Source: Rubrobacter indicoceani (GTDB lineage: Bacteria > Actinomycetota > Rubrobacteria > Rubrobacterales > Rubrobacteraceae). Taken from it: 64,000 bases of DNA. The DNA lies in the NCBI RefSeq assembly GCF_003568865.1, contig NZ_CP031115.1, positions 62,001-126,000 on the forward strand. Direction: 5' to 3'. The position numbers and the translations under genes are program-made. The notes under the pieces are model-generated. The model was not told the origin of the DNA and ran no database searches. It was given only the letters and a program-made list of their open reading frames with translations. Below, piece after piece: positions 1 to 64,000 of the stretch; positions within the stretch are counted from its first letter, which is position 1, and every line of letters begins with the position of its first letter.

Positions 1-1385
1 GGCAGCTCCCGATGGAGTTCGCCGTCGTCGGCATCTCGCGCACCGAGATGTCCCACGACGAGTTCCGCGAGCGTCTGCGCGAAGGACTCAAAGAGCAGCG
101 CGAAAGCACCTTCTCCGAGGAGGTCTGGCGGACGTTCTCGCAGGGGGTGTTCTACATGGCCGGTGACTCGACCGCGCCGGAGACCTACACGGAGCTGCAG
201 GACCTTCTGCAGAAGCTCGATAACGAGCGCGGCACGGGCGGAAACCGGGTGTTCTATCTCTCCTCGTCGCCGTCGCTGTTCCCGGCGATAGTGGATCAAC
301 TCGGGGAGAGCGGGATGAGCGAGGAGACGGAAGACGCCTACTCGCGCATCGTTATCGAAAAGCCCTTCGGGCGCGACCTCGCAAGCGCGCAGGAGTTGAA
401 CAACGAGATACAGCTGCGGTTTCGGGAGGAGCAGATCTACCGCATAGACCACTATCTCGGCAAGGAGACCGTCCAGAACATCCTGGCTCTGCGGTTCTCC
501 AACGGCATCTTCGAGCCGCTGTGGAACCAGAACTACGTAGACCACGTCCAGATCACGGTCGCCGAGGACATCGGGGTCGGGACGCGCGGCGCGTTCTACG
601 AGGAGGCGGGCGCTCTACGCGATATCGTCCAGAACCACCTCATGCAGGTGCTCTGCCTGACCGCGATGGAGCCGCCCGTGAACTTCGACGCCGACTCCGT
701 GCGCGAGGAGAAAGTAAAAGTCCTTAAAGCCGTCCGCCCGATAAAAGAATCCGAGGTGGACTCTGTGGCGGTGCGCGGTCAGTACACGAAGGGCTGGGTC
801 TGGGGTGAGGAGGTCGAGGGCTACCGCGAAGAGGAGGAGGTCGCAGAGGATTCCCTGACGGATACCTTTGTGGCGATGAAGCTCTTTGTAGACAACTGGC
901 GCTGGGCGGGGGTTCCGTTCTACGTCCGGGCGGGCAAGCGGCTCCCGAAGAAGGCTACGGAGATAGCCATTCGCTTCAAGCCGACGCCGCACACGCCGTT
1001 CGCCCACGCCGGGGACGACGGCACCGAGCCGAACGTCCTTGTGCTTCGGATACAGCCGGAAGAGGGGGTCTCGCTCAAGCTCGGGGCAAAGGTTCCGGGT
1101 ACGAAGATGGAGATCGGCTCGGTCAACATGGACCTGCTCTACGGTTCGGCGTTTATCGAGGAGGCTCCGGAGGCCTACGGTCGGCTTCTGCTCGATCTCA
1201 TGCTCGGCGACCCGACGCTCTTTATCCGGGCCGACGAGGCGGAGGGCTCGTGGAAGATCCTCGCCCCGGTGATGAGCGCGTGGGCGCGGAAGCGGAAGAT
1301 CCCGTTCTACCCGGCTGGGGAGTGGGGGCCCGAGGAGGCGACGGTCCTTCTCGAAGACGACGGGCGTGAGTGGAGAAGGCCGTGA
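1..1385 (+). CDS. zwf: glucose-6-phosphate dehydrogenase, 5' end outside window
   Basis: Oxidises glucose 6-phosphate to 6-phosphogluconolactone with NAD(P)+, the first step of the oxidative pentose phosphate pathway. The reading frame is open from the left edge. An ATG at 12 is internal, because the N-terminal nucleotide-binding GxxGDL region that normally precedes this point is absent. Counting from that ATG, the substrate-site motif IEKPFG lies at residues 115-120 and the active-site motif RIDHYLGKE at 144-152; the rest is the C-terminal G6PD domain. It overlaps or abuts opcA and heads a zwf-opcA-pgl string, the usual actinobacterial arrangement. Truncation is due only to the window boundary. 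Confidence 0.95.
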   Translation, partial: QLPMEFAVVGISRTEMSHDEFRERLREGLKEQRESTFSEEVWRTFSQGVFYMAGDSTAPETYTELQDLLQKLDNERGTGGNRVFYLSSSPSLFPAIVDQLGESGMSEETEDAYSRIVIEKPFGRDLASAQELNNEIQLRFREEQIYRIDHYLGKETVQNILALRFSNGIFEPLWNQNYVDHVQITVAEDIGVGTRGAFYEEAGALRDIVQNHLMQVLCLTAMEPPVNFDADSVREEKVKVLKAVRPIKESEVDSVAVRGQYTKGWVWGEEVEGYREEEEVAEDSLTDTFVAMKLFVDNWRWAGVPFYVRAGKRLPKKATEIAIRFKPTPHTPFAHAGDDGTEPNVLVLRIQPEEGVSLKLGAKVPGTKMEIGSVNMDLLYGSAFIEEAPEAYGRLLLDLMLGDPTLFIRADEAEGSWKILAPVMSAWARKRKIPFYPAGEWGPEEATVLLEDDGREWRRP

Positions 1386-1432
1386 CCGAGATAGGTGAAG
1401 AACGCCGCACCCCCGAGAACGGCGGCGGAAAG

Positions 1433-2488
1433 ATGACGGTCGATCAGGTCGAGCGCGAGCTGGCCCGGCTGCGCATGAACGACGACGGCACGGTGGGCCT
1501 GCGCTCCAGCGTCCTGAACCTTATTGTTGTAACAAGCGAGCAGGACGCGCCCCAGATCACCCGCTCCATAAGCGAGCTCGCCGACCGCTATCCCTCGCGG
1601 GCGATAGTCCTGATCTCCGACCCCGACGGCGAGAAGAACCTCGACGTGCGGCTCGCGGCCTTCTGCAGCCTCAGGGGCGGGGCAAACCAGCACATCTGCT
1701 CCGAGCAGATAACGGTCCATGCCGAAGGCCCGCCCGCCCGGCACCTCGACTCGATAGCCGGGCCGCTCCTGATGCCCGACCTCCCGACGTTCCTCTTCTA
1801 CCCCGGTGAGTTCTCCGCCGAGTCGCCGGAGTTCTCGCGCGTTGCCTCGCTCTCGGAACACATAATCGTGGACTCCAACTCCTCAAGCGATTTCGAGGAG
1901 ACGTTTCGCGAGGTGGCGAAGCTGACGGGTGAGGCGAGCTGTCCGCCCGTCGGGGACCTTCAGTGGGCGACGCTGACGCCCTGGCGGTCTCTGGCGGGCG
2001 ACCTGTTCGGGTCTGCGGACCGCGCCGCCGACCTTGAAGGCATCCGGCGGGTGGAGATCGCTCACGCCCCCGACGGAGCGAGCCGGGCGATGCTGTTCGC
2101 CGGGTGGACAAGCTACGTCTTCGGCTGGAAGCCCGTCTCCACGGAGAAGCTCGCGGGCTGCAAACGCTTTGTCTTCGAGAAGCCCGACGGCAGCGCGGTC
2201 GAGTTTACGGTCTCCCCGCTCGGGCCGGAAGGTTCCGGTGACGCCGACGCTCCGCTGTCCAGGATCACGCTTGAATCCCACGATTCTGTGTTTGAGGTCT
2301 CCCGCCCGAAAAATCGCGAGGAGGTCTGCGTGAGGGTGATCCGGAACGGCGAGCTCGTCGGAGAAAGCACCGCCCGGCTCGGGTCTTTCGACACGAGCGC
2401 GATGCTCGGACAGGAACTCAAGAGGCGGGGGCGCGACCGAACTTATGAAAATTCTCTGAAACGAGCCGTGGAGGTGCTGAACCTTTGA
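1433..2488 (+). CDS. opcA: glucose-6-phosphate dehydrogenase assembly protein OpcA
   Basis: OpcA is the accessory/assembly factor of G6PD in actinobacteria and cyanobacteria, and its position directly after zwf supports the call. The protein has the family's opening (VERELARL) and the sugar-processing OpcA body. Start choice is uncertain. The frame is open from ATG 1370, inside zwf, but ATG 1433 gives MTVDQVERELARL, which matches where family members usually begin and follows a purine-rich GGCGGAAAG. About 351 residues from 1433. Its TGA at 2486-2488 overlaps the TTG start of pgl, suggesting translational coupling. Confidence 0.88.
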   Translation: MTVDQVERELARLRMNDDGTVGLRSSVLNLIVVTSEQDAPQITRSISELADRYPSRAIVLISDPDGEKNLDVRLAAFCSLRGGANQHICSEQITVHAEGPPARHLDSIAGPLLMPDLPTFLFYPGEFSAESPEFSRVASLSEHIIVDSNSSSDFEETFREVAKLTGEASCPPVGDLQWATLTPWRSLAGDLFGSADRAADLEGIRRVEIAHAPDGASRAMLFAGWTSYVFGWKPVSTEKLAGCKRFVFEKPDGSAVEFTVSPLGPEGSGDADAPLSRITLESHDSVFEVSRPKNREEVCVRVIRNGELVGESTARLGSFDTSAMLGQELKRRGRDRTYENSLKRAVEVLNL

Positions 2489-3234
2489 GCGTAAAAACCC
2501 TTGAGGGCGACTTCAACAACGGCGCGACCGTTCGCGTCTACAGAACGCCCGACGAGCTTGCCGGAGCCGCAGCGGAGGACTTTGCCCGGCTCGCCGCCGA
2601 AGCGGTCTCCGAGCGCGGTCGGTTCGTCGTCGCGCTTGCCGGGGGCTCCACCCCGAAGGCGACCTACAGGCTACTGGCCCGTGAGCATGCGGGTTCCGTG
2701 GCGTGGGACAAGACTTACGTTTTCTTTGGAGACGAGCGCACCGTCGGGCCGGACAGCGACGATTCGAACTTCGGGATGGCGAACGACGCGCTGCTCCGGC
2801 ACGTCTCTCCGGCGGGGATATACCGGATGAAGGGCGAACTGAACCCCGGCCTCGCCGCGGCGATGTACCAGGAAACGCTGGAGGATTTCTTTGGAGATGG
2901 GGAGGTTGTCTTCGACCTGATACAGCTCGGAATCGGCGATGACGGCCACACGGCGAGCCTCTTTCCGAACACGGAGGCGCTGGACGTTGCCGACCGCCTC
3001 GTCTACGCAAACCCCGTCCCGCAGAAAGAGACCGTGCGCCTGACCCTGACCGCTCCGGTGATAGACGCCGCCCGGTCGGTGGAGTTTCTTGTGGCGGGCG
3101 AGGGGAAGGCCGACGCGCTGAAAGCCGTCCTCACGGAAGACGTGGATTTTCACGAGTACCCGTCGAAGAGGATCTCACCCTCAGGCGGTCCCGTCTGGCT
3201 TCTCGACGAAGCCGCCGCGAAACACCTCCTGTAA
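2485..3234 (+). CDS. pgl: 6-phosphogluconolactonase
   Basis: Hydrolyses 6-phosphogluconolactone to 6-phosphogluconate, the second step after Zwf. 249 residues, a normal length. Family motifs are LAGGSTPK at 51-58, FGDER at 81-85 and GDDGHTASLF at 151-160. The TTG start overlaps the opcA stop (TTGA) and is preceded by GGAGGTG about 8 bases upstream. It is the last gene of the operon; a hairpin follows at 3255. Confidence 0.94.
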   Translation: MSVKTLEGDFNNGATVRVYRTPDELAGAAAEDFARLAAEAVSERGRFVVALAGGSTPKATYRLLAREHAGSVAWDKTYVFFGDERTVGPDSDDSNFGMANDALLRHVSPAGIYRMKGELNPGLAAAMYQETLEDFFGDGEVVFDLIQLGIGDDGHTASLFPNTEALDVADRLVYANPVPQKETVRLTLTAPVIDAARSVEFLVAGEGKADALKAVLTEDVDFHEYPSKRISPSGGPVWLLDEAAAKHLL

Positions 3235-3254
3235 GAATCCTCTGAGAAAAGTCC

Positions 3255-3290
3255 CTCCGGCGGAAGAAGTACCGCCGGAGTAAAAAGAGC
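3255..3290 (+). terminator. hairpin after pgl
   Basis: Perfect 9-bp inverted repeat: CTCCGGCGG at 3255-3263 and CCGCCGGAG at 3272-3280, 8-base loop, followed by TAAAAAG rather than a T run. On the minus strand it would be preceded by a T tract. It lies 21 bases after the pgl stop, in the gap between convergent pgl and the epimerase gene. Probable terminator; no other feature seen in 3235-3451. Confidence 0.5.
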
Positions 3291-3451
3291 GGGCCGGCCT
3301 TGTAATAGACGTGAAAGCAGCTGAAGGCGTTGAGAGCGCAACAACCAGACACCGACCCGCTAATGATTGTTCTACGGAAGGTGTTTTGACCCGGATCACA
3401 TGATCCCGGAAAAACCTGCGGCTTCCGCCGGACAACTCAACCTACGCCGCC

Positions 3452-4519
3452 CTAGAAGACCTTTTTCAGGAAACCGACCGCGCCCTGCTTCCACGGAACC
3501 CGGTGTGAGACGCCCGAGGCGTTCTCGAAGCGCGAGAGGTTCTCCAGGTACCAGCGGAAGTTACGCAGCAACGCTTCCTTATTCGAGAACTTCGGGGCGT
3601 AGCCGAGCTTTCTCTGCGCCTTCTCGATAGAGACAAACGAATCTTTCGAGGCGGTCTCGTAGACCCACTTGTAGAGCGGCGAGACACCGAGTCTGTCGAG
3701 AACGCGCAGACCGAGTATGGCCGGAAGCGCGGGAAAACCGACTATCTTCTTGCCGTGCCCGGCGTGATCCAGAACAACCTGGTAGTCGCTTTTCATGGTC
3801 GAGAACTCCGCCGCCCCGATGTTGAAGGTGTCGTTGACGTCCTCTTCCGGCAGCACAAGACAGGAGGTTATGGCGTCGCACAGATCCTCCACGTCGAGAA
3901 GCTGGTAGCGGTTCTCGCCCGAGCCGATCATGGGGAAGTTGTGCCCGGTATGCGCCCAGTCGTAGAGAAGCGCGAAGACCCCTAGGCGCTCCGGTCCGAC
4001 AAAGGATTTCGGGCGTATAACGGGGACGGCGAGGCCCTTTGCACGGTATTCGAGGCAGATCATCTCGGCCTGTATCTTGGCCTGCCCGTAAGGCCCAACG
4101 CCTTCGAGCTTGTCGTCCTCGTAGAGCGGGTGGTGATCCGGGATGCCGTACACGGCGGTAGAGGAGACGTGGACGACTCGCTCTACGCCGTTCTGCTTTG
4201 CGGCCTCCAGGACGTTGCGCGTCCCTTCGACGTCGGTGGTGTAGATGTCCGAGGCGGAGTAGAGCGGCAGGGCGGCGGCGGTGTGTACAACGAAGTCAAC
4301 GCCCTCCATCGCCTCGCGCAGCAGGCGGCGGTTTCGGATGTCGCCCCGGACTATCCGCACGTCCTCGCGGGAGGCTTCGGGGTAGTCGAAGTCCGTGACA
4401 TCGTAGGAGACGACTTTGTAGCCGCGAGAGAGTAGGTGTCGTATCTGGTTGATGCCGAGGAAGCCGGCTCCGCCCGTCACAAGCACCTTTTTGCCGTTTG
4501 TCTGGTCTGTCTCGGTCAT
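3452..4519 (-). CDS. NAD-dependent epimerase/dehydratase (extended SDR)
   Basis: A 355-residue extended short-chain dehydrogenase/reductase of the nucleotide-sugar epimerase or 3-beta-HSD-like type. The Rossmann motif GGAGFLG is at 16-22, the catalytic SST/VYG region at 119-125, and YxxxK as Y144/K148. The substrate cannot be named from sequence. It stands alone, convergent with pgl and divergent from the PLDc_N gene. Start ATG 4519. Confidence 0.85.
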   Translation of the reverse strand: MTETDQTNGKKVLVTGGAGFLGINQIRHLLSRGYKVVSYDVTDFDYPEASREDVRIVRGDIRNRRLLREAMEGVDFVVHTAAALPLYSASDIYTTDVEGTRNVLEAAKQNGVERVVHVSSTAVYGIPDHHPLYEDDKLEGVGPYGQAKIQAEMICLEYRAKGLAVPVIRPKSFVGPERLGVFALLYDWAHTGHNFPMIGSGENRYQLLDVEDLCDAITSCLVLPEEDVNDTFNIGAAEFSTMKSDYQVVLDHAGHGKKIVGFPALPAILGLRVLDRLGVSPLYKWVYETASKDSFVSIEKAQRKLGYAPKFSNKEALLRNFRWYLENLSRFENASGVSHRVPWKQGAVGFLKKVF

Positions 4520-4685
4520 CGCTAGCCCTTCCGGTGAATCGCAATCGTATATTGCAAGCTCTTACAAGCGGCGAATTTTAGCATGTAGTATGACCGCCCC
4601 GAGGGGCTTTGGGCTTCGGGGCTCGTTTCAGGGGCGGCTTTTCAGTTAGGATTGTGGCAACGGACCAAGGAAAGGAGTCGAAGCG
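4520..4685. promoter_or_regulatory. divergent intergenic region with small inverted repeats
   Basis: Promoter region between the epimerase (minus) and the PLDc_N gene (plus). It contains GCAAT-CGTAT-ATTGC at 4541-4555, a 5-bp inverted repeat close to the epimerase start, and a CCGCCCC/GGGGCGG pair around 4590-4635 followed by CTTTT. AGGAG lies about 10 bases before the ATG at 4686. No regulator can be assigned. Confidence 0.35.
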
Positions 4686-4904
4686 ATGCCCAACGCAGGT
4701 TGGAACAACCTCGGACCCTCGGAGAAGATGCTCGTGATCGCCCTCGGGCTGGTGCAGCTCGGGTTGCTCTTCGCCGCGCTCGCGGATCTCTACAAGCGGC
4801 CCGCAGACAAGGTGCGGGGCTGGAAGCTGCCCTGGGCGGCGGCCTCGTTTATAAACTTCGTGGGCCCGATTTCGTACTTCGCTTTTGGTCGCAAGCGGAA
4901 GTAA
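4686..4904 (+). CDS. small PLDc_N-type membrane protein
   Basis: 72 residues with two predicted membrane segments (about 15-35 and 48-66) and a basic end (GRKRK). The pattern, including W-K-L-P-W between the helices, resembles the phospholipase D nuclease N-terminal (PLDc_N) small membrane proteins common in actinobacteria. Function unknown. Preceded by AAGGAAAGGAG. It lies 9 bases before corA and may be cotranscribed with it. Confidence 0.7.
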   Translation: MPNAGWNNLGPSEKMLVIALGLVQLGLLFAALADLYKRPADKVRGWKLPWAAASFINFVGPISYFAFGRKRK

Positions 4905-4913
4905 GCGGCGCGC

Positions 4914-5903
4914 TTGTTTATCGGGCGGGATGTCTATGTCCTGGGACGTAGGGCCGAGGTCCCCGAAGCCTTCGGCGAGACGCAGGAGTTCTGCCGCAAG
5001 CGAGGTGGTTTCGCCTGGGTGGGTCTCGGGGAGCCGACGGAAGAGGAACTGCAGAACGTAGCCGGGGAGTTCGACCTTCATCCGCTGGCCGTCGAGGACG
5101 CGGTGGAGGCAGACCAGCGACCGAAGCTCGAACGCTACGGCGACACCCTTTTCGTGGTGCTTCGCCCCGCCCGCTACCTTGAGCGCGTGGAGTTCGGGGA
5201 GATACACGTTTTCGCCGGTCCGGACTTTGTCGTTACGGTACGCCACGGCGGCACCGAGCCGTTCTCCGAGGTGAAGAGGCGTCTCGAAGCCGACCCGGAG
5301 CTTCTCGCTCGCGGACCCCTTGCGATGCTGTATGCGATCCTGGACCACGCCGTGGACGGCTACGGGCCCGTGCTCGACGACCTCGACAACGATGTAGACG
5401 AGATCGAAGCCGAAGTCTTCGGGGCCGGGGCTGAAAGCGAGGGAAAGTCCGCTCCGAAGGGCGACGTTACCCGCCGCATCTACGGTCTCTCGCGGGAGGT
5501 GATGCTGATGCATCGCTTTACGAGGCCGATGGTGGAGTTGTTTGACGGGCCGCTCCACAACTCCGAGCGAGAGGCCGACCTCGAGGTCCGCAACTACCTC
5601 AGAGACGTGCACGACCACGCCGTGCGGGTCAACGACCGGACGGAGGGACTCCGGGACCTGCTCTCCAACATCATCAGCATCAACCTCGCCATAGTCGGCG
5701 CAGCCCAGACCGATCAGACAAAGAGGATCAGCGCCTGGGCCGCCATCCTTATAGTCCCGACCATCGTGACGGGCGTCTACGGGATGAACTTCAACTTCAT
5801 TCCCGAACTCAACTGGCGTTTCGGATACCCGCTGGCGCTGCTCCTTATAGTGGTCGTGAGCGCGACGCTCTACGTCGGCTTCAGGCACCGGGGCTGGATT
5901 TGA
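4914..5903 (+). CDS. corA: magnesium/cobalt transporter CorA
   Basis: CorA-type divalent cation channel in the cytoplasmic membrane: large N-terminal cytoplasmic domain, long helix, then two C-terminal membrane helices. The signature YGMN is at 289-292 between the helices, and the basic tail FRHRGWI ends the protein. 329 residues, typical. TTG start at 4914; no better in-frame start nearby. Mg2+ is the usual substrate; Co2+ or Ni2+ cannot be excluded. Confidence 0.92.
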   Translation: MFIGRDVYVLGRRAEVPEAFGETQEFCRKRGGFAWVGLGEPTEEELQNVAGEFDLHPLAVEDAVEADQRPKLERYGDTLFVVLRPARYLERVEFGEIHVFAGPDFVVTVRHGGTEPFSEVKRRLEADPELLARGPLAMLYAILDHAVDGYGPVLDDLDNDVDEIEAEVFGAGAESEGKSAPKGDVTRRIYGLSREVMLMHRFTRPMVELFDGPLHNSEREADLEVRNYLRDVHDHAVRVNDRTEGLRDLLSNIISINLAIVGAAQTDQTKRISAWAAILIVPTIVTGVYGMNFNFIPELNWRFGYPLALLLIVVVSATLYVGFRHRGWI

Positions 5904-5917
5904 GAAGCGGGGACCGG

Positions 5918-6685
5918 ATGGAGCTTCTGCTCCCGGGCCGGTTCACCGACCCGGCCCACGGCTATGGCTTCCAGCGCACGGTCTTCGAGCAGGTCGCAGC
6001 AGGGGAACGTCCGGCTACGCTCTCGATCACACCCTCCACCCGACACGTCGGCGTCACCAAGCGGGACACTCACCGCCCCGGTTTTCGTGAGGCCGTGGAG
6101 TTCTCCGAAAAACTGGGTTTTTCGGTTTTCGTGCGCGGGGCCGGGGGTGGCGCTACCGCCGCCGCCGCCGGGACTTTCGGATTCTCCATCGTCCGTCCCT
6201 CAAGGAGAGGCGACGCCGCTTTGGGCGTCGCGGCCCGCTACAGGGAGGCCTCCGACCTCGCCCTCGCGGCTTTTTCCCGCCTCGGCGTCCACGATGCGGA
6301 GGTCGGAGAGGTCGCAGGCGAGTTCTGTCCCGGAGACAACAGCCTCCGTATCGGCGGCTACAGAACCGGCATGAAGGTCTGCGGCATCGCCCAGCGTCTG
6401 ACCAGCCGCGCCACGAGCGTCGGCGGGATCGTCCTTGTGGCCGGTCACCGGGAAATAACACCCGTACTGGAAGCCGTCTACGGCGCGATGAACCTGCCTT
6501 TTCGCCCCGAGAGCGTCGGCAGCCTCGCCCGGGCCGGATACGCCGGGAACGTCTCCGAAGTGGTCGCGGCTTTCGCTCGCGAAGGGGACAAACGCTACGG
6601 GATAGAACCCGTCGAAGCGGATGGGGAGACGCTTGCAGAAGCTCGAAGGACCGGCCCCGGGTTCCGGGTTTCTTTTTCTCTGTAG
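5918..6685 (+). CDS. lipoate-protein ligase A / octanoyltransferase (LipM-like) family protein
   Basis: BPL/LPL catalytic-domain protein, about 255 residues from ATG 5918 (a TTG at 5900 overlapping the corA stop is also possible). Visible are RPATLSITPS near 31-40, CPGDNS at 137-142 and GMKVCGIAQR at 151-160 with the conserved lysine K153. The C137 position corresponds to the acyl-accepting cysteine of LipM-type octanoyltransferases. Likely attaches octanoate or lipoate to carrier proteins; ligase versus transferase is not settled. Confidence 0.78.
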   Translation: MELLLPGRFTDPAHGYGFQRTVFEQVAAGERPATLSITPSTRHVGVTKRDTHRPGFREAVEFSEKLGFSVFVRGAGGGATAAAAGTFGFSIVRPSRRGDAALGVAARYREASDLALAAFSRLGVHDAEVGEVAGEFCPGDNSLRIGGYRTGMKVCGIAQRLTSRATSVGGIVLVAGHREITPVLEAVYGAMNLPFRPESVGSLARAGYAGNVSEVVAAFAREGDKRYGIEPVEADGETLAEARRTGPGFRVSFSL

Positions 6686-6703
6686 AACGGCGATAATCGG
6701 CCG

Positions 6704-8197
6704 ATGAATACCTTGCTCCGCGTCAGGGCCGTCGCCGCCAAAGAGCTCTGGGCGCTTGTCAAACAACCGCAACTCCTGCTGCTCCTGCTCGCCGGTCCGG
6801 TCGGCATCATGGTCGTCTTCGCCCTCAGCTTCAACGTGTCGGGCCTTCTCCCGAGAGCCGTCGTCGTCGTTGAAGAAGGCAGCGAAGGAGAGGAGATCTT
6901 CTTCGAGTACGAAAACCGCTTCACCGGACGCACCGAGTTCCTGGGCGTCCTGCGTTCCGTTGAAGAAGCGGACGCAATGTTGCGCAACGATCAAACAGAC
7001 GCCGTGATAATCATACCGTCCTCGCCGTCGGAGGCGGTTTCGGAGGGTCGTCAGGCGACGCTCGAGGTACATTACGACAACATCAACCCTATATTCGGGA
7101 CAGCGGTACCGAACCGGGCGAACGGTCTGGTGCTTGACCTGAACCGGGATATCGTGCGGGAGGGGGTGATCCAGGAGTTGCAGGCTATACGTCCGGCTCA
7201 GGAGCGCATCGCGGAGTTGAACAGCCGGATAGATCAGGTCAACGCCGCCGCCGAGAACCTGACCGACGACGAGGCCCTGCAAACCACCGAGGACCTGGAC
7301 GAGGCGCTCGGGAACCTGGAGTCCGCTCTTGAGGTTATACAGGTAGTTGAGTCCGACAACGAGCGGCTCGAGGAGTCGCTTGAGGAGACGCGGCGGGCAC
7401 GGGAGCTTCTCGGGGAGGTGCGCGATACGCAGGAGCAGGGCTCGGAGGCGCTTCAGGAGCGGGTCGGGACGGCGGACCTTCAGGAGTCGCTGGCCTCTAT
7501 CTCCGCCGAGGCAGCTGCGTTCCCGGACGACATCCCGGCTCAGGTTCTTGTCAGCCCGCTCAGGCTCGACGTTCAGAACCTTGCGCCGTTCGAGCCGGAC
7601 GCCGCAGGGTTCTATGCGCCGTCGGTTCTCGGGCTGCTCGTTCAGCATATCGCGCTCAGCCTCGCCTCGCTCGCCATCGTGCGCGAGAGGCTGTCGGGGG
7701 CTTACGAGTTCTTCGAGGTCTCGCCGCTCGGGGCGGGGGAGTTGCTGGCCGGGAAGTTCATCACGTACCTCGGGATGGTCGTCGCGGTGAACCTCGCGGT
7801 CGCCGGGGTTCTGTCGAGCGCGCTCGACGTGCCGCTTCGGGGCGGGGTGCCGATGCTGGCGGCGGTGATGGCGCTGCTCTCGGCCTCCGCCATCGCGCTC
7901 GGGTTCGCCCTTTCGGCGGTGACGAAGAGCACTCTCCAGGCGATACAGGTCTCCATGCTCGCTTTTATCGCGGGCGGTTTCTTCAGCGGCTTTCTTTTCC
8001 CGCTCGACGAACTCGGTCAGCCGGCGTCGGCCCTGTCGTACCTGCTCCCGGCGACGTACGGGATACGGGCGTTCCAGGATGTCATGATCCGGGGTCTGTG
8101 GCCGAACACGGGCGACCTGATCGGGCTCGTCGTTATACTCGTTCTCTCGCTCGGGGCGGCGAGGTTCATGATGGGGCGCGGGAAGGGCAACGGGTGA
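6704..8197 (+). CDS. ABC-2 family transporter permease
   Basis: 497 residues. One N-terminal membrane helix (about 20-45) is followed by a long external region with coiled-coil character (roughly 170-265), then five or six membrane helices to the end. This is the ABC-2 (DrrB/YhgE-like) exporter layout. GTGA at 8194-8197 overlaps the start of the ATPase gene, so the two are translationally coupled. Substrate unknown; such pairs export drugs, lipids or peptides. Confidence 0.85.
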   Translation: MNTLLRVRAVAAKELWALVKQPQLLLLLLAGPVGIMVVFALSFNVSGLLPRAVVVVEEGSEGEEIFFEYENRFTGRTEFLGVLRSVEEADAMLRNDQTDAVIIIPSSPSEAVSEGRQATLEVHYDNINPIFGTAVPNRANGLVLDLNRDIVREGVIQELQAIRPAQERIAELNSRIDQVNAAAENLTDDEALQTTEDLDEALGNLESALEVIQVVESDNERLEESLEETRRARELLGEVRDTQEQGSEALQERVGTADLQESLASISAEAAAFPDDIPAQVLVSPLRLDVQNLAPFEPDAAGFYAPSVLGLLVQHIALSLASLAIVRERLSGAYEFFEVSPLGAGELLAGKFITYLGMVVAVNLAVAGVLSSALDVPLRGGVPMLAAVMALLSASAIALGFALSAVTKSTLQAIQVSMLAFIAGGFFSGFLFPLDELGQPASALSYLLPATYGIRAFQDVMIRGLWPNTGDLIGLVVILVLSLGAARFMMGRGKGNG

Positions 8198-9162
8198 GCG
8201 AGACAAGCGTAGACGCCCGGAAGACCATGATCCGGAGCGCGGGCCTTGCCCGGTCCTTCGGGTCTCAGGTTGTCTTAAACGGCGTGGATTTCGAGGTTTA
8301 CGAGGGGGAGATATTCGGTCTCATCGGCCCGTCCGGTTCGGGGAAGAGCACCCTGATGCGGATGCTCACGGGCTATCTGAAGCCGTCGGCGGGGGAGGTG
8401 GAGGTCTTCGGGCGCGACCCGCTCGCCTTTGATGCGGCCGACCGGCGGCTGATGAGCTTCATGCCGCAGGGGTTTGTTCTGGACGGCGGGCTCTCCGTAA
8501 AGCAGAACATGAACTTCGTCAGCGGCCTCTACGGAATGAGGTTCGGCAGGAAGCGCAAGCGGATCCGGGAGGCTCTGGAGTTCGTGGAGCTGTGGGAGCA
8601 TCGCCGCAAGGCCGCGTCCAGACTCTCGGGTGGCATGCAGCGGCGGCTGCAGCTTGCGGCGGCGATACTGCACGAGCCGAGGCTTATCTTCGTGGACGAA
8701 CCGACCGCGAACCTAGACCCGATCCTCCGCCGGAAGTTCTGGGAGGAGTTCCGGCTGCTGGCCGGGATGGGGCGAACTATCTTTGTGACGACCCAGTACG
8801 TCGGTGAGGCCGAACTCTGCGACCGCGTCGCCCTGCTCCACAGGGGAAAGCTTATAGCCGTCGGGGAACCGGACGAACTCCGGCGTCAGGTCTTCGGCGG
8901 CGAGACAATAGAGCTGGCCCTCGCCGAAGACCCCGGCATGGTCGGAGAGTACCTCGCGGCCCTTGAAAAGATAGGCCGCGTCGCCGAAGTAAAGGAAGAC
9001 CTCGCGAAAAAGAACACGAGCCGCCTGCGCCTCATAGTGGAGAACTCGGACGTCGCGCTCCCGAAGGTCTTCGAGGCCCTGCGCGACGCGAAGATCCTCT
9101 CCGCCGACCTTATACATCCCTCCTTCGACGAGGTCTTTTTTCGGCTGATCCAGCGCGCCTGA
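8194..9162 (+). CDS. ABC transporter ATP-binding protein
   Basis: ATPase partner of the upstream permease. Using GTG 8194 (322 residues), the Walker A motif GPSGSGKST is at 45-53, the signature LSGGMQ at 144-149 and Walker B LIFVDEP at 164-170. Only one nucleotide-binding domain. The frame extends upstream to 8098 but that part overlaps the permease and lacks family similarity, so the GTG overlapping the permease stop is preferred. Confidence 0.93.
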   Translation: MSETSVDARKTMIRSAGLARSFGSQVVLNGVDFEVYEGEIFGLIGPSGSGKSTLMRMLTGYLKPSAGEVEVFGRDPLAFDAADRRLMSFMPQGFVLDGGLSVKQNMNFVSGLYGMRFGRKRKRIREALEFVELWEHRRKAASRLSGGMQRRLQLAAAILHEPRLIFVDEPTANLDPILRRKFWEEFRLLAGMGRTIFVTTQYVGEAELCDRVALLHRGKLIAVGEPDELRRQVFGGETIELALAEDPGMVGEYLAALEKIGRVAEVKEDLAKKNTSRLRLIVENSDVALPKVFEALRDAKILSADLIHPSFDEVFFRLIQRA

Positions 9163-9186
9163 GCCGCCCGAAGCCGAAGAGGCGAA

Positions 9187-9210
9187 GCGGGGCGGAAAAC
9201 CCTACCCCGC
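9187..9210. terminator. possible bidirectional terminator
   Basis: GCGGGG at 9187-9192 pairs with CCCCGC at 9205-9210 across a 12-base loop containing AAAA. It lies between the convergent ABC ATPase and lipoprotein genes. The stem is short and no strong T run follows. Confidence 0.35.
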
Positions 9211-9230
9211 CCGTATAGTCAGGCCCGGTT

Positions 9231-9920
9231 TTACTGCTGCGGTTCTTCGGCGGCCTGCTGAACGTCCTGGAGGATGGCGTCCACCTCGCTGTTAAAGCTC
9301 TCTATGTCCCCGAGGCTCTGCTGGATCACCTCGGAGACCTCCTGTGGATCGCCGCTTCGGGCCGCGTCGACAACGTTCTCGTAGGCCGGCACGGCATCCT
9401 CGTAGGCCTGGATAAGCTGGTCGTTTACGTCCCGGAGGCCGTCCGGTGGCTGGACCTCGCGCAGCCGGTCGGCCGCGTCCTCGATGCTCTGGCGGGCTTC
9501 GTCAAGCGAGTTCGTGTTCAGGTCGAGGCTGATGTTGCCGTTCTCCAGGCTGACCTCCGGCTCGACGAGGCCGGAGATGTCCCGGACCGAGTCCTCGACT
9601 ATCGGGCGGACGTCCGCTACGTAGGCTTCGGCTTCCTCCGGCCTGACGGCGACCTCCGGAACCGTCACCTCGCCGCTCGGGGTGTCAACCGCGAAGCCGC
9701 CGACCGTAACCTCCCCGTCCGTCATCGTTGTCTCCATGCCGGACTCCTCGCCCGTTGCGGCCCCTTCCATCATCGAGGATTCTTCCGTCGCGGCCGAGCC
9801 CGAAGACTGAGAACCGCCCCCTTCCGTCGAGGGTGTCTCCTCCTGAGCCGCCCCGCAGGAGGCCAGCAGAAATGTGGCAAGCGCTGTGAAAGCAACGGCT
9901 TTCAGGTTTCTGTAGAGCAT
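9231..9920 (-). CDS. hypothetical lipoprotein
   Basis: 229 residues. Basic N-terminus, hydrophobic stretch and lipobox LASC (lipidation Cys about residue 22) mark an exported lipoprotein. Residues 25-65 are a low-complexity Ser/Gly/Glu/Thr linker; the rest is acidic and helical (repeated D/E-A-x-x-I patterns). No named family recognised. It follows the binding-protein gene by 55 bases on the same strand and may be cotranscribed with it. Confidence 0.75.
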   Translation of the reverse strand: MLYRNLKAVAFTALATFLLASCGAAQEETPSTEGGGSQSSGSAATEESSMMEGAATGEESGMETTMTDGEVTVGGFAVDTPSGEVTVPEVAVRPEEAEAYVADVRPIVEDSVRDISGLVEPEVSLENGNISLDLNTNSLDEARQSIEDAADRLREVQPPDGLRDVNDQLIQAYEDAVPAYENVVDAARSGDPQEVSEVIQQSLGDIESFNSEVDAILQDVQQAAEEPQQ

Positions 9921-9975
9921 GTGTTCCTTTCCTCTGCCTCTATGTAGTCCGGGCCAAGGCTTCCGAGCATCCGGC

Positions 9976-11262
9976 TCAACCCTGGTCCACGATGTACTGC
10001 AGGTCCGTGCTGAGCTCGGAGAGAACCTGTTCGGGGTCTGCGTCGCCGTTCAGGGAGCGGGTGAACGCATCGGACATCGCAAGCGACATATCCGAATAGT
10101 AGGGGGATATGGGGCGCGGACGGGAGCTTCTTATCGCTTCCTCCCCGAGCCGGACGATGGCGAGGTTGTCCCGGATCTCCCTGTCCTCGTAGAGCGCGGA
10201 GCGGGTCGGAAGCACCGAGCCTTCGAGGGCGCGGAACTTCTGCTGCTCCTCGGCGGTTGCGTAGTTGATGAACTCCCACGCCGCGTCCTGATCCTCGGTC
10301 CGGGCGTTTATGAACATGTTCCAGCCGCCCGTAGAACTCGTCGATTCTATGCTCGTGTCGGCGACGGGCAGAACCGAGACGCCTATCTGCTCCGGGTCTA
10401 TCCTTGACTCGTTCGGGTCGCCTGCCAGCGCGTACATCCTCGGGACGTTCCGCATAAAGACCGCCTCGCCCCGCAGGAACAGCGTCGCCGATTCCTGCTC
10501 CTTGTACTGAGATACGCCGCGCGGTGAGAGGCCGTCGGCGACCATCGAACGCTCGGTTTCAAGGCCGCTCACCGCCTCCGGTGAGCCTATGACGACCCGG
10601 TTGCCATCGAGAACGTCGCCGCCGGAGTTCCAGATGTATTCAAGGCCGTTGACGACCCCGCCCTCGTAGTCCGCCCCCTGAAATACAAAGCCGTGAGGCA
10701 GGTTGTTTCGCCGACTGACCTCCCGCGCCGTCCCCTTCAGTTCGGCGTAGGTCTTCGGGGCCTCCGGGATACCGGCCTCCTCCAGCAGATCCCGGCGGTA
10801 GTAGAGCAGCCCCGCGTCGGTGTACCAGGGGACGCCGTAGATGGAACCTTCGTAGGTGTTGGCCCTGACGGGGGCTTCAAGGAAATCCGCCCGCTCGGCC
10901 TCGGGGAATCGGTCCGAGAGGTCGCTGATCCAGCCCGCCGCCGCAAATTGCGCGGGCCACACCACGTCCCCGCCGATTATGTCTATCTCGGACTGCCCGG
11001 ACTGAAGCTCTGTCCGGATCGTATCGAAGTGCTGACCCGAATCGGCGGGCATCTCACGCAGCGTTACCGAGATCTCACCCTCGTGCTCGGCATTGAACCG
11101 GTCGACCAGCCTCTGCACCGTGCCCGTGGGATCCGGAAACAAAGAGAACGTGAGCTGCGAGGCCCCGCCCGAACCACCGGACCCCCCCGAACCGCAGCCC
11201 GCCCCGAACAGCGCGGCGCCCGCGACCGCACCGCCGAGGCCGAGGAACCTCCTCCGACTCAT
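9976..11262 (-). CDS. extracellular solute-binding protein, Tat-exported, sugar ABC type
   Basis: Substrate-binding lipoprotein of the carbohydrate (family 1) ABC class. From ATG 11262 it begins MSRRRFLGLGGAVAG, a twin-arginine signal, followed by a Gly/Cys lipobox. GGGAAG lies just upstream. The frame continues upstream to 11379, but that extension would bury the Tat signal. Features such as DIIGGDVVWPAQFA and GGWNMFINA are typical of maltose/glycerol-phosphate-type binding proteins. No permease or ATPase gene is adjacent, so the partner transporter is elsewhere. Confidence 0.88.
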   Translation of the reverse strand: MSRRRFLGLGGAVAGAALFGAGCGSGGSGGSGGASQLTFSLFPDPTGTVQRLVDRFNAEHEGEISVTLREMPADSGQHFDTIRTELQSGQSEIDIIGGDVVWPAQFAAAGWISDLSDRFPEAERADFLEAPVRANTYEGSIYGVPWYTDAGLLYYRRDLLEEAGIPEAPKTYAELKGTAREVSRRNNLPHGFVFQGADYEGGVVNGLEYIWNSGGDVLDGNRVVIGSPEAVSGLETERSMVADGLSPRGVSQYKEQESATLFLRGEAVFMRNVPRMYALAGDPNESRIDPEQIGVSVLPVADTSIESTSSTGGWNMFINARTEDQDAAWEFINYATAEEQQKFRALEGSVLPTRSALYEDREIRDNLAIVRLGEEAIRSSRPRPISPYYSDMSLAMSDAFTRSLNGDADPEQVLSELSTDLQYIVDQG

Positions 11263-11379
11263 ACCAACGCTTCCCGTGGGCGCAAAGCCCCCGAAACTCG
11301 ACCTCCTGTAGTACCGAGCCAAGAAAACACCTCCCGCTAAACGTGCATGAATGTTAGTTGCGCCGCTCGCCCGGAGCAA

Positions 11380-12477
11380 CTACGGCCGTTTCGCGAGGTA
11401 CCCGGCCAGCTTTCCGTAGCATTCTACGAGCAGGGCAACCTCGGCGTACTCCGCGTCCTGGTGGGCCTGGGCGGGGGTTCCCGGCCCGAGGTTGACGGCC
11501 GGGACGCCGCTTGCCGCAAACCGGGCGACATCCGTCCACGCCTGCTTCGGGCGGACTTCGAGCCCGGTCTGGATCAGGCGCTCGAGAAGCGGATGCGAGA
11601 GATCCACATCCCCGCTCGGCGCGAAGTCCACGACCGCGAACTCCGCCGTACCATCCGGCAAGTCCGCCAATAACCCCCGAAACGTCGCCTCGACGTGTTT
11701 ACGGTCGCGCCCCGGCGCGAAGCGCATGTTGACGTTTATCCAGAACGTATCCGGCACGACGTTCGCCGCCACGCCGCCCCGCGCGAGCGTTACCGTCAGG
11801 ACTTCCCGGAAGACAAGACCGTCCACGTCCACTTCCTCCGGCTCCAGCGCGTGCAGCTTTGCAAGGAAATCCCCGGCGAGCGTAACGGCGTTCAGGCCAA
11901 GCCAGGGCCGCGCCGAATGAGCCGCCCGCCCGTTGAAGGTCACCTCCACCTGAGCCGTACCGACGCACCCGGCTTCCACGGTCCCCTCCGTCGGCTCCGG
12001 GACAATAGCGAGGTCGGCCTCAAGCACCCATGGAACCTCCGGGAAAACCGTTTCGAGGCCGTTCTCGAGGTGCGGTCCCTCCTCGCGCTCGTAGAAAACA
12101 AAGAGCGGTTCCGCCCAGCTGCCGCTCCAGTTGAAGTCTTCGAGAAGGGAGAGCATCACCGCGTCCCCGGCCTTCATGTCCGTCGAGCCGCGCCCGTATA
12201 CCTTCCCGGCCTCGACGCGCACCGGCAGCTCCACCTTCGGCTCCGGGACGGTGTCGAGGTGCCCGGCGAACACTATCTTCGGCCTCGACCCGTCCGGCTC
12301 GGTCCGGCGCACCGCGAGGTTGTTCGCGACCCGCACCGTCTTGAAGCCCGGCACGGACGCAAGGCGCGCTTCAAGGTCGTCGCAGAGCGCCTTCTCGAAG
12401 CCGATGGGGCTTTTCCGCGCAAGCAGCCAGAGCAGGTTGTCTACAAGGCGGCGGTCTTCCGGCTCGCCGCCCGTCAA
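11380..12477 (-). CDS. dapE: succinyl-diaminopimelate desuccinylase
   Basis: M20 metallopeptidase that releases succinate from N-succinyl-LL-DAP in lysine/DAP biosynthesis. 365 residues. Metal-site features are GHLDT (H73), STDM (D100) and the E132/E133 pair in YEREEG. It is the last gene of the dapC-dapD-dapE string, overlapping the dapD end by 4 bases, which supports the DapE assignment over other M20 enzymes. Confidence 0.92.
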   Translation of the reverse strand: MTGGEPEDRRLVDNLLWLLARKSPIGFEKALCDDLEARLASVPGFKTVRVANNLAVRRTEPDGSRPKIVFAGHLDTVPEPKVELPVRVEAGKVYGRGSTDMKAGDAVMLSLLEDFNWSGSWAEPLFVFYEREEGPHLENGLETVFPEVPWVLEADLAIVPEPTEGTVEAGCVGTAQVEVTFNGRAAHSARPWLGLNAVTLAGDFLAKLHALEPEEVDVDGLVFREVLTVTLARGGVAANVVPDTFWINVNMRFAPGRDRKHVEATFRGLLADLPDGTAEFAVVDFAPSGDVDLSHPLLERLIQTGLEVRPKQAWTDVARFAASGVPAVNLGPGTPAQAHQDAEYAEVALLVECYGKLAGYLAKRP

Positions 12478-13280
12478 ACGCTCACCCCGAAGTCACGCAG
12501 CGCGTCGTTGAGGCTCGTCTTCCGGTCGGTGGACTCCTTGCGCTTCCCGATGATGAGCGCGGTCTGAAGCTGATACTCGCCCGCCGGAAACGTCCGGGTC
12601 CGCGTCCCGGCGACAACGACCGAGCGGGCCGGAACAACACCCCGGTGTACGATTTCCTCTTCCCCGGTTACGTCTAGGATCCGGGTCGAAGACGTGAGCA
12701 CCACGTTCGCCCCGACAACGGCCTCCTCCTCGACCCGAACGCCCTCGACGACTATCGCCCGCGAGCCGATGAAAGCCCCGTCCTCGATGATGACGGGCGT
12801 TGCACCGGGCGGTTCCAGAACGCCCCCGAGACCGACGCCGCCCGCGAGGTGGACGTTACGCCCGACCTGCGCCCCGGAGCCGACCGTCGCCCACGTATCC
12901 ACCATCGTGCCGCCTGCAACGTACGCCCCGATGTTCACGTAGCCCGGCATCACGACCACGCCCGGCTCCACAAACGAGCCGTACCTGACCGTCCCCGGCG
13001 GCACCACCCGCACGCCCGCGTCGGCGAGGTTCTTTTTCGTCGGGATCTTGTCGTGGTACTCAAACGGCCCGGCGGTGATCGTCTCCATCTCGGCCAACCC
13101 GAAGTACAGGTTGATCGCCTTCATCACCCATGCGTTTGACTTCCATGCACCATCGGTTTTCTCCGCGACCCGGACCCTGCCCTTGTCCAACTCCTCTATC
13201 GTGTCGAAGACGGCGCGGGAATGCTTTTCGTCTTTCAGCAGGTCGCGGTCGTCGAACGCCGCCTCTACAAGTTCTCTCAA
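12474..13280 (-). CDS. dapD: 2,3,4,5-tetrahydropyridine-2,6-dicarboxylate N-succinyltransferase
   Basis: Transfers succinyl from succinyl-CoA to tetrahydrodipicolinate. The left-handed beta-helix hexapeptide repeats are plain from about residue 95 to 215 (NIGAYV, GTMVDTWATVGS, GGVGIGG-like GGVGLGGVLEP). The frame is open to 13460, but that part overlaps dapC and is Arg/Ser-rich noise. TTG 13280, preceded by GGAGGG, gives MRELVEAAFDDRD, which aligns with the E. coli DapD start, and 268 residues (family about 274). Confidence 0.92.
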   Translation of the reverse strand: MRELVEAAFDDRDLLKDEKHSRAVFDTIEELDKGRVRVAEKTDGAWKSNAWVMKAINLYFGLAEMETITAGPFEYHDKIPTKKNLADAGVRVVPPGTVRYGSFVEPGVVVMPGYVNIGAYVAGGTMVDTWATVGSGAQVGRNVHLAGGVGLGGVLEPPGATPVIIEDGAFIGSRAIVVEGVRVEEEAVVGANVVLTSSTRILDVTGEEEIVHRGVVPARSVVVAGTRTRTFPAGEYQLQTALIIGKRKESTDRKTSLNDALRDFGVSV

Positions 13281-13344
13281 AGTTCCCTCCGGTTGTCTGA
13301 AGCCCGAAAACAGCCAGCCGCAGTTTAGCAAGCCGGACGAGCCG

Positions 13345-14517
13345 CTAGGCCGTAACCCCCTGCCACGCGGCGATGGCCCTCTCGCAGTCCCTGACCGTCG
13401 GGACGAGCGCGACCCGGATATACCCCGCCCCGCCCGTCCCGAACGACCGGCCCGGCGCAACGACTATACCCTCCTCCATCAGCCGGAGGGCGAACGCCTC
13501 ATCATCCCCGCCGAACTCCCCGGGCACCTCGACCCAGAGGTAGAAGCTTGCGTCGGTCTTCAGGTAGCGCAGGCCGACTTCCCCGAAGAAGTCGGTGAAG
13601 AGCTTTCTTTTGGCCGTGAAGACACGGTTTCGTTCCTTGACGTGTTCGTCATCCGACCACGCGGCGGTCGCAGCGTCCTGAACAAACGATGCGGGCGCGA
13701 CCCCGACGGACGGGCGGAGCTTCTTCAGGGCCGCCACCAGCTCCGGGTCCCCGGCCATCATCGCCGAGCGGTAGCCCGTCATGCCGCTGCGCTTTGAGAG
13801 CGAGCAGAACGCAAGGGTTCGCTCCTTTGTCACTTCGAGTATGGAGGGCGGCGGGTTCTCCACGTCGCCGTAGACCTCGTTGTAACACTCGTCGGAGAAA
13901 AGAAGCAGGTCATTCTCGCGGCAGAAATACGACATCTCTTCAAGGTATGCGAGCGAGGCCCGCGCCCCGGTGGGGTTGTGCGGGTAGTTGATCCAGACCA
14001 TCCGCGTTCGCTCTACGTCTATCTGCTCGGGCTTCAGAAGAAAGCCGTCATCCTCGGTCAACCTGACGGGCAGCGCCTCGCCGCCCGCAAAGAGGGTTCC
14101 GCGTTCGTAGACGGGATATCCGGGCGTACCGTAGACAACGCCGCGTCGTATGTGGCTGTGGTGAAGAAAGGCCAGCGGCGCGTGGAAGATCGCCTCTTTG
14201 GAGCCCGTCGCCGGGATGATCTCCGTTTTCGGGTCCAGCGTTACGCCGTGCCTGCGGCCCATCCAGCCGGAGAAGGCCTCGCGCAGCTCCTTTTTTCCAG
14301 CGGCGGAAGGGTACCGGCTTATCTGCGGCACGCCTTCTATCAGGGCATTTCGTATTCTTTCGTCGGTGGGTTCCCTCGGGTCGCCCGCGCCGAAGTCAAA
14401 GAGGGTCCGGCCCTTCGCCCTGAGTTCTTCGCGGCGTTCATCGAGCTTCAGGAGCGGGTACGCCCCCTGTTCTTCAAGGACGGGGTTCAGCTTCAGGGTC
14501 GCATAGGATTTTCTCAC
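13345..14517 (-). CDS. dapC: N-succinyldiaminopimelate aminotransferase
   Basis: Class I/II PLP aminotransferase of 390 residues. NPTG is at 181-184 and the PLP lysine is K242 in SLSKRSGMTGYR. Its position ahead of dapD and dapE identifies the substrate as N-succinyl-2-amino-6-ketopimelate; by sequence alone it would be a general aminotransferase. Divergent from lysA, with about 100 bases of shared promoter region. Confidence 0.88.
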   Translation of the reverse strand: MRKSYATLKLNPVLEEQGAYPLLKLDERREELRAKGRTLFDFGAGDPREPTDERIRNALIEGVPQISRYPSAAGKKELREAFSGWMGRRHGVTLDPKTEIIPATGSKEAIFHAPLAFLHHSHIRRGVVYGTPGYPVYERGTLFAGGEALPVRLTEDDGFLLKPEQIDVERTRMVWINYPHNPTGARASLAYLEEMSYFCRENDLLLFSDECYNEVYGDVENPPPSILEVTKERTLAFCSLSKRSGMTGYRSAMMAGDPELVAALKKLRPSVGVAPASFVQDAATAAWSDDEHVKERNRVFTAKRKLFTDFFGEVGLRYLKTDASFYLWVEVPGEFGGDDEAFALRLMEEGIVVAPGRSFGTGGAGYIRVALVPTVRDCERAIAAWQGVTA

Positions 14518-14620
14518 GGGGGTATATTTCCTCTACTAGTACGTTCAGGGCCAACTGCCCGGCCAGAATATCAACCCGGGGCAGGGAGTGGTACCAAATA
14601 CGGTCAATGGGAGGCTTCAG

Positions 14621-15883
14621 ATGGATGAGTTCCACCGCGAGGGGGGCGTTCTTCACTGCGAGGGCGCACCGCTCCCCGACATCGCCGCGAGCGTCGGAAC
14701 CCCGACCTACGTCTACAGCTACGCCGCCATCGAGAACGCCTACCTGGAGCTGGTGGATGCTTTCGCGGGGCTTGACTTCATGGTCTGCTTTGCGGTCAAG
14801 GCGAACAGCAACCTCGCCGTCCTGCGCTCCCTGGCGTCGATGGGGGCGGGGGCGGACATCGTTTCGGGCGGGGAGCTCTACCGGGCTGTCCGGGCCGGGT
14901 TCGACCCGAAAAAGATAGTCTTCGCCGGGGTCGGAAAGACGGAGGCGGAGATCGTCTCGGGCCTCGGGGAGCGCATCCTGCTCTTTAACGTCGAGTCGGC
15001 CTCGGAGCTCGAGAACATCGAGCGGCTGGCGAACATTCACGGCAAAAAGGCGCGGGTCGCCCTGCGGGTCAACCCCGGCGTGGAGACGGGGACGCACGAG
15101 CACATCTCGACCGGCCACGCGGAGAGCAAGTTCGGGGTGACGGTCGAGGAGGCGCGGGGGCTTGCCCGGAGGATCAAGGGCTTCAAGTGCGTCGAGCTTA
15201 TCGGGGTACACCAGCATATCGGGTCGCAGATCTCAAAGCTCGAGCCGCACGTGGAGGCGATCTCCAGAAGCTCCGCCCTGGTCTCCGAACTCAAGGAGCG
15301 CGGCCACGACATCCGGTTCTTCAACATCGGCGGCGGCCTCGGCGTTCCCTACGACTACGAGAACGACGGGGAACTCCCGACCCCGGCGCAGTTCGTTGAC
15401 GCCGTCCGCCCGTCGCTCGAAGCGAGCGGGGTGAAGATCCTCTGCGAGATGGGCCGCTACATCGCGGCCCGGGCCGGGCTGCTCCTGACGCGGGTCGTCT
15501 ACCGCAAGGAGTCCGGGGTGAAGAGCTACATAGTCTCCGACGCGGCGATGAACGATCTGCTCCGGCCCTCGCTCTACGGGGCGCACCACGAGGTCGCCGC
15601 GGTCGCCGGTACCGGTGGAAAAGTGTCGGACGCCGACCTTGTCGGTCCCGTCTGCGAGAGTGGCGACTTTATCGCAAAGGGCCGCGACCTCCCCGATTCC
15701 GCCGAGAGCGACCTGCTCGCGGTGCTGGACGCCGGGGCGTACGGTTTTTCGATGGCGTCGAACTACAACTCCCGCCCGAGACCCGCCGAGGTCATGGTCC
15801 GCAACGGAAACTGGGCCGTCGTACGCGAGCGGGAACACTACTCGGATCTTGTCAAGGGCGAGGTCGTTCCGGCTTTTCTCTAG
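14621..15883 (+). CDS. lysA: diaminopimelate decarboxylase
   Basis: PLP-dependent (fold III) enzyme converting meso-DAP to L-lysine. ATG 14621 is preceded by GGGAGG; the frame starts at 14588 without such a site. From 14621 the protein has 420 residues, with PLP lysine K60 in FAVKANSN, HQHIGSQ, the GGGLG phosphate loop and CESGD. Divergent from dapC-dapD-dapE. A strong hairpin follows. Confidence 0.95.
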   Translation: MDEFHREGGVLHCEGAPLPDIAASVGTPTYVYSYAAIENAYLELVDAFAGLDFMVCFAVKANSNLAVLRSLASMGAGADIVSGGELYRAVRAGFDPKKIVFAGVGKTEAEIVSGLGERILLFNVESASELENIERLANIHGKKARVALRVNPGVETGTHEHISTGHAESKFGVTVEEARGLARRIKGFKCVELIGVHQHIGSQISKLEPHVEAISRSSALVSELKERGHDIRFFNIGGGLGVPYDYENDGELPTPAQFVDAVRPSLEASGVKILCEMGRYIAARAGLLLTRVVYRKESGVKSYIVSDAAMNDLLRPSLYGAHHEVAAVAGTGGKVSDADLVGPVCESGDFIAKGRDLPDSAESDLLAVLDAGAYGFSMASNYNSRPRPAEVMVRNGNWAVVREREHYSDLVKGEVVPAFL

Positions 15884-15899
15884 AAGACCGGTCCCGGCG

Positions 15900-15950
15900 G
15901 CCCGCCGCAGGGGCGGAAGTTCCGTCCGGCGGGCGTTCTACAGTTCTTTT
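15900..15950 (+). terminator. terminator after lysA
   Basis: GCCCGCCG at 15900-15907 pairs with CGGCGGGC at 15927-15934, and the interior also pairs (CGGAA/TTCCG). It is followed by GTTCTACAGTTCTTTT. It starts 17 bases after the lysA stop. Confidence 0.65.
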
Positions 15951-16037
15951 ATGGAGAGGCTGCGTGATCTCGCGGGGCCGGGTCTCCCCGGTGGTCCGGT
16001 AAAAGCCAGGTAAAGGCCGAACGGTCGAAGGGACGGA

Positions 16038-16583
16038 ATGCTTTACGGAAGCAGGGTTTTGCTCAGGCCGGTTGCGGACTTCGACCTCGACCGGCTGCTG
16101 GAGTTCGCCAACGACCTTGAAGTCAGCGTCGCAGCCGGGGATGAGCCTCCGGCGCCGAAGGGACCGGAAGAGGTGCGGGCCAGCCTTATGGGCGAGCGCG
16201 ACGGCCTCGGTGGTCGGAAGGTCGATTTCGCGATCGTCGCCGACGGCGAGTGCATCGGACACTGCGGCCTCTATGACCTGGACCCCGCCAACCGGAGTTG
16301 CGCCCTCGGCATCTCCATCGGAGACAAGGGCTACTGGGGCAAGGGCTACGGCGGCGAGGCCGTGAACGTCCTGCTCGACTACGCCTTCCGGATCAGGAAC
16401 TTCCGCCGGGTCTGGCTGGAGGTGCACGCCGCAAACAGGCGGGCGATAAGGTGCTACGCGGCGTGCGGTTTCACCGAAGAAGGCCGCCTGAGGGAGCATG
16501 TCTGGGTTTCGGGCGGCTACGTGGACGTAGTGGTGATGGGGCTGCTTCGCGACGAGTGGCGCGCCCGAGAGGATCCGGCGTAG
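16038..16583 (+). CDS. GNAT family N-acetyltransferase (RimJ/RimL-like)
   Basis: 181 residues with the GNAT core: CALGISIGDKGYWGKGYGGEAV around 93-114 carries the acetyl-CoA loop, and NFRRVWLEVHAANRRAIRCYAACGF is the C-terminal motif B region. Most like the ribosomal-protein N-acetyltransferase subgroup, but the substrate is unknown. Isolated; convergent with the DoxX gene. Confidence 0.85.
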   Translation: MLYGSRVLLRPVADFDLDRLLEFANDLEVSVAAGDEPPAPKGPEEVRASLMGERDGLGGRKVDFAIVADGECIGHCGLYDLDPANRSCALGISIGDKGYWGKGYGGEAVNVLLDYAFRIRNFRRVWLEVHAANRRAIRCYAACGFTEEGRLREHVWVSGGYVDVVVMGLLRDEWRAREDPA

Positions 16584-16606
16584 GAGAAGATGCCGGAAAC
16601 AAGGGC

Positions 16607-17137
16607 CTAACGGTAGCGGCGCGTCCCGGTGCTGTAGCCCGAGCGGGACCTTGAGCGGCGGTTTGTAAGAAGGGCCGAGAGGCGTGGTCGGCGACCGGCT
16701 ATCCCCTCGTCAAAGGACGACTCCTTTGCCGCCGCGCTCGCCAGCAGGACCACCGAGACAAGGGCGAGCAGCAGGTTTATGTTCAGAAACTCCGGCGCCC
16801 CGAGGCCCGTCCCGAACCTCACCCCCCCCTGAGAGAGCAGGATGGCAAGGCTCAGGACGATGCTCCCGACGGCGGCGAGGTTCGTCAGGAGGCCGACGAT
16901 CAGGGCAAGCCCGATGCCAAGCTCCGCGAGCCTGACGAGCTGCGCCACGGTACCGGCGTTCGGCACGACGCTGTTCGCCATGAAATCCTGAAAAAACGGC
17001 GGCGCGCCGGAGACGAAACCGCCCGCCTGGAGGCTCTCCGAGAACTGCTGCACGAAGTTCGGGTTCAGGAGCTTCTCCAGACCGCCGTTCACCCAGACGG
17101 CCCCGACCAGAACCCGGACCCACACCATCCCGTTCAA
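16607..17137 (-). CDS. DoxX family membrane protein
   Basis: 176 residues with four membrane helices and the DoxX opening (VRVLVGAVWVNGGLEKLLNP). The C-terminus is basic and Ser/Arg-rich. DoxX-like proteins occur in thiosulfate:quinone oxidoreductases and in many uncharacterised oxidoreductase contexts; the role here is unknown. The Rieske gene diverges from it across 137 bases. Confidence 0.82.
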   Translation of the reverse strand: MNGMVWVRVLVGAVWVNGGLEKLLNPNFVQQFSESLQAGGFVSGAPPFFQDFMANSVVPNAGTVAQLVRLAELGIGLALIVGLLTNLAAVGSIVLSLAILLSQGGVRFGTGLGAPEFLNINLLLALVSVVLLASAAAKESSFDEGIAGRRPRLSALLTNRRSRSRSGYSTGTRRYR

Positions 17138-17274
17138 GCAAGCTCCTCTCGCGATCTCGACAGCCTATTCTACGCACACCCGGGCGGTGCTCGCTCGGGC
17201 GGAAACACCTTTTACGGGAAACGTCCGGCTTTTCGGGTACGTATAGACCCGGTAGTCAGACCGCGACCGAAAGG

Positions 17275-17832
17275 ATGCCACCAGTGCAGGAAAAACCCCG
17301 ACAAGCCCTAACCGGATCCACGACCGGATCGACCGGAGAACCGAACCCCGCAGGGTCAGGCTTTACCCGGGGGAGATTTCTCGGCCTCGGGCTTGCGCTG
17401 GGTGCCGGAGCTTCGCTCGTCGCCTGCTCCAGCGAAACTTCGGGTGGGTCGCCCGGGGACTCCTCCGGCGGCTCTTCCGCGACTTCGGAGCCTTCGGCCC
17501 CGAGTACAGCGCAGGACGGTGAGGCGGCATCGTCCGGCTCTTCACAGACGATAGTCGCGACCTCCGAGGTCCCGGTCGGGGAATCTTTTGAGTTCGAGGC
17601 CGACGGCGAGCCTGCGGTACTTGTGCACCGCTCGGAGAACGAGTTCGTCGCCTACTCCGCAGTCTGCACCCATCAGCGTTGCGAGGTCGCCTACCGGAAC
17701 AGAGAACTCGTCTGCCCGTGTCACGGCTCGGTCTTTGATGTCTCAAGCGGCGAACCGACGACCGGCCCGGCCAACTCCCCGCTCCCGACCATCGGCGTCG
17801 AGGTGCAGGGCGATGAGGTGGTGAGAGCCTGA
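17275..17832 (+). CDS. Rieske [2Fe-2S] lipoprotein
   Basis: 185 residues. TRGRFLG plus a hydrophobic stretch and LVAC (C51) suggest a Tat-like signal with lipobox. A Ser/Gly linker (55-90) precedes the Rieske fold. Cluster ligands are C131/H133 (CTH) and C147/H150 (CPCH), with C136 and C149 placed for the stabilising disulfide of bc-type Rieske proteins. A small periplasm-facing electron carrier, partner unknown. Confidence 0.9.
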   Translation: MPPVQEKPRQALTGSTTGSTGEPNPAGSGFTRGRFLGLGLALGAGASLVACSSETSGGSPGDSSGGSSATSEPSAPSTAQDGEAASSGSSQTIVATSEVPVGESFEFEADGEPAVLVHRSENEFVAYSAVCTHQRCEVAYRNRELVCPCHGSVFDVSSGEPTTGPANSPLPTIGVEVQGDEVVRA

Positions 17833-17844
17833 CCCGAGACCCCG

Positions 17845-18217
17845 GGGCGATCGTCGGGAGCAACGCGGAGATGCGTACCAGCGGATCGTAGAAGCTCCCG
17901 ATAGAAGGCGCTCTTGCGTCCGGCGTGATCTGAAGGGCTAGCCACAGAACGGGATAGTGCAGAAGGTACGTACCGTAGACGATGGTGCCCATTACCACCA
18001 CAGGCCGGAGCCTGAGGAATCTTACCCACGCACCGTGCCGGGAAAGTACCGCCAGAAGCAGGAGGCAGAAAACCGGACGCCGAGCCTGTTCGGCAGAAGG
18101 GTAGAAGCTTCGAGGCCGCCGGGCACCGAGGAAAGCGGGGCCGGGGACAGAAGGTCCGCGCAGCAGAGCGGCCCGACCGCAGAGACAAGCCGCCTTCCGG
18201 ACAGGATGTTCCTCCAC
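17845..18217 (-). pseudogene. acyltransferase-3 family remnant
   Basis: One minus frame encodes VVVMGTIVYGTYLLHYPVL and FYDPLVRISALLPTIA, the characteristic membrane end of OafA/acyltransferase-3 proteins. Nothing upstream resembles the family's long N-terminal part, and the C-terminus is cut at the Rieske gene 3' end. Neighbouring frames carry scattered fragments, so frameshifts are likely. The remainder of 17833-18319 shows no other gene. Confidence 0.5.
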
Positions 18218-18319
18218 GACTCGCCCCGCAGCGCCAGCCGCCGGGCCCGGACCGCGCCACCTCCTCCCGCCGGCCCGAAAAACTTCTCGGTCGGGCGGCG
18301 ATTGCTATAGAATGGCCGC

Positions 18320-18973
18320 ATGTCAGACAGGGAGGAACGCATCGGGCTGAACGGAGCGGCGGCCATCATCGGCTTGTCCCCCGAAGAGGTGCGCCGACTC
18401 GTCGCCGAAGGCCGCCTCAGGGCCTCTGCGAACGGCGACGGCAACTACGTCTTCTCCCTCTCCGACGTCATGGATTTCTCCGACGACCCGGGTGGAAGAC
18501 CCTCCGACCCGCTCTCCGACCCGGACGACGAAGTATTCGAGGGCGAGGTCATCGGCGACGAAGCACCCCCGAACGCTGGTTCATCCTCCCACCTGCCCGC
18601 CGTTCCCTTCGAGCGCTACGAACGACTGCTCCAGCAGGGACAGGACTACAAAACGCGCCTCGAAGAGCGAAACCGCCAGATGGAGGAGATCCGCTCCGAA
18701 CGCGACGCCGCCCGCACCGAGATAGACCGGCTCTGGACCGAGATAGAACGCCTCAACCTTATCGAATACCAGCGCGAACTCCAGGAGAAAACCATCTCCA
18801 CCCTTGAAGGGGAAAAGCAGAAACTCGAAGAGGAACGCGACCGCATCACCGAGGAACGCCTCAAGCTTATGGAAGAAAAGACCACCGTCTCCGAAGAGAA
18901 GACCCGCCTCGAAGCCGAACTCAAGGTGATGAAGAGCCGGGGCTTCTGGGCCCGCCTCTTCAGCGGCGAATAA
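18320..18973 (+). CDS. MerR/excisionase-like HTH protein with long coiled coil
   Basis: 217 residues. Residues 8-50 (GLNGAAAIIGLSPEEVRRLVAEGRL, then a wing-like GNYVFSLSDV) look like a winged helix-turn-helix of the MerR/excisionase type. Residues 52-90 are acidic and Pro-rich. Residues 100-205 form a highly charged coiled coil (Glu/Arg/Lys heptads). It ends with SRGFWARLFSGE, an amphipathic tail. No family name is certain; a DNA-binding structural or regulatory protein is an inference. Confidence 0.7.
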   Translation: MSDREERIGLNGAAAIIGLSPEEVRRLVAEGRLRASANGDGNYVFSLSDVMDFSDDPGGRPSDPLSDPDDEVFEGEVIGDEAPPNAGSSSHLPAVPFERYERLLQQGQDYKTRLEERNRQMEEIRSERDAARTEIDRLWTEIERLNLIEYQRELQEKTISTLEGEKQKLEEERDRITEERLKLMEEKTTVSEEKTRLEAELKVMKSRGFWARLFSGE

Positions 18974-19061
18974 CCTCACCAGCGAATACCCCGCCCGAAC
19001 AGGCATACACGAAATTTCGGTAACTACCAAAGCTTCAGAAGCAAGAATATAACATTCGTGC

Positions 19062-19521
19062 ATGGACAAAGAGAAGCTGGCTTACATCGAGGAGTTCGGT
19101 GAGTTCTTTGAGGGTTTCGGGGTTGGGCGGATGCTGGGCCGGGTGCTCGGGGTTTTGCTTGTTCCGGGCCCTCCGGAGCGGACGGCGGAGGAGTTGGCGG
19201 GGATAGTGAAAGCGAGACCGGGGGTCTATAAGCGCGGCGACGCGGAGCCTGGTTCAGTTGGGCGTGGTAGGGCGGCGGTCGCGGCTCGGGGATCGGAAGG
19301 CGTACTTCCGTTCGACACCCGACTGGACGGAGTCGATGTGGGGCCAAGTCTCGGCCTCCGCGGCGTTTCGCAGACTGGCGGAGCGAGGACTGGAGTTGAC
19401 GGACGGCGCAAGCCCGGAGTCGCGGCTCGACCTTGAAGAGATGCGGAGCCTGTACGCGAACCTGGAGCGCGAGATGCCGCGAGTTGTAAAGGAGAGGGGG
19501 AGGGAGGAGAAAGCGCCGTGA
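19062..19521 (+). pseudogene. GbsR/MarR-type regulator, frameshifted
   Basis: The N-terminal half (EFGEFFEGFGVGRMLGRVLG...RTAEELAGIVKA) is in one frame and the C-terminal half (VVGRRSRLGDRKAYFRSTPD...) in another. Reading switches at a run of five G at 19220-19224; a sixth G would restore continuity into ...SISAATRSLVQLGVVGRR. This matches GbsR-family repressors, which often sit before ABC transporters, as here. Either a real frameshift or a homopolymer sequencing error. Confidence 0.7.
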
Positions 19522-20222
19522 GCGCCGTTATAGAGACGAGGGGTTTCACCAAAACCTACGGCGGAACCCGGGGGATACGCAACGTCGACCTCCGGGTGGA
19601 AGAGGTAGAAGTCTTCGGGTTTCTCGGACCGAACGGGGCGGGGAAAACCACGACGATAAGGACGTTGCTCGGCTTCATGCGTCCGACCGGCGGTGTTGCG
19701 GAGGTCTTCGGGCGGGACGTCCGGCGGGAGAGCGTTGCGATCCGGGAGAAGGTCGGGAACCTGCCCGGTGAGTTCGCCTTCGGGGAACGGGTAACGGGCG
19801 AGCAGCTGCTGCGGTACTTCGCCAGGCTGCGGGGGGTTCGGAGTCTCTGCCACGCGTACGACCTCGCCGACAGGCTCGGGGCCGACCTCAGGCGTCCGGT
19901 CAGAAAGCTCTCGCGCGGGAACAAGCAGAAAATAGGGCTGGTGCAGGCCATGTTTCACAGGCCGCCCCTGCTTATCCTGGACGAACCGACCGGCGGGCTG
20001 GCCCCTTGCTCAGGAAGAGTTCCTCAAGATAGTCTCCGAGGTAAAGAAAGAAGGCCGGACGGTATTCTTCTACTTGCACGTGCTCTCGGAGGTCGAGAGG
20101 GTCTGCGACAGGGTCGGGATCATCCGCGCCGGGGAACTGGCCGACGTGGAACCGACCGAGAAGCTGGTGAACAAATCTTTCCGGCGCGTCGTCCTGAACT
20201 TCTCGGAGAAGGTCGGCCCCGG
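19518..20222 (+). pseudogene. ABC transporter ATPase, frameshifted and truncated
   Basis: Walker A GPNGAGKTT and Walker B LLILDEPTGG are intact, but after GGL the frame is lost near 20000. Restoring two bases gives GGLDPLAQEEFLKIVSEVKK and continues with SEVERVCDRVGIIRAGELADVE in the other frame to about 20222. There the sequence passes directly into permease codons, so the ATPase C-terminus is missing. Overlaps the regulator pseudogene stop (GTGA). Confidence 0.75.
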
Positions 20223-20458
20223 AACCTTTCGCCGTCGCGGTACCCGGCGTCCTGATGGTCTGTATGTACCTGCTGAGCGCGCTCGGCAACGTCTCCGAAG
20301 ACCTCGAAGGCTACCGGAAGTACTCGGTCTTTTATCACTACGGAGCGGCGATCACGGATGGAATGGACCCGGCGGCGTTTTTCGGGATATCGGGGCTTGC
20401 GTTTGTTTTTGTAGCGCTCGCTGTGCTGGTTTTCAGCAGACGGGACATCTACGCCTAG
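20223..20458 (+). pseudogene. ABC-2 permease C-terminal remnant
   Basis: In a third frame the sequence reads PFAVAVPGVLMVCMYLLSALGN and then GLAFVFVALAVLVFSRRDIYA to a TAG, the last two or three membrane helices of an ABC-2 permease. The N-terminal three quarters are absent. A deletion probably fused the ATPase interior to the permease interior. Confidence 0.7.
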
Positions 20459-20503
20459 CTTCTCGGGCGAAGTCGCGGGTCTCTTGCTAGAGTTCTGCTT
20501 TGT

Positions 20504-21817
20504 ATGAAAGACCACGCCCCGAACGGAACCTCGTCCGGGCTGCTCACGCGGCTCCTTGCCCTCGCTGTATTTCGTGAGGTGCTGAACGACGCGGCGGTTG
20601 CGCTGACGGTCCACCTCGTAGAGCGCCTCGAGTCGGGGGACGTTCGAAATGCCATCGGGGACTTCGCCGCCCTCCGGGGGGAGATCGCCGCAGGCGAAGA
20701 ACCGCCGCTTCTCGAAGACGCGTGGGGGTCCCGCGTAGTCTCAGCCGTGCTCGACGCGGAATCGGTCTTCGCCAGAAAAGCCGAGTCGGGGACGATAACG
20801 GAGTTTGTCCGGGATCAGGGCCGTCGCGACCTCGGAACGCTCCGGGACCTCTTCGACCTGGACTTCGGCGGGCTGAGAAAAGAGATACTCGCCGTCCACC
20901 CGGAACTCGAAGCCGCCTGGACCGACGAGCGGCCCCGGGCTTCGGTGCCGGAGGCGGAAAGCCCCCGGCAGCTTATCGCCCGCAAGCTGCGAAACGCTTC
21001 CGAGTGGGGGGACCTCACCGCTTCGCTGGAAGCATATTTCGTGCGAAACGGGACTGGTCTGCTCGGTCGCTACCGGGCCTTCCGGTGGGAGGACGGGACG
21101 CTCAGACCGGTCTCGGAGCCGGATGCGATCTCATCGCAAGAACTCATCGGCTACGGGCGGGAGCGGGGGATGGTCGCGCTGAACACGGAGCGGTTCGTCC
21201 GGGGTGCTCCCGCACAGCACGCCCTGCTCTACGGGCCGCCCGGAACGGGGAAGTCCTCGACCGTCAAGGCCGTCTTCAACCACTACGCCCCCGAGGGGTT
21301 GCGGCTCGTGGAGGTCTCCAAGGAGCGGCTCTTCGAGTTGCCCCGGCTTCTAGAAGCGCTGCGCGGGCGCGGTCCGCGGTTTATCGTTTACGTGGACGAT
21401 CTCTCCTTTGAAGAGAACGAGGTCGAGTACAAGTCGCTCAAGGCCCTGATCGAAGGAAGCATCGAATCACCCCCGGAGAACGTCCGGGTGTACGCCACCT
21501 CCAACCGCCGGAACCTTATCCGCGAATCCTTCTCCGAGCGCGAGGGGGACGACGTGCACGCCCGCGACTCAACGCAGGAGAAGCTCTCGCTCGCCGCGAG
21601 GTTCGGACTCCGGGTGACGTTTCTCTCCCCCGACCAGAAGACCTACCTCGACATCGTACGCGGTATAGCCGAAGAGCGCGGCCTCGACCTCTGCGGCCCG
21701 AAACTTGACGCTCTGAACAAGGAAGCCCTCCGGCGTGAACGCTGGGGTTCGGGTCGGAGCGGCCGAGCCGCCAGACAGGCCGTAGACGACTTCGAGGCCG
21801 GGCTCGAAGCCCGGTAG
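20504..21817 (+). CDS. DUF815-family AAA ATPase
   Basis: 437 residues. The C-terminal half is a P-loop AAA module: YGPPGTGKSS near 246, FIVYVDDLSFE as Walker B, YATSNRRNLI as sensor 1 and a long ARDSTQEKLSLAARFG segment typical of DUF815. The N-terminal 200 residues are helical and less conserved. Biochemical role unknown. Start ATG 20504. Stands alone after the decayed transporter. Confidence 0.85.
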   Translation: MKDHAPNGTSSGLLTRLLALAVFREVLNDAAVALTVHLVERLESGDVRNAIGDFAALRGEIAAGEEPPLLEDAWGSRVVSAVLDAESVFARKAESGTITEFVRDQGRRDLGTLRDLFDLDFGGLRKEILAVHPELEAAWTDERPRASVPEAESPRQLIARKLRNASEWGDLTASLEAYFVRNGTGLLGRYRAFRWEDGTLRPVSEPDAISSQELIGYGRERGMVALNTERFVRGAPAQHALLYGPPGTGKSSTVKAVFNHYAPEGLRLVEVSKERLFELPRLLEALRGRGPRFIVYVDDLSFEENEVEYKSLKALIEGSIESPPENVRVYATSNRRNLIRESFSEREGDDVHARDSTQEKLSLAARFGLRVTFLSPDQKTYLDIVRGIAEERGLDLCGPKLDALNKEALRRERWGSGRSGRAARQAVDDFEAGLEAR

Positions 21818-21868
21818 CAAAGACCTGGTAGAATCGCCCGCCGCGAAGCGGCTCTCCGGGCCGGTCGC

Positions 21869-22474
21869 TCAGGCGTTGTGAGACGGGCTTTCGTTGATCC
21901 CGAGCCAGTAGTTCTTCAGCTGCTCGACGGTGCGGGTGAAATGGTCGAAGTTGATGGGTTTCCTTACGTAGCTGTTTGCCCCGAGGTTGTATGAACGGAC
22001 CATGTCGTGCTCCTCACCGGACGACGTCAGGACAACGACCGGCAGGTAGCGCGTGCTTCTCTCGGACCGGAGCCGTTCCAGAACCTCGAAGCCGTCCACC
22101 TTCGGCAGCTTGAGGTCCAGGAGTATAAGGTCCGGCGGCAGACGCGAAGCCTCCCCGTAACGGCCCGGGCCGAAAAGGTACTCAAGCGCCTCCGCTCCGT
22201 CCCGAACGACCACGACCTTGTCCGACGAGGTGCTGCGCCCGAGGGCGAGAACGGCAAGGAACTCGTCGTCCTCGTTGTCTTCTACAAGAAGAATCGTCCG
22301 GGACCGCCACCCCGGCTCGGGCGACCGCACCTCGACCGCCCGAACCACCGGACGGGAACCGGTCTTCTCCGAAGAAAGGCCGGACTGCGAGCCTTCGGCC
22401 GGAAGGACACCCTCCGGGGCGCATGCGAGGTCGCCGTTTGCGGCTTTCTGCATCGCCTTGCCCGTTAGAATCAT
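21869..22474 (-). CDS. single-domain response regulator (Rcp1-like)
   Basis: 201 residues. Residues 60-190 form a receiver domain: VEDNEDDE acidic pocket, LILLDLKLPKVDG with the phospho-Asp, VLTSS and the lysine in VRKPINFD. The sequence is closest to Rcp1-type regulators paired with phytochrome-like or PAS kinases. No output domain. The N-terminal 60 residues are low-similarity and may be partly untranslated. Divergent from the large kinase at 22562, a plausible partner. Confidence 0.85.
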   Translation of the reverse strand: MILTGKAMQKAANGDLACAPEGVLPAEGSQSGLSSEKTGSRPVVRAVEVRSPEPGWRSRTILLVEDNEDDEFLAVLALGRSTSSDKVVVVRDGAEALEYLFGPGRYGEASRLPPDLILLDLKLPKVDGFEVLERLRSERSTRYLPVVVLTSSGEEHDMVRSYNLGANSYVRKPINFDHFTRTVEQLKNYWLGINESPSHNA

Positions 22475-22561
22475 CCGTTACGCTATTCCCTGATCTGAGC
22501 ACGAACCGCCCTGCTGTTCGCCGGCCACTTTCGTCCGACAAACGCATCTTAGGGGGCGCGT

Positions 22562-25030
22562 TTGTGCAGGGCATCCCTCAAACTACGTATTTTCAACCCG
22601 ATGCGTCCCGAAGGCCCACCGCGCGTCCGGGGATTGCCCGGGGAGGCCGGTAGCAATAGAATGGAGGCCGGTACGTACCGCGTAAACCATCGTCCCCGGG
22701 CCCGGCACCCGGGAAAGACGGAAAAGACGGAAGGAAAAGCTCGGGACCTTTTTCTTTTGTCGAATGGGGATGGGTTGTCTGCAAGGACGGAAAAAGAACC
22801 CCGAGACCTGCGGGTACTCGTTGTAGAGGACTCGGAAGATGATGCGTTCCTGCTTGTCCGGGAGTTGAAGCGGGGCGGTTACAGGCCTCTCCACCGCCGG
22901 GTCTACACGGCGGACGACATGCGCCGGGCGCTCGACGAGGAGACATGGGACATAGTCGTCTGCGACCACTCGATGCCCGCCTTCGACTCCTCGGCGGCGC
23001 TCGAAGTTCTGCACGAGCGGGGCTACCCGGACATTCCCTTTATGATCGTCTCCGGTAAGATAGGCGAGGAGGCCGCTGTTTCGGCGATGCGTCTCGGGGC
23101 GCACGACTACTTCATGAAGGAAAACCTCGCCCGCCTGAACACCGCGATAGAGCGGGAACTCAGGGAGGCCGATAACCGCCGCGAGCGCCGTCGAGCGCGT
23201 GAAGACCTGCGCCGGAGCGAGGAGCGTTACCGGACGTTCGTGGCCCAGAGCACCGAGGGGATCTGGCGCGCCGAGCTCGAGGAGCCGCTCGACACGACGC
23301 TCCCGCCCGATGAACAGCTGGATCTGCTCTACGAGCGGCTCTACTTTGCAGAGGCCAACGATGCGATGGCCCGGATGTACGGCTACAGGCACGGCGAGAA
23401 CCTCACCGGGATGAGGCTGGAGAGCTTTATGCCTCGGGGGGACCCGGCCAGCCGGGAATTCCTGAAAAGCGGTCTTGAGAACGGATACCGCGTAACCGAC
23501 ACCGAGTCCCGCGAGACCGACCGCTGGGGCGAGGAGCGGTACTTTCTCAACAACTTCGTGGGCATAGTCGAGTCGGGGATGCTGGAGAGGATCTGGGGCA
23601 CGCAGCGCGACGTGACCTCACGCAAGCAGGCAGAGAAGGCCCTCAGAGAGGCCGAGGAGAAGTACCGGAGCATCTTCGAGAACGCCGTGGAGGGCATCTA
23701 CCAGACGACCCTCTCCGGCAAGCTGCTCACGGCCAACCCGACGATGGCGAGGATCTTCGGCTACCCGTCGGTCAGGGAGATGCTCGAGATAAAGGATGTC
23801 GGGCAGACGCTGTACGCCGACCCCGACGACCGGGAACGTTTCGCCGAGAGGGTCAGGAGGTTCGGCGAGGTAACCGGATACGAGGTAAAGATGGTCCGCA
23901 AGGACGGCTCGGAGGTCTGGGTCTCGCTGGCGGGTCGGGCTCTGGCCGACGAGAACGGCGAGTTCGCGGGGTTTGAGGGGACGACGGAGGATATCAGCGC
24001 AAGACGCGCCGCCGAAGAGGCGCGCCGGGAGAGCGAAGCCATCTACCGTTCGGTCGTCGAGAACGCTTCGGAGGGGATTTTCGTGATCGAGGTCGGGTCG
24101 CAGCGGATACTCGAAGCCAACGACTTCCTGCGGCGCTCGCTCGGGTACTCGGCGGCGGACCTTGCGGGGATGACCCTTGCGGAGCTCATCGCCGGAAGCG
24201 AGACCCGCCCCGGTCTGGATATGACGCCCGTCCTTGAGCGGGGAACGTCGCGGCTCGGTGAGATGATGTTCCTGAGAAAAGACGGGAGCCTTGCGGAGGT
24301 CGAGGTCGGGGCCAGCTTTATACCCTACGGTGGTTCGCAGGCCGTGTGCATCGTCGCCCACGACATATCCGACCGCCGCCGGATGGAGCGGGTCCTGGGT
24401 GAGATCCGCGAGGCGGAGCGAAAGAGGATCTCCCGCGACCTCCACGACGGTGTTTTGCAGGATCTCACTTTCGCCTTGAACTCCATACAGATAGAGCGTC
24501 GCATTCACGGGGGCAGGCGCAAGGAGGAGGGTGAGCAGGTAAAGCTTCTGCAGCGCGCCCTCGGCGGCCTGCGGGAGGCCATCTACGACCTGCGCCTCGA
24601 CGGACCCGAAGAACAGACCCTGCGCCGTTCCGTAGAGTCGATCATCGAGCTGAACCGTCAGACAAACCAGGGGTGCGAGATCTCCCTCGAAGTAGCGCGG
24701 GATTTCCCGGAGAACGTAGCCGGAGCGCAGGCTATGGAGGTCGTCAGAATAGTCCAGGAGGCCCTGACGAACGTCCGAAGGCACTCCGGGGCGAAGAACT
24801 GCCTTGTCTCGCTCGGTATGGACCGTGACGAGCTGAGCGTAACGGTCGGCGACGATGGGGTCGGCTTCCCCGCCGGGCAGCCGGCCGGGATCGGTCTCGA
24901 AAGCATGCGCGAGAGGGCCGAGACCCTCGGCGGTCGTCTACTGGTGGAGGGTGAGGCCGGAACGACCGTTACCCTGAGCGTGCCGGCGAGCGTGATGCAT
25001 CGCGGCCGCGCCGGGAACGCCGCCGGCTAG
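22562..25030 (+). CDS. hybrid sensor histidine kinase: REC-PAS-PAS-PAS-HisKA_3-HATPase
   Basis: 822 residues. An N-terminal receiver (about 80-200, phospho-Asp in VVCDHSMP) precedes three PAS segments (about 215-345, 350-480, 485-610, each ending with an ERxW/DIS-like PAC motif). A NarL-class dimerisation domain carries the phospho-His in SRDLHDGVLQDL, and the ATPase has N-box EALTNVRRHS and DDGVGFP. No membrane helices, so it is cytoplasmic. GTG 22562 follows AGGGGG; ATG 22661 is an alternative. It most likely phosphorylates the LuxR-type regulator that follows. Confidence 0.9.
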   Translation: MCRASLKLRIFNPMRPEGPPRVRGLPGEAGSNRMEAGTYRVNHRPRARHPGKTEKTEGKARDLFLLSNGDGLSARTEKEPRDLRVLVVEDSEDDAFLLVRELKRGGYRPLHRRVYTADDMRRALDEETWDIVVCDHSMPAFDSSAALEVLHERGYPDIPFMIVSGKIGEEAAVSAMRLGAHDYFMKENLARLNTAIERELREADNRRERRRAREDLRRSEERYRTFVAQSTEGIWRAELEEPLDTTLPPDEQLDLLYERLYFAEANDAMARMYGYRHGENLTGMRLESFMPRGDPASREFLKSGLENGYRVTDTESRETDRWGEERYFLNNFVGIVESGMLERIWGTQRDVTSRKQAEKALREAEEKYRSIFENAVEGIYQTTLSGKLLTANPTMARIFGYPSVREMLEIKDVGQTLYADPDDRERFAERVRRFGEVTGYEVKMVRKDGSEVWVSLAGRALADENGEFAGFEGTTEDISARRAAEEARRESEAIYRSVVENASEGIFVIEVGSQRILEANDFLRRSLGYSAADLAGMTLAELIAGSETRPGLDMTPVLERGTSRLGEMMFLRKDGSLAEVEVGASFIPYGGSQAVCIVAHDISDRRRMERVLGEIREAERKRISRDLHDGVLQDLTFALNSIQIERRIHGGRRKEEGEQVKLLQRALGGLREAIYDLRLDGPEEQTLRRSVESIIELNRQTNQGCEISLEVARDFPENVAGAQAMEVVRIVQEALTNVRRHSGAKNCLVSLGMDRDELSVTVGDDGVGFPAGQPAGIGLESMRERAETLGGRLLVEGEAGTTVTLSVPASVMHRGRAGNAAG

Positions 25031-25213
25031 AGAACCCGGGACAAAGAGGAGAGCGATGCAGGGGACCAGAGCGCATCCCGCAGATGCATACCGGGCCACC
25101 GACATATGCTATGCTCCCCGGCGGGAGAATGTCGGCCCGGAAGGCTCCAGAACAGCGAACGGAGCCTTCCGGATAGCCGCTGTAGACTTTGAGTTCCGAG
25201 AGGTAAGCGGCAA

Positions 25214-25915
25214 TTGAGCGTTAGGCAGAGCAGCGTCGGGGTGTTTGTACTCGACGACCATAAATCGATCCGACAGTCGCTCGCAAGGCTTATAGAGTAC
25301 GAGGCCGGCTTCGAGGTGGCCGGACAGGCCGGTACGCTCGAAGAGACGCGGGGGTTTCTGAAGAGGCTCGCCGCAGAGAAAGGGGCCGCGCCCCCGCTGC
25401 TCGGGCTTCTGGACCTCAACCTCCCGGACGGTGACGGCACCGAGGTGATAGCCGACTTCCAGGCGCTCAACCCCGAGTTCTCGGCGCTTGTCCTGACCGC
25501 CAGCATAGATGACCTCGAGCATGCGCGGGCCATAGAGACCGGGGCCTCCGGGGTGCTTCACAAGGCTTCGGACGTGGACGATATCCTTGACTCTTTGAGG
25601 ATGCTCGCCAACGGCGAGAGCCTTCTGGATCAGGATGAACTGGTGAGGATGGTCCAGCTCGCGGCCAGTTCCCGGCGTCAGCAGGTAAAGACCAGGAAGA
25701 ACGTCGCCCGGTTGACAAAGCGCGAGATGCAGGTTCTCACCGCCCTTTCGGAGGGGAAGAGCAACAAGCAGATAGCCACGGACCTCCGCATCAGCCTCGA
25801 CACGGAACGCACGCACATGGTGAACATACTGAGCAAGCTTGAGGCGCACTCCCGGCTTCAGGCTCTGGTCGTCGCCGTTCAAACCGGCCTTGTAGAGATA
25901 GAGCGGCTCGGGTGA
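25214..25915 (+). CDS. LuxR/NarL-family response regulator
   Basis: 233 residues. The receiver (8-130) has the acidic DD pair and phospho-Asp in LLDLNLPDGDG. The C-terminal LuxR HTH reads LTKREMQVLTALSEGKSNKQIA with ERTHMVNILSKL. TTG start with GAGGTAAG upstream. Its position 184 bases after a HisKA_3 kinase makes a cognate pair likely. Target genes are unknown. Confidence 0.9.
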   Translation: MSVRQSSVGVFVLDDHKSIRQSLARLIEYEAGFEVAGQAGTLEETRGFLKRLAAEKGAAPPLLGLLDLNLPDGDGTEVIADFQALNPEFSALVLTASIDDLEHARAIETGASGVLHKASDVDDILDSLRMLANGESLLDQDELVRMVQLAASSRRQQVKTRKNVARLTKREMQVLTALSEGKSNKQIATDLRISLDTERTHMVNILSKLEAHSRLQALVVAVQTGLVEIERLG

Positions 25916-25928
25916 TCCCGCAGCGAAC

Positions 25929-25950
25929 GCCGCCCGAGGGGGCGGCTTCT
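25929..25950. terminator. hairpin between convergent genes
   Basis: GCCGCCC at 25929-25935 and GGGCGGC at 25940-25946 with a GAGG loop, then TTCT. It sits between the LuxR regulator and dapF, so it could serve both. Confidence 0.5.
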
Positions 25951-25954
25951 GGTC

Positions 25955-26743
25955 CTAACCCTGCCTGTCCGGGAGGCTCCCGGTAAAGACGTATTCGGCG
26001 GGGCCGCCCATGTAGACGGACGATCGGCCACCTTTCCAGGCGACCTCTACCGTGCCGCCGTCGAGGTTTACCCGGACGGGGCTTCGGACTTTGCCGAGGG
26101 AAATGGCGGCGACCGCCGAGGCGCACGAGCCAGAACCAGAGGCGAGCGTCTCGCCCGCGCCGCGTTCCCAGATCCTCATCCTCACGCTGTTCGTGTCGAC
26201 GGCATAGAGAAACTCCACGTTCGTCCCCTGCGGAAACGCTCTGTCGCGCTCTACGGGCGGGCCGATGAGCCCGAGGTTCAGGGCCTCGACTTCCTCAGAA
26301 CTTTCCATAACACAGACGGCGTGAGGGTTGCCCATCGAGACCTCAAGGAAATCGTAGCCGTGCAGCGGGACGATGCCCCCGATCTCCGGCGGCCCCATCT
26401 CGACCGTCGAGGAGCCGTCTTCGCGCAGCCACACGCGCTTTACCCCCGCACCCGTCTCGACCGTCAGCCCGTCTTTTTCGACCATCCCCCGGTCGCTTGC
26501 GTAGCGCACGAGGCAGCGCAGGCCGTTGCCGCACATCTCCGCGCAGGAACCGTCGGCGTTGAGGTAGACCATGCGAAAATCGGCGACCTCCGAGCGGACC
26601 GGAACGAGCAGCCCATCTGCCCCGACCCCGAAGTGCCGGTCGCAGACGCGACGGGCAAGTTCCGGAAGGCTCACACCGTCCACCGCCGCCTCATCGAAGA
26701 CAACGAAATCGTTGCCGCAACCGTGCATCTTGGTGAATTCCAT
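25955..26743 (-). CDS. dapF: diaminopimelate epimerase (DapF), second catalytic Cys replaced by Ser
   Basis: Interconverts LL- and meso-DAP by a two-cysteine mechanism. 262 residues with the family opening MEFTKMHGCGNDF, the first catalytic Cys C71 in NADGSCAEMCGNG, and GAGETLASGSGSCAS at 196-208. In E. coli the second catalytic Cys (C217) is the first Cys of ACGSG; here that position is S202 (codon TCT, 26138-26140), with C207 five residues later. Other motifs are intact. It may be impaired, may use C207, or may contain a sequence error. Confidence 0.85.
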   Translation of the reverse strand: MEFTKMHGCGNDFVVFDEAAVDGVSLPELARRVCDRHFGVGADGLLVPVRSEVADFRMVYLNADGSCAEMCGNGLRCLVRYASDRGMVEKDGLTVETGAGVKRVWLREDGSSTVEMGPPEIGGIVPLHGYDFLEVSMGNPHAVCVMESSEEVEALNLGLIGPPVERDRAFPQGTNVEFLYAVDTNSVRMRIWERGAGETLASGSGSCASAVAAISLGKVRSPVRVNLDGGTVEVAWKGGRSSVYMGGPAEYVFTGSLPDRQG

Positions 26744-26874
26744 CGAGCTAAATTCTAGTACGAACGAGCGCGGACATCCGGCGCAGGGGTTCCGGCCCTC
26801 TCTATGCAGCCCCCGGCGGTCCGCTTTTACAATAGAGTAGCGAGCTACAAGAACTGCAGAGAAAGGGATTTTCT

Positions 26875-27051
26875 ATGGAGCGGGGCGAAGTCTGCCTGGA
26901 ACAGACCGTCGAGCGGCTATACGAAGAGGGAAAGACCCCCGCCGGGATAGCGGAGGTCATGGGCGTTGACGTGGGATGGGTCGAGACCCTCGTAGCGGGC
27001 TGGGCCGACGAACCGGAAGCAGATCAGGCCAGCACGTCCGCCATCGAGTAG
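26875..27051 (+). CDS. small helix-turn-helix-like protein
   Basis: 58 codons from ATG 26875 to TAG 27049-27051, starting MERGEVCLEQTVERLYEEGK. An AAAGGGA site lies upstream. Residues 20-40 (TPAGIAEVMGVDVGWVETLV) have the pattern of a sigma-70 region 4-like or resolvase-like HTH. The 3' end overlaps the dapB 3' end by 28 bases on the opposite strand. Divergent from dapF. Function unknown. Confidence 0.55.
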   Translation: MERGEVCLEQTVERLYEEGKTPAGIAEVMGVDVGWVETLVAGWADEPEADQASTSAIE

Positions 27052-27812
27052 AAGCCGGGTGGCGCGTCCGCCGCGAACTTCGCCGCCCGAACCGCTCCGT
27101 CTGCGAAGGTCCTTCTCGATAGGGCGCGGTGTATCACCTCGACTTCCTCACCCTCCGAATAGAAGATGATGCGGTGCTCCCCGACGACCGCCCCGCCCCT
27201 GAGGGCGTGGACCCCGATCTCACCCTCCGTGCGCGGCGAGACACCCTCCCGACCGTGCACCGCGACCCTGTCGAAGTCCAGCCCCCGACCCTCCGCAGCG
27301 GCCCGACCGAGAAACAGCGCCGTCCCGGAAGGCGCATCCACCTTGTGCCTGTGGTGCGTCTCCACCACCTCGATGTCGTAGGCTTCACCGAGCTTGCGCG
27401 ATACCTCCCGGACGATCTCGTGCAGCACGTTCACTCCGACGCTCATGTTCGGGGCGAGCATCACGGCGGCGTTTTCTCCGGCGCGTTCGACCTCCTGGAG
27501 CTGCTCCTGCGAAAAGCCCGTCGTTCCGATGACCACGGGCTTTCCGTACGAAAGGTGCGCGATCGTTGCAGCCGGGCTCGTGAACTCGATGTGCACGTCG
27601 GCGCTCTCCGGCGGCTCCTCCGTTGCAGCGACGCCCGCCTCGCCGGAGCCGCACAGCGTACCGAGGTCCGCGCCGAGCTCCGGGGCCCCCGGCTCTACCG
27701 TGCCGCCGAAAAGCTCGCAGTCCGAATCCTCCAGAACCGCCCGGCAGAGCTCACGGCCCATGCGCCCCGCCGCCCCGATTATCGCGATCCTGACGGCCAC
27801 TTCTCCAGCCAA
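27024..27812 (-). CDS. dapB: 4-hydroxy-tetrahydrodipicolinate reductase
   Basis: NAD(P)H-dependent reductase following DapA. 262 residues: GAAGRMGREL nucleotide-binding loop, GTTGFS, and the catalytic/substrate region VETHHRHKVDAPSGTAL. The TTG start at 27812 lies immediately after the dapA stop; GTG 27800 is an alternative start with GGAGAA close by. Last gene of lysC-dapA-dapB. Confidence 0.93.
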   Translation of the reverse strand: MAGEVAVRIAIIGAAGRMGRELCRAVLEDSDCELFGGTVEPGAPELGADLGTLCGSGEAGVAATEEPPESADVHIEFTSPAATIAHLSYGKPVVIGTTGFSQEQLQEVERAGENAAVMLAPNMSVGVNVLHEIVREVSRKLGEAYDIEVVETHHRHKVDAPSGTALFLGRAAAEGRGLDFDRVAVHGREGVSPRTEGEIGVHALRGGAVVGEHRIIFYSEGEEVEVIHRALSRRTFADGAVRAAKFAADAPPGFYSMADVLA

Positions 27813-27813
27813 G

Positions 27814-28710
27814 CTAGCGCACTTCTTCCGGCGTCGGCAGCAGATGGCTGAGTTCTTCCAGATCGCGGCGCAGCCTGTCGAGGTTCTCGCCGCTCATCGG
27901 CTGCATGGGAAGCCGCATCTCATCGGAGCAAAGCCCGAGGATGGAGGCCGCCGTCTTTACCGGGATGGGGTTCGTCTCCGTCGAAAGCGCGCCAAAGAGC
28001 CGCAGGAGATCGTAGTGAAGCTCCCGAGCCCTTGCGAAGTCCCCGCCGAGCGCGGCGTTCACCATCTCCGAGTACGCCCTCGGAGCTATATTCGAAGCGA
28101 CCGCAACCGCACCCGTCCCACCGAGTGCGATGATCGGGAGCGTAACCGGGTCGTCGCCGGAGAGCAGGTCGAAGTCCTCGCCCGAGAGCCGCTTCGTCTC
28201 AGCCGCCGACGCCATCGAGAGCGTCGAGTCTTTTGTAGCAACTATGTTCGGAATTTCGGCCAGCCGGGCCATCGTCTCCGGCTCGACCGTAACCCCCGTC
28301 CTGCCGGGGATGTTGTAGATCACGACCGGCAGGTCCGTGTTCTCCGCGACCGTTGTAAAATGCGCGTACAAGCCGTCCTGCGTGGGCTTGTTATAATACG
28401 GTGATACCTGCAGGGAGCCGTCGGCCCCGACTCCCTCGGCCATCTTCGTGTATTTGATCGCCATGTCCGTGCTATTGGAGCCGGTGCCGGCGATAACGGG
28501 GACACGGCCCGCCGAGACGCGCACGACCGTTTCTATAACGATGCGGTCTTCGGCCTCCGAAAGGGTAGGGGATTCACCTGTCGTACCGCACGGGACGAGG
28601 CCCGAGACGCCGCCCGATATCTGGAACTCCACCAGGGCCTCCAGGGCCTCCACGTCCACCTCCCCGTTCTTGAAAGGTGTGATCAGGGCCGTAAAAGTCC
28701 CGCTAAACAC
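27814..28710 (-). CDS. dapA: 4-hydroxy-tetrahydrodipicolinate synthase
   Basis: TIM-barrel aldolase condensing pyruvate and aspartate semialdehyde. 298 residues from GTG 28710, which has GGGGAGG at ideal spacing and overlaps the lysC stop; the frame extends to 28758 inside lysC. Motifs are GTTGESPTL, Y/R in VIYNIPGRTGV, and the Schiff-base lysine in NIVATKDSTLS. Confidence 0.94.
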   Translation of the reverse strand: MFSGTFTALITPFKNGEVDVEALEALVEFQISGGVSGLVPCGTTGESPTLSEAEDRIVIETVVRVSAGRVPVIAGTGSNSTDMAIKYTKMAEGVGADGSLQVSPYYNKPTQDGLYAHFTTVAENTDLPVVIYNIPGRTGVTVEPETMARLAEIPNIVATKDSTLSMASAAETKRLSGEDFDLLSGDDPVTLPIIALGGTGAVAVASNIAPRAYSEMVNAALGGDFARARELHYDLLRLFGALSTETNPIPVKTAASILGLCSDEMRLPMQPMSGENLDRLRRDLEELSHLLPTPEEVR

Positions 28711-29962
28711 GATAATCCTCCCCATTGTCTTCTGTGTCTGATACGTTCTCGAGCTCAAATGCCCGGTGCAGGTTCCTGACCGCTTCCTCCACCCGCTCGG
28801 ACGCTATAACGCACGTAACCTGAATCTCGGATGTAGAGGCCAGCCGGATCGGTATCCCCGCTTCACCGAGCGTCGAGAACATCTTTGCGGCGTAACCCGG
28901 ACGGTTGAGCATCCCCGTACCGACAACCGAAACCTTTCCGAGGTCCACCTCGCCCTCCGCCGCCCCGTCGAGCGTCGACGCGACCCTGTTCGTTATGCGC
29001 ATCGTCTCGTCGAAGTCGGACTTCTTCACGGTGAAGGCGATATCTGCCGCCCCGCCCCCTGCGCCGCTCTCCACGATGATGTCCACCGAGATGCCGCGCT
29101 CCGCGAGCGGCGTAAAGACCTTGCTGAGCGTCCCCGGCCCGGTTTTGATCGCGTTGAGGGTAATGCGGGCCACGTCGTAATCGTGAACGATCCCGGCGAC
29201 GGTTTCGCGGGTTTCAAGGCGTTCCAAGTTCTTACCTCCGGTTATCACGGTTCCTGGGCCATCGTCGAAGGAAGACCGCACGTGGATCTCGACCCCGTGC
29301 AGAGCCCCCAGCTCCACGGCCCTCGGGTGCATGACCTTCGCCCCGCGCCACGACATCTCCGCCATCTCCTCAAACGAGATAACGGGGATCCTGCGGGCTT
29401 CGGGGACTATCCTCGGGTCAGTCGTGTAGACGCCGTCCACGTCGGTGTAGATCTCGCACCGCTCGGCCCCCAGGGCAGCGGCCAGAGCCACCGCCGTCGT
29501 GTCCGAGCCGCCGCGCCCGAGCGTCATCACGTCGCCAAGAGAGTTCATTCCCTGAAACCCGGCGACTATCACGGCGTGGCCCTCTTCTATAAGGGTGTGG
29601 ATGCGGTCGGGTTTTATCTCCGAGATCACACCGGAGCCGTAGCGGCCTTCTATGCGGAACCCCGCCTGGGGGCCGGTCAGGGAGACCGCATCCACCTCCG
29701 AGTCGTGGAGGGCCATCGCAAGCAGGGCAACCGACTGTTCCTCGCCCGTGGAGAGAAGCTGGTCTATTTCGCGGGGGGACGGGTCGCTAGAGACCTCGTT
29801 CGCCAGCTTCAGGAGGCGATCCGTGGTTTTGCCCATCGCGCTCACCACGACGACCGGGTCTTCGCCGGAGTCCTTTGTGCGTTTTACCTTCTGGGCGACC
29901 GCCTTTATGTGCTCCGAGGTCGCCACCGATGAGCCGCCGTACTTCTGGACCACTATGCCCAA
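28703..29962 (-). CDS. lysC: aspartate kinase
   Basis: Phosphorylates aspartate as the first step to lysine, threonine and methionine. From TTG 29962 (GGGAGAA upstream) it begins MGIVVQKYGGSSVA, the normal start, and has 419 residues. The frame continues to 30076 but that extension is not conserved. Kinase motifs: VQKYGGSS, GRGGSDTTA and TDVDGVYTTDPR. Two ACT domains follow (about 265-400), implying feedback control by lysine and/or threonine. No asd gene is present in the window. Confidence 0.94.
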   Translation of the reverse strand: MGIVVQKYGGSSVATSEHIKAVAQKVKRTKDSGEDPVVVVSAMGKTTDRLLKLANEVSSDPSPREIDQLLSTGEEQSVALLAMALHDSEVDAVSLTGPQAGFRIEGRYGSGVISEIKPDRIHTLIEEGHAVIVAGFQGMNSLGDVMTLGRGGSDTTAVALAAALGAERCEIYTDVDGVYTTDPRIVPEARRIPVISFEEMAEMSWRGAKVMHPRAVELGALHGVEIHVRSSFDDGPGTVITGGKNLERLETRETVAGIVHDYDVARITLNAIKTGPGTLSKVFTPLAERGISVDIIVESGAGGGAADIAFTVKKSDFDETMRITNRVASTLDGAAEGEVDLGKVSVVGTGMLNRPGYAAKMFSTLGEAGIPIRLASTSEIQVTCVIASERVEEAVRNLHRAFELENVSDTEDNGEDYRV

Positions 29963-30130
29963 GTCTTCTCCCGCAAGTGCTGTTTTGAGATCTCCAGAGC
30001 CAGAGCCTAGCTTATCATCGGCAACGGCGCACCGGAATCCAGCCCGCAGAGCCCGCAGAGCCTGCAGGGACTTCAACGACGGCGTTTCCGGTCGTCGGGC
30101 CGAGCGTTACGGGCCTGTTTGACGGTTTCG

Positions 30131-30898
30131 TCAGGCCCCGAGAAACGCCGCGCCGACCCCGACGGCGACAAACACCAGCCCGAATACGAACAGCCCGGCG
30201 GCGACGAAGCCGAGGATCATCGCCTCCTTTCTGTAGCCCTTCTCGAGTTGCTCTTCGGAGCGGTGGCTTACGATAAAGGTCTGCTCTTTTGTGTTGTCTC
30301 CGGCCGCCTGTACTACACCGTCGGCCCCGACCGTGCCGAGCACGTAGACGGGGGAGTCCGGCCGCAGGATGGACTCCGTGTGCCGGTAGCCGAGCGTCCG
30401 GTCGCCTCCGCCGCCTAAATCTATCCTGATGCCGCCGAGCGACAGCCCGCCCTCGCCGGGATCCCGCTCGAAACGGTTCACGACCTGCTCGGCGTCCACC
30501 TCCGCGCCCCGAGCGTTCACCTCCACCTCGCCGGAGCCGTCCTCGATGAAAAACGGGGCGATCTCTTCGTTTTCTGCGAGCGTCTCCGAGCGGCGGGTAA
30601 CGCGGCGGTCGCCATCGGCGTCGCGATCCACGTCCTCGTACTCGCGGACAACCTTTGTCAGGGCGTAGGCGCAGACCTCCCCGGAGAGCTCCGCCGTAAC
30701 CGGCTCCCCGCACCGCAGCGTCCCCTTGACCTCGACGAGCGTGCCCGGCGCTGCTGAACCGACCGAAGCCGCGTCCAGCGTCTCGGTCTTGCGCATCAGA
30801 TCCGTCTTGCCCAGGGTGCGGCGGCGAAAGTAGAGAACTACCACCGCCGCGATGACGATCACGACCCCCACCAGAACAAAGACCCCACCAAAAAGCAT
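30131..30898 (-). CDS. GIDE-domain membrane protein
   Basis: 255 residues. One N-terminal membrane helix (3-24), then a soluble region with the GIDE-type layout (VKGTLRCGEPVTAELSGEVCAYALTKVVREYED, FFIEDGSGEVEVN, LRPDSPVYVLGTVG), and a C-terminal helix (230-250). In eukaryotes the domain is found in MUL1-type ubiquitin ligases; bacterial copies lack RING and have no known role. Same strand as the lipoprotein at 30959. Confidence 0.72.
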   Translation of the reverse strand: MLFGGVFVLVGVVIVIAAVVVLYFRRRTLGKTDLMRKTETLDAASVGSAAPGTLVEVKGTLRCGEPVTAELSGEVCAYALTKVVREYEDVDRDADGDRRVTRRSETLAENEEIAPFFIEDGSGEVEVNARGAEVDAEQVVNRFERDPGEGGLSLGGIRIDLGGGGDRTLGYRHTESILRPDSPVYVLGTVGADGVVQAAGDNTKEQTFIVSHRSEEQLEKGYRKEAMILGFVAAGLFVFGLVFVAVGVGAAFLGA

Positions 30899-30958
30899 GA
30901 CTCCTACTCTCCGATCTCTCTTTTTCGTCCTGCGCTCCGCCCTCTATCGCTTCGCCCT

Positions 30959-31441
30959 CTATAGCGGCGACGCCGTTCCTCTGTACTCGATACCTTCGAG
31001 CCTCCCGCCTTCGCCGGCGTCGAAGCCTATGGAGTTGTCGAAGTCGTCGAAGGCCACGACTTTGTCCACCGTCAGCGTCCTGCCGGCCCTGAGCGTACCG
31101 AGTTCGACCGCACCTTCCGGTCCCGGAGCGGTGAGCCGCGCCGTCCCGCTTTCCGTGGTGAAGGTCGCCCGCAGACGCTGCGTGTCGCCGGTGTTCTCCT
31201 CAAAGACCTCCCCGTCCCCGAACTCCACCCCGATGCTACCGGAGAGGGTCTCTACGGTTCCGCTGCAGGTAACTTCGGTATCCTCGAGAAACCCCCGGGA
31301 GGTCGAACAACTCTGCATAGACCCGCTGATGCCGCCGCCGCTCTCGCAGGCCGCCAGAAGCAGCCCGCACACCAGCAGGGTCGGAACCATCCTTACGGAG
31401 ACCGTCCTCGTAAAACCTTCACCGGACCCGGATATTTTCAT
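30959..31441 (-). CDS. hypothetical lipoprotein
   Basis: 160 residues with a signal peptide and lipobox LLAAC at about 28-32. The mature part is polar and beta-rich with repeated VT/VS strands; no family recognised. It sits between the CPBP protease and the GIDE protein genes on the same strand. Confidence 0.65.
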   Translation of the reverse strand: MKISGSGEGFTRTVSVRMVPTLLVCGLLLAACESGGGISGSMQSCSTSRGFLEDTEVTCSGTVETLSGSIGVEFGDGEVFEENTGDTQRLRATFTTESGTARLTAPGPEGAVELGTLRAGRTLTVDKVVAFDDFDNSIGFDAGEGGRLEGIEYRGTASPL

Positions 31442-31576
31442 GCTCTTTGCCTTTCAACCTGGACCTTCGCTCTCCTACTTTGCGGCAGCGGCGAGCCCGC
31501 GTCCACAAGAACCGTCTACAAGATTATCCGAGGGGAGGCCGTGGCCGGTCTAGCGCGGCTGGCGGACCTTCTCCGG

Positions 31577-32533
31577 TTAGACCGGCGGGGCTTCGGCGAT
31601 GCGGGTGGCGATCCCGACCTGTCCGTGCCTGAGTTTGACCCAGAAGATGGTGGCGAGGGTTCCGAGCCCGATAACAAACGGCAGAAGCAGCCCGGCTTCG
31701 GGGCCAAACTCGCCGCCGGTCCAGGTTTCGGGGCCGGATTGCTCGACCGTTAAAAACGAGCCTCCGAGACTTGCAAGGCCGCTCACCGGGAAGCCGAAGA
31801 CGCTGCCCTGAAAGAAGTTCCACGTTATGTGCAGGCCGATGGGGATGGCAAGCTCCCCGGTGAGAACGTACCCGGCCCCGAGCAGCAGCCCGGCGAGGGA
31901 GATGTTTAGGGTGCTCACAAGATCCGCGTTCGGGTTGCCGAGGTGTAGAAGGCCAAAGACCGCCGAGGTAGCGACCCAGGCCAAAAGCACGGAGACCCTC
32001 GGGCCGATGGACGGGTAGTTGAGGCCCTCGGAGATATTCCTGAGCTGGTAACCGCGCGAGGCGGCCTCCTCGTAGATGCCGACGCACAGAAAAACGACGA
32101 GCGGCGGCAGGATGCCGAGGATAAACGGAACACCGTCGAAACCGGAATAGAACGCTCCGGTAACCGAGACCCAGCCGAAGGCGAGCTGCGTCAGAAACAC
32201 CCCGCTCATCAGCAGCGCGCCGAGCGCAAGCCCGAAGCCGAGGTCCAGAAACCAGCCCCGGTCGAGGCTGAAGCCGTACTCCCGGAACCTCCGGCGGTCA
32301 AGAAAGCGGGCCGCGAGGAACAGGCTCAGGAGCGTCGCCACCAGGCTTCCGAGGCTGCTCACCAGAAAAAGCTGCGGGCCGGACTCAGCGGCACCCGGTC
32401 CGCCCGAAAGAAAAAGCGGGATGCTGAGAAGCGAGATCGCCGCGAGCGAAAGGAAAAACGAGAGGCTGAACTGGATCAGGAGCCTGAAAAGCGCCCTCGG
32501 TCTGCGGCGGCCCTTCTCCAGAAATAGCTCCAT
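31577..32533 (-). CDS. CPBP family intramembrane metalloprotease
   Basis: 318 residues with about eight membrane helices. The diagnostic motifs are EEAASRGYQ (EExxxR), FGLLHLGN (FxxxH) and the final GLHITWNFF (HxxxN/B-type). Bacterial CPBP proteins (Abi/Rce1-like) process prenylated or bacteriocin-related substrates or act in self-immunity; the target is unknown here. Confidence 0.88.
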   Translation of the reverse strand: MELFLEKGRRRPRALFRLLIQFSLSFFLSLAAISLLSIPLFLSGGPGAAESGPQLFLVSSLGSLVATLLSLFLAARFLDRRRFREYGFSLDRGWFLDLGFGLALGALLMSGVFLTQLAFGWVSVTGAFYSGFDGVPFILGILPPLVVFLCVGIYEEAASRGYQLRNISEGLNYPSIGPRVSVLLAWVATSAVFGLLHLGNPNADLVSTLNISLAGLLLGAGYVLTGELAIPIGLHITWNFFQGSVFGFPVSGLASLGGSFLTVEQSGPETWTGGEFGPEAGLLLPFVIGLGTLATIFWVKLRHGQVGIATRIAEAPPV

Positions 32534-32628
32534 CGCCTGCGCCGCCCCCGTCCTTGAATAAGGTTCTCTTCAGCGCAAAGGATTCTATCCCGAAGTCGAG
32601 CGGCGTACGGTTTGGCTCCGGGCGGGCT

Positions 32629-33366
32629 TCAGGACCCCTCCCGAAGTCGAGCCGTTTCGATAAGGTAGTCCCGGTAAAGACGCAGGGTGCCCTCCACCCT
32701 GGAAACCTCGCGGCGGGTTCCGCGCGAGCTGCGACGGCTCTCCAGACGCGATAAGACCACCGCCGCCGAGAGCAGCGCGCCGTCAAAGAAGGTTATGTTC
32801 TCTTCGAGCGTCATCACCCTCCGCTCCTGACGGACGCTCGTGCCGGTATCCTCCGCCCCGACGCGCACCCGCCGCTCGCCGCCCCGGTACTCGCCCCGGA
32901 CCGAGCCATCAAGCGAACGCACCAGAGAGAGGACCTCCTTGTCTTCGGGACGGTCCGCAAAGTCCTTGCCCGAGATGACGCCGCCGATCACACCCCCCCG
33001 GCCAACGGCGACGATAGCCGGGGCCGAGACACCCTCCTCCGGATTCCAGGTCTCGTAGAGCCGGGCGACGTCTCCGTGCGGGTCCGAGAGCAGCGGAAAC
33101 GGCAGGAGCAACTCGTTGGAGAGCCGGAGGTTGTTCTGCGGCGGATCAACGCAGATCCCGGCGATCTGAACCCCGCGACGCTCTATCTCGTGGAAGCCTC
33201 TCGCAAGCCCGGCGAGCTGCCCGTTGTCGTAGGCGCACCAGTCGCCCCGGTAGAAAACAAGCAGGACCGGCCCGAGCTCCAGTTGACCGGAGAGTACCCA
33301 CGGTGTGGTCTGTTCATCAGGCAACTCGAAGTTCGGGGCGATCGCCCCCGCTGTGATCTCAGGCAT
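32629..33366 (-). CDS. peroxiredoxin-like (AhpC/TSA) protein with C-terminal extension
   Basis: ATG 33366 is preceded by GGGAGG; upstream starts at 33399 and 33471 are weaker. About 245 residues: a thioredoxin-like redoxin domain (1-150) with FYRGDWCAYDNGQL, where the peroxidatic-type Cys is kept but the usual CxxC second Cys is Asp. A charged C-terminal domain of about 90 residues (from RGEYRGGERRV) has no recognised relative. Probably a one-Cys peroxidase or thiol reductase. Confidence 0.75.
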   Translation of the reverse strand: MPEITAGAIAPNFELPDEQTTPWVLSGQLELGPVLLVFYRGDWCAYDNGQLAGLARGFHEIERRGVQIAGICVDPPQNNLRLSNELLLPFPLLSDPHGDVARLYETWNPEEGVSAPAIVAVGRGGVIGGVISGKDFADRPEDKEVLSLVRSLDGSVRGEYRGGERRVRVGAEDTGTSVRQERRVMTLEENITFFDGALLSAAVVLSRLESRRSSRGTRREVSRVEGTLRLYRDYLIETARLREGS

Positions 33367-33524
33367 CCGCGACCTCCCTGGTATGTGCTGCCGGGTCATC
33401 ACCTCTACTGCGCGAAGAATACATATTCCACCGTCGCTAGTAAATTCCCGCCCGGCCTCCCGGCGCAGCATTCAGGTCCGGTGTTGTAGGATTCAGGAAG
33501 GGTGGAGGTATCTCTTCGCCCGGA

Positions 33525-35414
33525 GTGTCTAACGGGAGAGAGGCGCGTTTGGGACTGGTCGAGATCACCTTTGCTGCGGTCGTCGTTCTTGCCGGCGCCC
33601 TTGTCCTTGCAACTTTTGCGCTGGTATCGGCCCGTCGCTCGAAGAACCGGATCTCACAGGAAACACGCTTTCTGCAGGAGGAACTCCCTTACGGCAGCCT
33701 CACCACCGATCGTGAAACCGGCAGGATAACCGCCGCAAACCGCGAAGCAGCCCGGCTTCTCGGGTTCACCACCGCCGCCGACCTCGAGAGTAGAACGCTC
33801 CCGGAACTTCTAACCCCGCCCGGAGAAAGCCCCGGTGAGGCCGGAGAAAACACTGTAAAGTCGGCCTCTCCCGAAGGCCCGGTTCCCGAAGGCCCGAACA
33901 CCTTCTACCGCCCCGACGGAACCCCGGCGCGGCTTTTCGTCTCCGGCGTCCTCTCCGGTTCCGAAGCGGCAACCGTTTTCCTTGCGGACGATGCGGAACG
34001 CTTCGCCGCCGAGGCCGCCCTCCTGGACCTCGAGGACCGCTATCGGACGGTGCTCTCGCTCGCGCCCGCCGTTGTCTACACGACCGACCCGGCCACCGGG
34101 CAGACAACCCTGGACGCTTCGGGTTGGCTCGACACGCTCCCCGGAGGCCCGGAAATCCCGGTTTATCCCGAGGACGCGGAAGACCTCGACGCTTTTCGGA
34201 AAAGAGCCGTACGGTTGGCGACCGAAGGGACCGAAAACCCGGAAAAGCCGCAGGTTATCGAGTACCGGGCGACGCTCGGTGGTCGCGCCGTGCGTCTCAG
34301 GGAGGAAGCCCGCGTGCTGGTTTCTGGTAAAGAGGGGCCTCCGCCTGTTCGAGGCTTCGTTACCGACGTTACGGGGCTTCGGGCCGCGGAGGATCGTTAC
34401 CGGGAAGCACTCGATATAAACCGGGCGATCTCATACGCCTCCGGCCTCGGGGTGGCGGTCAGAAGCCGCAATCGCCTCTTCGAGATAAACACCATCGGGG
34501 CCGATATCCTCGGTACGACCCCGGAGAAAGTCTCGGGCCGGGTCTACTTCGACTTTGTCCATCCCGATTCTGAGAGGGCCGCTCGCGCCGGGGTCCGGCG
34601 CACCGACCGGGGCGACGAGGAACCGAGGACAAGGATGCTCTTCAGGCGCGACGACGGGCGGGAGGTCGCGGTCGAGGCTCTGGCGACCCCGGTGCGCTAC
34701 GCCGACGACGGAGCCGCCGCCCTTCTGCTCTTCGAGGACATCACCGCCCGGGAGCAGGACCGGCTGCAACAGAGGCTCGCCGCCGAAGACCTCGAACGCC
34801 GGAACTCCGGTCTCGAACAGCTTGTGCGGTCGGCCGCCGGAGACCTCGCGGTGGCTCTGCGTGCGCTTGAATCCGACCCGGAGACCCCGTCCGAAGCATC
34901 ACTTACCCGCATGAACCGTGCCGTGGAAGACCTGTCGAGCCTTGCAAGCCTCACCGAGACCGCGATGCAGACCGTTGACCTGAGCGAAATCTCCCGCTCG
35001 TACTTCGGACCCCGCTCCGGACGCCGGGACGTGGAGGTGATCGTCGCCGGAGGCCTCACCGCCGAAGGAGACCGCAGTTCCCTTGTCCGCGCCACCGAAG
35101 AACTCCTGGACAACGCCTGGCGGGCCGCCCGGAGAAGCCCCCGCCCCCGGATAGTGGTCGGACGCGTAGAGCAGGCCGGGGAACCGGTCTTCTTTGTTCG
35201 AGACAACGGTCGCGGCTTCGACATGGCCGATGCCGGGAGGCTCTTCGACCCCCGCAGGGCACCGGATAACAGCGACGGCGGCCCCAGGCTCTCGAGCGCC
35301 GCCCGCATCATAGAGAGACACGGCGGCCAACTCTGGGCCGAGAGCGAACCCGGAAAGGGTGCGACCTTCTATTTCACCGTCCCGTCCGCAAGCGGACGTT
35401 ACGCTCCAGGGTAA
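33525..35414 (+). CDS. PAS sensor protein with HATPase domain, no phospho-histidine visible
   Basis: 629 residues. One membrane helix near the start (about 8-28), PAS-like segments (about 45-150, 165-290 and 300-420, the last with the PAC end FEDITAREQD), then a shortened dimerisation region and a C-terminal HATPase (N-box TEELLDNAWRAA, DNGRGFDM, GKGATFYFTVP). Where kinases have SHDL at the H-box, this protein has SAAGDLAVALRAL. It may be a non-phosphorylating sensor or act through another kinase. GTG start. Confidence 0.8.
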   Translation: MSNGREARLGLVEITFAAVVVLAGALVLATFALVSARRSKNRISQETRFLQEELPYGSLTTDRETGRITAANREAARLLGFTTAADLESRTLPELLTPPGESPGEAGENTVKSASPEGPVPEGPNTFYRPDGTPARLFVSGVLSGSEAATVFLADDAERFAAEAALLDLEDRYRTVLSLAPAVVYTTDPATGQTTLDASGWLDTLPGGPEIPVYPEDAEDLDAFRKRAVRLATEGTENPEKPQVIEYRATLGGRAVRLREEARVLVSGKEGPPPVRGFVTDVTGLRAAEDRYREALDINRAISYASGLGVAVRSRNRLFEINTIGADILGTTPEKVSGRVYFDFVHPDSERAARAGVRRTDRGDEEPRTRMLFRRDDGREVAVEALATPVRYADDGAAALLLFEDITAREQDRLQQRLAAEDLERRNSGLEQLVRSAAGDLAVALRALESDPETPSEASLTRMNRAVEDLSSLASLTETAMQTVDLSEISRSYFGPRSGRRDVEVIVAGGLTAEGDRSSLVRATEELLDNAWRAARRSPRPRIVVGRVEQAGEPVFFVRDNGRGFDMADAGRLFDPRRAPDNSDGGPRLSSAARIIERHGGQLWAESEPGKGATFYFTVPSASGRYAPG

Positions 35415-35474
35415 GCGGGATCCAGAAACGGAGGCGAAGCCGGGGGCTCCGGCCCGCCCCTCAAAGGGTCAGCG

Positions 35475-35753
35475 TCAGGAAACTTCGGCGGTCGTCGGGT
35501 CTATAACGGATCTCACCTCAGAGACCTTGTTCGCCGGAAAGCCGCCCTGTTCGGCGTGCTTACGGATCATCTCCTCGTTCGGGGCGATGTAGGTGCAGTA
35601 GATCTTGTCGTCCGTTACCTGGCTCTGGACCCACTGTATCTGCGGCCCGAGGTCGTTTAGGACGTTGCATGAAGTCTGCGAGATGCCCTGCAACTCCTCG
35701 TCCGAGAGGTTTCCGGCGCCCGGAATCTCGCGCTCTATAACGTATTTCGGCAT
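35475..35753 (-). CDS. DUF4242 protein (SCO4226-like, possible nickel binding)
   Basis: 92 residues: MPKYVIEREIPGAGNLSDEEL, CNVLNDLGPQIQWVQSQVTDDKIYCTYIAPNEE. This matches DUF4242, a ferredoxin-like fold whose Streptomyces member SCO4226 was described as nickel binding. AAAGGAG lies before the ATG. Close to a NicO permease and a Fur-family regulator, which fits a metal role but does not prove it. Confidence 0.75.
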   Translation of the reverse strand: MPKYVIEREIPGAGNLSDEELQGISQTSCNVLNDLGPQIQWVQSQVTDDKIYCTYIAPNEEMIRKHAEQGGFPANKVSEVRSVIDPTTAEVS

Positions 35754-35892
35754 GCTTCTCCTTTCAGATCTTTCCCGGCCTTTATCTTAGCAGACGGGCC
35801 AGGCCGTTCGATACAGAGGTCGCTTTACAACATCGCCCGGACACCGCCGGAGGTTTTCGCCACCCCGCAGTCGGCGGACGTACAACTCCCTT

Positions 35893-36290
35893 ATGGAGGG
35901 GCATTTCGTGAAAGTTCTACAAGAGCGGGGGGTGAGGATCACACCCCAGCGCGCCCTGATCTGGCGCGCCTGTGACCGGCTCGGACGATCACTTCACCGC
36001 TGATGAACGCTGGGAGCGCGTCCGGGATGCTCCGCCCGACCTCGAATTCTCGACGGTCTATTGTTCGCTGGAGGCCCTCGCCGGGTCGGGGGCGGGCCGC
36101 GCTTCTTCGAGGCCCGCTCCGCGCCGCATCCTCACCTTGTATGCGGGAACCGTGATAGCGTCTCACACCTCGACCACACCGCCGCAGGTCGTATGATCTC
36201 GGCCCCTGAAACCGAGACAGACGACTTTCTGGTCCACGAGCTTTATACCCCTGCAACCGGACTCTGCGCCGCCTGCCTGAGGCCCGGTGT
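35893..36290 (+). pseudogene. Fur-family regulator, multiply frameshifted
   Basis: ATG 35893 opens a reading MEGHFVKVLQERGVRITPQRALIW, matching the intact Fur at 37646 (ALQERGIRVTPQRAHVW), then runs to a stop after 35 codons. Another frame continues DDHFTADERWERVRD...LEFSTVYCSLEALAG, and a third gives GPRFFEARSAPHPHLVCG and GLCAACL. At least two frameshifts; the first CxxC of the zinc site is lost (CGNRDSVSH in place of CEVCGGISH). Confidence 0.75.
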
Positions 36291-36359
36291 CTTGTTGCGG
36301 GATTCCTGGAGGCACCCGGCTTCAACGGCCTGCCGCTTCCGGTTCGGGGCATCGTGTCT

Positions 36360-36791
36360 TTAGCCGCCGAAAGTCGCCACCCCCGCCACGTCGCCGCGCC
36401 AGGGTTTCAGGTCGAGAACCGGGGTCCCGTTTCTCATGTCGAGGTGGCGCACCCTCAAGGTCGTACCGGAGACCGCCGTTACGTCCACGATCGAAACCCC
36501 GACCGCGTTTGGACGCACCGGCGACAGGGTGCTAAAAACGCCTCGCTTCTGACCCTCCGCGCTTCTCGGACGCTGGGTGAGGAACTCCTCCGTAAAAGTG
36601 TCGCTCTCATGGAACAAGAACACGACTACAAGCCGCTCTCCGGGCGCGATGTTCGCGAGTCCTTCAGAGTAGGCTTCGTCTATCACAAGCTCGCCTTCGA
36701 GGTCGGAGGATCGCCAGCTACGCGGGACTTTGCCTTTTTCTGCCACGCGTACGTAGCCGATCGCGGTCAGTTCGACTTTGCTCTTGTCCAC
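36360..36791 (-). CDS. trmO: TrmO-family tRNA N6-methyltransferase (TsaA/UPF0066)
   Basis: 143 residues. TrmO uses SAM to methylate the N6 of t6A37 in tRNA. Motifs: AIGYVRVAEKGKVPRSW at 10-26, then RPNAVGVSIVDVTAV and HLDMRNGTPVLDLKPW. The family usually has RPNPIGxS; the match is clear. Compact form without C-terminal extension. GTG start. It sits between the Fur pseudogene and the nickel permease. Confidence 0.82.
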   Translation of the reverse strand: MDKSKVELTAIGYVRVAEKGKVPRSWRSSDLEGELVIDEAYSEGLANIAPGERLVVVFLFHESDTFTEEFLTQRPRSAEGQKRGVFSTLSPVRPNAVGVSIVDVTAVSGTTLRVRHLDMRNGTPVLDLKPWRGDVAGVATFGG

Positions 36792-36864
36792 GGCCGCGTA
36801 CCTCGTTTTCGTACGTGTCTTTCGTACGTTTTGGGCTCGGAACCACCGTGTTCCGGTCCCTTTT

Positions 36865-37626
36865 CTAGAAGGGGTAGGTCACGATCTCCAGGGCTCCAAG
36901 CCCATACCAGAGTCCGAAAGCAAGGCTCAATACCCCGAGGACGGGGGCCGCGTACTCGAAGTTCTCGCGTATCGGGCCCCGGGCGATGATCAGGCCGAAG
37001 ACTGTGGAGAGGATCGCCATGGAGAGAGCGGTCCCGGCGGCGAAGATCAAAAGCGCCGCCACCGCTGCGCTCTGGCTGGAGATGGTCGAGAGCAGCAGCA
37101 GCGTGAGCCCCCCCGAGCCGCCGATACCGTGTACCAGACCCACCCCGTACGCCCCGAGAGGCCCGCGATGGGAAGCGGTGTGACCGTGTTCGTGGACCCT
37201 GCTTTCCTTGTGTGAGTGGACGTGACGATGCTCTTCGGAAGCTCCCTCGTGTCTGTGGGTATGGACGTGGAAGACGCCGCGCCGCCACCGCATCAGCAGC
37301 CGCACCGCAAGAACTACGATGACTATGCCTATCGCAACCTCGGCGAGCTGCCCCACGCGCTCGGGGAGAAAGCGGTTCAGGAGCACAAGCGGCAGGCCGA
37401 GGATCACAAGCGTCGTGCCGTGCCCGAGACCCCAGCAAAAGCCCATCCAGCTGGCCTTGCGTACCTGCCCGTGTTCCTCCTCGGAGGCTATAAGGGTCGT
37501 TACCGCAGCAAGGTGGTCGGGGTCGCTTGCGTGCCGGAGGCCGAGAAGCAGGCTGATCGCCAGTATCACCCCCACACCCGTCGAACCGTGCATGAGCCCT
37601 TCCAGCCAAACGTCTATCGAATCCAT
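36865..37626 (-). CDS. NicO-type nickel/cobalt permease with His-rich loop
   Basis: 253 residues, about six to seven membrane helices. The first helix region carries RHASDPDHLAAV, the H-x4-D-H signature of nickel/cobalt transporters, and GLGHGTTL follows in the next. A cytoplasmic loop (about 118-155) is full of histidine (HVHTHRHEG, EEHRHVHSH, VHEHGHTASH). Transcribed 19 bases after the Fur-family gene, so probably controlled by it. Uptake versus efflux cannot be decided from sequence. Confidence 0.87.
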   Translation of the reverse strand: MDSIDVWLEGLMHGSTGVGVILAISLLLGLRHASDPDHLAAVTTLIASEEEHGQVRKASWMGFCWGLGHGTTLVILGLPLVLLNRFLPERVGQLAEVAIGIVIVVLAVRLLMRWRRGVFHVHTHRHEGASEEHRHVHSHKESRVHEHGHTASHRGPLGAYGVGLVHGIGGSGGLTLLLLSTISSQSAAVAALLIFAAGTALSMAILSTVFGLIIARGPIRENFEYAAPVLGVLSLAFGLWYGLGALEIVTYPF

Positions 37627-37645
37627 GCGACCTCACCCCTGACTT

Positions 37646-38086
37646 TCATGATCCTGTCTTTTTCGACCCTTGCCCGACGCACGCTGTGCATTCCCCTCTT
37701 GCTACCACGTGCAGATCCCGCACCTCGAAGCCACCGGACGAGGCGGTAAGAACCTCGAATATCCGCTGCCTGACCTCCGGCTCCGGATGAGAGATCCCGC
37801 CGCATACCTCACACACCAGGTGCGGGTGTGTCGCCGCTCTCGCCTCGAAGACCCTCGGTCCCTCCGGCAACCGACTCTCGGATACCAGACCGACCTCACC
37901 GAGCGTCTCAAGGGCGCGATAGACCGTCGAAAGCTCCAGCCCCGGAAGCCCCGCGCTGGCGCGGGACCAGATCTCCTCCGCCGTGAAGTGCTCGCCGGAC
38001 TCGACCAGAATCTCCCAGACGTGCGCCCGCTGGGGCGTTACGCGAATGCCTCGCTCCTGCAATGCTTTAAAAGAACCTTTTCCCAT
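37646..38086 (-). CDS. Fur-family metalloregulator
   Basis: 146 residues. Winged helix 5-85 (RVTPQRAHVWEIL, LELSTVYRALETL), then HPHLVCEVCGGISH and GECTAC, the two CxxC-type structural zinc positions. Metal specificity (Fe, Zn, Ni) is not readable; linkage to a NicO permease favours a nickel-type (Nur-like) role. A perfect palindrome lies directly upstream at 38092. Confidence 0.88.
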   Translation of the reverse strand: MGKGSFKALQERGIRVTPQRAHVWEILVESGEHFTAEEIWSRASAGLPGLELSTVYRALETLGEVGLVSESRLPEGPRVFEARAATHPHLVCEVCGGISHPEPEVRQRIFEVLTASSGGFEVRDLHVVARGECTACVGQGSKKTGS

Positions 38087-38091
38087 TCCGA

Positions 38092-38106
38092 TGCTAAGTA
38101 TTAGCA
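38092..38106. promoter_or_regulatory. putative Fur-family operator
   Basis: TGCTAA-GTA-TTAGCA, a perfect 6-3-6 palindrome ending 5 bases before the ATG of the Fur-family gene at 38086, where a repressor would block transcription or translation of the fur-nicO operon. A half-site TTAGCA also occurs near 35790, upstream of the DUF4242 gene. Confidence 0.55.
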
Positions 38107-38134
38107 GAAGGGAAAACTTGGCGCAACAATGGTT

Positions 38135-38674
38135 TTACGAGCCCGAGCTGCGGGCGGAGAGCACGTCCCGGATAAACTCACGATCGTGGTCCCAGGCGAA
38201 ATCAAGGGAATCCACCTCATCGAGCGTCACCCGGAGGATGTCCGCCACGTCGTCGGTGGGGGACGGGTCGCCCGATATTATCTCGGCCCGGAATCCGATG
38301 GCGAGGGCGTGAACGCCGTTGTCGCCGTAGCGGTGCGGAGCGAACATGACGGGCGGCCACTCGACCTCGATCTCGACGCCGAGCTCCTCCATAACCTCGC
38401 GCTTTAGGGCGTCTACGGGGTGCTCTCCGAGTTCTACAAAGCCCCCCGGAACATCCACCATCCCTCTGTACGGGTTACGCGCCCGGACGGTGACGAGGGC
38501 CTTCCCGTCCCGGACGAGGGCCGCCCCGACCGCCGGGGCGGAGTTCCGGTAGAACGACCTTCCGCAGACCGGGCAGGTCGCGCCGCCGGAGGGCCGCGGC
38601 GGGCCGAGACGATTTCCGTCCGCCGGACAGAAGCGGAAAGGGGTTTCGGCGGTGAAGCCGTCGGAGGGTTTCAT
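38135..38674 (-). CDS. NUDIX hydrolase with N-terminal zinc ribbon
   Basis: 179 residues. FCPADGNRL and CPVCGRSF give a four-Cys zinc ribbon like that of NudC-type NAD pyrophosphatases. The Nudix box is GGFVELGEHPVDALKREVMEELGV. Likely hydrolyses a nucleoside diphosphate derivative; exact substrate unknown. Lies just after mftF on the same strand. Confidence 0.85.
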   Translation of the reverse strand: MKPSDGFTAETPFRFCPADGNRLGPPRPSGGATCPVCGRSFYRNSAPAVGAALVRDGKALVTVRARNPYRGMVDVPGGFVELGEHPVDALKREVMEELGVEIEVEWPPVMFAPHRYGDNGVHALAIGFRAEIISGDPSPTDDVADILRVTLDEVDSLDFAWDHDREFIRDVLSARSSGS

Positions 38675-38758
38675 AGCGTTCCTCTCGGTAGCGGGGTTGG
38701 TAGAGCAGCTGTCGGGGAGTTGATACCGGGCGTCGTCCCGGAGTTGTTCCTGGAAAGT

Positions 38759-41032
38759 TCACCGGCTGAAGTTCACCTTCGCCAGAAGCGGCCTCACGGT
38801 TCGGCGTTCGAGGCAGCCGCGCCACACCCCGACCTGATACGCCGAAAGCTCCAGCCAGCACAGAAGGACAAAGGTGATGAGGCCGGTCTCCGGTTTCAGG
38901 CGACGGTGGTCAACGACCGGCGGCACGGACATAACGACCAGAAGCGAGGGCAGAAGCGGCGGGAAGATCGCTGAGGCCGCCAGCAGGGGAAGGCTGTAGT
39001 AGCGGCAGACGTTCGCCCCGAGATGATAGAGCCCCGCTCCGTGCTGACGGGTGATCGCCGCAACGAGGCTTCGGACGGGGAGCGTTACCCCGGCCCGCCG
39101 GAGTCTGCTCTGCTTTGTTGCGAACTCTACGGCGAGCATGACGAATATCATCAGCCCAAGGAGCAGCCCGAGCTGCCACGCAACGAAAAACGCCGGGACG
39201 AGCGCGAGGAGCAGCGTTCCGAGGGTCGGGATCACCAACCCTCTGCGGGACTTTTCGTGGCGGTGCTGGAGATCTGCTTCGGAGGATGCGTAGTCGGAGC
39301 GGCGTCTGAGAAGCTCCGGGAGGTGTGTGCGGTGGTGGTGTACGACCCCGGCCTCCGGTTCGTAGTAGGCGTCACCGCCGGACTCGAGCACGCGCCACAC
39401 GAAGTCCGCGTCCTCGCCGAGCGACATCTCCTCGTCGAAGCCGCCGAGCCTGAGGAAAGCTTCCCGATCAACGGCGAGGTTGCACGTCGGAAGGTACGCG
39501 ACCGGCTCCCCGAAGCCGACCCGGCCCGCCTGTTCACCCATATCGAGCGAGGAACGGACGGCCTCGAAGGCGGCCACCGGGCCGTCCGGCGCAGAAGAGA
39601 GGATGCGCCCGCCCACAACAACGGTCCCCGGCTCCGAAAGACGGGCGACAAGCGACCGGAGCCAACCGCTTTCGGCCTCGCAATCATTGTCCGTGAAAGC
39701 AAGGATCTCACCGCCCGCCTCCGCCGCCGCGAGGTTCCGGGCCGCCGACTGCCCGACGTTCTTCTCCAGGCGCAGAACCCGCACCGGGAGGTCGGAGAGC
39801 GACCACAAAAGCGGGTACTCGGAAGCGTCGTCTACCACCAGGACCTCGAGCAGATCCGCCGGATAATCCAGCCCGACAAGCGACTCGACGCAGGCGCGGG
39901 TCTGAAGCGGACGGTCCTTTGCGGGGACGATAGCCGTCACCGAAGGCAGCCGCGCCGGGATAATCTCCGCGTCCCGCCCGACGATGCGCCGGGCCGCCAG
40001 CCCGTCAAGAAACGCCGCTGCAGCGTCCACCGCGAGGCCGGACTCCTCTGAGAGTTCAGTCGCCGTCTTTCCGCCGTCGAGTCCCTTCAGCAGTTCGGCG
40101 GCCCGGGCGTTTACCTCGGTCGCCATGAGCGGTCGCTCCGAGAGCAGCGCCCAGCCTCTGTCTGTCCGACGCACCTCCATGCCGGGGCTGAGCGAGTAAC
40201 GCGGCGCGGGGCCTCGCCGCAGCGTCAGCGAGGCTTTGTCTAGGCCTTCCAGCCACAGCCCCGCTTCTTCTATGTGACGGAGCAGAGCTTTCGAGCCGTG
40301 CCAGAGGTGCATCGGGCGGGACCTGTCTTTCTCCGGCGGCAGGTGGACGAATAGCGTTCCGCCCGGCTTGAGGGCCGCCGCAAGAGATTTCAGGGCCGGG
40401 CCGGGGTCCGGCAGGTGCTCCAGCACGTCTACCGCCGAGACAAAGTCGAACTCGCCCTCCGGTAGACCTCTATATCCCGTCTCGAGGATCTTTACCGGAA
40501 TGTCGCGCCTCTCGAAGCGCGACCGGGCATAGTCGTTGAGGACGGGGTTGATGTCCGCGAGGGTAACGTCCAGGCCGTTGTCGGCCAGAAGCAGGCCGAG
40601 CGAACCGATGCCTCCCCCGAAGTCTAGCGTCTTCTGGGCCCGGTGTCCGAGCGCCGCATCCAGGGCCCCGACCGCCGAGAGCGCGCTCCCGTCCTCCGCG
40701 AGCGAGTGCCACCGCGTCAGATCGTAGAGGTACGCGTCGGTCTTTCGGTAGAACTCCCTTGTCTCACCGGCGCCCGTCGGCGCGGCTTCGACCCACTCTC
40801 TGGAGACGCGCTCCGCCCCTTCGGCGCACCTCTTCGCGACCTCCTCGTGCGTTGACGCTCCGAGGTACTCCGCAAGCTCGGCGACGAGGCTGGTTTCGAG
40901 GTCGGTGTGCGGTGGGAGAAGAAGGGCGGCCTCCCAGAGCTCGCGGGGGTCGCGCCCGGGGTCGCCGAACGATCCGGCGACCTTTCGAGACCGGGCGGAG
41001 AGCGCTATGGTTCTCCGGCTGCCGGGCTTCAT
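38759..41032 (-). CDS. mftF: methyltransferase-MftF fusion: mycofactocin glycosyltransferase
   Basis: 757 residues, well above the roughly 470 usual for MftF. Residues 90-275 are a class I SAM methyltransferase (LDFGGGIG 136-143, acidic D160, VDVLEHL 201-207). Residues 282-352 resemble the short PqqD-like leader of MftF. Residues 364-600 are a family 2 glycosyltransferase (AIVPAKD, VVDDAS 399-404, FTDNDC). Several membrane helices fill 610-740. MftF adds the beta-1,4-glucose chain to premycofactocin; the fused methyltransferase could methylate a sugar. ATGA overlap with mftE. Confidence 0.9.
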   Translation of the reverse strand: MKPGSRRTIALSARSRKVAGSFGDPGRDPRELWEAALLLPPHTDLETSLVAELAEYLGASTHEEVAKRCAEGAERVSREWVEAAPTGAGETREFYRKTDAYLYDLTRWHSLAEDGSALSAVGALDAALGHRAQKTLDFGGGIGSLGLLLADNGLDVTLADINPVLNDYARSRFERRDIPVKILETGYRGLPEGEFDFVSAVDVLEHLPDPGPALKSLAAALKPGGTLFVHLPPEKDRSRPMHLWHGSKALLRHIEEAGLWLEGLDKASLTLRRGPAPRYSLSPGMEVRRTDRGWALLSERPLMATEVNARAAELLKGLDGGKTATELSEESGLAVDAAAAFLDGLAARRIVGRDAEIIPARLPSVTAIVPAKDRPLQTRACVESLVGLDYPADLLEVLVVDDASEYPLLWSLSDLPVRVLRLEKNVGQSAARNLAAAEAGGEILAFTDNDCEAESGWLRSLVARLSEPGTVVVGGRILSSAPDGPVAAFEAVRSSLDMGEQAGRVGFGEPVAYLPTCNLAVDREAFLRLGGFDEEMSLGEDADFVWRVLESGGDAYYEPEAGVVHHHRTHLPELLRRRSDYASSEADLQHRHEKSRRGLVIPTLGTLLLALVPAFFVAWQLGLLLGLMIFVMLAVEFATKQSRLRRAGVTLPVRSLVAAITRQHGAGLYHLGANVCRYYSLPLLAASAIFPPLLPSLLVVMSVPPVVDHRRLKPETGLITFVLLCWLELSAYQVGVWRGCLERRTVRPLLAKVNFSR

Positions 41033-41787
41033 CTCGGCTCCGACCGGTGGGCCGGGAGCCGGGATGAGATCTCAGCCGCCGCGGCGTCGAGGTAGCGGGA
41101 GCCGCGTCCGGCTTCGGCGCGGGTCGGGTCCCCGAGGACGCCGCTCTTTGTAACCGAGATAAGACCCCCGGCGTAGAGCCGCTCCAGAACAAACTCCATA
41201 TCGCCGGTGAAGCCGGAGGAACCCTCACCGACAAGGTCCGGCCTCAAAAAGAGCATCTCCGAGGTCTCGCTCTCTCCGGCGTGAAGGCCGAGGTCCCTCT
41301 TTGAAAGACCGTCTTTCTCCCCGACCCGCGCCGTCGCCTCGCCGATGCTCGCGAGTTCTTCCGGGTACCAGACTTCGAGGTGCGAGAGCTCCCGCCCGAG
41401 ATACAGGGCCGCAAGCTCCAGAGCCCGGGCGTTGCCGCCGTGCGCCGAGAGCAGGACGATCCGCCTGATGCCCCAGCCGGACGCCCGGCGGGCGAGGGAG
41501 AGGATCACACCCGCCAGCGTTTCGTGGTCCAGCCCGAGAAGCCCGGCGAACCCCGAGTGCTCGTCGGAACAGCCGAACGGCAGCGTCGGGGCGACAAGAG
41601 AACCGGGAACCCGGGCGGCGAGCCGTTCGGCCAGCGCCTCCGCCCGGATGGTGTCGGTGGCGAGCGGAAGATGCGGGCCGTGTTGCTCCGTCGCCCCGAG
41701 CGGGAGTATCAGCGTTCTGCAGCCGCTCCTCACTGCCTCCCGAACCTCGGGCCACGTCATCTCCGAAAGAAAGTTCCGGCGCTTCAA
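41029..41787 (-). CDS. mftE: mycofactocin precursor peptide peptidase MftE
   Basis: Creatininase-fold metallopeptidase that cleaves the modified MftA C-terminus to release the Val-Tyr derived core. 252 residues: metal-site GATEQHGPHLPLATDT at 31-46, SDEHSGF, and LLSAHGGNARA. TTG 41787 follows GGGGAAAG; the ATG nine codons later is possible. Overlaps mftF by 4 bases and lies 90 bases after mftD. Confidence 0.92.
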   Translation of the reverse strand: MKRRNFLSEMTWPEVREAVRSGCRTLILPLGATEQHGPHLPLATDTIRAEALAERLAARVPGSLVAPTLPFGCSDEHSGFAGLLGLDHETLAGVILSLARRASGWGIRRIVLLSAHGGNARALELAALYLGRELSHLEVWYPEELASIGEATARVGEKDGLSKRDLGLHAGESETSEMLFLRPDLVGEGSSGFTGDMEFVLERLYAGGLISVTKSGVLGDPTRAEAGRGSRYLDAAAAEISSRLPAHRSEPR

Positions 41788-41877
41788 ACCGGCGCTTTCC
41801 CCGGACGAAAAGGGCGAGGAGACAAGCCTCGCTCCCCGCCCCTGTTTCCGCTCACGGTCGCGTTCGGCCCGCGCGAG

Positions 41878-43074
41878 CTAGCCGGTCCTGACCGGAGAAG
41901 ACACCCCGAGGTTTCGCTTGAAGCCGTCCGGTATCACGAGGTCGTCCTCGCTCAACTCCGAAACGGACGAACGGCCCATGCCGCGCATCGTGGACTCCAT
42001 CCCCATCCGAAAAACGTCCAGCACGTTCTCCACCCCGGCCTGACCGTTCGCCGCCAGACCCCAGAGGTAGGCGCGTCCGATCATCACCGCCCGCGCCCCG
42101 AGCGCCACGGCCTTCACCACATCGCTGCCGCGCCGGATGCCGCCATCGAGAACCACCTCGATCCGGTCCCCGACCGCCTCGGCTATTGCGGGGAGGGCGC
42201 GTATGGAAGCCGGCGTTCCGTCCACGTTGTTGCCGCCGTGGTTGGAGACGGAGATGGCCGTCACCCCCGCGTCGGCGGCCCGTTCGGCGTCGTCGACCCG
42301 GATAACGCCCTTGAGCATCAACGGCCCGCCCCACTTTTCGCAGAGCCAGCTCACGTCGTCCCAGGTCGGGGGCGCAGACTGCATCCAGAGCCCGTACGCC
42401 CCGAAGAAGGTCATCGGCTCCTCGCCCGGTCCGCTCATGTTCGGGACGGTGAGGTCCGGCGGGCTTCCGGCCTTCGCGAAGTTTATGAGCCAGCGGGGTT
42501 TGGTAATGGCCTCCGGCGCGAACTTCAGCATCGTCTTGAGGTTCATGCTGTCCGGGATAGACGGGCTGCCCCAGTCGCGCCCGTAGGAGAACGTCCAGTC
42601 AAGGGTAAGGATTATTCCCGCCGCCCCCGCCGCTTTCGCCCGTTCCACGCGCTTCTGCATCTCCTCGCGGCCCCCGATCCAGTACATCTGGAAAAAGGTC
42701 TGCGGGTTTGCCTCCAGAACCTCCGCGAGCGGCTTGCTCCCGAAGGAACTCAGGCCCATCGCCGTACCCCGCGCCGCCGCCGCCCGCGCCACCGCGACCT
42801 CGCCGTCGGGGTGAACCGCCTGAACCCCGGTGGGGGATATGATCAGCGGCATCGAAATAGGCTGGCCCATCACGCTCGTTGAGAGGTCGCGCTCCGACGA
42901 CATCCCCACGACGTGCGGCGCAAAGCCAAGCTCCGTGAAGGCCCTGAGGTTGTCATCCAGGGTGATGCCCTTCTCCGAACCCGCCACCAGAGCCATGTAC
43001 ACCGACTTCGGGAGCCGCCGCTTTGCAACCTTCTGCATCTGCGCGACGGTTTCGAACCATTCGTTAGCTGCCAT
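41878..43074 (-). CDS. mftD: mycofactocin FMN dehydrogenase MftD
   Basis: FMN-dependent alpha-hydroxyacid-dehydrogenase family member that oxidises the MftE product AHDP to the alpha-keto amide premycofactocin. 398 residues, TIM barrel; SPTGVQAVHPDGE, LTLDWT, catalytic SNHGGNNVDG, then DGGIRRGSDVVKA and GRAYLWG as FMN phosphate motifs. GGAGG lies 11 bases before the ATG. Confidence 0.94.
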   Translation of the reverse strand: MAANEWFETVAQMQKVAKRRLPKSVYMALVAGSEKGITLDDNLRAFTELGFAPHVVGMSSERDLSTSVMGQPISMPLIISPTGVQAVHPDGEVAVARAAAARGTAMGLSSFGSKPLAEVLEANPQTFFQMYWIGGREEMQKRVERAKAAGAAGIILTLDWTFSYGRDWGSPSIPDSMNLKTMLKFAPEAITKPRWLINFAKAGSPPDLTVPNMSGPGEEPMTFFGAYGLWMQSAPPTWDDVSWLCEKWGGPLMLKGVIRVDDAERAADAGVTAISVSNHGGNNVDGTPASIRALPAIAEAVGDRIEVVLDGGIRRGSDVVKAVALGARAVMIGRAYLWGLAANGQAGVENVLDVFRMGMESTMRGMGRSSVSELSEDDLVIPDGFKRNLGVSSPVRTG

Positions 43075-43186
43075 AATTTTCTACGCCTCCTAACGGTCGG
43101 GATCTTCAGACCCCGTAGACCGCAACGGAGGCCGCAAGCCGTAGCCTGCGACCCCCGATCCTCTTACCTGAACCTGACGAACAACC

Positions 43187-44299
43187 TTACATCTGGCCCG
43201 CGAGCGGGAGGGCGGCCCGGTTTTTCTTGCGCGGTTTGGAGCTCAGGCCCACGCCCACGAAGTCGCCCTTGCCTCCGTTGACCGGTCCCTCGTCGTTGCC
43301 GAAGACGCAGTCCGGATCGGGCGAGTCAACCGAACGCCCGGTGAAGTGCTTGACGGCCATGCAGCCGCCGTGGCACACGTCGTAGGCGTTGCACGTCTGG
43401 CACGTCCCGCCGACCTGCCATTCCCTCAGGTGCTCGAACAACTCCGACTCGCGCCAGATGGCCTTGAAACCGCCCTCGTCGCGGACGTTGCCGCCCGAGA
43501 ACGCCGCGTCAAGAACAAACGGGCAGGCGTAAACCTCGCCGAGCGGATCGACGCAGCACACGATGCGCCCCGCGCCGCACATGTTCATCCCCTGAAGCTC
43601 CTCGCCGTAGGCCGAGAGGTGGAAAAACGAGTCGCCCGTAAGCACGTCCGGGTGGGTGTGCAGCCAGTCGTAGAGGGTGCGGTTCTGGGCCATCGTCGGG
43701 CGCATCCCGTCCCACACGTCAACGCCGCGCCCCGAAGGCCGGAGCCGCGTCAGGCGAAGCTCCCCGCCCTGCCCCGTCGCAAGGGCGTAGAGGTCGTCGA
43801 GCTGGTGGAAGTTCTGCTTTGTGAGCACGGAGTTGATCTTGAACTTGAACCCGCGCTCCGCAAGCCGCTCCATCGCCTTGCGCGCCCGTTTGTAGGAGCC
43901 CGTCCCGCGCACCGGGTCGTTTGTCTCGGCGGTCGCGCCGTCGAGCGATATCTGCACGTCAAGGTAGTCGCGGGAGCAGATCCAGTCAGCCGCCGCGTCG
44001 TCCAGAAGCGTACCGTTTGTCGAGAACTTCACCCCGATGCCCTTCTCAAGCGAGTAGTCCATAAGCTCAAAGAAGTCCGGGCGGGTCAGCGGCTCGCCGC
44101 CCCCGACGTTTATGTAGAAGACCTTCATCTCGGCCCACTGGTCTATGAGCGCCTTCGCCTCTTTGGTCGTGAGCTCGCCGGGACGGGCCTTGTCGGAGGC
44201 CGAAAGACAATGCTTGCAGCGCAGGTTGCACTCGTAGGTGACCTCCCACGTCAGACATATCGGTGCTTCGAGGCCCTTACGCAGCAGGTCGTAGCTCAC
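43187..44299 (-). CDS. mftC: mycofactocin radical SAM maturase MftC
   Basis: Radical SAM-SPASM enzyme that decarboxylates the MftA C-terminal Tyr and crosslinks it to Val. 370 residues. SAM cluster motif C24/C28/C31 (CNLRCKHC) and the SPASM cysteines in MNMCGAGR, CCVDPLGEVYACPF, CQTCNAYDVCHGGC and DPDCVFG. Overlaps mftB by 23 bases. Confidence 0.96.
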   Translation of the reverse strand: MSYDLLRKGLEAPICLTWEVTYECNLRCKHCLSASDKARPGELTTKEAKALIDQWAEMKVFYINVGGGEPLTRPDFFELMDYSLEKGIGVKFSTNGTLLDDAAADWICSRDYLDVQISLDGATAETNDPVRGTGSYKRARKAMERLAERGFKFKINSVLTKQNFHQLDDLYALATGQGGELRLTRLRPSGRGVDVWDGMRPTMAQNRTLYDWLHTHPDVLTGDSFFHLSAYGEELQGMNMCGAGRIVCCVDPLGEVYACPFVLDAAFSGGNVRDEGGFKAIWRESELFEHLREWQVGGTCQTCNAYDVCHGGCMAVKHFTGRSVDSPDPDCVFGNDEGPVNGGKGDFVGVGLSSKPRKKNRAALPLAGQM

Positions 44300-44567
44300 G
44301 GATGATCCCTTTCGTCTCCAGTTGCCCCAGAGCGTTCTCGATAACCTTGCATTGGGCTTCGCTTATCCCTTTTTCGGCGGCGAACGCGCCCATTACCTCG
44401 CCAAGGGTTCTCTTGCCATCCAGCGACTCGATAAACTCCACCAGCGGCCGCGAGTGCAAAAAGAGCAACGCCCGATTGTCGTAGCGATAAACCAGACCCC
44501 CGAACTTCTCCCACCGAACCGCAACCTGCGACGGAACTTCGTAGGTCTTTTCCGCCTGTACCGGCAA
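44277..44567 (-). CDS. mftB: mycofactocin peptide chaperone MftB
   Basis: PqqD-like RiPP recognition element that binds the MftA leader and delivers it to MftC. 96 residues with the family pattern VRWEKFGGLVYRYDNRALLF and LDGKRTLGEVM. TTG start with AGAGGT upstream. First gene of the mftB-C-D-E-F block. Confidence 0.93.
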   Translation of the reverse strand: MPVQAEKTYEVPSQVAVRWEKFGGLVYRYDNRALLFLHSRPLVEFIESLDGKRTLGEVMGAFAAEKGISEAQCKVIENALGQLETKGIIRELRPAA

Positions 44568-44804
44568 ACGATACCTCTTTTCGTTTTAAGTCATCCCTTG
44601 GCCGAAGAGACGAAATGCGATCCGTTTTCCCTCTGTCGGGGTCACGAGACCCCGGGCCGCACCGCGCTCTGCCTCAAAAGCTATAGATGATACTTTCCCC
44701 TGTGCCCGGACACTCCTCCAGCCGGACAACCTCTGAGAAGAATATATATCGTCTACCGTGTAGTCAAGGCTCGGGGACGGTCGGGTTTTCCGTCGGCGAA
44801 GGCT
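44568..44804. promoter_or_regulatory. intergenic region before mftB
   Basis: 237 bases between the SDR stop and mftB start. It includes an AT-rich stretch (AATATATATC at 44741-44750) and an inverted repeat CTAC-CGT-GTAG at 44753-44763, unusual in this GC-rich sequence, so an internal promoter/operator for mftB-F is plausible. A GACGG/CCGTC hairpin follows the SDR gene. No mftR-type TetR regulator is encoded in the window. Confidence 0.4.
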
Positions 44805-45641
44805 CTATTTCGCCATCAGGCCGGCGTCGACGGTGAGGGTGGAACCGGTTACGTAGCGGGCTTCGTCGGAGGCGAGCCAGAGCAGGGCGTTCGAGATGTC
44901 TTCGGGCTGCATCCAGGGTGTGTTCAAGAGGTTCAGGCTCCGGAAAGCCGGGGTGACCTCTTCAAGCTTCGCATCCGGGTCGCCGCCGCTGAAAAGGGTG
45001 TACATGGCCTGGTTTTTGATGATCGGGGTATCCACCGAGCTCGGGTGGATGGTGTTTACCCTCACGCCGTGCGGCGCGAGTTCTATGGCGAGGGACCGCA
45101 TCAGGCCGACTACGCCGTGTTTGGCGGCGCAGTAGTGGGCCTGGTTGCCAAGCCCCTTCAGCCCGGCTATGGAGGAGGTGAGGACGATGGCGCCGCTTTT
45201 TCTTTCGATCATGTGTGGCACGATGGCCCGGCAGCTTTTCCAGACCCCGGTGAGGTTCACCGCGAGCATCTCGTCCCACTCTTCCTCGGTGAGCTCGTGG
45301 GCCGCGCCGAAGCTCTCTATCCCGGCGTTGGCGAGTAGCACGTCCACCCGACCGAACTCCGAGACCGCCCGCTCTACCACGCCGCGCATCTGCGCCGAGC
45401 TTCGCACGTCGGCCTTCAGCGCGAGGCATTTCCCCCCGACGGACTCGACCAGCCGGGCGGTCTCAAAGAGGTCCTCGCCGGTAGCCAGCGGGTACGGCAC
45501 GGTCGGGGAGCCATGCTGCTCTGCGACGTCGCAGGCGATTATCCCGGCGGCCCCTTCCCGGGCAAAGACGAGGGCGTGGGATCTCCCCTGACCGCGGGCG
45601 CCGCCCGTTATGAGGACGACCTTGCCATCCATCCTGCCCAT
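44805..45641 (-). CDS. mycofactocin-coupled SDR family oxidoreductase
   Basis: 278 residues. Rossmann TGGARGQGRSHA, NAG, catalytic S/Y/K as TSSIAG and YCAAKHG. The segment CDVAEQHGSPTVPYPLATGEDLFETARLVESVGGK is the insertion typical of mycofactocin-associated SDRs, which hold NAD non-exchangeably and need mycofactocin as external electron acceptor. Placed between mftA and mftB. Alcohol substrate unknown. Confidence 0.88.
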   Translation of the reverse strand: MGRMDGKVVLITGGARGQGRSHALVFAREGAAGIIACDVAEQHGSPTVPYPLATGEDLFETARLVESVGGKCLALKADVRSSAQMRGVVERAVSEFGRVDVLLANAGIESFGAAHELTEEEWDEMLAVNLTGVWKSCRAIVPHMIERKSGAIVLTSSIAGLKGLGNQAHYCAAKHGVVGLMRSLAIELAPHGVRVNTIHPSSVDTPIIKNQAMYTLFSGGDPDAKLEEVTPAFRSLNLLNTPWMQPEDISNALLWLASDEARYVTGSTLTVDAGLMAK

Positions 45642-45737
45642 CTCGCACCTCGCAGACGGACGGCCCGCGTACGCCCTTCAAGGGCCGTTACGGGCCGTCA
45701 CGGGTGATTCAAAGACAGACCGGAAACGTGACCCGGT

Positions 45738-45905
45738 CTAGTAGACCCCGCACATTCCGTCTATGTTGATCTCTTCTATCATGATCTCCTCGGCCATCTC
45801 CGGCGCGTCGGAGGCCCACCCTTCCTGCGAGGCATCCTCCTTTTCAGCGTAGGCCGTGCCTGCCGGACGTTCTTCCAACGTCACGCCGCCCTTCGGGTCT
45901 CTCAT
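45738..45905 (-). CDS. mftA: mycofactocin precursor peptide MftA
   Basis: 55-residue precursor. It ends EEINIDGMCGVY, the conserved C-terminus from which MftC/E/D make the Val-Tyr derived redox cofactor. ATG 45905 is preceded by AAAGGAG; the frame extends to 45962 but that part is unlikely to be translated. The acidic leader (EMAEEIMIEEI) is what MftB would bind. Separated from mftB by the SDR gene. Confidence 0.95.
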   Translation of the reverse strand: MRDPKGGVTLEERPAGTAYAEKEDASQEGWASDAPEMAEEIMIEEINIDGMCGVY

Positions 45906-45970
45906 GCTGGCTGCTCCTTTCCCGTGTTTTCTGCAACGCTTCCCTTTTACGTCGCCTTGCAAGGCGCATC

Positions 45971-46915
45971 TTAACCAGACGTGGCATTGTAGTCAATGCT
46001 CGAGACCCGCTCCAGAACGACCCACCCGCCGAGGTGCACCATAGATTCACACCGCCAGCCAGCCCGGCCAACAAGGGCCGGAAGGCTCTCCAGGTCGAAC
46101 GTCCTGACGTGTCCGTAGGCCGGGTCTGCGACTTTCTCCATCGGAACAGCGACGACTACCCTTCGCCGGGCAACCCGGCACGCCTCGGAGACCGCCCTTC
46201 CGGCGAACGGGTCCGGAAGGTGCTCCAGCAGGTGAAGGGCCGTAACGGTGTCGAAGGAGCGATCCGGAAACGGAAGATCGCAGGCGTCGCCCGCGATAAA
46301 CTCCACGGGCTCCGATTTCTCGTGGCTTCCAAAGTTCCCGGCGAGGTGTAGGGTTCGGGCCGAGAGGTCGAGGGCCGTTACCTGCAGTTGCGGTTTGTGG
46401 TGTTTCACGAGCAGCGGAAAGAACCCGAAACACGTCCCGACATCGAGCAGCGAATCCCCGGCGAGCAGCGACGCCGCGTGGGCGTAGATCCCGGCAAACG
46501 AAGCGATCGGCCCCGGACCGTCCGCCTCGCCGTCGGTTTCCTCGATTCGCGCCAGAGTGTTTCTGTAGAAGAGCCGCCACGCCTCGCCCGCCTGAACCGC
46601 CGAAGAAAGCACGACCCCCGCGAAACACCGCTCGAAAGCGTTCGGGATGGAGAGGCGGCCCGGGCGGACGATCTCCCCGGCCACAAACTCCGCGAGGTCG
46701 TTGTCTATCTGATGGGGCCCGAGACGATGCAGCACCGTAGGCTTTTCCCCGCGCACGAAGATGCTGAAGTGCGGCGTTTTGCAGACCGGGGCGGCTTCTT
46801 CCGCGAGCGCAGCCGCAAGGCCGGGGTTGGCGTGCTCCGAGGCGACGGTAAGCCCGTCGTCGCGGTGAAGCCACCTTGCCTCACTCAGCGCATCGGGCCT
46901 GACCTCCGGCATCAT
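45971..46915 (-). CDS. class I SAM methyltransferase, MftM-like
   Basis: 314 residues. Residues about 150-290 are a methyltransferase fold: LLDVGTCFGFFPLLV, DLSARTLHLAG, DACDLPFPDRSFDTVTALHLLEHLPDP. The N-terminal 140 residues (hot-dog-like, FSIFVRGEKPTVLHRLGPHQID) are unlike common methyltransferases. MftM O-methylates the mycofactocin oligoglucose chain, and this gene sits right before mftA, so that role is likely. Assignment rests on context and general pattern. Confidence 0.72.
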   Translation of the reverse strand: MMPEVRPDALSEARWLHRDDGLTVASEHANPGLAAALAEEAAPVCKTPHFSIFVRGEKPTVLHRLGPHQIDNDLAEFVAGEIVRPGRLSIPNAFERCFAGVVLSSAVQAGEAWRLFYRNTLARIEETDGEADGPGPIASFAGIYAHAASLLAGDSLLDVGTCFGFFPLLVKHHKPQLQVTALDLSARTLHLAGNFGSHEKSEPVEFIAGDACDLPFPDRSFDTVTALHLLEHLPDPFAGRAVSEACRVARRRVVVAVPMEKVADPAYGHVRTFDLESLPALVGRAGWRCESMVHLGGWVVLERVSSIDYNATSG

Positions 46916-46922
46916 CGGGTCG

Positions 46923-48428
46923 CTACCTTGTCGTGAGCGCGCCGGTCACCATCTCGTCTACCACCTCATCGAACTGGTCGAGGCTCCGGACCACCTCTAC
47001 GCGGTCACAGAGCTCGGCGTAGGTCGGCATGTCGCTGCCGCCCAGGTCCCAGTGGGGACGTTTCTCCGGGGTAAACCAGATAAGCTGCCGCGCCCGGCGA
47101 CCTATCTCTTCCAGCACCCAGGCGTTCGCCGGATGGCCGTTGCCGCGCCCGTCGCCGAGGATCAGCACCGTCGTGCGCTGGTTGATGGCCGAGAGATGAC
47201 GCTGGTGGAAGTTCTCCAGAGCAAAGCCGTAATTGGAGTTCGCGTCCACGTCGAGGATCTCACCACCGAAGATCATCCCCAGAACCTCTTCCAGCCCTGA
47301 ATGCTCGAAGTATTCCGTCACTTCTACAAGGTCCGAAACAAACGCGAACGTCCTGACGTTGGAGAAGAAGCTCTGCAGGTTGTGCACGAGGTGCAGCGCG
47401 AACCGCGCCGTGTTACGCACCGAGAGCGAGACATCGGCGAGCACGACGAGGCGCGGCCGGTCTTCCTTGCGGCTGGCAAAGAACGGCCTGAACGGGATGC
47501 CCTGGTACTTCATGTTGTGGCGCATCGTGCGGGCGATGTTGATGCGGCCCCGGTATGCGGCGTCGCGGCGGTTGGAGAGTACGCCGTTCATCTTGCGGCT
47601 CAGCCGGCGCAGGAGCTCTTCCATCTGCTGCTGTTCCTCGTCGGTGAAGCCGATGCGGTACATGGGGGAGACGTCTTCGGCGCGCGGCCTCGCGTCGCCC
47701 TTCTCGGCCATGAGCTTTTCAAGGTATCTCTGAAGAAGCTCCGGCAGGCGTTCTATCGCGCCGTCTATCTGGGCGCGGAGTTTTTCTGAGACCTCTTCGT
47801 CAACGTCGAGCTGGTCGACAAGCTCGCGGAGCCGGTCGAGCGCGCCGAGGTCGAGTTCCATATCCATCGTCGCCGCCGGGTCGCCGGGGGCGAGGCTGCC
47901 TAAAGCGCCGGGGTTCGAGAGACGGCTGACGTTGATCTGGGTCGTGAGGTCGTTCATCGCCTCGTCAACGGCCTCCTGCGCCGCGTTCAGGACAAGCTGC
48001 TGGCTCATCGCGCTGAACGCAACGTCGGCCTCGTCCTGGTGCATCTGCTTTGACGCCTTGAGCTTTTCCTCCTCAAACAGCTCCATAGCTTCAAGAAGTG
48101 CTTCCTGACCGCTGCCGTTTTTGTCGAAGTTCGGGTCTTCGATGGAGATGTCCGTCTCGACGCCCTCGACCCGCGCCCGGCCACCGTCGCCGTCCTCGGC
48201 CTCCGAAAGAAAATCTTCGATGCAGAAGAACCGCTCGAACTCCTCCTCGAAAGCTTCGATATCGCTCGTGTTCTTTATAAGCGTCGCCTGAAGCGTTATA
48301 CGGAATTCCTCCCGCTCCGCGATGCTGACCTGCCCGAGACCGCGCAGGGCGTCCATGATCTCCGCCGGACAGATCCTTATGCCCCGCTGCCTCAAAACCC
48401 ACGCAAAGCGGTTTATAACCTTATCCAA
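46923..48428 (-). CDS. VWA-domain protein, CoxE/MoxR-associated (second copy)
   Basis: 501 residues, paralogue of the VWA protein at 48652. N-terminal helical domain (NRFAWVLRQRGIRICPAEIMDALR), an acidic region (about 70-115) without histidines, then a C-terminal VWA domain with MIDAS motif DVSLS near 330. In CoxE, NorD and CbbO such proteins work with a MoxR ATPase to mature metalloenzymes. 7 bases before the MftM-like gene, 223 after its paralogue. Confidence 0.85.
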   Translation of the reverse strand: MDKVINRFAWVLRQRGIRICPAEIMDALRGLGQVSIAEREEFRITLQATLIKNTSDIEAFEEEFERFFCIEDFLSEAEDGDGGRARVEGVETDISIEDPNFDKNGSGQEALLEAMELFEEEKLKASKQMHQDEADVAFSAMSQQLVLNAAQEAVDEAMNDLTTQINVSRLSNPGALGSLAPGDPAATMDMELDLGALDRLRELVDQLDVDEEVSEKLRAQIDGAIERLPELLQRYLEKLMAEKGDARPRAEDVSPMYRIGFTDEEQQQMEELLRRLSRKMNGVLSNRRDAAYRGRINIARTMRHNMKYQGIPFRPFFASRKEDRPRLVVLADVSLSVRNTARFALHLVHNLQSFFSNVRTFAFVSDLVEVTEYFEHSGLEEVLGMIFGGEILDVDANSNYGFALENFHQRHLSAINQRTTVLILGDGRGNGHPANAWVLEEIGRRARQLIWFTPEKRPHWDLGGSDMPTYAELCDRVEVVRSLDQFDEVVDEMVTGALTTR

Positions 48429-48582
48429 CGCAAGCCCCCGACTCTATCCCGGTCTTTACTTCAACACTGATCCCGGCTGCCATGAAACCCCTGTCCGACG
48501 CCTGTAAACCTGTCTATCTGTTCAGTCACGCAACCGCATCTTTGTACCACATCTTGCCTGACCCCCGCACCCGACCGGGAGA

Positions 48583-48625
48583 GGCCCGCGAAGGTCGGCG
48601 AGACCCTCGCCGACCTTCGCGGGCC
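48583..48625. repeat. perfect 20-bp hairpin between two VWA genes
   Basis: Left arm 48583-48602 starts GGCCCGCGAAGG, loop ACC at 48603-48605, right arm 48606-48625 ends CCTTCGCGGGCC; all 20 pairs match. It lies 27 bases downstream of the first VWA gene's stop, in the 223-base gap. No T run follows, so it may be an attenuator, mRNA stabiliser or small mobile palindrome rather than a simple terminator. Confidence 0.8.
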
Positions 48626-48651
48626 GGGTTGCCCGGTTGTCTCGCCGGGCA

Positions 48652-50175
48652 TTACCTGGAGACCAGCGCCCCGGTTACTATCTCGTCCACCACGTTGTCG
48701 AGCTGGTCGAGGCTCCGGACCACCTCCACGCGGTCGCAGAGCTCGGCGTAGGTCGGCATGTCGCCGCCGCCCTGCTTCCAGTAGCGGCGCTGTTCGGGGG
48801 TAAACCAGATAAGCTGCCGCGAACGCCGGGCCATCTCCTCCACAACCCAGGGGTTCGGGGGGTTGCCGTTGCCGCGCCCGTCGCCGAGGATCAGCACCGT
48901 CGTGCGCTGGTTGATCGAGGTGAGGTAGTTCTGATAGAAGGTCTCGAGGGCGAGACCGTAGTTTGAGTTGGCGTCCACGTCGAGGATCTCACCACCGAAG
49001 ATCATCCCCAGAACCTCTTCCAGCCCTGAATGCTCGAAGTATTCCGTCACTTCTACAAGGTCCGAAACAAACGCGAACGTCCTGACGTTGGAGAACAGGC
49101 TCTGCAGGTTGTGCACGAGGTGCAGCGCGAACCGCGCCGTGTTACGCACCGAGAGCGAGACATCGGCGAGCACGACGAGGCGCGGCTTGTCCTCCTTGCG
49201 GCTCGTCAGAACGGGCTTGAAGGGCATGCCCTGGTACTTCATGTTCTGCCGCATCGTGCGGGCGATGTTGATGCGGCCCCGGTGCGTTGTGCTGCGGCGG
49301 CTCGACAGCGCGCCGTTGATCTTCCGTCCGAGCCTTCTGAGGAGCTCTTCCATCTGCTGGCGTTCCTGCTCCGTGAAGCTTGTCCGGTAGGCCGGGGCGA
49401 CCTCGTCGTCGTGGATGTGCATCTCGCGCCCCTGCGCCATCAGTTTCTCGAGGTACTTCCGCAGTAGTTCCGGGAGGCGGTCTATCATGCCGTCCACCTG
49501 CTGCCGGAGGCTCTCGACGAGTTCGTCGTCTATGTCGAGCTCGTCTATGGCCTGCTGAAGTTGCTGCACCGCCCCGACCGACATATCCACGTCGAGGGTC
49601 GCCGCCGGGTCGCCGGTGGCGAGTTCGCCGGGCATGCCGGGGTTTTTGAGGCTCCGGACGTTGACCTGCGTGGAGAGCTTGTCGAGAACCTGCGTCAGGG
49701 CGTCCTGGTTGGCGTTCAAGATAAGCTGCTGGCTCAGGGCCGAGAGGTCGGTCTTGCTCGCCTCCTTGTGGATGGAGTACGAGACGGCGAGGTCTTTCGC
49801 GTCGAAGAGGTCGGCGATATCGGCGGGTTTGTCGTGAGAGTGGCTCGGGTCGTCGGTTTCGGACGGCTCTTCGGACATCGTGATGCGGGCGACCTCCGAG
49901 GATCGGTCGTCGCCGTGATCGTGTCGGTGGTCGTGCGAGTGGTCGTGGTCGTCGAAGAGGTCCTGCATCCTGAAGAACTTCTCGAAGACCTCTTCGAAGG
50001 CGGGCAGGTCGCGCTCGTTTTTTATAAGCGTTCCGGCGAGCGCGGCCTTGACCGCCGCCCTCTGTGAGATGTCGAGCGAACCCAGAGCACGCAGGGCGTC
50101 TATCGTCTCCGCCGGGGAGATGCGAACGTCCCGCTGCCTGAGAAACCAGACAAAGCGGTTTATGACCCTGTCCAT
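48652..50175 (-). CDS. VWA-domain protein with His-rich insert
   Basis: 507 residues. Same layout as the downstream copy: helical N-terminal domain (NRFVWFLRQRDVRISPAETIDALR), then a segment at 75-90 with six alternating histidines (H77, 79, 81, 83, 85, 87) and SHSHD at 111-115, a helical middle, and a VWA domain with MIDAS D338-V-S-L-S342. Four bases after the MoxR gene. The His run could bind divalent metal; the partner is probably the MoxR ATPase and the neighbouring methanol dehydrogenase. Confidence 0.87.
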   Translation of the reverse strand: MDRVINRFVWFLRQRDVRISPAETIDALRALGSLDISQRAAVKAALAGTLIKNERDLPAFEEVFEKFFRMQDLFDDHDHSHDHRHDHGDDRSSEVARITMSEEPSETDDPSHSHDKPADIADLFDAKDLAVSYSIHKEASKTDLSALSQQLILNANQDALTQVLDKLSTQVNVRSLKNPGMPGELATGDPAATLDVDMSVGAVQQLQQAIDELDIDDELVESLRQQVDGMIDRLPELLRKYLEKLMAQGREMHIHDDEVAPAYRTSFTEQERQQMEELLRRLGRKINGALSSRRSTTHRGRINIARTMRQNMKYQGMPFKPVLTSRKEDKPRLVVLADVSLSVRNTARFALHLVHNLQSLFSNVRTFAFVSDLVEVTEYFEHSGLEEVLGMIFGGEILDVDANSNYGLALETFYQNYLTSINQRTTVLILGDGRGNGNPPNPWVVEEMARRSRQLIWFTPEQRRYWKQGGGDMPTYAELCDRVEVVRSLDQLDNVVDEIVTGALVSR

Positions 50176-50179
50176 AGCC

Positions 50180-51268
50180 CTAGCTCAAACCTTTTACGGA
50201 CCCGTAGTAGTTTTTGTTGTGGCGGTTGTTGTACTCGTCGTTGTGCGAGTGGGAATGACCGCCGTGCGAGTGGTCGTGGCCGTGGTCCCCGTGGTCGTGC
50301 GTATGACCCTTCTCGCCCATGATGCGCGGCAACGCCTCCACCGCCCGCTCCACGTCGCGGTCGTACTTCAAGAGCAGCATCAGCGTCTCCTCGACAAGCT
50401 TCTTGTCCAGCGACTCGGCGTTCAGGACCGCGAGCGCCTTCGCCCAGTCAAGGGCCTCCGAGATGCTCGGCGCTTTGCGAAGGTCGAGTTCGCGCAGGGA
50501 GCGGATCATCTCCACTATCTGCCGGCTCAGGGCCTCCGAGATGTCCGGCACCTTGAGGCGCAGGATCTCGAGCTCGCGCTCCGCCGTCGGGTAGCCGAGC
50601 GAGAGGTGCAGACACCGCCGCTTGAGAGCCGGGCTCAGGTCGCGGGTGTTGTTTGAGGTGATGATCACATACGGTGTCGTAACCGCCTTGAACGTCCCGA
50701 GCTCCGGAATAGTGACCTGAAGCTCCGCCAGCACTTCAAGGAGCAAAGCCTCCAGCTGCTCGTCGGCCCGGTCTATCTCGTCTATAAGCAAAACGGTCGG
50801 CTCTTTAGAGCGGATGGCCTCGAAAATCGGCCGCTCCGAAAGGAACTGCTCGGAGAAGAACAGGCTCTCGTAGCTTTTGAGTTCCGGCAGCGCGTCGCCG
50901 GGTTCCTTGGCTTCCTCAAGGACGTTGTTTGTCTTCTCCTTGAGAAGCTGGGTGTAGAGAAGCTGCTTGCCGTAATCCCACTCGTAGAGGGCCTGGCTTG
51001 CGTCGAGCCCCTCGTAGCACTGGAGCCGGACCAGCTTCCGCCCGGTCGTGAGGGAGAGCGCCTTTGCAAGCTCCGTCTTGCCGACCCCCGCCGGGCCTTC
51101 TATCAGGATGGGCTTCTCGAGGCGCGTTATAAGAAAGACCATCGTGGCGAGTTTGTGATCCACGATGTAGCCGTCCTGTTCCCGGAAACGCTCGACGACC
51201 TGTTCGATGCTCTCGAAGGTCTCCTGCTTTTCCGGGCCTTTTCCTTTCGGCTCGTCAAGAGTCGTCAC
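50180..51268 (-). CDS. MoxR-type AAA ATPase with His-rich C-terminal tail
   Basis: 362 residues. Walker A GPAGVGKT at 58-65, Walker B LLIDEIDRADEQ, sensor ITSNNTRDLSPALKRRC: a MoxR/CoxD/NorQ-class ATPase. The last 45 residues carry ten histidines between 322 and 342 (HTHDHGDHGHDHSH, GGHSHSH) and an Asn/Tyr tail, absent from the CoxD homologue at 61876. First gene of the MoxR-VWA-VWA-mft string; its promoter would lie in 51269-51386. Confidence 0.9.
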   Translation of the reverse strand: MTTLDEPKGKGPEKQETFESIEQVVERFREQDGYIVDHKLATMVFLITRLEKPILIEGPAGVGKTELAKALSLTTGRKLVRLQCYEGLDASQALYEWDYGKQLLYTQLLKEKTNNVLEEAKEPGDALPELKSYESLFFSEQFLSERPIFEAIRSKEPTVLLIDEIDRADEQLEALLLEVLAELQVTIPELGTFKAVTTPYVIITSNNTRDLSPALKRRCLHLSLGYPTAERELEILRLKVPDISEALSRQIVEMIRSLRELDLRKAPSISEALDWAKALAVLNAESLDKKLVEETLMLLLKYDRDVERAVEALPRIMGEKGHTHDHGDHGHDHSHGGHSHSHNDEYNNRHNKNYYGSVKGLS

Positions 51269-51386
51269 GAATCGTCCCCTTTTCTGTTTTTCCCCGTAAT
51301 GCTTTTCCCGTTATTGCATGCATATTCTACACCAGCCTATCCGGCCCACCGCTGTGAACCCTCTACCTCTGAGACATGCCCCGGAC
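51269..51386 (-). promoter_or_regulatory. promoter region of the MoxR operon
   Basis: Between the MDO terminator and the MoxR start. Contains TGCATGCA at 51315-51322 within an AT-richer patch (TTATTGCATGCATATTC). This 8-base palindrome resembles sites near modA and abrB. Confidence 0.35.
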
Positions 51387-51418
51387 AAAAAAGAGAGGCC
51401 GCGCGGAGGCGACCTCTC
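51387..51418 (-). terminator. rho-independent terminator of the methanol dehydrogenase gene
   Basis: Read on the minus strand: GAGAGGTCGC pairs with GCGGCCTCTC (one G-T pair, short loop), followed at once by TTTTTT (complement of 51387-51392). It begins 28 bases after the gene's stop codon, separating its transcript from the MoxR operon. Confidence 0.8.
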
Positions 51419-51445
51419 CCGGTTTCGGTCGGTGTTTCGGTACGC

Positions 51446-52708
51446 CTAGAGCGTGCCGTGAATGCAGTGCTCGACAACCGGGCGCACGCTCTCGAAGGTA
51501 CACTCGCGCGGGTTGCCCGGCGTGCAGGCGTCCTGGAGAACGTGGTTCGTGATGCGGTCTATGTCCGCAGCGTCGCCCTTGATCTCCGTCCCCGCGTCCT
51601 TGTATACGCCCTCGCCCATGATGTTCTTCGGGTACGTGTCCTTGTTGACCGAAGCAAAGTTCTCCGGAATGCCCACGTCCTTGAGCAGCCTTATCGCGGC
51701 ATCGAGCGCGGCCTCGGCCATCTGGACATCCGTCTTACCGTTTCTCTGAACGCCCATCGCAACCGCGATGTCCGCGAACCGCTTGTAGCAGGTCGGCATG
51801 TTGAACTCCCACACCCTCGGCAGCGCGATGGCGTTGTTGAGGCCGTGATGGCTGTCGTAGAACGCGCTGACGGCGTGCGAGATGGAGTGGATGATCCCGA
51901 GCCCACCCGAGTTGAACGCCTGAGCGGCGATGTACTGCGCGTACATCATCCCGCTGCGTCCTTCGAGGTTGCGCGGCTCATAAGTCGCGAGACGCAGGTT
52001 CTCGGAGGTCAGCTTGATAACGTGCAGCGCGGGCCCGAGGCTCGGCTGGAAGTCAAGCCTCGAAACGTACGGCTCGCTTGCGTGCGCCAGGACGTCGAAG
52101 CCGCACTGCGCCGTGAACCGCTCCGGACAGTCGTAGTAGAGAACCGGGTCGAGCATCGCGAGGCTCGTAACGCTCGCGTCATCGAAGCCGACGTACTTGT
52201 GCGGCTCGTCGCCCGTCGTATCCGTTATAACGTACGCCCACGAAGTCTCAGAACCCGTCCCGGCGGTCGTGCTGACGGCGATGTGCGGCGGGTTCACCGG
52301 GTTCTCGGACTTGTTGAAGCCCTCGAACTCGTTGATGTTGCGTCCGTCGTGCGCTACGACTATACGGGCGGCCTTGCAGGCATCATGGCTGCTTCCGCCG
52401 CCGATGGAGATAAAGCTGTCGCACTTCTCCTCGGTGTACATCTTGTGGGCGTCCATGACATTGTAGTCTTTCGGGTTGGACTCGACCTTGTCGTAGACAA
52501 CGACCTCGATGCCCTGGTACTCGACCTTGCCCTTGATGTCCTCGATGATGTCCGTCCCCTTGAGGCCGGAGGTCATGATGAGGGTTTTCTTGAAACCGAG
52601 CTTCTTCGCCTCGACCCCGATCAACTCATAGGTCCCCGGACCCATGAGCCCCCTCGGTATCGGGTGAAACTCCTTGATCGGAAAATCAGACAGCCTGCTT
52701 ACGTCCAT
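51446..52708 (-). CDS. mdo: NDMA-dependent methanol dehydrogenase (iron-type ADH, mycofactocin-dependent)
   Basis: 420 residues, Fe-ADH family, near the 423 typical of actinobacterial MDO. ATG 52708 has AGGAG 8 bases upstream. GGGSSHD at 103-109 binds NAD; metal ligands by alignment are D205, H209, H274 and H288 (FDVLAHAS, IIHSISHAVSAFYDSHHG). MDO-type decamers hold NADH tightly and pass electrons to NDMA in vitro and probably to mycofactocin in vivo. It oxidises methanol or other short alcohols. Adjacent to the MoxR/VWA and mft genes. Confidence 0.88.
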   Translation of the reverse strand: MDVSRLSDFPIKEFHPIPRGLMGPGTYELIGVEAKKLGFKKTLIMTSGLKGTDIIEDIKGKVEYQGIEVVVYDKVESNPKDYNVMDAHKMYTEEKCDSFISIGGGSSHDACKAARIVVAHDGRNINEFEGFNKSENPVNPPHIAVSTTAGTGSETSWAYVITDTTGDEPHKYVGFDDASVTSLAMLDPVLYYDCPERFTAQCGFDVLAHASEPYVSRLDFQPSLGPALHVIKLTSENLRLATYEPRNLEGRSGMMYAQYIAAQAFNSGGLGIIHSISHAVSAFYDSHHGLNNAIALPRVWEFNMPTCYKRFADIAVAMGVQRNGKTDVQMAEAALDAAIRLLKDVGIPENFASVNKDTYPKNIMGEGVYKDAGTEIKGDAADIDRITNHVLQDACTPGNPRECTFESVRPVVEHCIHGTL

Positions 52709-53114
52709 GCACGAACTCCTCTCGTCTTTCCCTGACCCCTCCACAAAAAGAGAAGCCAACCCGCAGATATCACCTAAGCCCTTCCCCCAAGCCCTATAGC
52801 GTACTCAGATATACTCCTTTCGACGCTCCGGATTCAGAGCCACAGACCGGAGAAGAGAAGTTGACGGAAGCCCCAATGAAATCAATCTTCCGCAAAGCGC
52901 AGACCCGGGACTCAGAGGCGCAACGACGACGCGCGAACCCGACGAGACCTCTACGACTCAATTCTTCGGCGACCCTTTCCCTTTTTCGCCTCGCCCCACG
53001 CGAAGCAAGGAACACTCTAGACCAACCGTTCAGGATTTCCAATATCTCTGAGCCAATCAACACTAGATCCCAGATGCTAACCGGTGGCAGCTGAAGTACG
53101 GGTTGTAATCCGGC
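52709..53114. promoter_or_regulatory. long intergenic region upstream of methanol dehydrogenase
   Basis: 406 bases with visibly lower GC than the flanking genes, between MDO and the AbrB-family gene, both transcribed leftwards. It must hold the MDO promoter. Small frames exist on both strands, such as 52794-53063 (minus), but none has family similarity or a convincing ribosome site. No RNA gene recognised. Confidence 0.5.
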
Positions 53115-54230
53115 TCAGGCTCGTTTGGAGAGAAACCTTCCGAGCGCGGCTCCGGCTACGATAACGGTGAAGATCCTGAGGGTCTGTATGGCGGTCACGA
53201 GGGAGATGTCGGCGTTGCTTTCGAGGGCGAGCACGGTAACGGAATCTAGGCCGCCCGGCGTGGTCGCGAGGTAGGCGGTAAGGATATCGGTTTCGAGGAT
53301 AAAGGCGAGTACGAGGCCGAGCGCGGCGCAGGCGATCATAAGCAAGACGTTGGAGAGGATCAGCCAGGGCAGGAAGCGGGCGACCTGCGCGACGGAGGGG
53401 CGGTCGAAGAGAAGCCCGGCGTAGGCTCCGATGGTGGCGAAGGCGATTTCGGGGATGATCGGCGGCGGGGTAAGAAAGACCGTCCCGGACTCCACCACGA
53501 TGACCCCGAGTACGAGCGGCCCGAGAAGCGCGCCCGCCGGAAGCCGGGACTTCAGGCCGAGCCAGGCTCCAAGGACGGCGATGGCGAGAGCGACGAGGTA
53601 GATGGCGGGGGGGCTCTGCAGCAGGGCTTCGGAGGTTCCGTCCGGCGGTCCCCCGGGTGCGCCGGAGACATCCCCTGTGAGACGAGCGATGATGGTCGCG
53701 GAGAGAACGACGAGGATGACCCGCCCGTACTGCATAACGGCGACGACGCGGGGGTCGGCCCCGACGGACTCGCTTATCGCAAGCATCCCGGAGGCCGCGC
53801 CGGGCAGTACCCCTGTAAGCGCGGTTCTGCGGTCCAGCCCGGCAAAGCGTGAGAGCAGCACCCCGGAGAGGAGGCTGAAAGCAAGCGTCCCGACAACGGC
53901 GAGGGCGACCGGAAGCCAGTTGCGGGCTATCAGAGGCAGCGTCTGCGGATCGAACCCGGAGGCCAGCACCACCCCGATGACCGCCTGAACCGCAACCCTC
54001 GCCGAACGTGGGATATGCGGTCTGAGACCGGGAGCCGCAAGCGCAAGCATGACCGCGGCGAGCAGCGGTCCCACAAGCCAGGCCGCAGGCAGGGAGAGCA
54101 ACTCCGCGAGGAGCACGACCGGAACGGCAAGCGCCGCCAGCGCCGCCAGCCGCAGCACGTTGCCCCGGGAAAGGGTTTCGGAACCGCTCACGCCCCGGGG
54201 AGATTGTGCATGAACCTGATAAACATGCAT
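53115..54230 (-). CDS. AbrB-family membrane protein
   Basis: About 371 residues from ATG 54230, ten or more membrane helices in two similar halves (LPAAWLVGPLLAAVMLA... and LPAGALLGPLVLGVIV), characteristic of the AbrB/YxxC duplicated family (not the AbrB DNA-binding protein). Ends with LATTPGGLDSVTVLALE. The frame extends to 54410 but lacks similarity there. Transport substrate unknown. Divergent from modA. Confidence 0.82.
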   Translation of the reverse strand: MHVYQVHAQSPRGVSGSETLSRGNVLRLAALAALAVPVVLLAELLSLPAAWLVGPLLAAVMLALAAPGLRPHIPRSARVAVQAVIGVVLASGFDPQTLPLIARNWLPVALAVVGTLAFSLLSGVLLSRFAGLDRRTALTGVLPGAASGMLAISESVGADPRVVAVMQYGRVILVVLSATIIARLTGDVSGAPGGPPDGTSEALLQSPPAIYLVALAIAVLGAWLGLKSRLPAGALLGPLVLGVIVVESGTVFLTPPPIIPEIAFATIGAYAGLLFDRPSVAQVARFLPWLILSNVLLMIACAALGLVLAFILETDILTAYLATTPGGLDSVTVLALESNADISLVTAIQTLRIFTVIVAGAALGRFLSKRA

Positions 54231-54480
54231 ACGATTTACCCCGGAGCCGGGCTTCACGAACCACAGACAGGGAGGGAAAGAATCGAGGGGCGTCTCGCCC
54301 GGTCGGGGGAGTCGGTCGAACAGCGGAGCAGTTCCCTGTAGGGACTGTGCCGGGACCGTGCTTGCGGCGGGTCGTTTTTCGTGCAGGATGCACGATGAAG
54401 CCCGAGCCACGGGCGTATAGGATGCATGCGTATCGAATGCAAAGACATTTTCTCTCTAGCAAAACGGACGGTGAACCCTG
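54207..54480. promoter_or_regulatory. divergent abrB/modA region with TGCA palindromes
   Basis: Contains TCGTGCA-GGA-TGCACGA at 54379-54395 (perfect 7-3-7), TGCATG-N11-CATGCA at 54207-54229 over the AbrB-family start, and GGATGCATGCG at 54421-54430 with a further ATGCA at 54437-54441, about 40-60 bases before modA. Repeated sites on both sides suggest one regulator controlling both genes. A similar TGCA-N3-TGCA lies before coxS. Confidence 0.5.
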
Positions 54481-55311
54481 TTGAGTACGAAAGCCAGCTT
54501 TCTGCCGGTTGTCTGTGTGCTGGTTGCGGCTGTCGTGGCGGCTGGTTGCGGTAGTTCTGAGGGGGCCGACACGGCCGAGGGAGCGTCCGGTTCGGGGGGC
54601 GACTCCCTGACGGTATTCGCTGCGGCGTCCCTGACCGATGCGTTCGAGGAACTCGGGGAAGAGTTCACGGATCAGACCGGGGCCGAGGTTACGTTCAGCT
54701 TCGCCGGCAGCTCGACGCTCGCAACCCAGATAGAGCAGGGTGCGCCAGCGGACGTTTTCGCCTCTGCCGACGAGGCTCAGATGGAGAACGTGGAAGAGGC
54801 CGGGCTCGTCTCCGGCCAGCCGGAGGTCTTCACCACGAACCGCGAGGTAATCGTCGTCCCAGCGGACAACCCCGGCGACGTCACAGACTTCGCGGACCTG
54901 GCGAACCCGGGCCTGCGTCTCGTGCTGGCGCAAGAGGATGTACCCGCTGCCGAGTACGCGGAGGAGATCCTAGACAAGGCCGCAGACAACCCGGAGTACG
55001 GCGAGGACTTCAAGGAAGACGTAACAAGCAATATCGGTTCGCGCGAGGAGGACGTCAGGGTCGCAGTCAACCGGGTGGTCGTGGGGGACGCGGACGGAAC
55101 CTTTGGCTACGCCAGCGACGTAACGCCCGGCATCCGCGACGAGGTGTTGATAGTCGAGATACCCGAAGACCTGAACATCACGGCCGAGTACCCGATAGCC
55201 GCGCTCTCCGACTCGCAGAACACCGACCTTTCACAGCGGTGGATAGACTTCGTGTCCGGCGAGGAAGGACGGTCCGTCATGGAGAAGTGGGGGTTTCAGA
55301 GTGTCGAGTGA
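54481..55311 (+). CDS. modA: molybdate ABC transporter substrate-binding protein
   Basis: 276 residues. Signal peptide with lipobox VAAGC (C23). The mature part starts SLTVFAAASLTDAFEELG, the standard ModA motif, followed by FSFAGSSTLATQIEQGAPADVFASAD and YPIAALSDSQN. Binds molybdate (or tungstate) outside the membrane. TTG start. Followed by modB. Confidence 0.94.
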   Translation: MSTKASFLPVVCVLVAAVVAAGCGSSEGADTAEGASGSGGDSLTVFAAASLTDAFEELGEEFTDQTGAEVTFSFAGSSTLATQIEQGAPADVFASADEAQMENVEEAGLVSGQPEVFTTNREVIVVPADNPGDVTDFADLANPGLRLVLAQEDVPAAEYAEEILDKAADNPEYGEDFKEDVTSNIGSREEDVRVAVNRVVVGDADGTFGYASDVTPGIRDEVLIVEIPEDLNITAEYPIAALSDSQNTDLSQRWIDFVSGEEGRSVMEKWGFQSVE

Positions 55312-55370
55312 GACGGAGCAGGCTGGAAGCCCGCGCGTCTTGATCCGATAGAACGGAGAGCATAACGCCG

Positions 55371-56210
55371 GTGGCTCAGGGTGGCAAAAACCGCAGCGCA
55401 GCGAGAAGGTTCGTTGGAGACGGAACCTACAGCCTGGTAGCCATCAGCTGTCTGGGTCTTCTGGCCGGGTTTATAAGCCTTCCGATAGTGAGCTTGCTTA
55501 TCTGGACCGTAGACACCTCGGCCTGGCGCGCAATGCTGTCGCCGGTCGCGCTTCAGGCGCTATCCCTGAGCATCCGCACGACCAGCGTTACCCTTGTCAT
55601 AACCATTCTCATCGGCACTCCGGCCGCCTACGCGCTGTCGCGTTTTGAGTTTCCGGGCAAGAAGCTTGTGGACACGCTGGTGGATATACCCGCCGTGCTG
55701 CCTCCGTCTGCGGCGGGCATAGCCTTACTGCTGGCCTTCGGAAGACTCGGGCTCGTCGGTGAGCCTTTGAACCTCGCGTTCGGGATCACCATAACCTTCA
55801 CCACCGTAGCAGTGATCCTGGCGGAGTTGTTCGTAGCGATGCACTTCTACGTGCGTTATACGACCGTCGGGTTCGATAACGTGGACCGGAGCATAGAAGA
55901 AGCCGCCATGGTAGACGGCGCGGGAAGAGGCAACACGTTTCTGAGGATTACCGTCCCCCTGGCCTTTCCCTCCATAGTAGCCGGAGCGGTGATGGCCTGG
56001 GCCAGGGCTTTAGGTGAATTCGGGGCGACGATCATATTCGCCGGGAACGTTCGAGGCGTTACGCAAACCATGCCGCTTGCCATCTACGCTGAGTTCCAGA
56101 GCGACCTCGACGCAGCCGTGGCCCTTTCGCTTATGGTTCTTGTCTTCGCCTTCGCGGTCATCCTGACCGTCCGGCTCCTGACGAGGCGTAGCGTCGCGTA
56201 CCGGGATTGA
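55371..56210 (+). CDS. modB: molybdate ABC transporter permease
   Basis: 279 residues, about six membrane helices. The EAA loop is EEAAMVDGAGRGNTFLRITVPLAFPSIVAG, and ARALGEFGATIIFAGN is typical of ModB. GTG start. No ModC ATPase gene follows; the next gene is convergent. ATP hydrolysis must come from an ATPase encoded elsewhere. Confidence 0.92.
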   Translation: MAQGGKNRSAARRFVGDGTYSLVAISCLGLLAGFISLPIVSLLIWTVDTSAWRAMLSPVALQALSLSIRTTSVTLVITILIGTPAAYALSRFEFPGKKLVDTLVDIPAVLPPSAAGIALLLAFGRLGLVGEPLNLAFGITITFTTVAVILAELFVAMHFYVRYTTVGFDNVDRSIEEAAMVDGAGRGNTFLRITVPLAFPSIVAGAVMAWARALGEFGATIIFAGNVRGVTQTMPLAIYAEFQSDLDAAVALSLMVLVFAFAVILTVRLLTRRSVAYRD

Positions 56211-56225
56211 CCGGAGCTGAACGGC

Positions 56226-57035
56226 TTACTTTTCATGGCGAAAGGTTCGGACGGCCGAGATCATGAGGATCACCCCCAAGAGCAGCTTCAGAAACCCGAC
56301 CGGCGCGAGGCCGACGAGCAGGCCGCCCGCCACCGCGCCCACGACGGAGCCTGCACCCATCGGGGCGACGGTCCCGGTGAGGTCTTTGCTGTCCGAGTAG
56401 CCGCCGAGGCGGGCGTGGCGGAGGATGCCCGTCGCGACCGTGGGGAGGCTGATGATCAGGCTCGCCGTCCCGGCCACCCGGATATCCGCTCCGAAAGCAA
56501 AGACGAGCGTCGGGATAATGAGTTCCCCACCCGCTACACCGAGCAGGCTGCTAACGAGGCCGATGCCAAGCCCGAAAAGAACTCCGGCGATGAGACGGAC
56601 CGGAAGGGAATCCGGCAGCAGACCCTCCGCCTGAAGTGGCAGGAACGACTCGATTACAAGGCCCGTCCCGAGGACTATGAGCAGCACGAAGATAAAGCGT
56701 TCGAGCAGCCGCTCGGAGATTCTGTGCACCAGGGAGACCCCGACGTAGGCCGACGTAACCGCGCCCGCTATCATGGCGAGGATAACCGGGGTCAGCGAGA
56801 ACACCGGCTCCAGCGAGAGCGTCCCGGAGCGTATCGCAAGGGCGCTTGCGATGGTTATAAGGCTGATAGCGAGGTTCAGCGAGACAGCCCGTCGCGCTGC
56901 ATACCGGAAGACCCCGACCAGAACCGGGAGCCGGAACTCGGCGCCGCCGAGGCCGATCAAACCCCCGAGAAGACTTATCGGCGCGCCGTAGAGAAACGCA
57001 AGACCCGGCGAACGTCGCGGCGGCTCCCTGTCCAC
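56226..57035 (-). CDS. TauE/SafE family permease
   Basis: 269 residues, seven to eight membrane helices with the repeated family motif (SLLGGLIGLGGAEFRLPVL near 17-35; SSLLGVAGGELIIPTLVF near 160-180). Family members move sulfite, sulfoacetate or other organic anions; a role in oxyanion handling next to mod genes is conceivable. Last of pucR-mop-tauE on this strand. Confidence 0.85.
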   Translation of the reverse strand: MDREPPRRSPGLAFLYGAPISLLGGLIGLGGAEFRLPVLVGVFRYAARRAVSLNLAISLITIASALAIRSGTLSLEPVFSLTPVILAMIAGAVTSAYVGVSLVHRISERLLERFIFVLLIVLGTGLVIESFLPLQAEGLLPDSLPVRLIAGVLFGLGIGLVSSLLGVAGGELIIPTLVFAFGADIRVAGTASLIISLPTVATGILRHARLGGYSDSKDLTGTVAPMGAGSVVGAVAGGLLVGLAPVGFLKLLLGVILMISAVRTFRHEK

Positions 57036-57050
57036 CGGGCTGGAAATAGT

Positions 57051-57272
57051 CTAGGCCAGTCCGCCGTCGTCGGTGAGGAGCATGACGTCGGTGGCTTTCA
57101 CGAGGGCCGTTACTTCCTTTCCGACTTCGAGGCTGAGTTCCTCGGCGCTCTCGGCGGTGATAAGGGCGACCATGTGGTTGTCTCCGACCTGTATGGAGAC
57201 CCTGGCGGCGGCCTCACCCTTGACTATTTCGGTCACCGTTCCCGGCAACCTGTTGCGGGTGCTGAGGTTCAT
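57051..57272 (-). CDS. TOBE-domain molybdenum-binding protein (Mop)
   Basis: 73 residues, a single Mop/TOBE domain: STRNRLPGTVTEIVKGEAAARVSI, VALITAESAEELSLEVGKEVTALVKATDVML. Small Mop proteins oligomerise and store molybdate or sense it. ATG 57272 with AAAGGGA upstream lies inside the 3' end of the PucR-type gene (59-base overlap in another frame). Confidence 0.9.
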   Translation of the reverse strand: MNLSTRNRLPGTVTEIVKGEAAARVSIQVGDNHMVALITAESAEELSLEVGKEVTALVKATDVMLLTDDGGLA

Positions 57273-57594
57273 TTGCTCGATCCCTTTCTGTTGCTCGCAG
57301 CAGACCCAGTTGCAGGGCCAGCTTTGCCTTCGGGTCCCCGAGATCGAGGCCCGTTATGCTTTGTACCCGAAGCAGCCTGTAGTTCAGGCTGTTTCGGTGC
57401 AGGTAGAGCCTCTGTGCCGCCTCGCTCGCGTTCGCATTGGACTCGAAGTAGACCCGGAGCGTCTTTGCCAGGTCGCTGTTGTGTTCCCGGTCGTACCTTT
57501 CGAGGGGCGATATCAAGGCGGCGAAACCATCCAGAACCTCGCTTCCCCCGAGGTCCCCGAGCAACCTATCGAGGTCTTGCGGCTCCGGGCTCAT
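57214..57594 (-). CDS. minimal PucR/CdaR-type HTH regulator
   Basis: 126 residues consisting almost only of the PucR C-terminal HTH domain: LAKTLRVYFESNANASEAAQRLYLHRNSLNYRLLRVQSITGLDL. PucR proteins usually carry an N-terminal sensor and GGDEF-like region, absent here. It overlaps mop by 59 bases. Its place between mod and cox genes suggests control of CO-dehydrogenase or molybdenum genes, which is inference. Confidence 0.82.
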   Translation of the reverse strand: MSPEPQDLDRLLGDLGGSEVLDGFAALISPLERYDREHNSDLAKTLRVYFESNANASEAAQRLYLHRNSLNYRLLRVQSITGLDLGDPKAKLALQLGLLRATERDRANEPQHPQQVAGNGDRNSQG

Positions 57595-58093
57595 GGCCGA
57601 AGTCTATTCGCCCGGCGCCGCTCGCGCCTTGTTCAACCTGCACCAAAGATAAAAGCCCGACCAAGAGACGCACCCCTCCCGCCGTACAGGCATGCATCTA
57701 TGTACTTGAGTGCCGGTGGAAGCTGTTTCTACACAAAAGCAAGAGCCGGGATGAAGCTTCTGGCTGTCGAGGTCTGCATTTCGTATTCGTCGAGCGAAAA
57801 GATCCCGGGAAGGTCATTAAAGAGTGAGAACGCACATCGCAGTCCGAAGAGTTGGTGCAAGATGCAACAGAATTAGGCGCGTGCTACACTGCGGACGTTT
57901 CTGATGGTGGAAAGGGAAACAACCGATAAGAAGCCTCGGGACTCACCGGAAAGGGCCGACAATAAGCGGGTTACTAAGGAGTTCGTCGCGAGTTCGGGGT
58001 TCTTGGCGATGAGTACCGCATGCGCTTCGGTGACCGGTCCACCCTGTTTCACTTTCGGAGCATCAACGGGAAAAGGGAAAGGAAGGAGGATGT
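57595..58093 (+). promoter_or_regulatory. long leader/promoter region of the cox operon
   Basis: 499 bases between the PucR-type regulator and coxS. Holds TGCA-AGA-TGCA at 57856-57866, a GTACA-N12-TGTAC pair around CATGCAT at 57684-57705, and GGAAGGAGG just before the GTG of coxS. An ORF at 57904-58101 has no similarity and overlaps the coxS start. A long untranslated leader is possible. Confidence 0.45.
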
Positions 58094-58567
58094 GTGCGTA
58101 AGATCCAGGTAACGGTAGACGGCACGACACACGAGCATATGGTGGAACCGAGGCTTTTGCTCGTCCACTATCTGAGGGAGACCCTCGGCATCGGCGGGAC
58201 GCACTCCGGGTGCGACACCTCGAGCTGCGGGGCCTGTACCGTTCTGTTCAACGGGGAGTCGGTCAAGAGTTGCACGCTCCTTGCTGTGCATGCCGACGGG
58301 GCGGAGATCACGACGGTTCAGGGGATTGCCCAAAACGGTGAGTGGCACCCGATGCAGACGGCGTTTCACGAGAACCACGGGTTGCAGTGCGGGTTCTGCA
58401 CGCCGGGGATGATCATGGCGGGCATCAGCCTGCTCAAGGAGAACCCGGACCCGACGGAGGATGAAATCCGTGAGGGGCTCGAAGGCAACATGTGTCGTTG
58501 CACCGGGTACGCGAACATCGTGAAGTCCGTGCAGCAGGCGGCTCGCGAAGGCAGTCCGGTATCGTAG
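58094..58567 (+). CDS. coxS: CO-dehydrogenase-type small [2Fe-2S] subunit
   Basis: 157 residues with two [2Fe-2S] clusters: C40, C45, C48, C60 in the plant-type N-terminal domain, and C99, C102, C134, C136 in the helical domain (CGFCTPG, CRCTGY). Passes electrons from the Mo site to FAD in the CoxM subunit. GTG 58094 follows AAGGAGG; the ATG four bases earlier ends at a stop. Confidence 0.94.
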
Positions 58568-58586
58568 TAGAACGGGAAGGAAAAGA

Positions 58587-61034
58587 ATGACGGAACAGGC
58601 GCAAAAGTACGTCGGTGGTGGCGTACCGCGCAAGGAAGACCCGGCGCTGGTAACCGGTCGGGCGACCTGGACGGACAACATCAAGCTACCGGGGATGCTC
58701 TACTTCGCGGTGCTAAGAAGTCCGATAGCGCACGGGAAGATCAAGAACATAGACGCTTCGGAGGCTCTGGAACTCCCGGGCGTTCACGCCGTTTACACGG
58801 GCAAGGACCTGAACGGCGAGATGGCCGCGCCGCTGCCGTGTGCGTGGCCGGTTACCGGGGACATGAAGCACCCGGAGCATTACCCGCTCGCCGCCGAACA
58901 GGTGAACCACCTCGGGGACGGCGTGGCGGTGGTGGTGGCCGCCGACCGCTACATCGCCAAGGACGCGCTCGAACTTATAGACGTTGACTACGAGGAACTG
59001 CCGGTGGTCACGAACATCGAGGACGCGCTCAAGGAAGGCTCACCGCTCGTCCACGAGGAGTTCGGAACAAACGAGTGCTACACGTGGCCGATGCCGGTCG
59101 GGGACGTGGACTCGGCCTTCGCGAAGGCCGACGTCGTTATCGAGAGTCGCTACATCCAGCAGCGGCTGCTCCCGACCCCGATAGAGCCCCGCGCCGTCGT
59201 GGCCATTCCGGACCCGGTAAACGGCGGGTTCACTATTTATTCCTCTTCGCAGGTTCCCCACATCCTGAAGAGCGCCCTTTCGGGCATCTGCGGTGTGCCG
59301 GAGCAGAAGATGCGTGTCATCGCGCCGGACGTGGGTGGCGGCTTCGGCCAGAAGCTCAACGTCTACGCCGAGGAAGCGCTGGCGATTCTGCTCGCCCGGA
59401 AGCTCAACGTCCCGGTCAAGTGGGTCGAGGAGCGTTCGGAGAGCTATCTCTCTTCCGTACACGGCAGGGATCAGATCCAGGACCTCCAGCTCGCCGCTAC
59501 AAGCGAGGGGAAGATACTCGGCCTCAAGGTGAAGCTGACCGCCGACATGGGCGCGTACCTGCAGGTCTTCACGCCGGGCATCCCGCTTTTCGGGGCGTTT
59601 GTGTTCCCTGGTGTCTACGACTTCGAGGCGTACACCTTTGAGTGCACGGGCGTCTTTACCAACAAAACCCCGACCGACGCCTACCGGGGGGCCGGACGAC
59701 CGGAGGCGGCCTACGGCATCGAGCGCCTGATAGACGAGCTCGCGCTGAAGGTCGGGAAAGATCCGGCTGAGGTCCGCCGCATGAACTTCTACGAGCCGTT
59801 CGATGAGCCGACGACGACGCCTGCGGGCATCCAGTACGACTCGTTCAACCTGCAGGGTGCGATGGACAAGCTCATGGTCCTCTCGGACTACGAGGGGCTG
59901 CGCGCCGAGCAGAAGCGCCGCCGGGAGAACAACGATCCGGTGCAACTCGGTCTCGGGTTCTCGACCTACACGGAGGTCTCCGGCCTCGCGCCGTCTCAGG
60001 TGCTGGCCGCTCTGAACGCCGGTGGCGCAGGCTGGGAGGCGGCTACGGTCAGGATGCTCCCGTCCGGCAAGGCCGAGGTCGTTACGGGTACCTCGCCGCA
60101 CGGTCAGGGACACGTTACCTCGTGGTCACAGCTTGCCGCCGATGCCCTTGGGATCCACCCGGACGACATCGAGGTCATCCATGGCGATACGGCTACGGCC
60201 CCGCTCGGACGCGACACGTACGGTTCGAGGAGCGCGCCGGTCGGCGGGGTCGCGGTTCACCTCGCGGCGGGCAAGGTCATAGACAAGGCCCGGAAGATAG
60301 CGGCCCACATGCTTGAGGCCGCCGAGGGCGACATCGAGTTCGAGGGCGGCCGGTTCAGCGTCGCCGGATCGCCGGATCAGGGCGTAACCATCCAGGAAGT
60401 TGCCGGTGAGGCGTTCCTCGGGGTGAACCTCCCCGAGGGGATGGAGCCGAACCTGACCGAGGATTCAAGCTTCGACCCGCCGAACTTTACGTTCCCCTTC
60501 GGGGCGCACCTCTGCGTCGTCGAGGTAGACACCGAAACCTGCCGGACGACCGTTCGCGACTACTTTGCGGTGGACGACTGCGGGCCGGTGATCAACCCGA
60601 TCATCGCCGACGGTCAGATCCACGGCGGTATCGCTCAGGGTCTCGCTCAGGCGCTCTACGAAGAGGCCATCTACGACGAGGACGGCAACCTCGTAACCGG
60701 CTCGATGATGGACTACCTGATCCCCGGCGCGCCGGAGCTTCCGAACTACACGCTCGACCGGACGGTAACCCCGTCGCCGACAAACCCGCTCGGGGTCAAG
60801 GGCATCGGTGAGGCCGGGACCATCGGCTCGCCGCCCGCCGCCATCAACGCCATCGTTGATGCTCTCAGCGAGTACGGCATCACGCACATAGACATGCCCG
60901 CGAGCCCGATGAAGGTCTTCCAGGCCATTCAGAATGCCAAAGGCAAGAGCGGCGGCCACGCCGATGCCGACAGAAGCGGGCGTCCGGCGCAGGCAACCGA
61001 CCACCAGACCAACCCGGGAGGTGGATCCCTTTGA
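58587..61034 (+). CDS. coxL: form II CO-dehydrogenase / xanthine-dehydrogenase-family large Mo subunit
   Basis: 815 residues, binds the Mo-pterin cytosine dinucleotide cofactor. VGGGFGQK near 249-256, active-site loop AYRGAGR at 365-371, and the catalytic Glu in GVKGIGEAG. Genuine form I CO dehydrogenases have AYXCSFR with the Cu-binding Cys; AYRGAGR marks form II, whose CO activity is uncertain. C-terminal tail of about 25 residues is Gly/Asn-rich. Overlaps coxM by 4 bases. Confidence 0.92.
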
Positions 61035-61879
61035 TCCCTCTTAAGTTCGACTACGAGGTGGCTGAATCGGCCGAACACGCCATCGAGCTCCTCGGGGAAC
61101 ACGGCGACGAGGCCAAGCTCATGGCGGGCGGGCACTCGCTTCTGCCGATGATGAAGCTGCGCCTCGCCGCACCCGCGCTTATCGTGGATATCTCGCGCAT
61201 CAGCGACCTGTCCTACATCCGCGAAGACGGCGACAAAATCGCCATCGGTGCCATGACCCGCCACACCGACGCCGAACACTCGGAGCTTCTGCAGTCCGAG
61301 TGCGGCCTCGTGGCCTACACGGCGGCGCAGGTCGGCGACCCGCAGGTCAGGCACCGCGGGACCATCGGCGGCTCGCTGGTTCACGGCGACTCCGCCTCCG
61401 ACCTCCCGACGACGATGCTCGCTCTGGACGCCGAGTTCACGCTCGTCGGCCCGAACGGTGAGCGCACCATCGGCGCAGCCAGTTTCTTCAAGGACTATTT
61501 CGAAACCGACATGGCCCCGGATGAGGTGATGACCGAGATCCGCGTTCCGAAACTAAACGGCGCGGGCTGGTCCTACCAGAAGTTCAACCGCCGGGCGCAG
61601 GACTGGGCCGTCGTCGGGGTAGCGGCCACCGTCGGTCAGTCAAACGGCAGCCTGGGCGAGGTGAAGATCGGCCTCACCAACATGGGCAACGTCCCGCTGC
61701 GGGCGACCGCAGCGGAGCAGGCGCTCTCCGGGGCGAGCCGGGACGCCATCGCCGAAGGTTCGAACGCTGCGGCCGAGGGGACTTCTCCTTCGGGTGATAT
61801 CGCGGCCTCGACCGAGTTTCGCCAGCACCTCGCGCGTGTACTCACCAAACGAGCCATCGAAGAGGCTCTGAGTCGTTGA
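61031..61879 (+). CDS. coxM: CO-dehydrogenase-type medium FAD subunit
   Basis: 282 residues. FAD-binding motifs AGGHSLLPMMKLRLA at 37-51 and the second GG loop TIGGSLVHGDSASDLP near 116-131, both typical of CoxM/CutM. TTG start overlaps the coxL stop (TTGA). Forms the S-L-M heterotrimer with its neighbours. Confidence 0.93.
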   Translation: MIPLKFDYEVAESAEHAIELLGEHGDEAKLMAGGHSLLPMMKLRLAAPALIVDISRISDLSYIREDGDKIAIGAMTRHTDAEHSELLQSECGLVAYTAAQVGDPQVRHRGTIGGSLVHGDSASDLPTTMLALDAEFTLVGPNGERTIGAASFFKDYFETDMAPDEVMTEIRVPKLNGAGWSYQKFNRRAQDWAVVGVAATVGQSNGSLGEVKIGLTNMGNVPLRATAAEQALSGASRDAIAEGSNAAAEGTSPSGDIAASTEFRQHLARVLTKRAIEEALSR

Positions 61880-62829
61880 GTGAATCGGCAAACGGACGCC
61901 GGGGGGCCCTGCCTCCCGGCGTTTCTGATTCTCAGGATCTCCAGCAGAAACTAAGGGAGTTCGACTACCTCTCGGAAGACGGGCTCGCAACAGCTATCTT
62001 TCTTGCCCTCAAGCTCGGGCGGCCGTTGTTTCTGGAAGGCGACGCCGGGGTCGGCAAGACCGAGGTATCGAAAGTCCTCTCCGGGATGCTCGATACGCCG
62101 CTGATCCGGCTTCAGTGCTACGAAGGTATAGACGTTTATCAGGCGGTCTACGAGTGGGACTACGCCCGGCAGCTGCTCCACATCCGCGCGGCGGAGGCGT
62201 TCGGCGGGGAGGACTCGACCGAGGTCGAGCGCGACCTCTACGACCGCGATTTCCTTATAAGCCGACCGCTGCTTCAGTCGCTTGAATACCGGGGGGATTA
62301 TCCGCCGGTGCTGCTCATAGACGAGGTGGACCGGGCCGATGACGAGTTTGAGGCTTTCCTGCTCGAAATCCTCTCGGATTTCTCCATAACCATCCCCGAA
62401 CTCGGGACGGTAACGGCGGAGCGTCCTCCGATCGTGATCATTACCTCAAACCGGACGCGCGAGGTGCATGACGCGCTCAAGCGCCGCTGTCTGTACTACT
62501 GGATCGAACACCCGACTTTCGAACGCGAGGTGAAGATAGTCCGCACGAAAGTCCCGGACGCCTCGGACGAGCTGACGCGGCAGGCCGCCGCAGTCGTCGG
62601 TGTGATGCGCAAGATGGACCTTTACAAGCCGCCCGGAGTTGCAGAGACGCTCGACTGGACGGAAGCTCTGGTCGCGCTCGGGGCCAGGAGGCTCGATGAA
62701 CGGCTTGTCGAGTCAACGCTCGGCTCGGTCGTGAAATATCGTGAAGATCAACAGCGCGTGAAAGCACCCGGCATCGAGAAACTCCTTGCAACGGTGGATG
62801 CAGGTGGCTGGGGATATCCCGAAAAATAA
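61876..62829 (+). CDS. coxD: MoxR-type AAA ATPase, CoxD-like
   Basis: 317 residues. Walker A GDAGVGKTEVSK, Walker B LLIDEVDRADDEFEAF, sensor ITSNRTREVHDALKRRC. CoxD is needed for assembly of the Mo/Cu active site in CO dehydrogenase. Related to the MoxR at 50180 but without a His-rich tail. TTG start overlaps the coxM stop (TTGA). Confidence 0.9.
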   Translation: MSESANGRRGALPPGVSDSQDLQQKLREFDYLSEDGLATAIFLALKLGRPLFLEGDAGVGKTEVSKVLSGMLDTPLIRLQCYEGIDVYQAVYEWDYARQLLHIRAAEAFGGEDSTEVERDLYDRDFLISRPLLQSLEYRGDYPPVLLIDEVDRADDEFEAFLLEILSDFSITIPELGTVTAERPPIVIITSNRTREVHDALKRRCLYYWIEHPTFEREVKIVRTKVPDASDELTRQAAAVVGVMRKMDLYKPPGVAETLDWTEALVALGARRLDERLVESTLGSVVKYREDQQRVKAPGIEKLLATVDAGGWGYPEK

Positions 62830-63967
62830 CGGTGCAGAGGCACAGAGCAGACCAGACTACCGCGTGGACCGGGCGGCGGTCGCCTTCGGGCGTGTACTGC
62901 GCCGAAGCGGCATCCGCTGCGGCTCCGACCGGACGATGGAGTTCGTCCGCGCCCTGGAGGTCGTCGGCCTAAAGAGCCGCAGAGAGGTCTACTGGTCGGG
63001 CAAGGCGGTTTTCTGCTCGCGCTACGAGGATCTGAAGCTCTACGATGCGGCGTTTCAGGCGTTCTGGGACGAACTGGACCTCCCGGCCCGCCCGCCACAG
63101 CCGAGGGAAAAAGAACCCGAACTGGAGCTGGACTCGGTGATGCCCCCGAAGGAGCAGGTCAAGGCCGACGAGGAGGGCGAAGAGGCCGTTACGATGCGCT
63201 ACAGCCCGATCGAAGTCCTGCGCGAGAAGGACTTCTCCGAGTATACGGAGGATGAATTCGGGGAGCTGAACCGACTGCTCTCCGACCTCGACCTCTCCGG
63301 TGCGCCGCGCAGAAGCCGGAGGCTGGAGGCCGCGAAACGGGGACGCTTTGATCACCGCAAGACCCTCCACGCTGCGATGCGCTCCGGCGGCGAAGCCGTT
63401 CGACACCGCTACCGCGACAACCGGCTCCAGCCAAGGCGTGTCGTATTGTTATGCGATATATCCGGCTCGATGGCGGGTTACAGTCGAGCGCTGTTGCGTT
63501 TCCTGCACGCGGGCGTCATTACGAGCGGGAAGCTGGAGGCTTTTGCCGTCGGGACACGCCTAACGCGCATAACCCGCGAGCTGACGTCGAAAGACCCGGA
63601 CCGTGCGCTGCGTGAAGCGTCCGGGGCGGTCGAGGACTGGTCTGGCGGGACGCGGCTGGGGGACGTATTCAAAGACTTCGTGGACGTGTGGGGTCAGCGG
63701 GGGATGGCACGGGGCTCGGTTGTAGTAATACTTTCAGACGGCTGGGACCGGGGCGACGTAGGCGTTCTCAAGGAGCAGATGCTCAGGATGAGTCGGCTGG
63801 CGCACAGGATCATCTGGGTCAACCCGCTGAAGGCTCGCGAAGGCTTCGAGCCGCTGGCCGGGGGGATGGCGGCGTCGCTGCCGTTCGTGGACGTTTTTCT
63901 TGCCGGGAACAACTTCAACAGTCTCGAGAAGCTTGCAGAAGCCATCGCCAAAGCCGCGAAACATTGA
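62798..63967 (+). CDS. coxE: VWA-domain protein, CoxE-like
   Basis: About 390 residues. N-terminal helical domain (FGRVLRRSGIRCGSDRTMEFVRALE), acidic linker, then VWA with MIDAS DISGS (about 220-224 from ATG 62798) and VVILSDGWDRGD. The start could also be TTG 62786; both overlap coxD. Partner of the CoxD-like ATPase in maturing the Mo enzyme. Lacks His runs, unlike the 48652 protein. Confidence 0.88.
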   Translation: MQVAGDIPKNNGAEAQSRPDYRVDRAAVAFGRVLRRSGIRCGSDRTMEFVRALEVVGLKSRREVYWSGKAVFCSRYEDLKLYDAAFQAFWDELDLPARPPQPREKEPELELDSVMPPKEQVKADEEGEEAVTMRYSPIEVLREKDFSEYTEDEFGELNRLLSDLDLSGAPRRSRRLEAAKRGRFDHRKTLHAAMRSGGEAVRHRYRDNRLQPRRVVLLCDISGSMAGYSRALLRFLHAGVITSGKLEAFAVGTRLTRITRELTSKDPDRALREASGAVEDWSGGTRLGDVFKDFVDVWGQRGMARGSVVVILSDGWDRGDVGVLKEQMLRMSRLAHRIIWVNPLKAREGFEPLAGGMAASLPFVDVFLAGNNFNSLEKLAEAIAKAAKH

Positions 63968-64000
63968 CGAGGTACGGCTGTGATCCACGTTAAGATGTAG

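Follow-up and report, generated by a model that had tools for sequence, protein, structure and literature searches.

A MadB/MadC-like ATPase and VWA module beside a mycofactocin-associated methanol dehydrogenase of Rubrobacter indicoceani, its nickel/cobalt gene neighbourhood and a possible role in metal insertion

Mycofactocin-linked alcohol dehydrogenases serve the use of methanol, ethanol and ethylene glycol in actinomycetes. In the window, the 64,000-nucleotide stretch of Rubrobacter indicoceani DNA that we analysed, one such gene (MDO) is followed by a MoxR ATPase, two VWA proteins, MftM and mftA, all on the minus strand, an order and set of coordinates that the earlier note had given correctly. 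The gene set also runs on downstream beyond 45971-52708, through the remaining mycofactocin genes and a group of putative metal-related genes, to 35475. Its first part comprises the following features.

51446-52708, minus strand: MDO, NDMA-type (mycofactocin-associated) methanol/alcohol dehydrogenase of the Fe-ADH superfamily (TIGR04266 703.7 bits, cut-off 625; PF00465/PF25137)
51391-51420, minus strand: terminator-like hairpin and T-run between MDO and MadB (12-pair stem, -24.5 kcal/mol, z -1.8)
50180-51268, minus strand: MadB-like MoxR AAA+ ATPase with His-rich C-terminal tail GHTHDHGDHGHDHSHGGHSHSH (NF047784 377 bits)
48652-50175, minus strand: MadC1, MadC-like VWA protein with His-rich linker (PF05762 123.6 bits; NF047783 260 bits)
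46923-48428, minus strand: MadC2, tandem duplicate of MadC1 that lacks the His-rich stretch (PF05762 118.8 bits)
45971-46915, minus strand: MftM, mycofactocin oligosaccharide methyltransferase (NF041255 248.9 bits, cut-off 200)
45738-45905, minus strand: mftA, mycofactocin precursor of 55 aa ending in EEINIDGMCGVY (sequence and translation)
44805-45641, minus strand: mycofactocin-coupled SDR oxidoreductase (TIGR03971 372 bits, cut-off 300)
44277-44567, minus strand: mftB-like ORF with TTG start (identified by its translation and its place between mftA and mftC)
43187-44299, minus strand: MftC radical SAM maturase (TIGR03962 602 bits, cut-off 265)
41878-43074, minus strand: MftD (TIGR03966 683 bits, cut-off 471)
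41029-41787, minus strand: MftE (TIGR03964 169.9 bits, just under cut-off 172)
38759-41032, minus strand: MftF glycosyltransferase with N-terminal methyltransferase-like region (TIGR03965 443 bits, residues 282-753)

The window MDO passes TIGR04266 in a profile search, and the Asp and His positions of its metal site (Asp204, His208, His273 and His287 in the numbering of alignment A4) are invariant across 20 MDOs. The mycofactocin genes form an mftA-F cluster, with mftC, mftD and mftF above their cut-offs, mftE just below and mftA and mftB recognised by sequence and position; methyltransferase models match MftF at about residues 100-230. The hairpin was the best stem found by the scan, and since so strong a terminator-like element parts MDO from MadB, the succession of genes is no proof of one uniform operon.

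The ATPase belongs to the MoxR AAA+ proteins by its Walker A, Walker B and Arg-rich sensor/finger motifs (GPAGVGKT, DEID and ALKRRC), which vary little or not at all among 13 homologues (Walker A/B invariant), and both VWA proteins exceed the PF05762 gathering score for CoxE-like MoxR partners. NCBIfam already names such a pair, MadB (NF047784) and MadC (NF047783). Mno-clade members beside MDO top these cut-offs (547.8 and 500 bits for MadB, 767 and 700 bits for MadC), whereas the window proteins miss both equivalog models, the ATPase at 377 bits against 475 and the VWA proteins at 260 and 248 bits against 600; the window also differs in its His-rich tail and linker and its doubled VWA gene. 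The window ATPase/VWA pair is a divergent relative of these two families, and the ATPase is no MadB member under the curated rule. In fold searches, the best PDB matches of MadB are NorQ (closest) and CbbQ, and NorD is among the matches of MadC; a sequence search of MadC1 against the PDB gave no match. CoxD and CoxE share the superfamilies of MadB and MadC, and such a pair occupies 61876-63967 of the same window, next to a CoxL-type Mo enzyme, but it falls in a separate clade of the MadB tree, which was built by a quick method only.

Co-occurrence of MDO with this MoxR/VWA subfamily, on which the earlier note had staked its proposal, proved near-universal: MadB adjoins MDO in 78 of 80 named MDO loci and MadC in 77. 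Since the same order recurs in 78 of these 80 loci, the arrangement is far beyond chance. Among 296 genomes of the phylum, MadB scores reach at most 353.5 bits in MDO-less genomes and are at least 356 bits where MadB is linked to MDO, and in Pseudonocardia (L035) both of the two MDO paralogs have a separate MadB and MadC. In the quick-method MadB tree, two non-MDO groups fall among the MDO-linked ones with modest support. MadB is also present beside every 50%-identical Rubrobacteraceae MDO having enough flank; these MDOs score under the TIGR04266 cut-off, a point that we count, as we do an MDO with no MadBC within 10 kb (L068), against the nickel/cobalt reading set out below. His-rich tails occur in 83 of 87 MDO-linked MadB proteins versus none of 13 unlinked ones, the MadC linker has a mean of 7.2 His residues against 1.1, and all 82 MDO-linked MadC proteins have an intact MIDAS DxSxS.

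The pairing of MDO with an ATPase/VWA module is not new and is known from gene annotation, given the NCBIfam MadB/MadC relatives and a counterpart ATPase in the known mno operon of M. smegmatis. That operon (MSMEG_6242-6238) likewise contains mno, the AAA ATPase gene MSMEG_6241 and, at the MadC position, hypothetical protein 6240 (PMC11303327, PMC7174638), with a SAM methyltransferase, 6237, nearby. It differs in its MnoSR two-component control and 1,3-propanediol dehydrogenase, and the Fur-family gene, Ni/Co transporter and mft cluster are found in the window only. What appears to be new is the link of MadBC to nickel/cobalt genes: a search of the open literature on nickel with mycofactocin found nothing, though it was swamped by chemistry papers and the absence is weak evidence. 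A search for the origin of the Mad names also found nothing.

The module tracks the dehydrogenase, not mycofactocin. Twelve genomes have a 50%-type MDO without mftC and mftD (in one, G152, the MadB end lies off its contig), 11 Rubrobacteraceae genomes retain MDO-MadB-MadC without mftC or mftD, and two genomes (G011 and G087) carry mftCD with neither MDO nor a MadB match. The earlier note had suggested that the module either inserts metal into MDO or exchanges its tightly held NAD(H)/mycofactocin. The survival of the module in genomes lacking mftC and mftD weakens the case for mycofactocin exchange, and we rejected mycofactocin as the object of MadBC; metal insertion gains independent support from the His-rich tails and from the transporters, nickel-binding-protein homologue, Fur-family regulator and box described below. 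It is rather unlikely that MadBC instead remodels MDO as an activase, freeing or exchanging tight NAD(P)(H) or a dead-end mycofactocin complex as CbbQ/CbbO clears Rubisco inhibitors. MDO is regarded as a nicotinoprotein associated with mycofactocin (PMC6529628), MadB also matches the CbbQ fold, and MoxR/VWA pairs include such activases, among them CbbQ/CbbO (PMC4660213), a Rubisco activase that releases inhibitors and is no metal insertase. However, the mycofactocin version is at odds with the genomes just named, and the NAD version leaves the His-rich tails and Ni/Co genes unexplained.

These Ni/Co genes and their neighbours, with two copies of a palindromic box, are as follows.

53075-53089, no strand assigned: second box copy, lying some 370 bp upstream of MDO and reading TGCCACCGGTTAGCA along the gene strand (pattern TGCNA-N5-TNGCA)
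38135-38674, minus strand: Nudix hydrolase (Nudix models)
38092-38106, no strand assigned: palindrome TGCTAAGTATTAGCA just upstream of FUR, with the same spacing as the Nur box
37646-38086, minus strand: Fur-family regulator (FUR), proposed to be nickel-responsive (PF01475 76.9 bits)
36865-37626, minus strand: NicO-family Ni/Co transporter with His-rich loop (PF03824 43 bits, cut-off 27.7)
36360-36791, minus strand: TrmO/TsaA-like protein (PF01980 87.9 bits; TIGR00104 90.5 bits, cut-off 93.25)
35475-35753, minus strand: SCO4226-like protein, homologous to a nickel-binding protein (PF14026 96 bits, cut-off 28.5)

SCO4226 itself binds Ni (PMC4186839). NicO is the only PF03824 match in the window genome; the Rubrobacter protein scores weakly and could be an exporter, which we count against nickel/cobalt insertion. 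A Nudix homologue adjoins MadC at 11 loci of mft-lacking relatives, the one at L140 matching PF00293.

A Ni/Co transporter, mostly NicO, follows MDO-MadBC in 14 of 15 testable Rubrobacteraceae loci, although these share ancestry and are not 14 independent events, and the background rate of such transporters in actinomycetes is a rough estimate. CbiM/CbiQ replaces NicO at the MDO loci of G053, G141 and G259, and a Fur-family regulator and SCO4226-like protein often accompany the transporter. NiCoT or CbiM adjoins MDO in 8 of 80 other loci (Amycolatopsis, Williamsia, Rhodococcoides and Gordonia), and at least three transporter types recur next to MDO in separate lineages. MadBC might instead be a general chaperone for folding and assembly of the MDO oligomer, the Ni/Co genes serving urease, NiFe hydrogenase or cobalamin, which we consider unlikely. 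The window genome does encode urease and NiFe hydrogenase, both unlinked to the MDO locus, and NicO is retained without MDO in three genomes (G011, G041 and G087), observations that also count against nickel/cobalt insertion; for RavA/ViaA, modulation of a respiratory client has been described but no metal insertion shown (PMC10585395). Yet the recurrence of different transporters, the restriction of His-rich tails to MDO-linked MadB and the case of G053 speak otherwise: this 100% complete genome lacks urease and NiFe hydrogenase and still has an MDO cluster with CbiM/CbiQ, FUR and an SCO4226-like protein.

A further alternative is that MadBC inserts zinc or another metal and that the Ni/Co transporters are lineage accidents. 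Purified actinomycete MNO has been reported to contain Zn and Mg. In M. smegmatis, MSMEG_6237 and 6240-6242 are altered in zur and smtB mutants, and the mno operon thus responds to Zur/SmtB (PMC7174638). Both points, and the His-less Mno clade, weigh against nickel/cobalt insertion. In that clade (L003, L146 and the first copy of L035), MadBC lacks His-rich tails, and a Ni gene was not found in the neighbourhood. We regard zinc insertion as improbable for the window type; perhaps it applies to the His-less Mno clade alone. ZnuA-type Zn/Mn importers are carried by 11 of the same 14 genomes and lie beside MDO in none of the 14, whereas Ni/Co importers occur there, and both the SCO4226-like protein and the Nur-like box suggest Ni. 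Zinc import as the MDO-linked metal system was rejected for want of such an importer beside MDO.

The best NCBIfam matches of the Fur-family protein are PerR/Fur models, under their cut-offs. The pattern TGCNA-N5-TNGCA occurs three times in the window versus 0.35 expected, a number reached in 0 of 100 shuffles, and G053 has one box about 440 bp upstream of its MDO. It resembles the Nur consensus tTGCaa-N5-ttGCAA (PMC3919588), yet differs from it. Riboswitch control of the Ni genes was rejected, with no NiCo/cobalamin riboswitch matching Rfam at gathering score in the window or 12 related loci.

Our main reading, to which we give a probability of about 0.58, is that MadBC is a dedicated NorQ/NorD-like maturation machine inserting Ni or Co into MDO. 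NorQ/NorD is likewise a MoxR ATPase with a VWA partner of the same fold class, encoded beside its client enzyme (PMC13036017, PMC9976466), and inserts iron (PMC13036017); it differs in that metal and in its client, the client of MadBC being a soluble Fe-ADH-type dehydrogenase, and the His-rich MadB tail suggests that the MadBC machine itself holds metal. Stimulation by Co and Ni has been described for an iron-type methanol ADH (PMC12093947). Gene order, linkage, independence from the mycofactocin genes, the His-rich tails, the Ni/Co genes nearby and the shared box were observed; physical interaction, metal insertion, the metal's identity and the regulation are what we infer. MadB would be a hexameric MoxR ATPase and MadC its VWA adaptor, docking onto apo-MDO, probably via the MIDAS-bearing VWA domain and His-rich linker. 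ATP hydrolysis by MadB would twist MadC and open the dehydrogenase, so that Ni(II) or Co(II), kept in reserve on the MadB tail and MadC linker, could be set into the Asp/His/His/His site. NicO (elsewhere CbiM-type or NiCoT transporters) would supply the metal, the SCO4226-like protein would buffer it, and the Fur-family protein would govern both metal supply and MDO via the shared box. More tentatively, and at somewhat below even odds, the window-type MDO would be a nickel (or cobalt) enzyme served by a nickel insertase, MadBC, with its own His-rich metal store; enzyme and metal supply would be under one Nur-like regulator of the Fur family, and the His-less Mno-clade MadBC would serve another metal. 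With a dedicated Ni/Co-loading machine, the MoxR/VWA family would gain a client and a metal, the role of MadBC would become a direct question of MDO metal content, and it would be easier to understand why producing these enzymes in foreign hosts may be difficult.

Two VWA proteins were rejected as a functional requirement, the relatives having a single MadC. MadC2 was not found in G053 or R. marinus, and a tandem VWA pair was unseen in the relatives examined. MadC1, 85% identical to the G053 MadC and 81% to that of R. marinus, is the ortholog of the relatives' single MadC, and the second VWA gene is a local, recent duplication. MadC1 and MadC2 are 62% identical as proteins, and their DNA shares an almost identical tract of ~215 nt with identical runs of 125 and 88 nt.

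On the minus strand from position 52708 down, family profile scans and translation place MDO, a MoxR-type AAA+ ATPase, two VWA proteins, MftM and mftA in succession:

51446-52708, minus strand: MDO, NDMA-type methanol/alcohol dehydrogenase (TIGR04266)
50180-51268, minus strand: MadB, MoxR AAA+ ATPase
48652-50175, minus strand: MadC1, VWA protein
46923-48428, minus strand: MadC2, VWA protein
37646-38086: FUR, Fur-family regulator
36865-37626: NicO, Ni/Co transporter (PF03824)

Downstream of mftA lie genes for an SDR, mftB, mftC, mftD, mftE and mftF, followed by Nudix hydrolase, FUR, NicO, TrmO-like and SCO4226-like genes, with the cluster ending at 35475; mftA and mftB were called from sequence and position alone. 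The earlier note had drawn the cluster at 45971-52708, which is correct in its coordinates and too short in extent, as the gene set continues ~10 kb beyond. Judged by MadB, the closest relative lies in a same-genus genome, and the closest named one is Rubrobacter marinus. Because a terminator-like hairpin with a T-run separates MDO from MadB (51420-51391), MDO may be produced in excess over the MadB/MadC pair (MadBC), as expected if MadBC is catalytic. MftF (38759-41032) has an N-terminal methyltransferase-like region of about 280 residues, with near full-length matches in R. marinus and genomes G053, G011 and G087, and a degenerate second Fur-family gene lies at 35893-36279 on the plus strand, 44% identical to an intact copy at locus L150 (4443-4868).

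The MadBC pair travels with the dehydrogenase. The co-occurrence survey that the earlier note had proposed found MadB beside MDO in 78/80 named loci, MadC in 77/80 and MftM in 71/80, in a sample biased towards the closest MDO relatives (≥73% identity). Among the exceptions, one sequence stops 141 bases past MDO (L082), one is too short for MadC to show (L020), and one holds a second MDO of Pseudonocardia acidicola with neither MadB nor MadC in its 10-kb flanks (L068), the other copy of that species having the full set (L050). A Pseudonocardia locus with two MDO paralogs (L035) has a separate MadB and MadC for each. Across 296 genomes sampled from the phylum, 15 had MDO at the threshold used, and MadB matches of at least 356 bits were confined to genomes with an MDO locus, the top score without MDO being 353.5. 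G141, G173 and G216 fell under the MDO threshold, yet their loci contain an MDO that is fragmented or lies at the edge of a contig; MDO also lies at contig ends in G152 and G290.

Rubrobacteraceae MDOs only 50% identical to that of the window are likewise accompanied by MadB and MadC; those of them that gave a match score 496-537 bits, under the TIGR04266 cut-off of 625. Twelve genomes with such MDOs lack both mftC and mftD, and MadBC was seen in 11 of them, the contig ending in G152. In the reverse case, G011 and G087 have mftC and mftD, and neither MDO nor MadB was matched there at the thresholds applied. Since MadBC occurs without mftCD, and mftCD without MDO or MadB, the target of MadBC is probably the dehydrogenase, or some need of it other than mycofactocin; the suggestion that the module exchanges mycofactocin fits poorly with its retention in those 11 genomes. 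G119, also without mftC and mftD, has a PQQ-type dehydrogenase domain protein and PQQ biosynthesis-like genes close to MDO-MadB (L147:313-5243).

The order in mycofactocin-less Rubrobacteraceae is MDO-MadB-MadC-Nudix-(FUR)-NicO-(SCO4226-like) (L141, L142, L144, L145, L149, L151, L152), SCO4226 being a nickel-binding, nickel-induced protein (PMC4186839). The mycofactocin cluster sits between MadC and Nudix in the window and G053, and is inverted in R. marinus. Where NicO is absent (G053, G141, G259), CbiM and CbiQ genes occupy its slot. A Ni/Co transporter is present in 14/15 Rubrobacteraceae loci with enough downstream sequence, which share ancestry and are not fully independent (G000, G053, G065, G119, G141, G173, G184, G216, G227, G237, G259, G270, G280 and G290; G206 is the one without, G152 was left out, and G119 and G290 were counted from separate contigs having NicO near MadC, that of G290 with two stops). 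NiCoT transporters adjoin MDO in four Amycolatopsis loci; in Williamsia and Rhodococcoides they lie directly 3′ of MadC. Two Gordonia loci have CbiM/CbiQ immediately 5′ of MDO, so that at least three types of Ni/Co transporter are found next to MDO in several lineages. ZnuA-type importers, which served as a control, occur in 11/14 of the same Rubrobacteraceae genomes, none adjoining MDO. Urease and NiFe hydrogenase are encoded elsewhere in the window genome; the complete genome G053 has neither and still carries Ni/Co genes in its MDO cluster. NicO is kept without MDO in G011, G041 and G087. In G011 and G041 it adjoins CoxL, a layout that loss of the intervening MDO genes would produce. In G087 the mft cluster and NicO flank a 40-residue MDO-like fragment (L156:13220-13339, 65% identity), suggestive of a lost MDO.

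The proteins also carry signs of metal handling. The Asp/His positions of MDO expected to bind metal, which we take to be ligands from established knowledge of the Fe-ADH family, are invariant in the alignment. The window MadB ends in GHTHDHGDHGHDHSHGGHSHSH and a short tail. His-rich MadB tails (at least 4 His per 20 residues) were found in 83/87 MDO-linked proteins, including L141 and L142, which belong in that group, versus 0/13 unlinked ones; the four linked exceptions, two from one genome, are all of the Mno clade (the MDO group of L003, L146 and the first copy of L035). The MadC linker averages 7.2 His in MDO-linked proteins, 54/82 of which contain a GHxHGKP-like motif, versus 1.1 His in unlinked homologues; the corresponding linker of NorD is the part stretched during metal insertion (PMC13036017).

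Our best reading is that MadBC is a NorQD-like insertase, which would interact with MDO and load Ni or Co into it. The structures nearest to the predicted MadB model are those of NorQ and CbbQ, and the MadC model matches VWA domains, NorD among them, with its linker poorly predicted. NorQD depends on ATP hydrolysis and on the integrity of its MIDAS motif (PMC9976466), and MadBC likewise has both the MIDAS and the ATP-hydrolysis motif. Co and Ni stimulate an iron-type methanol dehydrogenase of Desulfofundulus, and Fe slows it (PMC12093947), which makes Ni/Co chemistry plausible in MDO. The MadB/MadC pair is already named in NCBIfam, and a pair of this type lies within a known M. smegmatis operon (PMC11303327). 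In the open papers covered by our literature check we found no description of the His-rich variant, its Ni/Co gene neighbourhood or its independence from mycofactocin, which are apparently new. Purified MNO, the actinomycete methanol enzyme of Mno type, reportedly contains Zn and Mg. The absence of His-rich tails from the Mno clade, together with the response of the M. smegmatis mno operon to Zur and SmtB (PMC7174638), suggests that this clade may use another metal.

The window has three copies of a shared box, TGCNA-N5-TNGCA: one just upstream of FUR, one some 370 bp 5′ of MDO and one at 21124. The Streptomyces Nur box is tTGCaa-N5-ttGCAA (PMC3919588). The three copies exceed the 0.35 expected (0/100 shuffles reach three), a count partly fitted because the pattern was first derived from the FUR upstream region; recurrence in relatives is therefore better evidence. 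A matching box lies 5′ of FUR in seven genomes, the window among them, and also upstream of MDO in G053; none was found at the R. marinus locus (L153).

The two VWA genes of the window are a tandem duplication, each relative examined having a single MadC. MadC1 is the ortholog (85% to G053 MadC, 81% to R. marinus MadC), and MadC2 is about 62% identical to MadC1 and likewise to G053 MadC. The copies differ hardly at all over a tract of ~215 nt spanning the MIDAS region, which suggests gene conversion. Between them, at 48575-48655, is a near-perfect 20-bp inverted repeat (-60.5 kcal/mol, z -7.4) with no T-run.

Divergent from MDO, a CoxL/CoxM-type Mo hydroxylase with its own CoxD/CoxE pair is encoded at 58587-63967; its active-site motif, AYRGAGR, is of form II type. 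ModA/ModB molybdate transporter genes (54481-56210) lie between MDO and the CoxL cluster. The hydroxylase could oxidise the aldehyde produced by MDO. CoxL is seen next to MDO again in L018, L143, L144 and L145.
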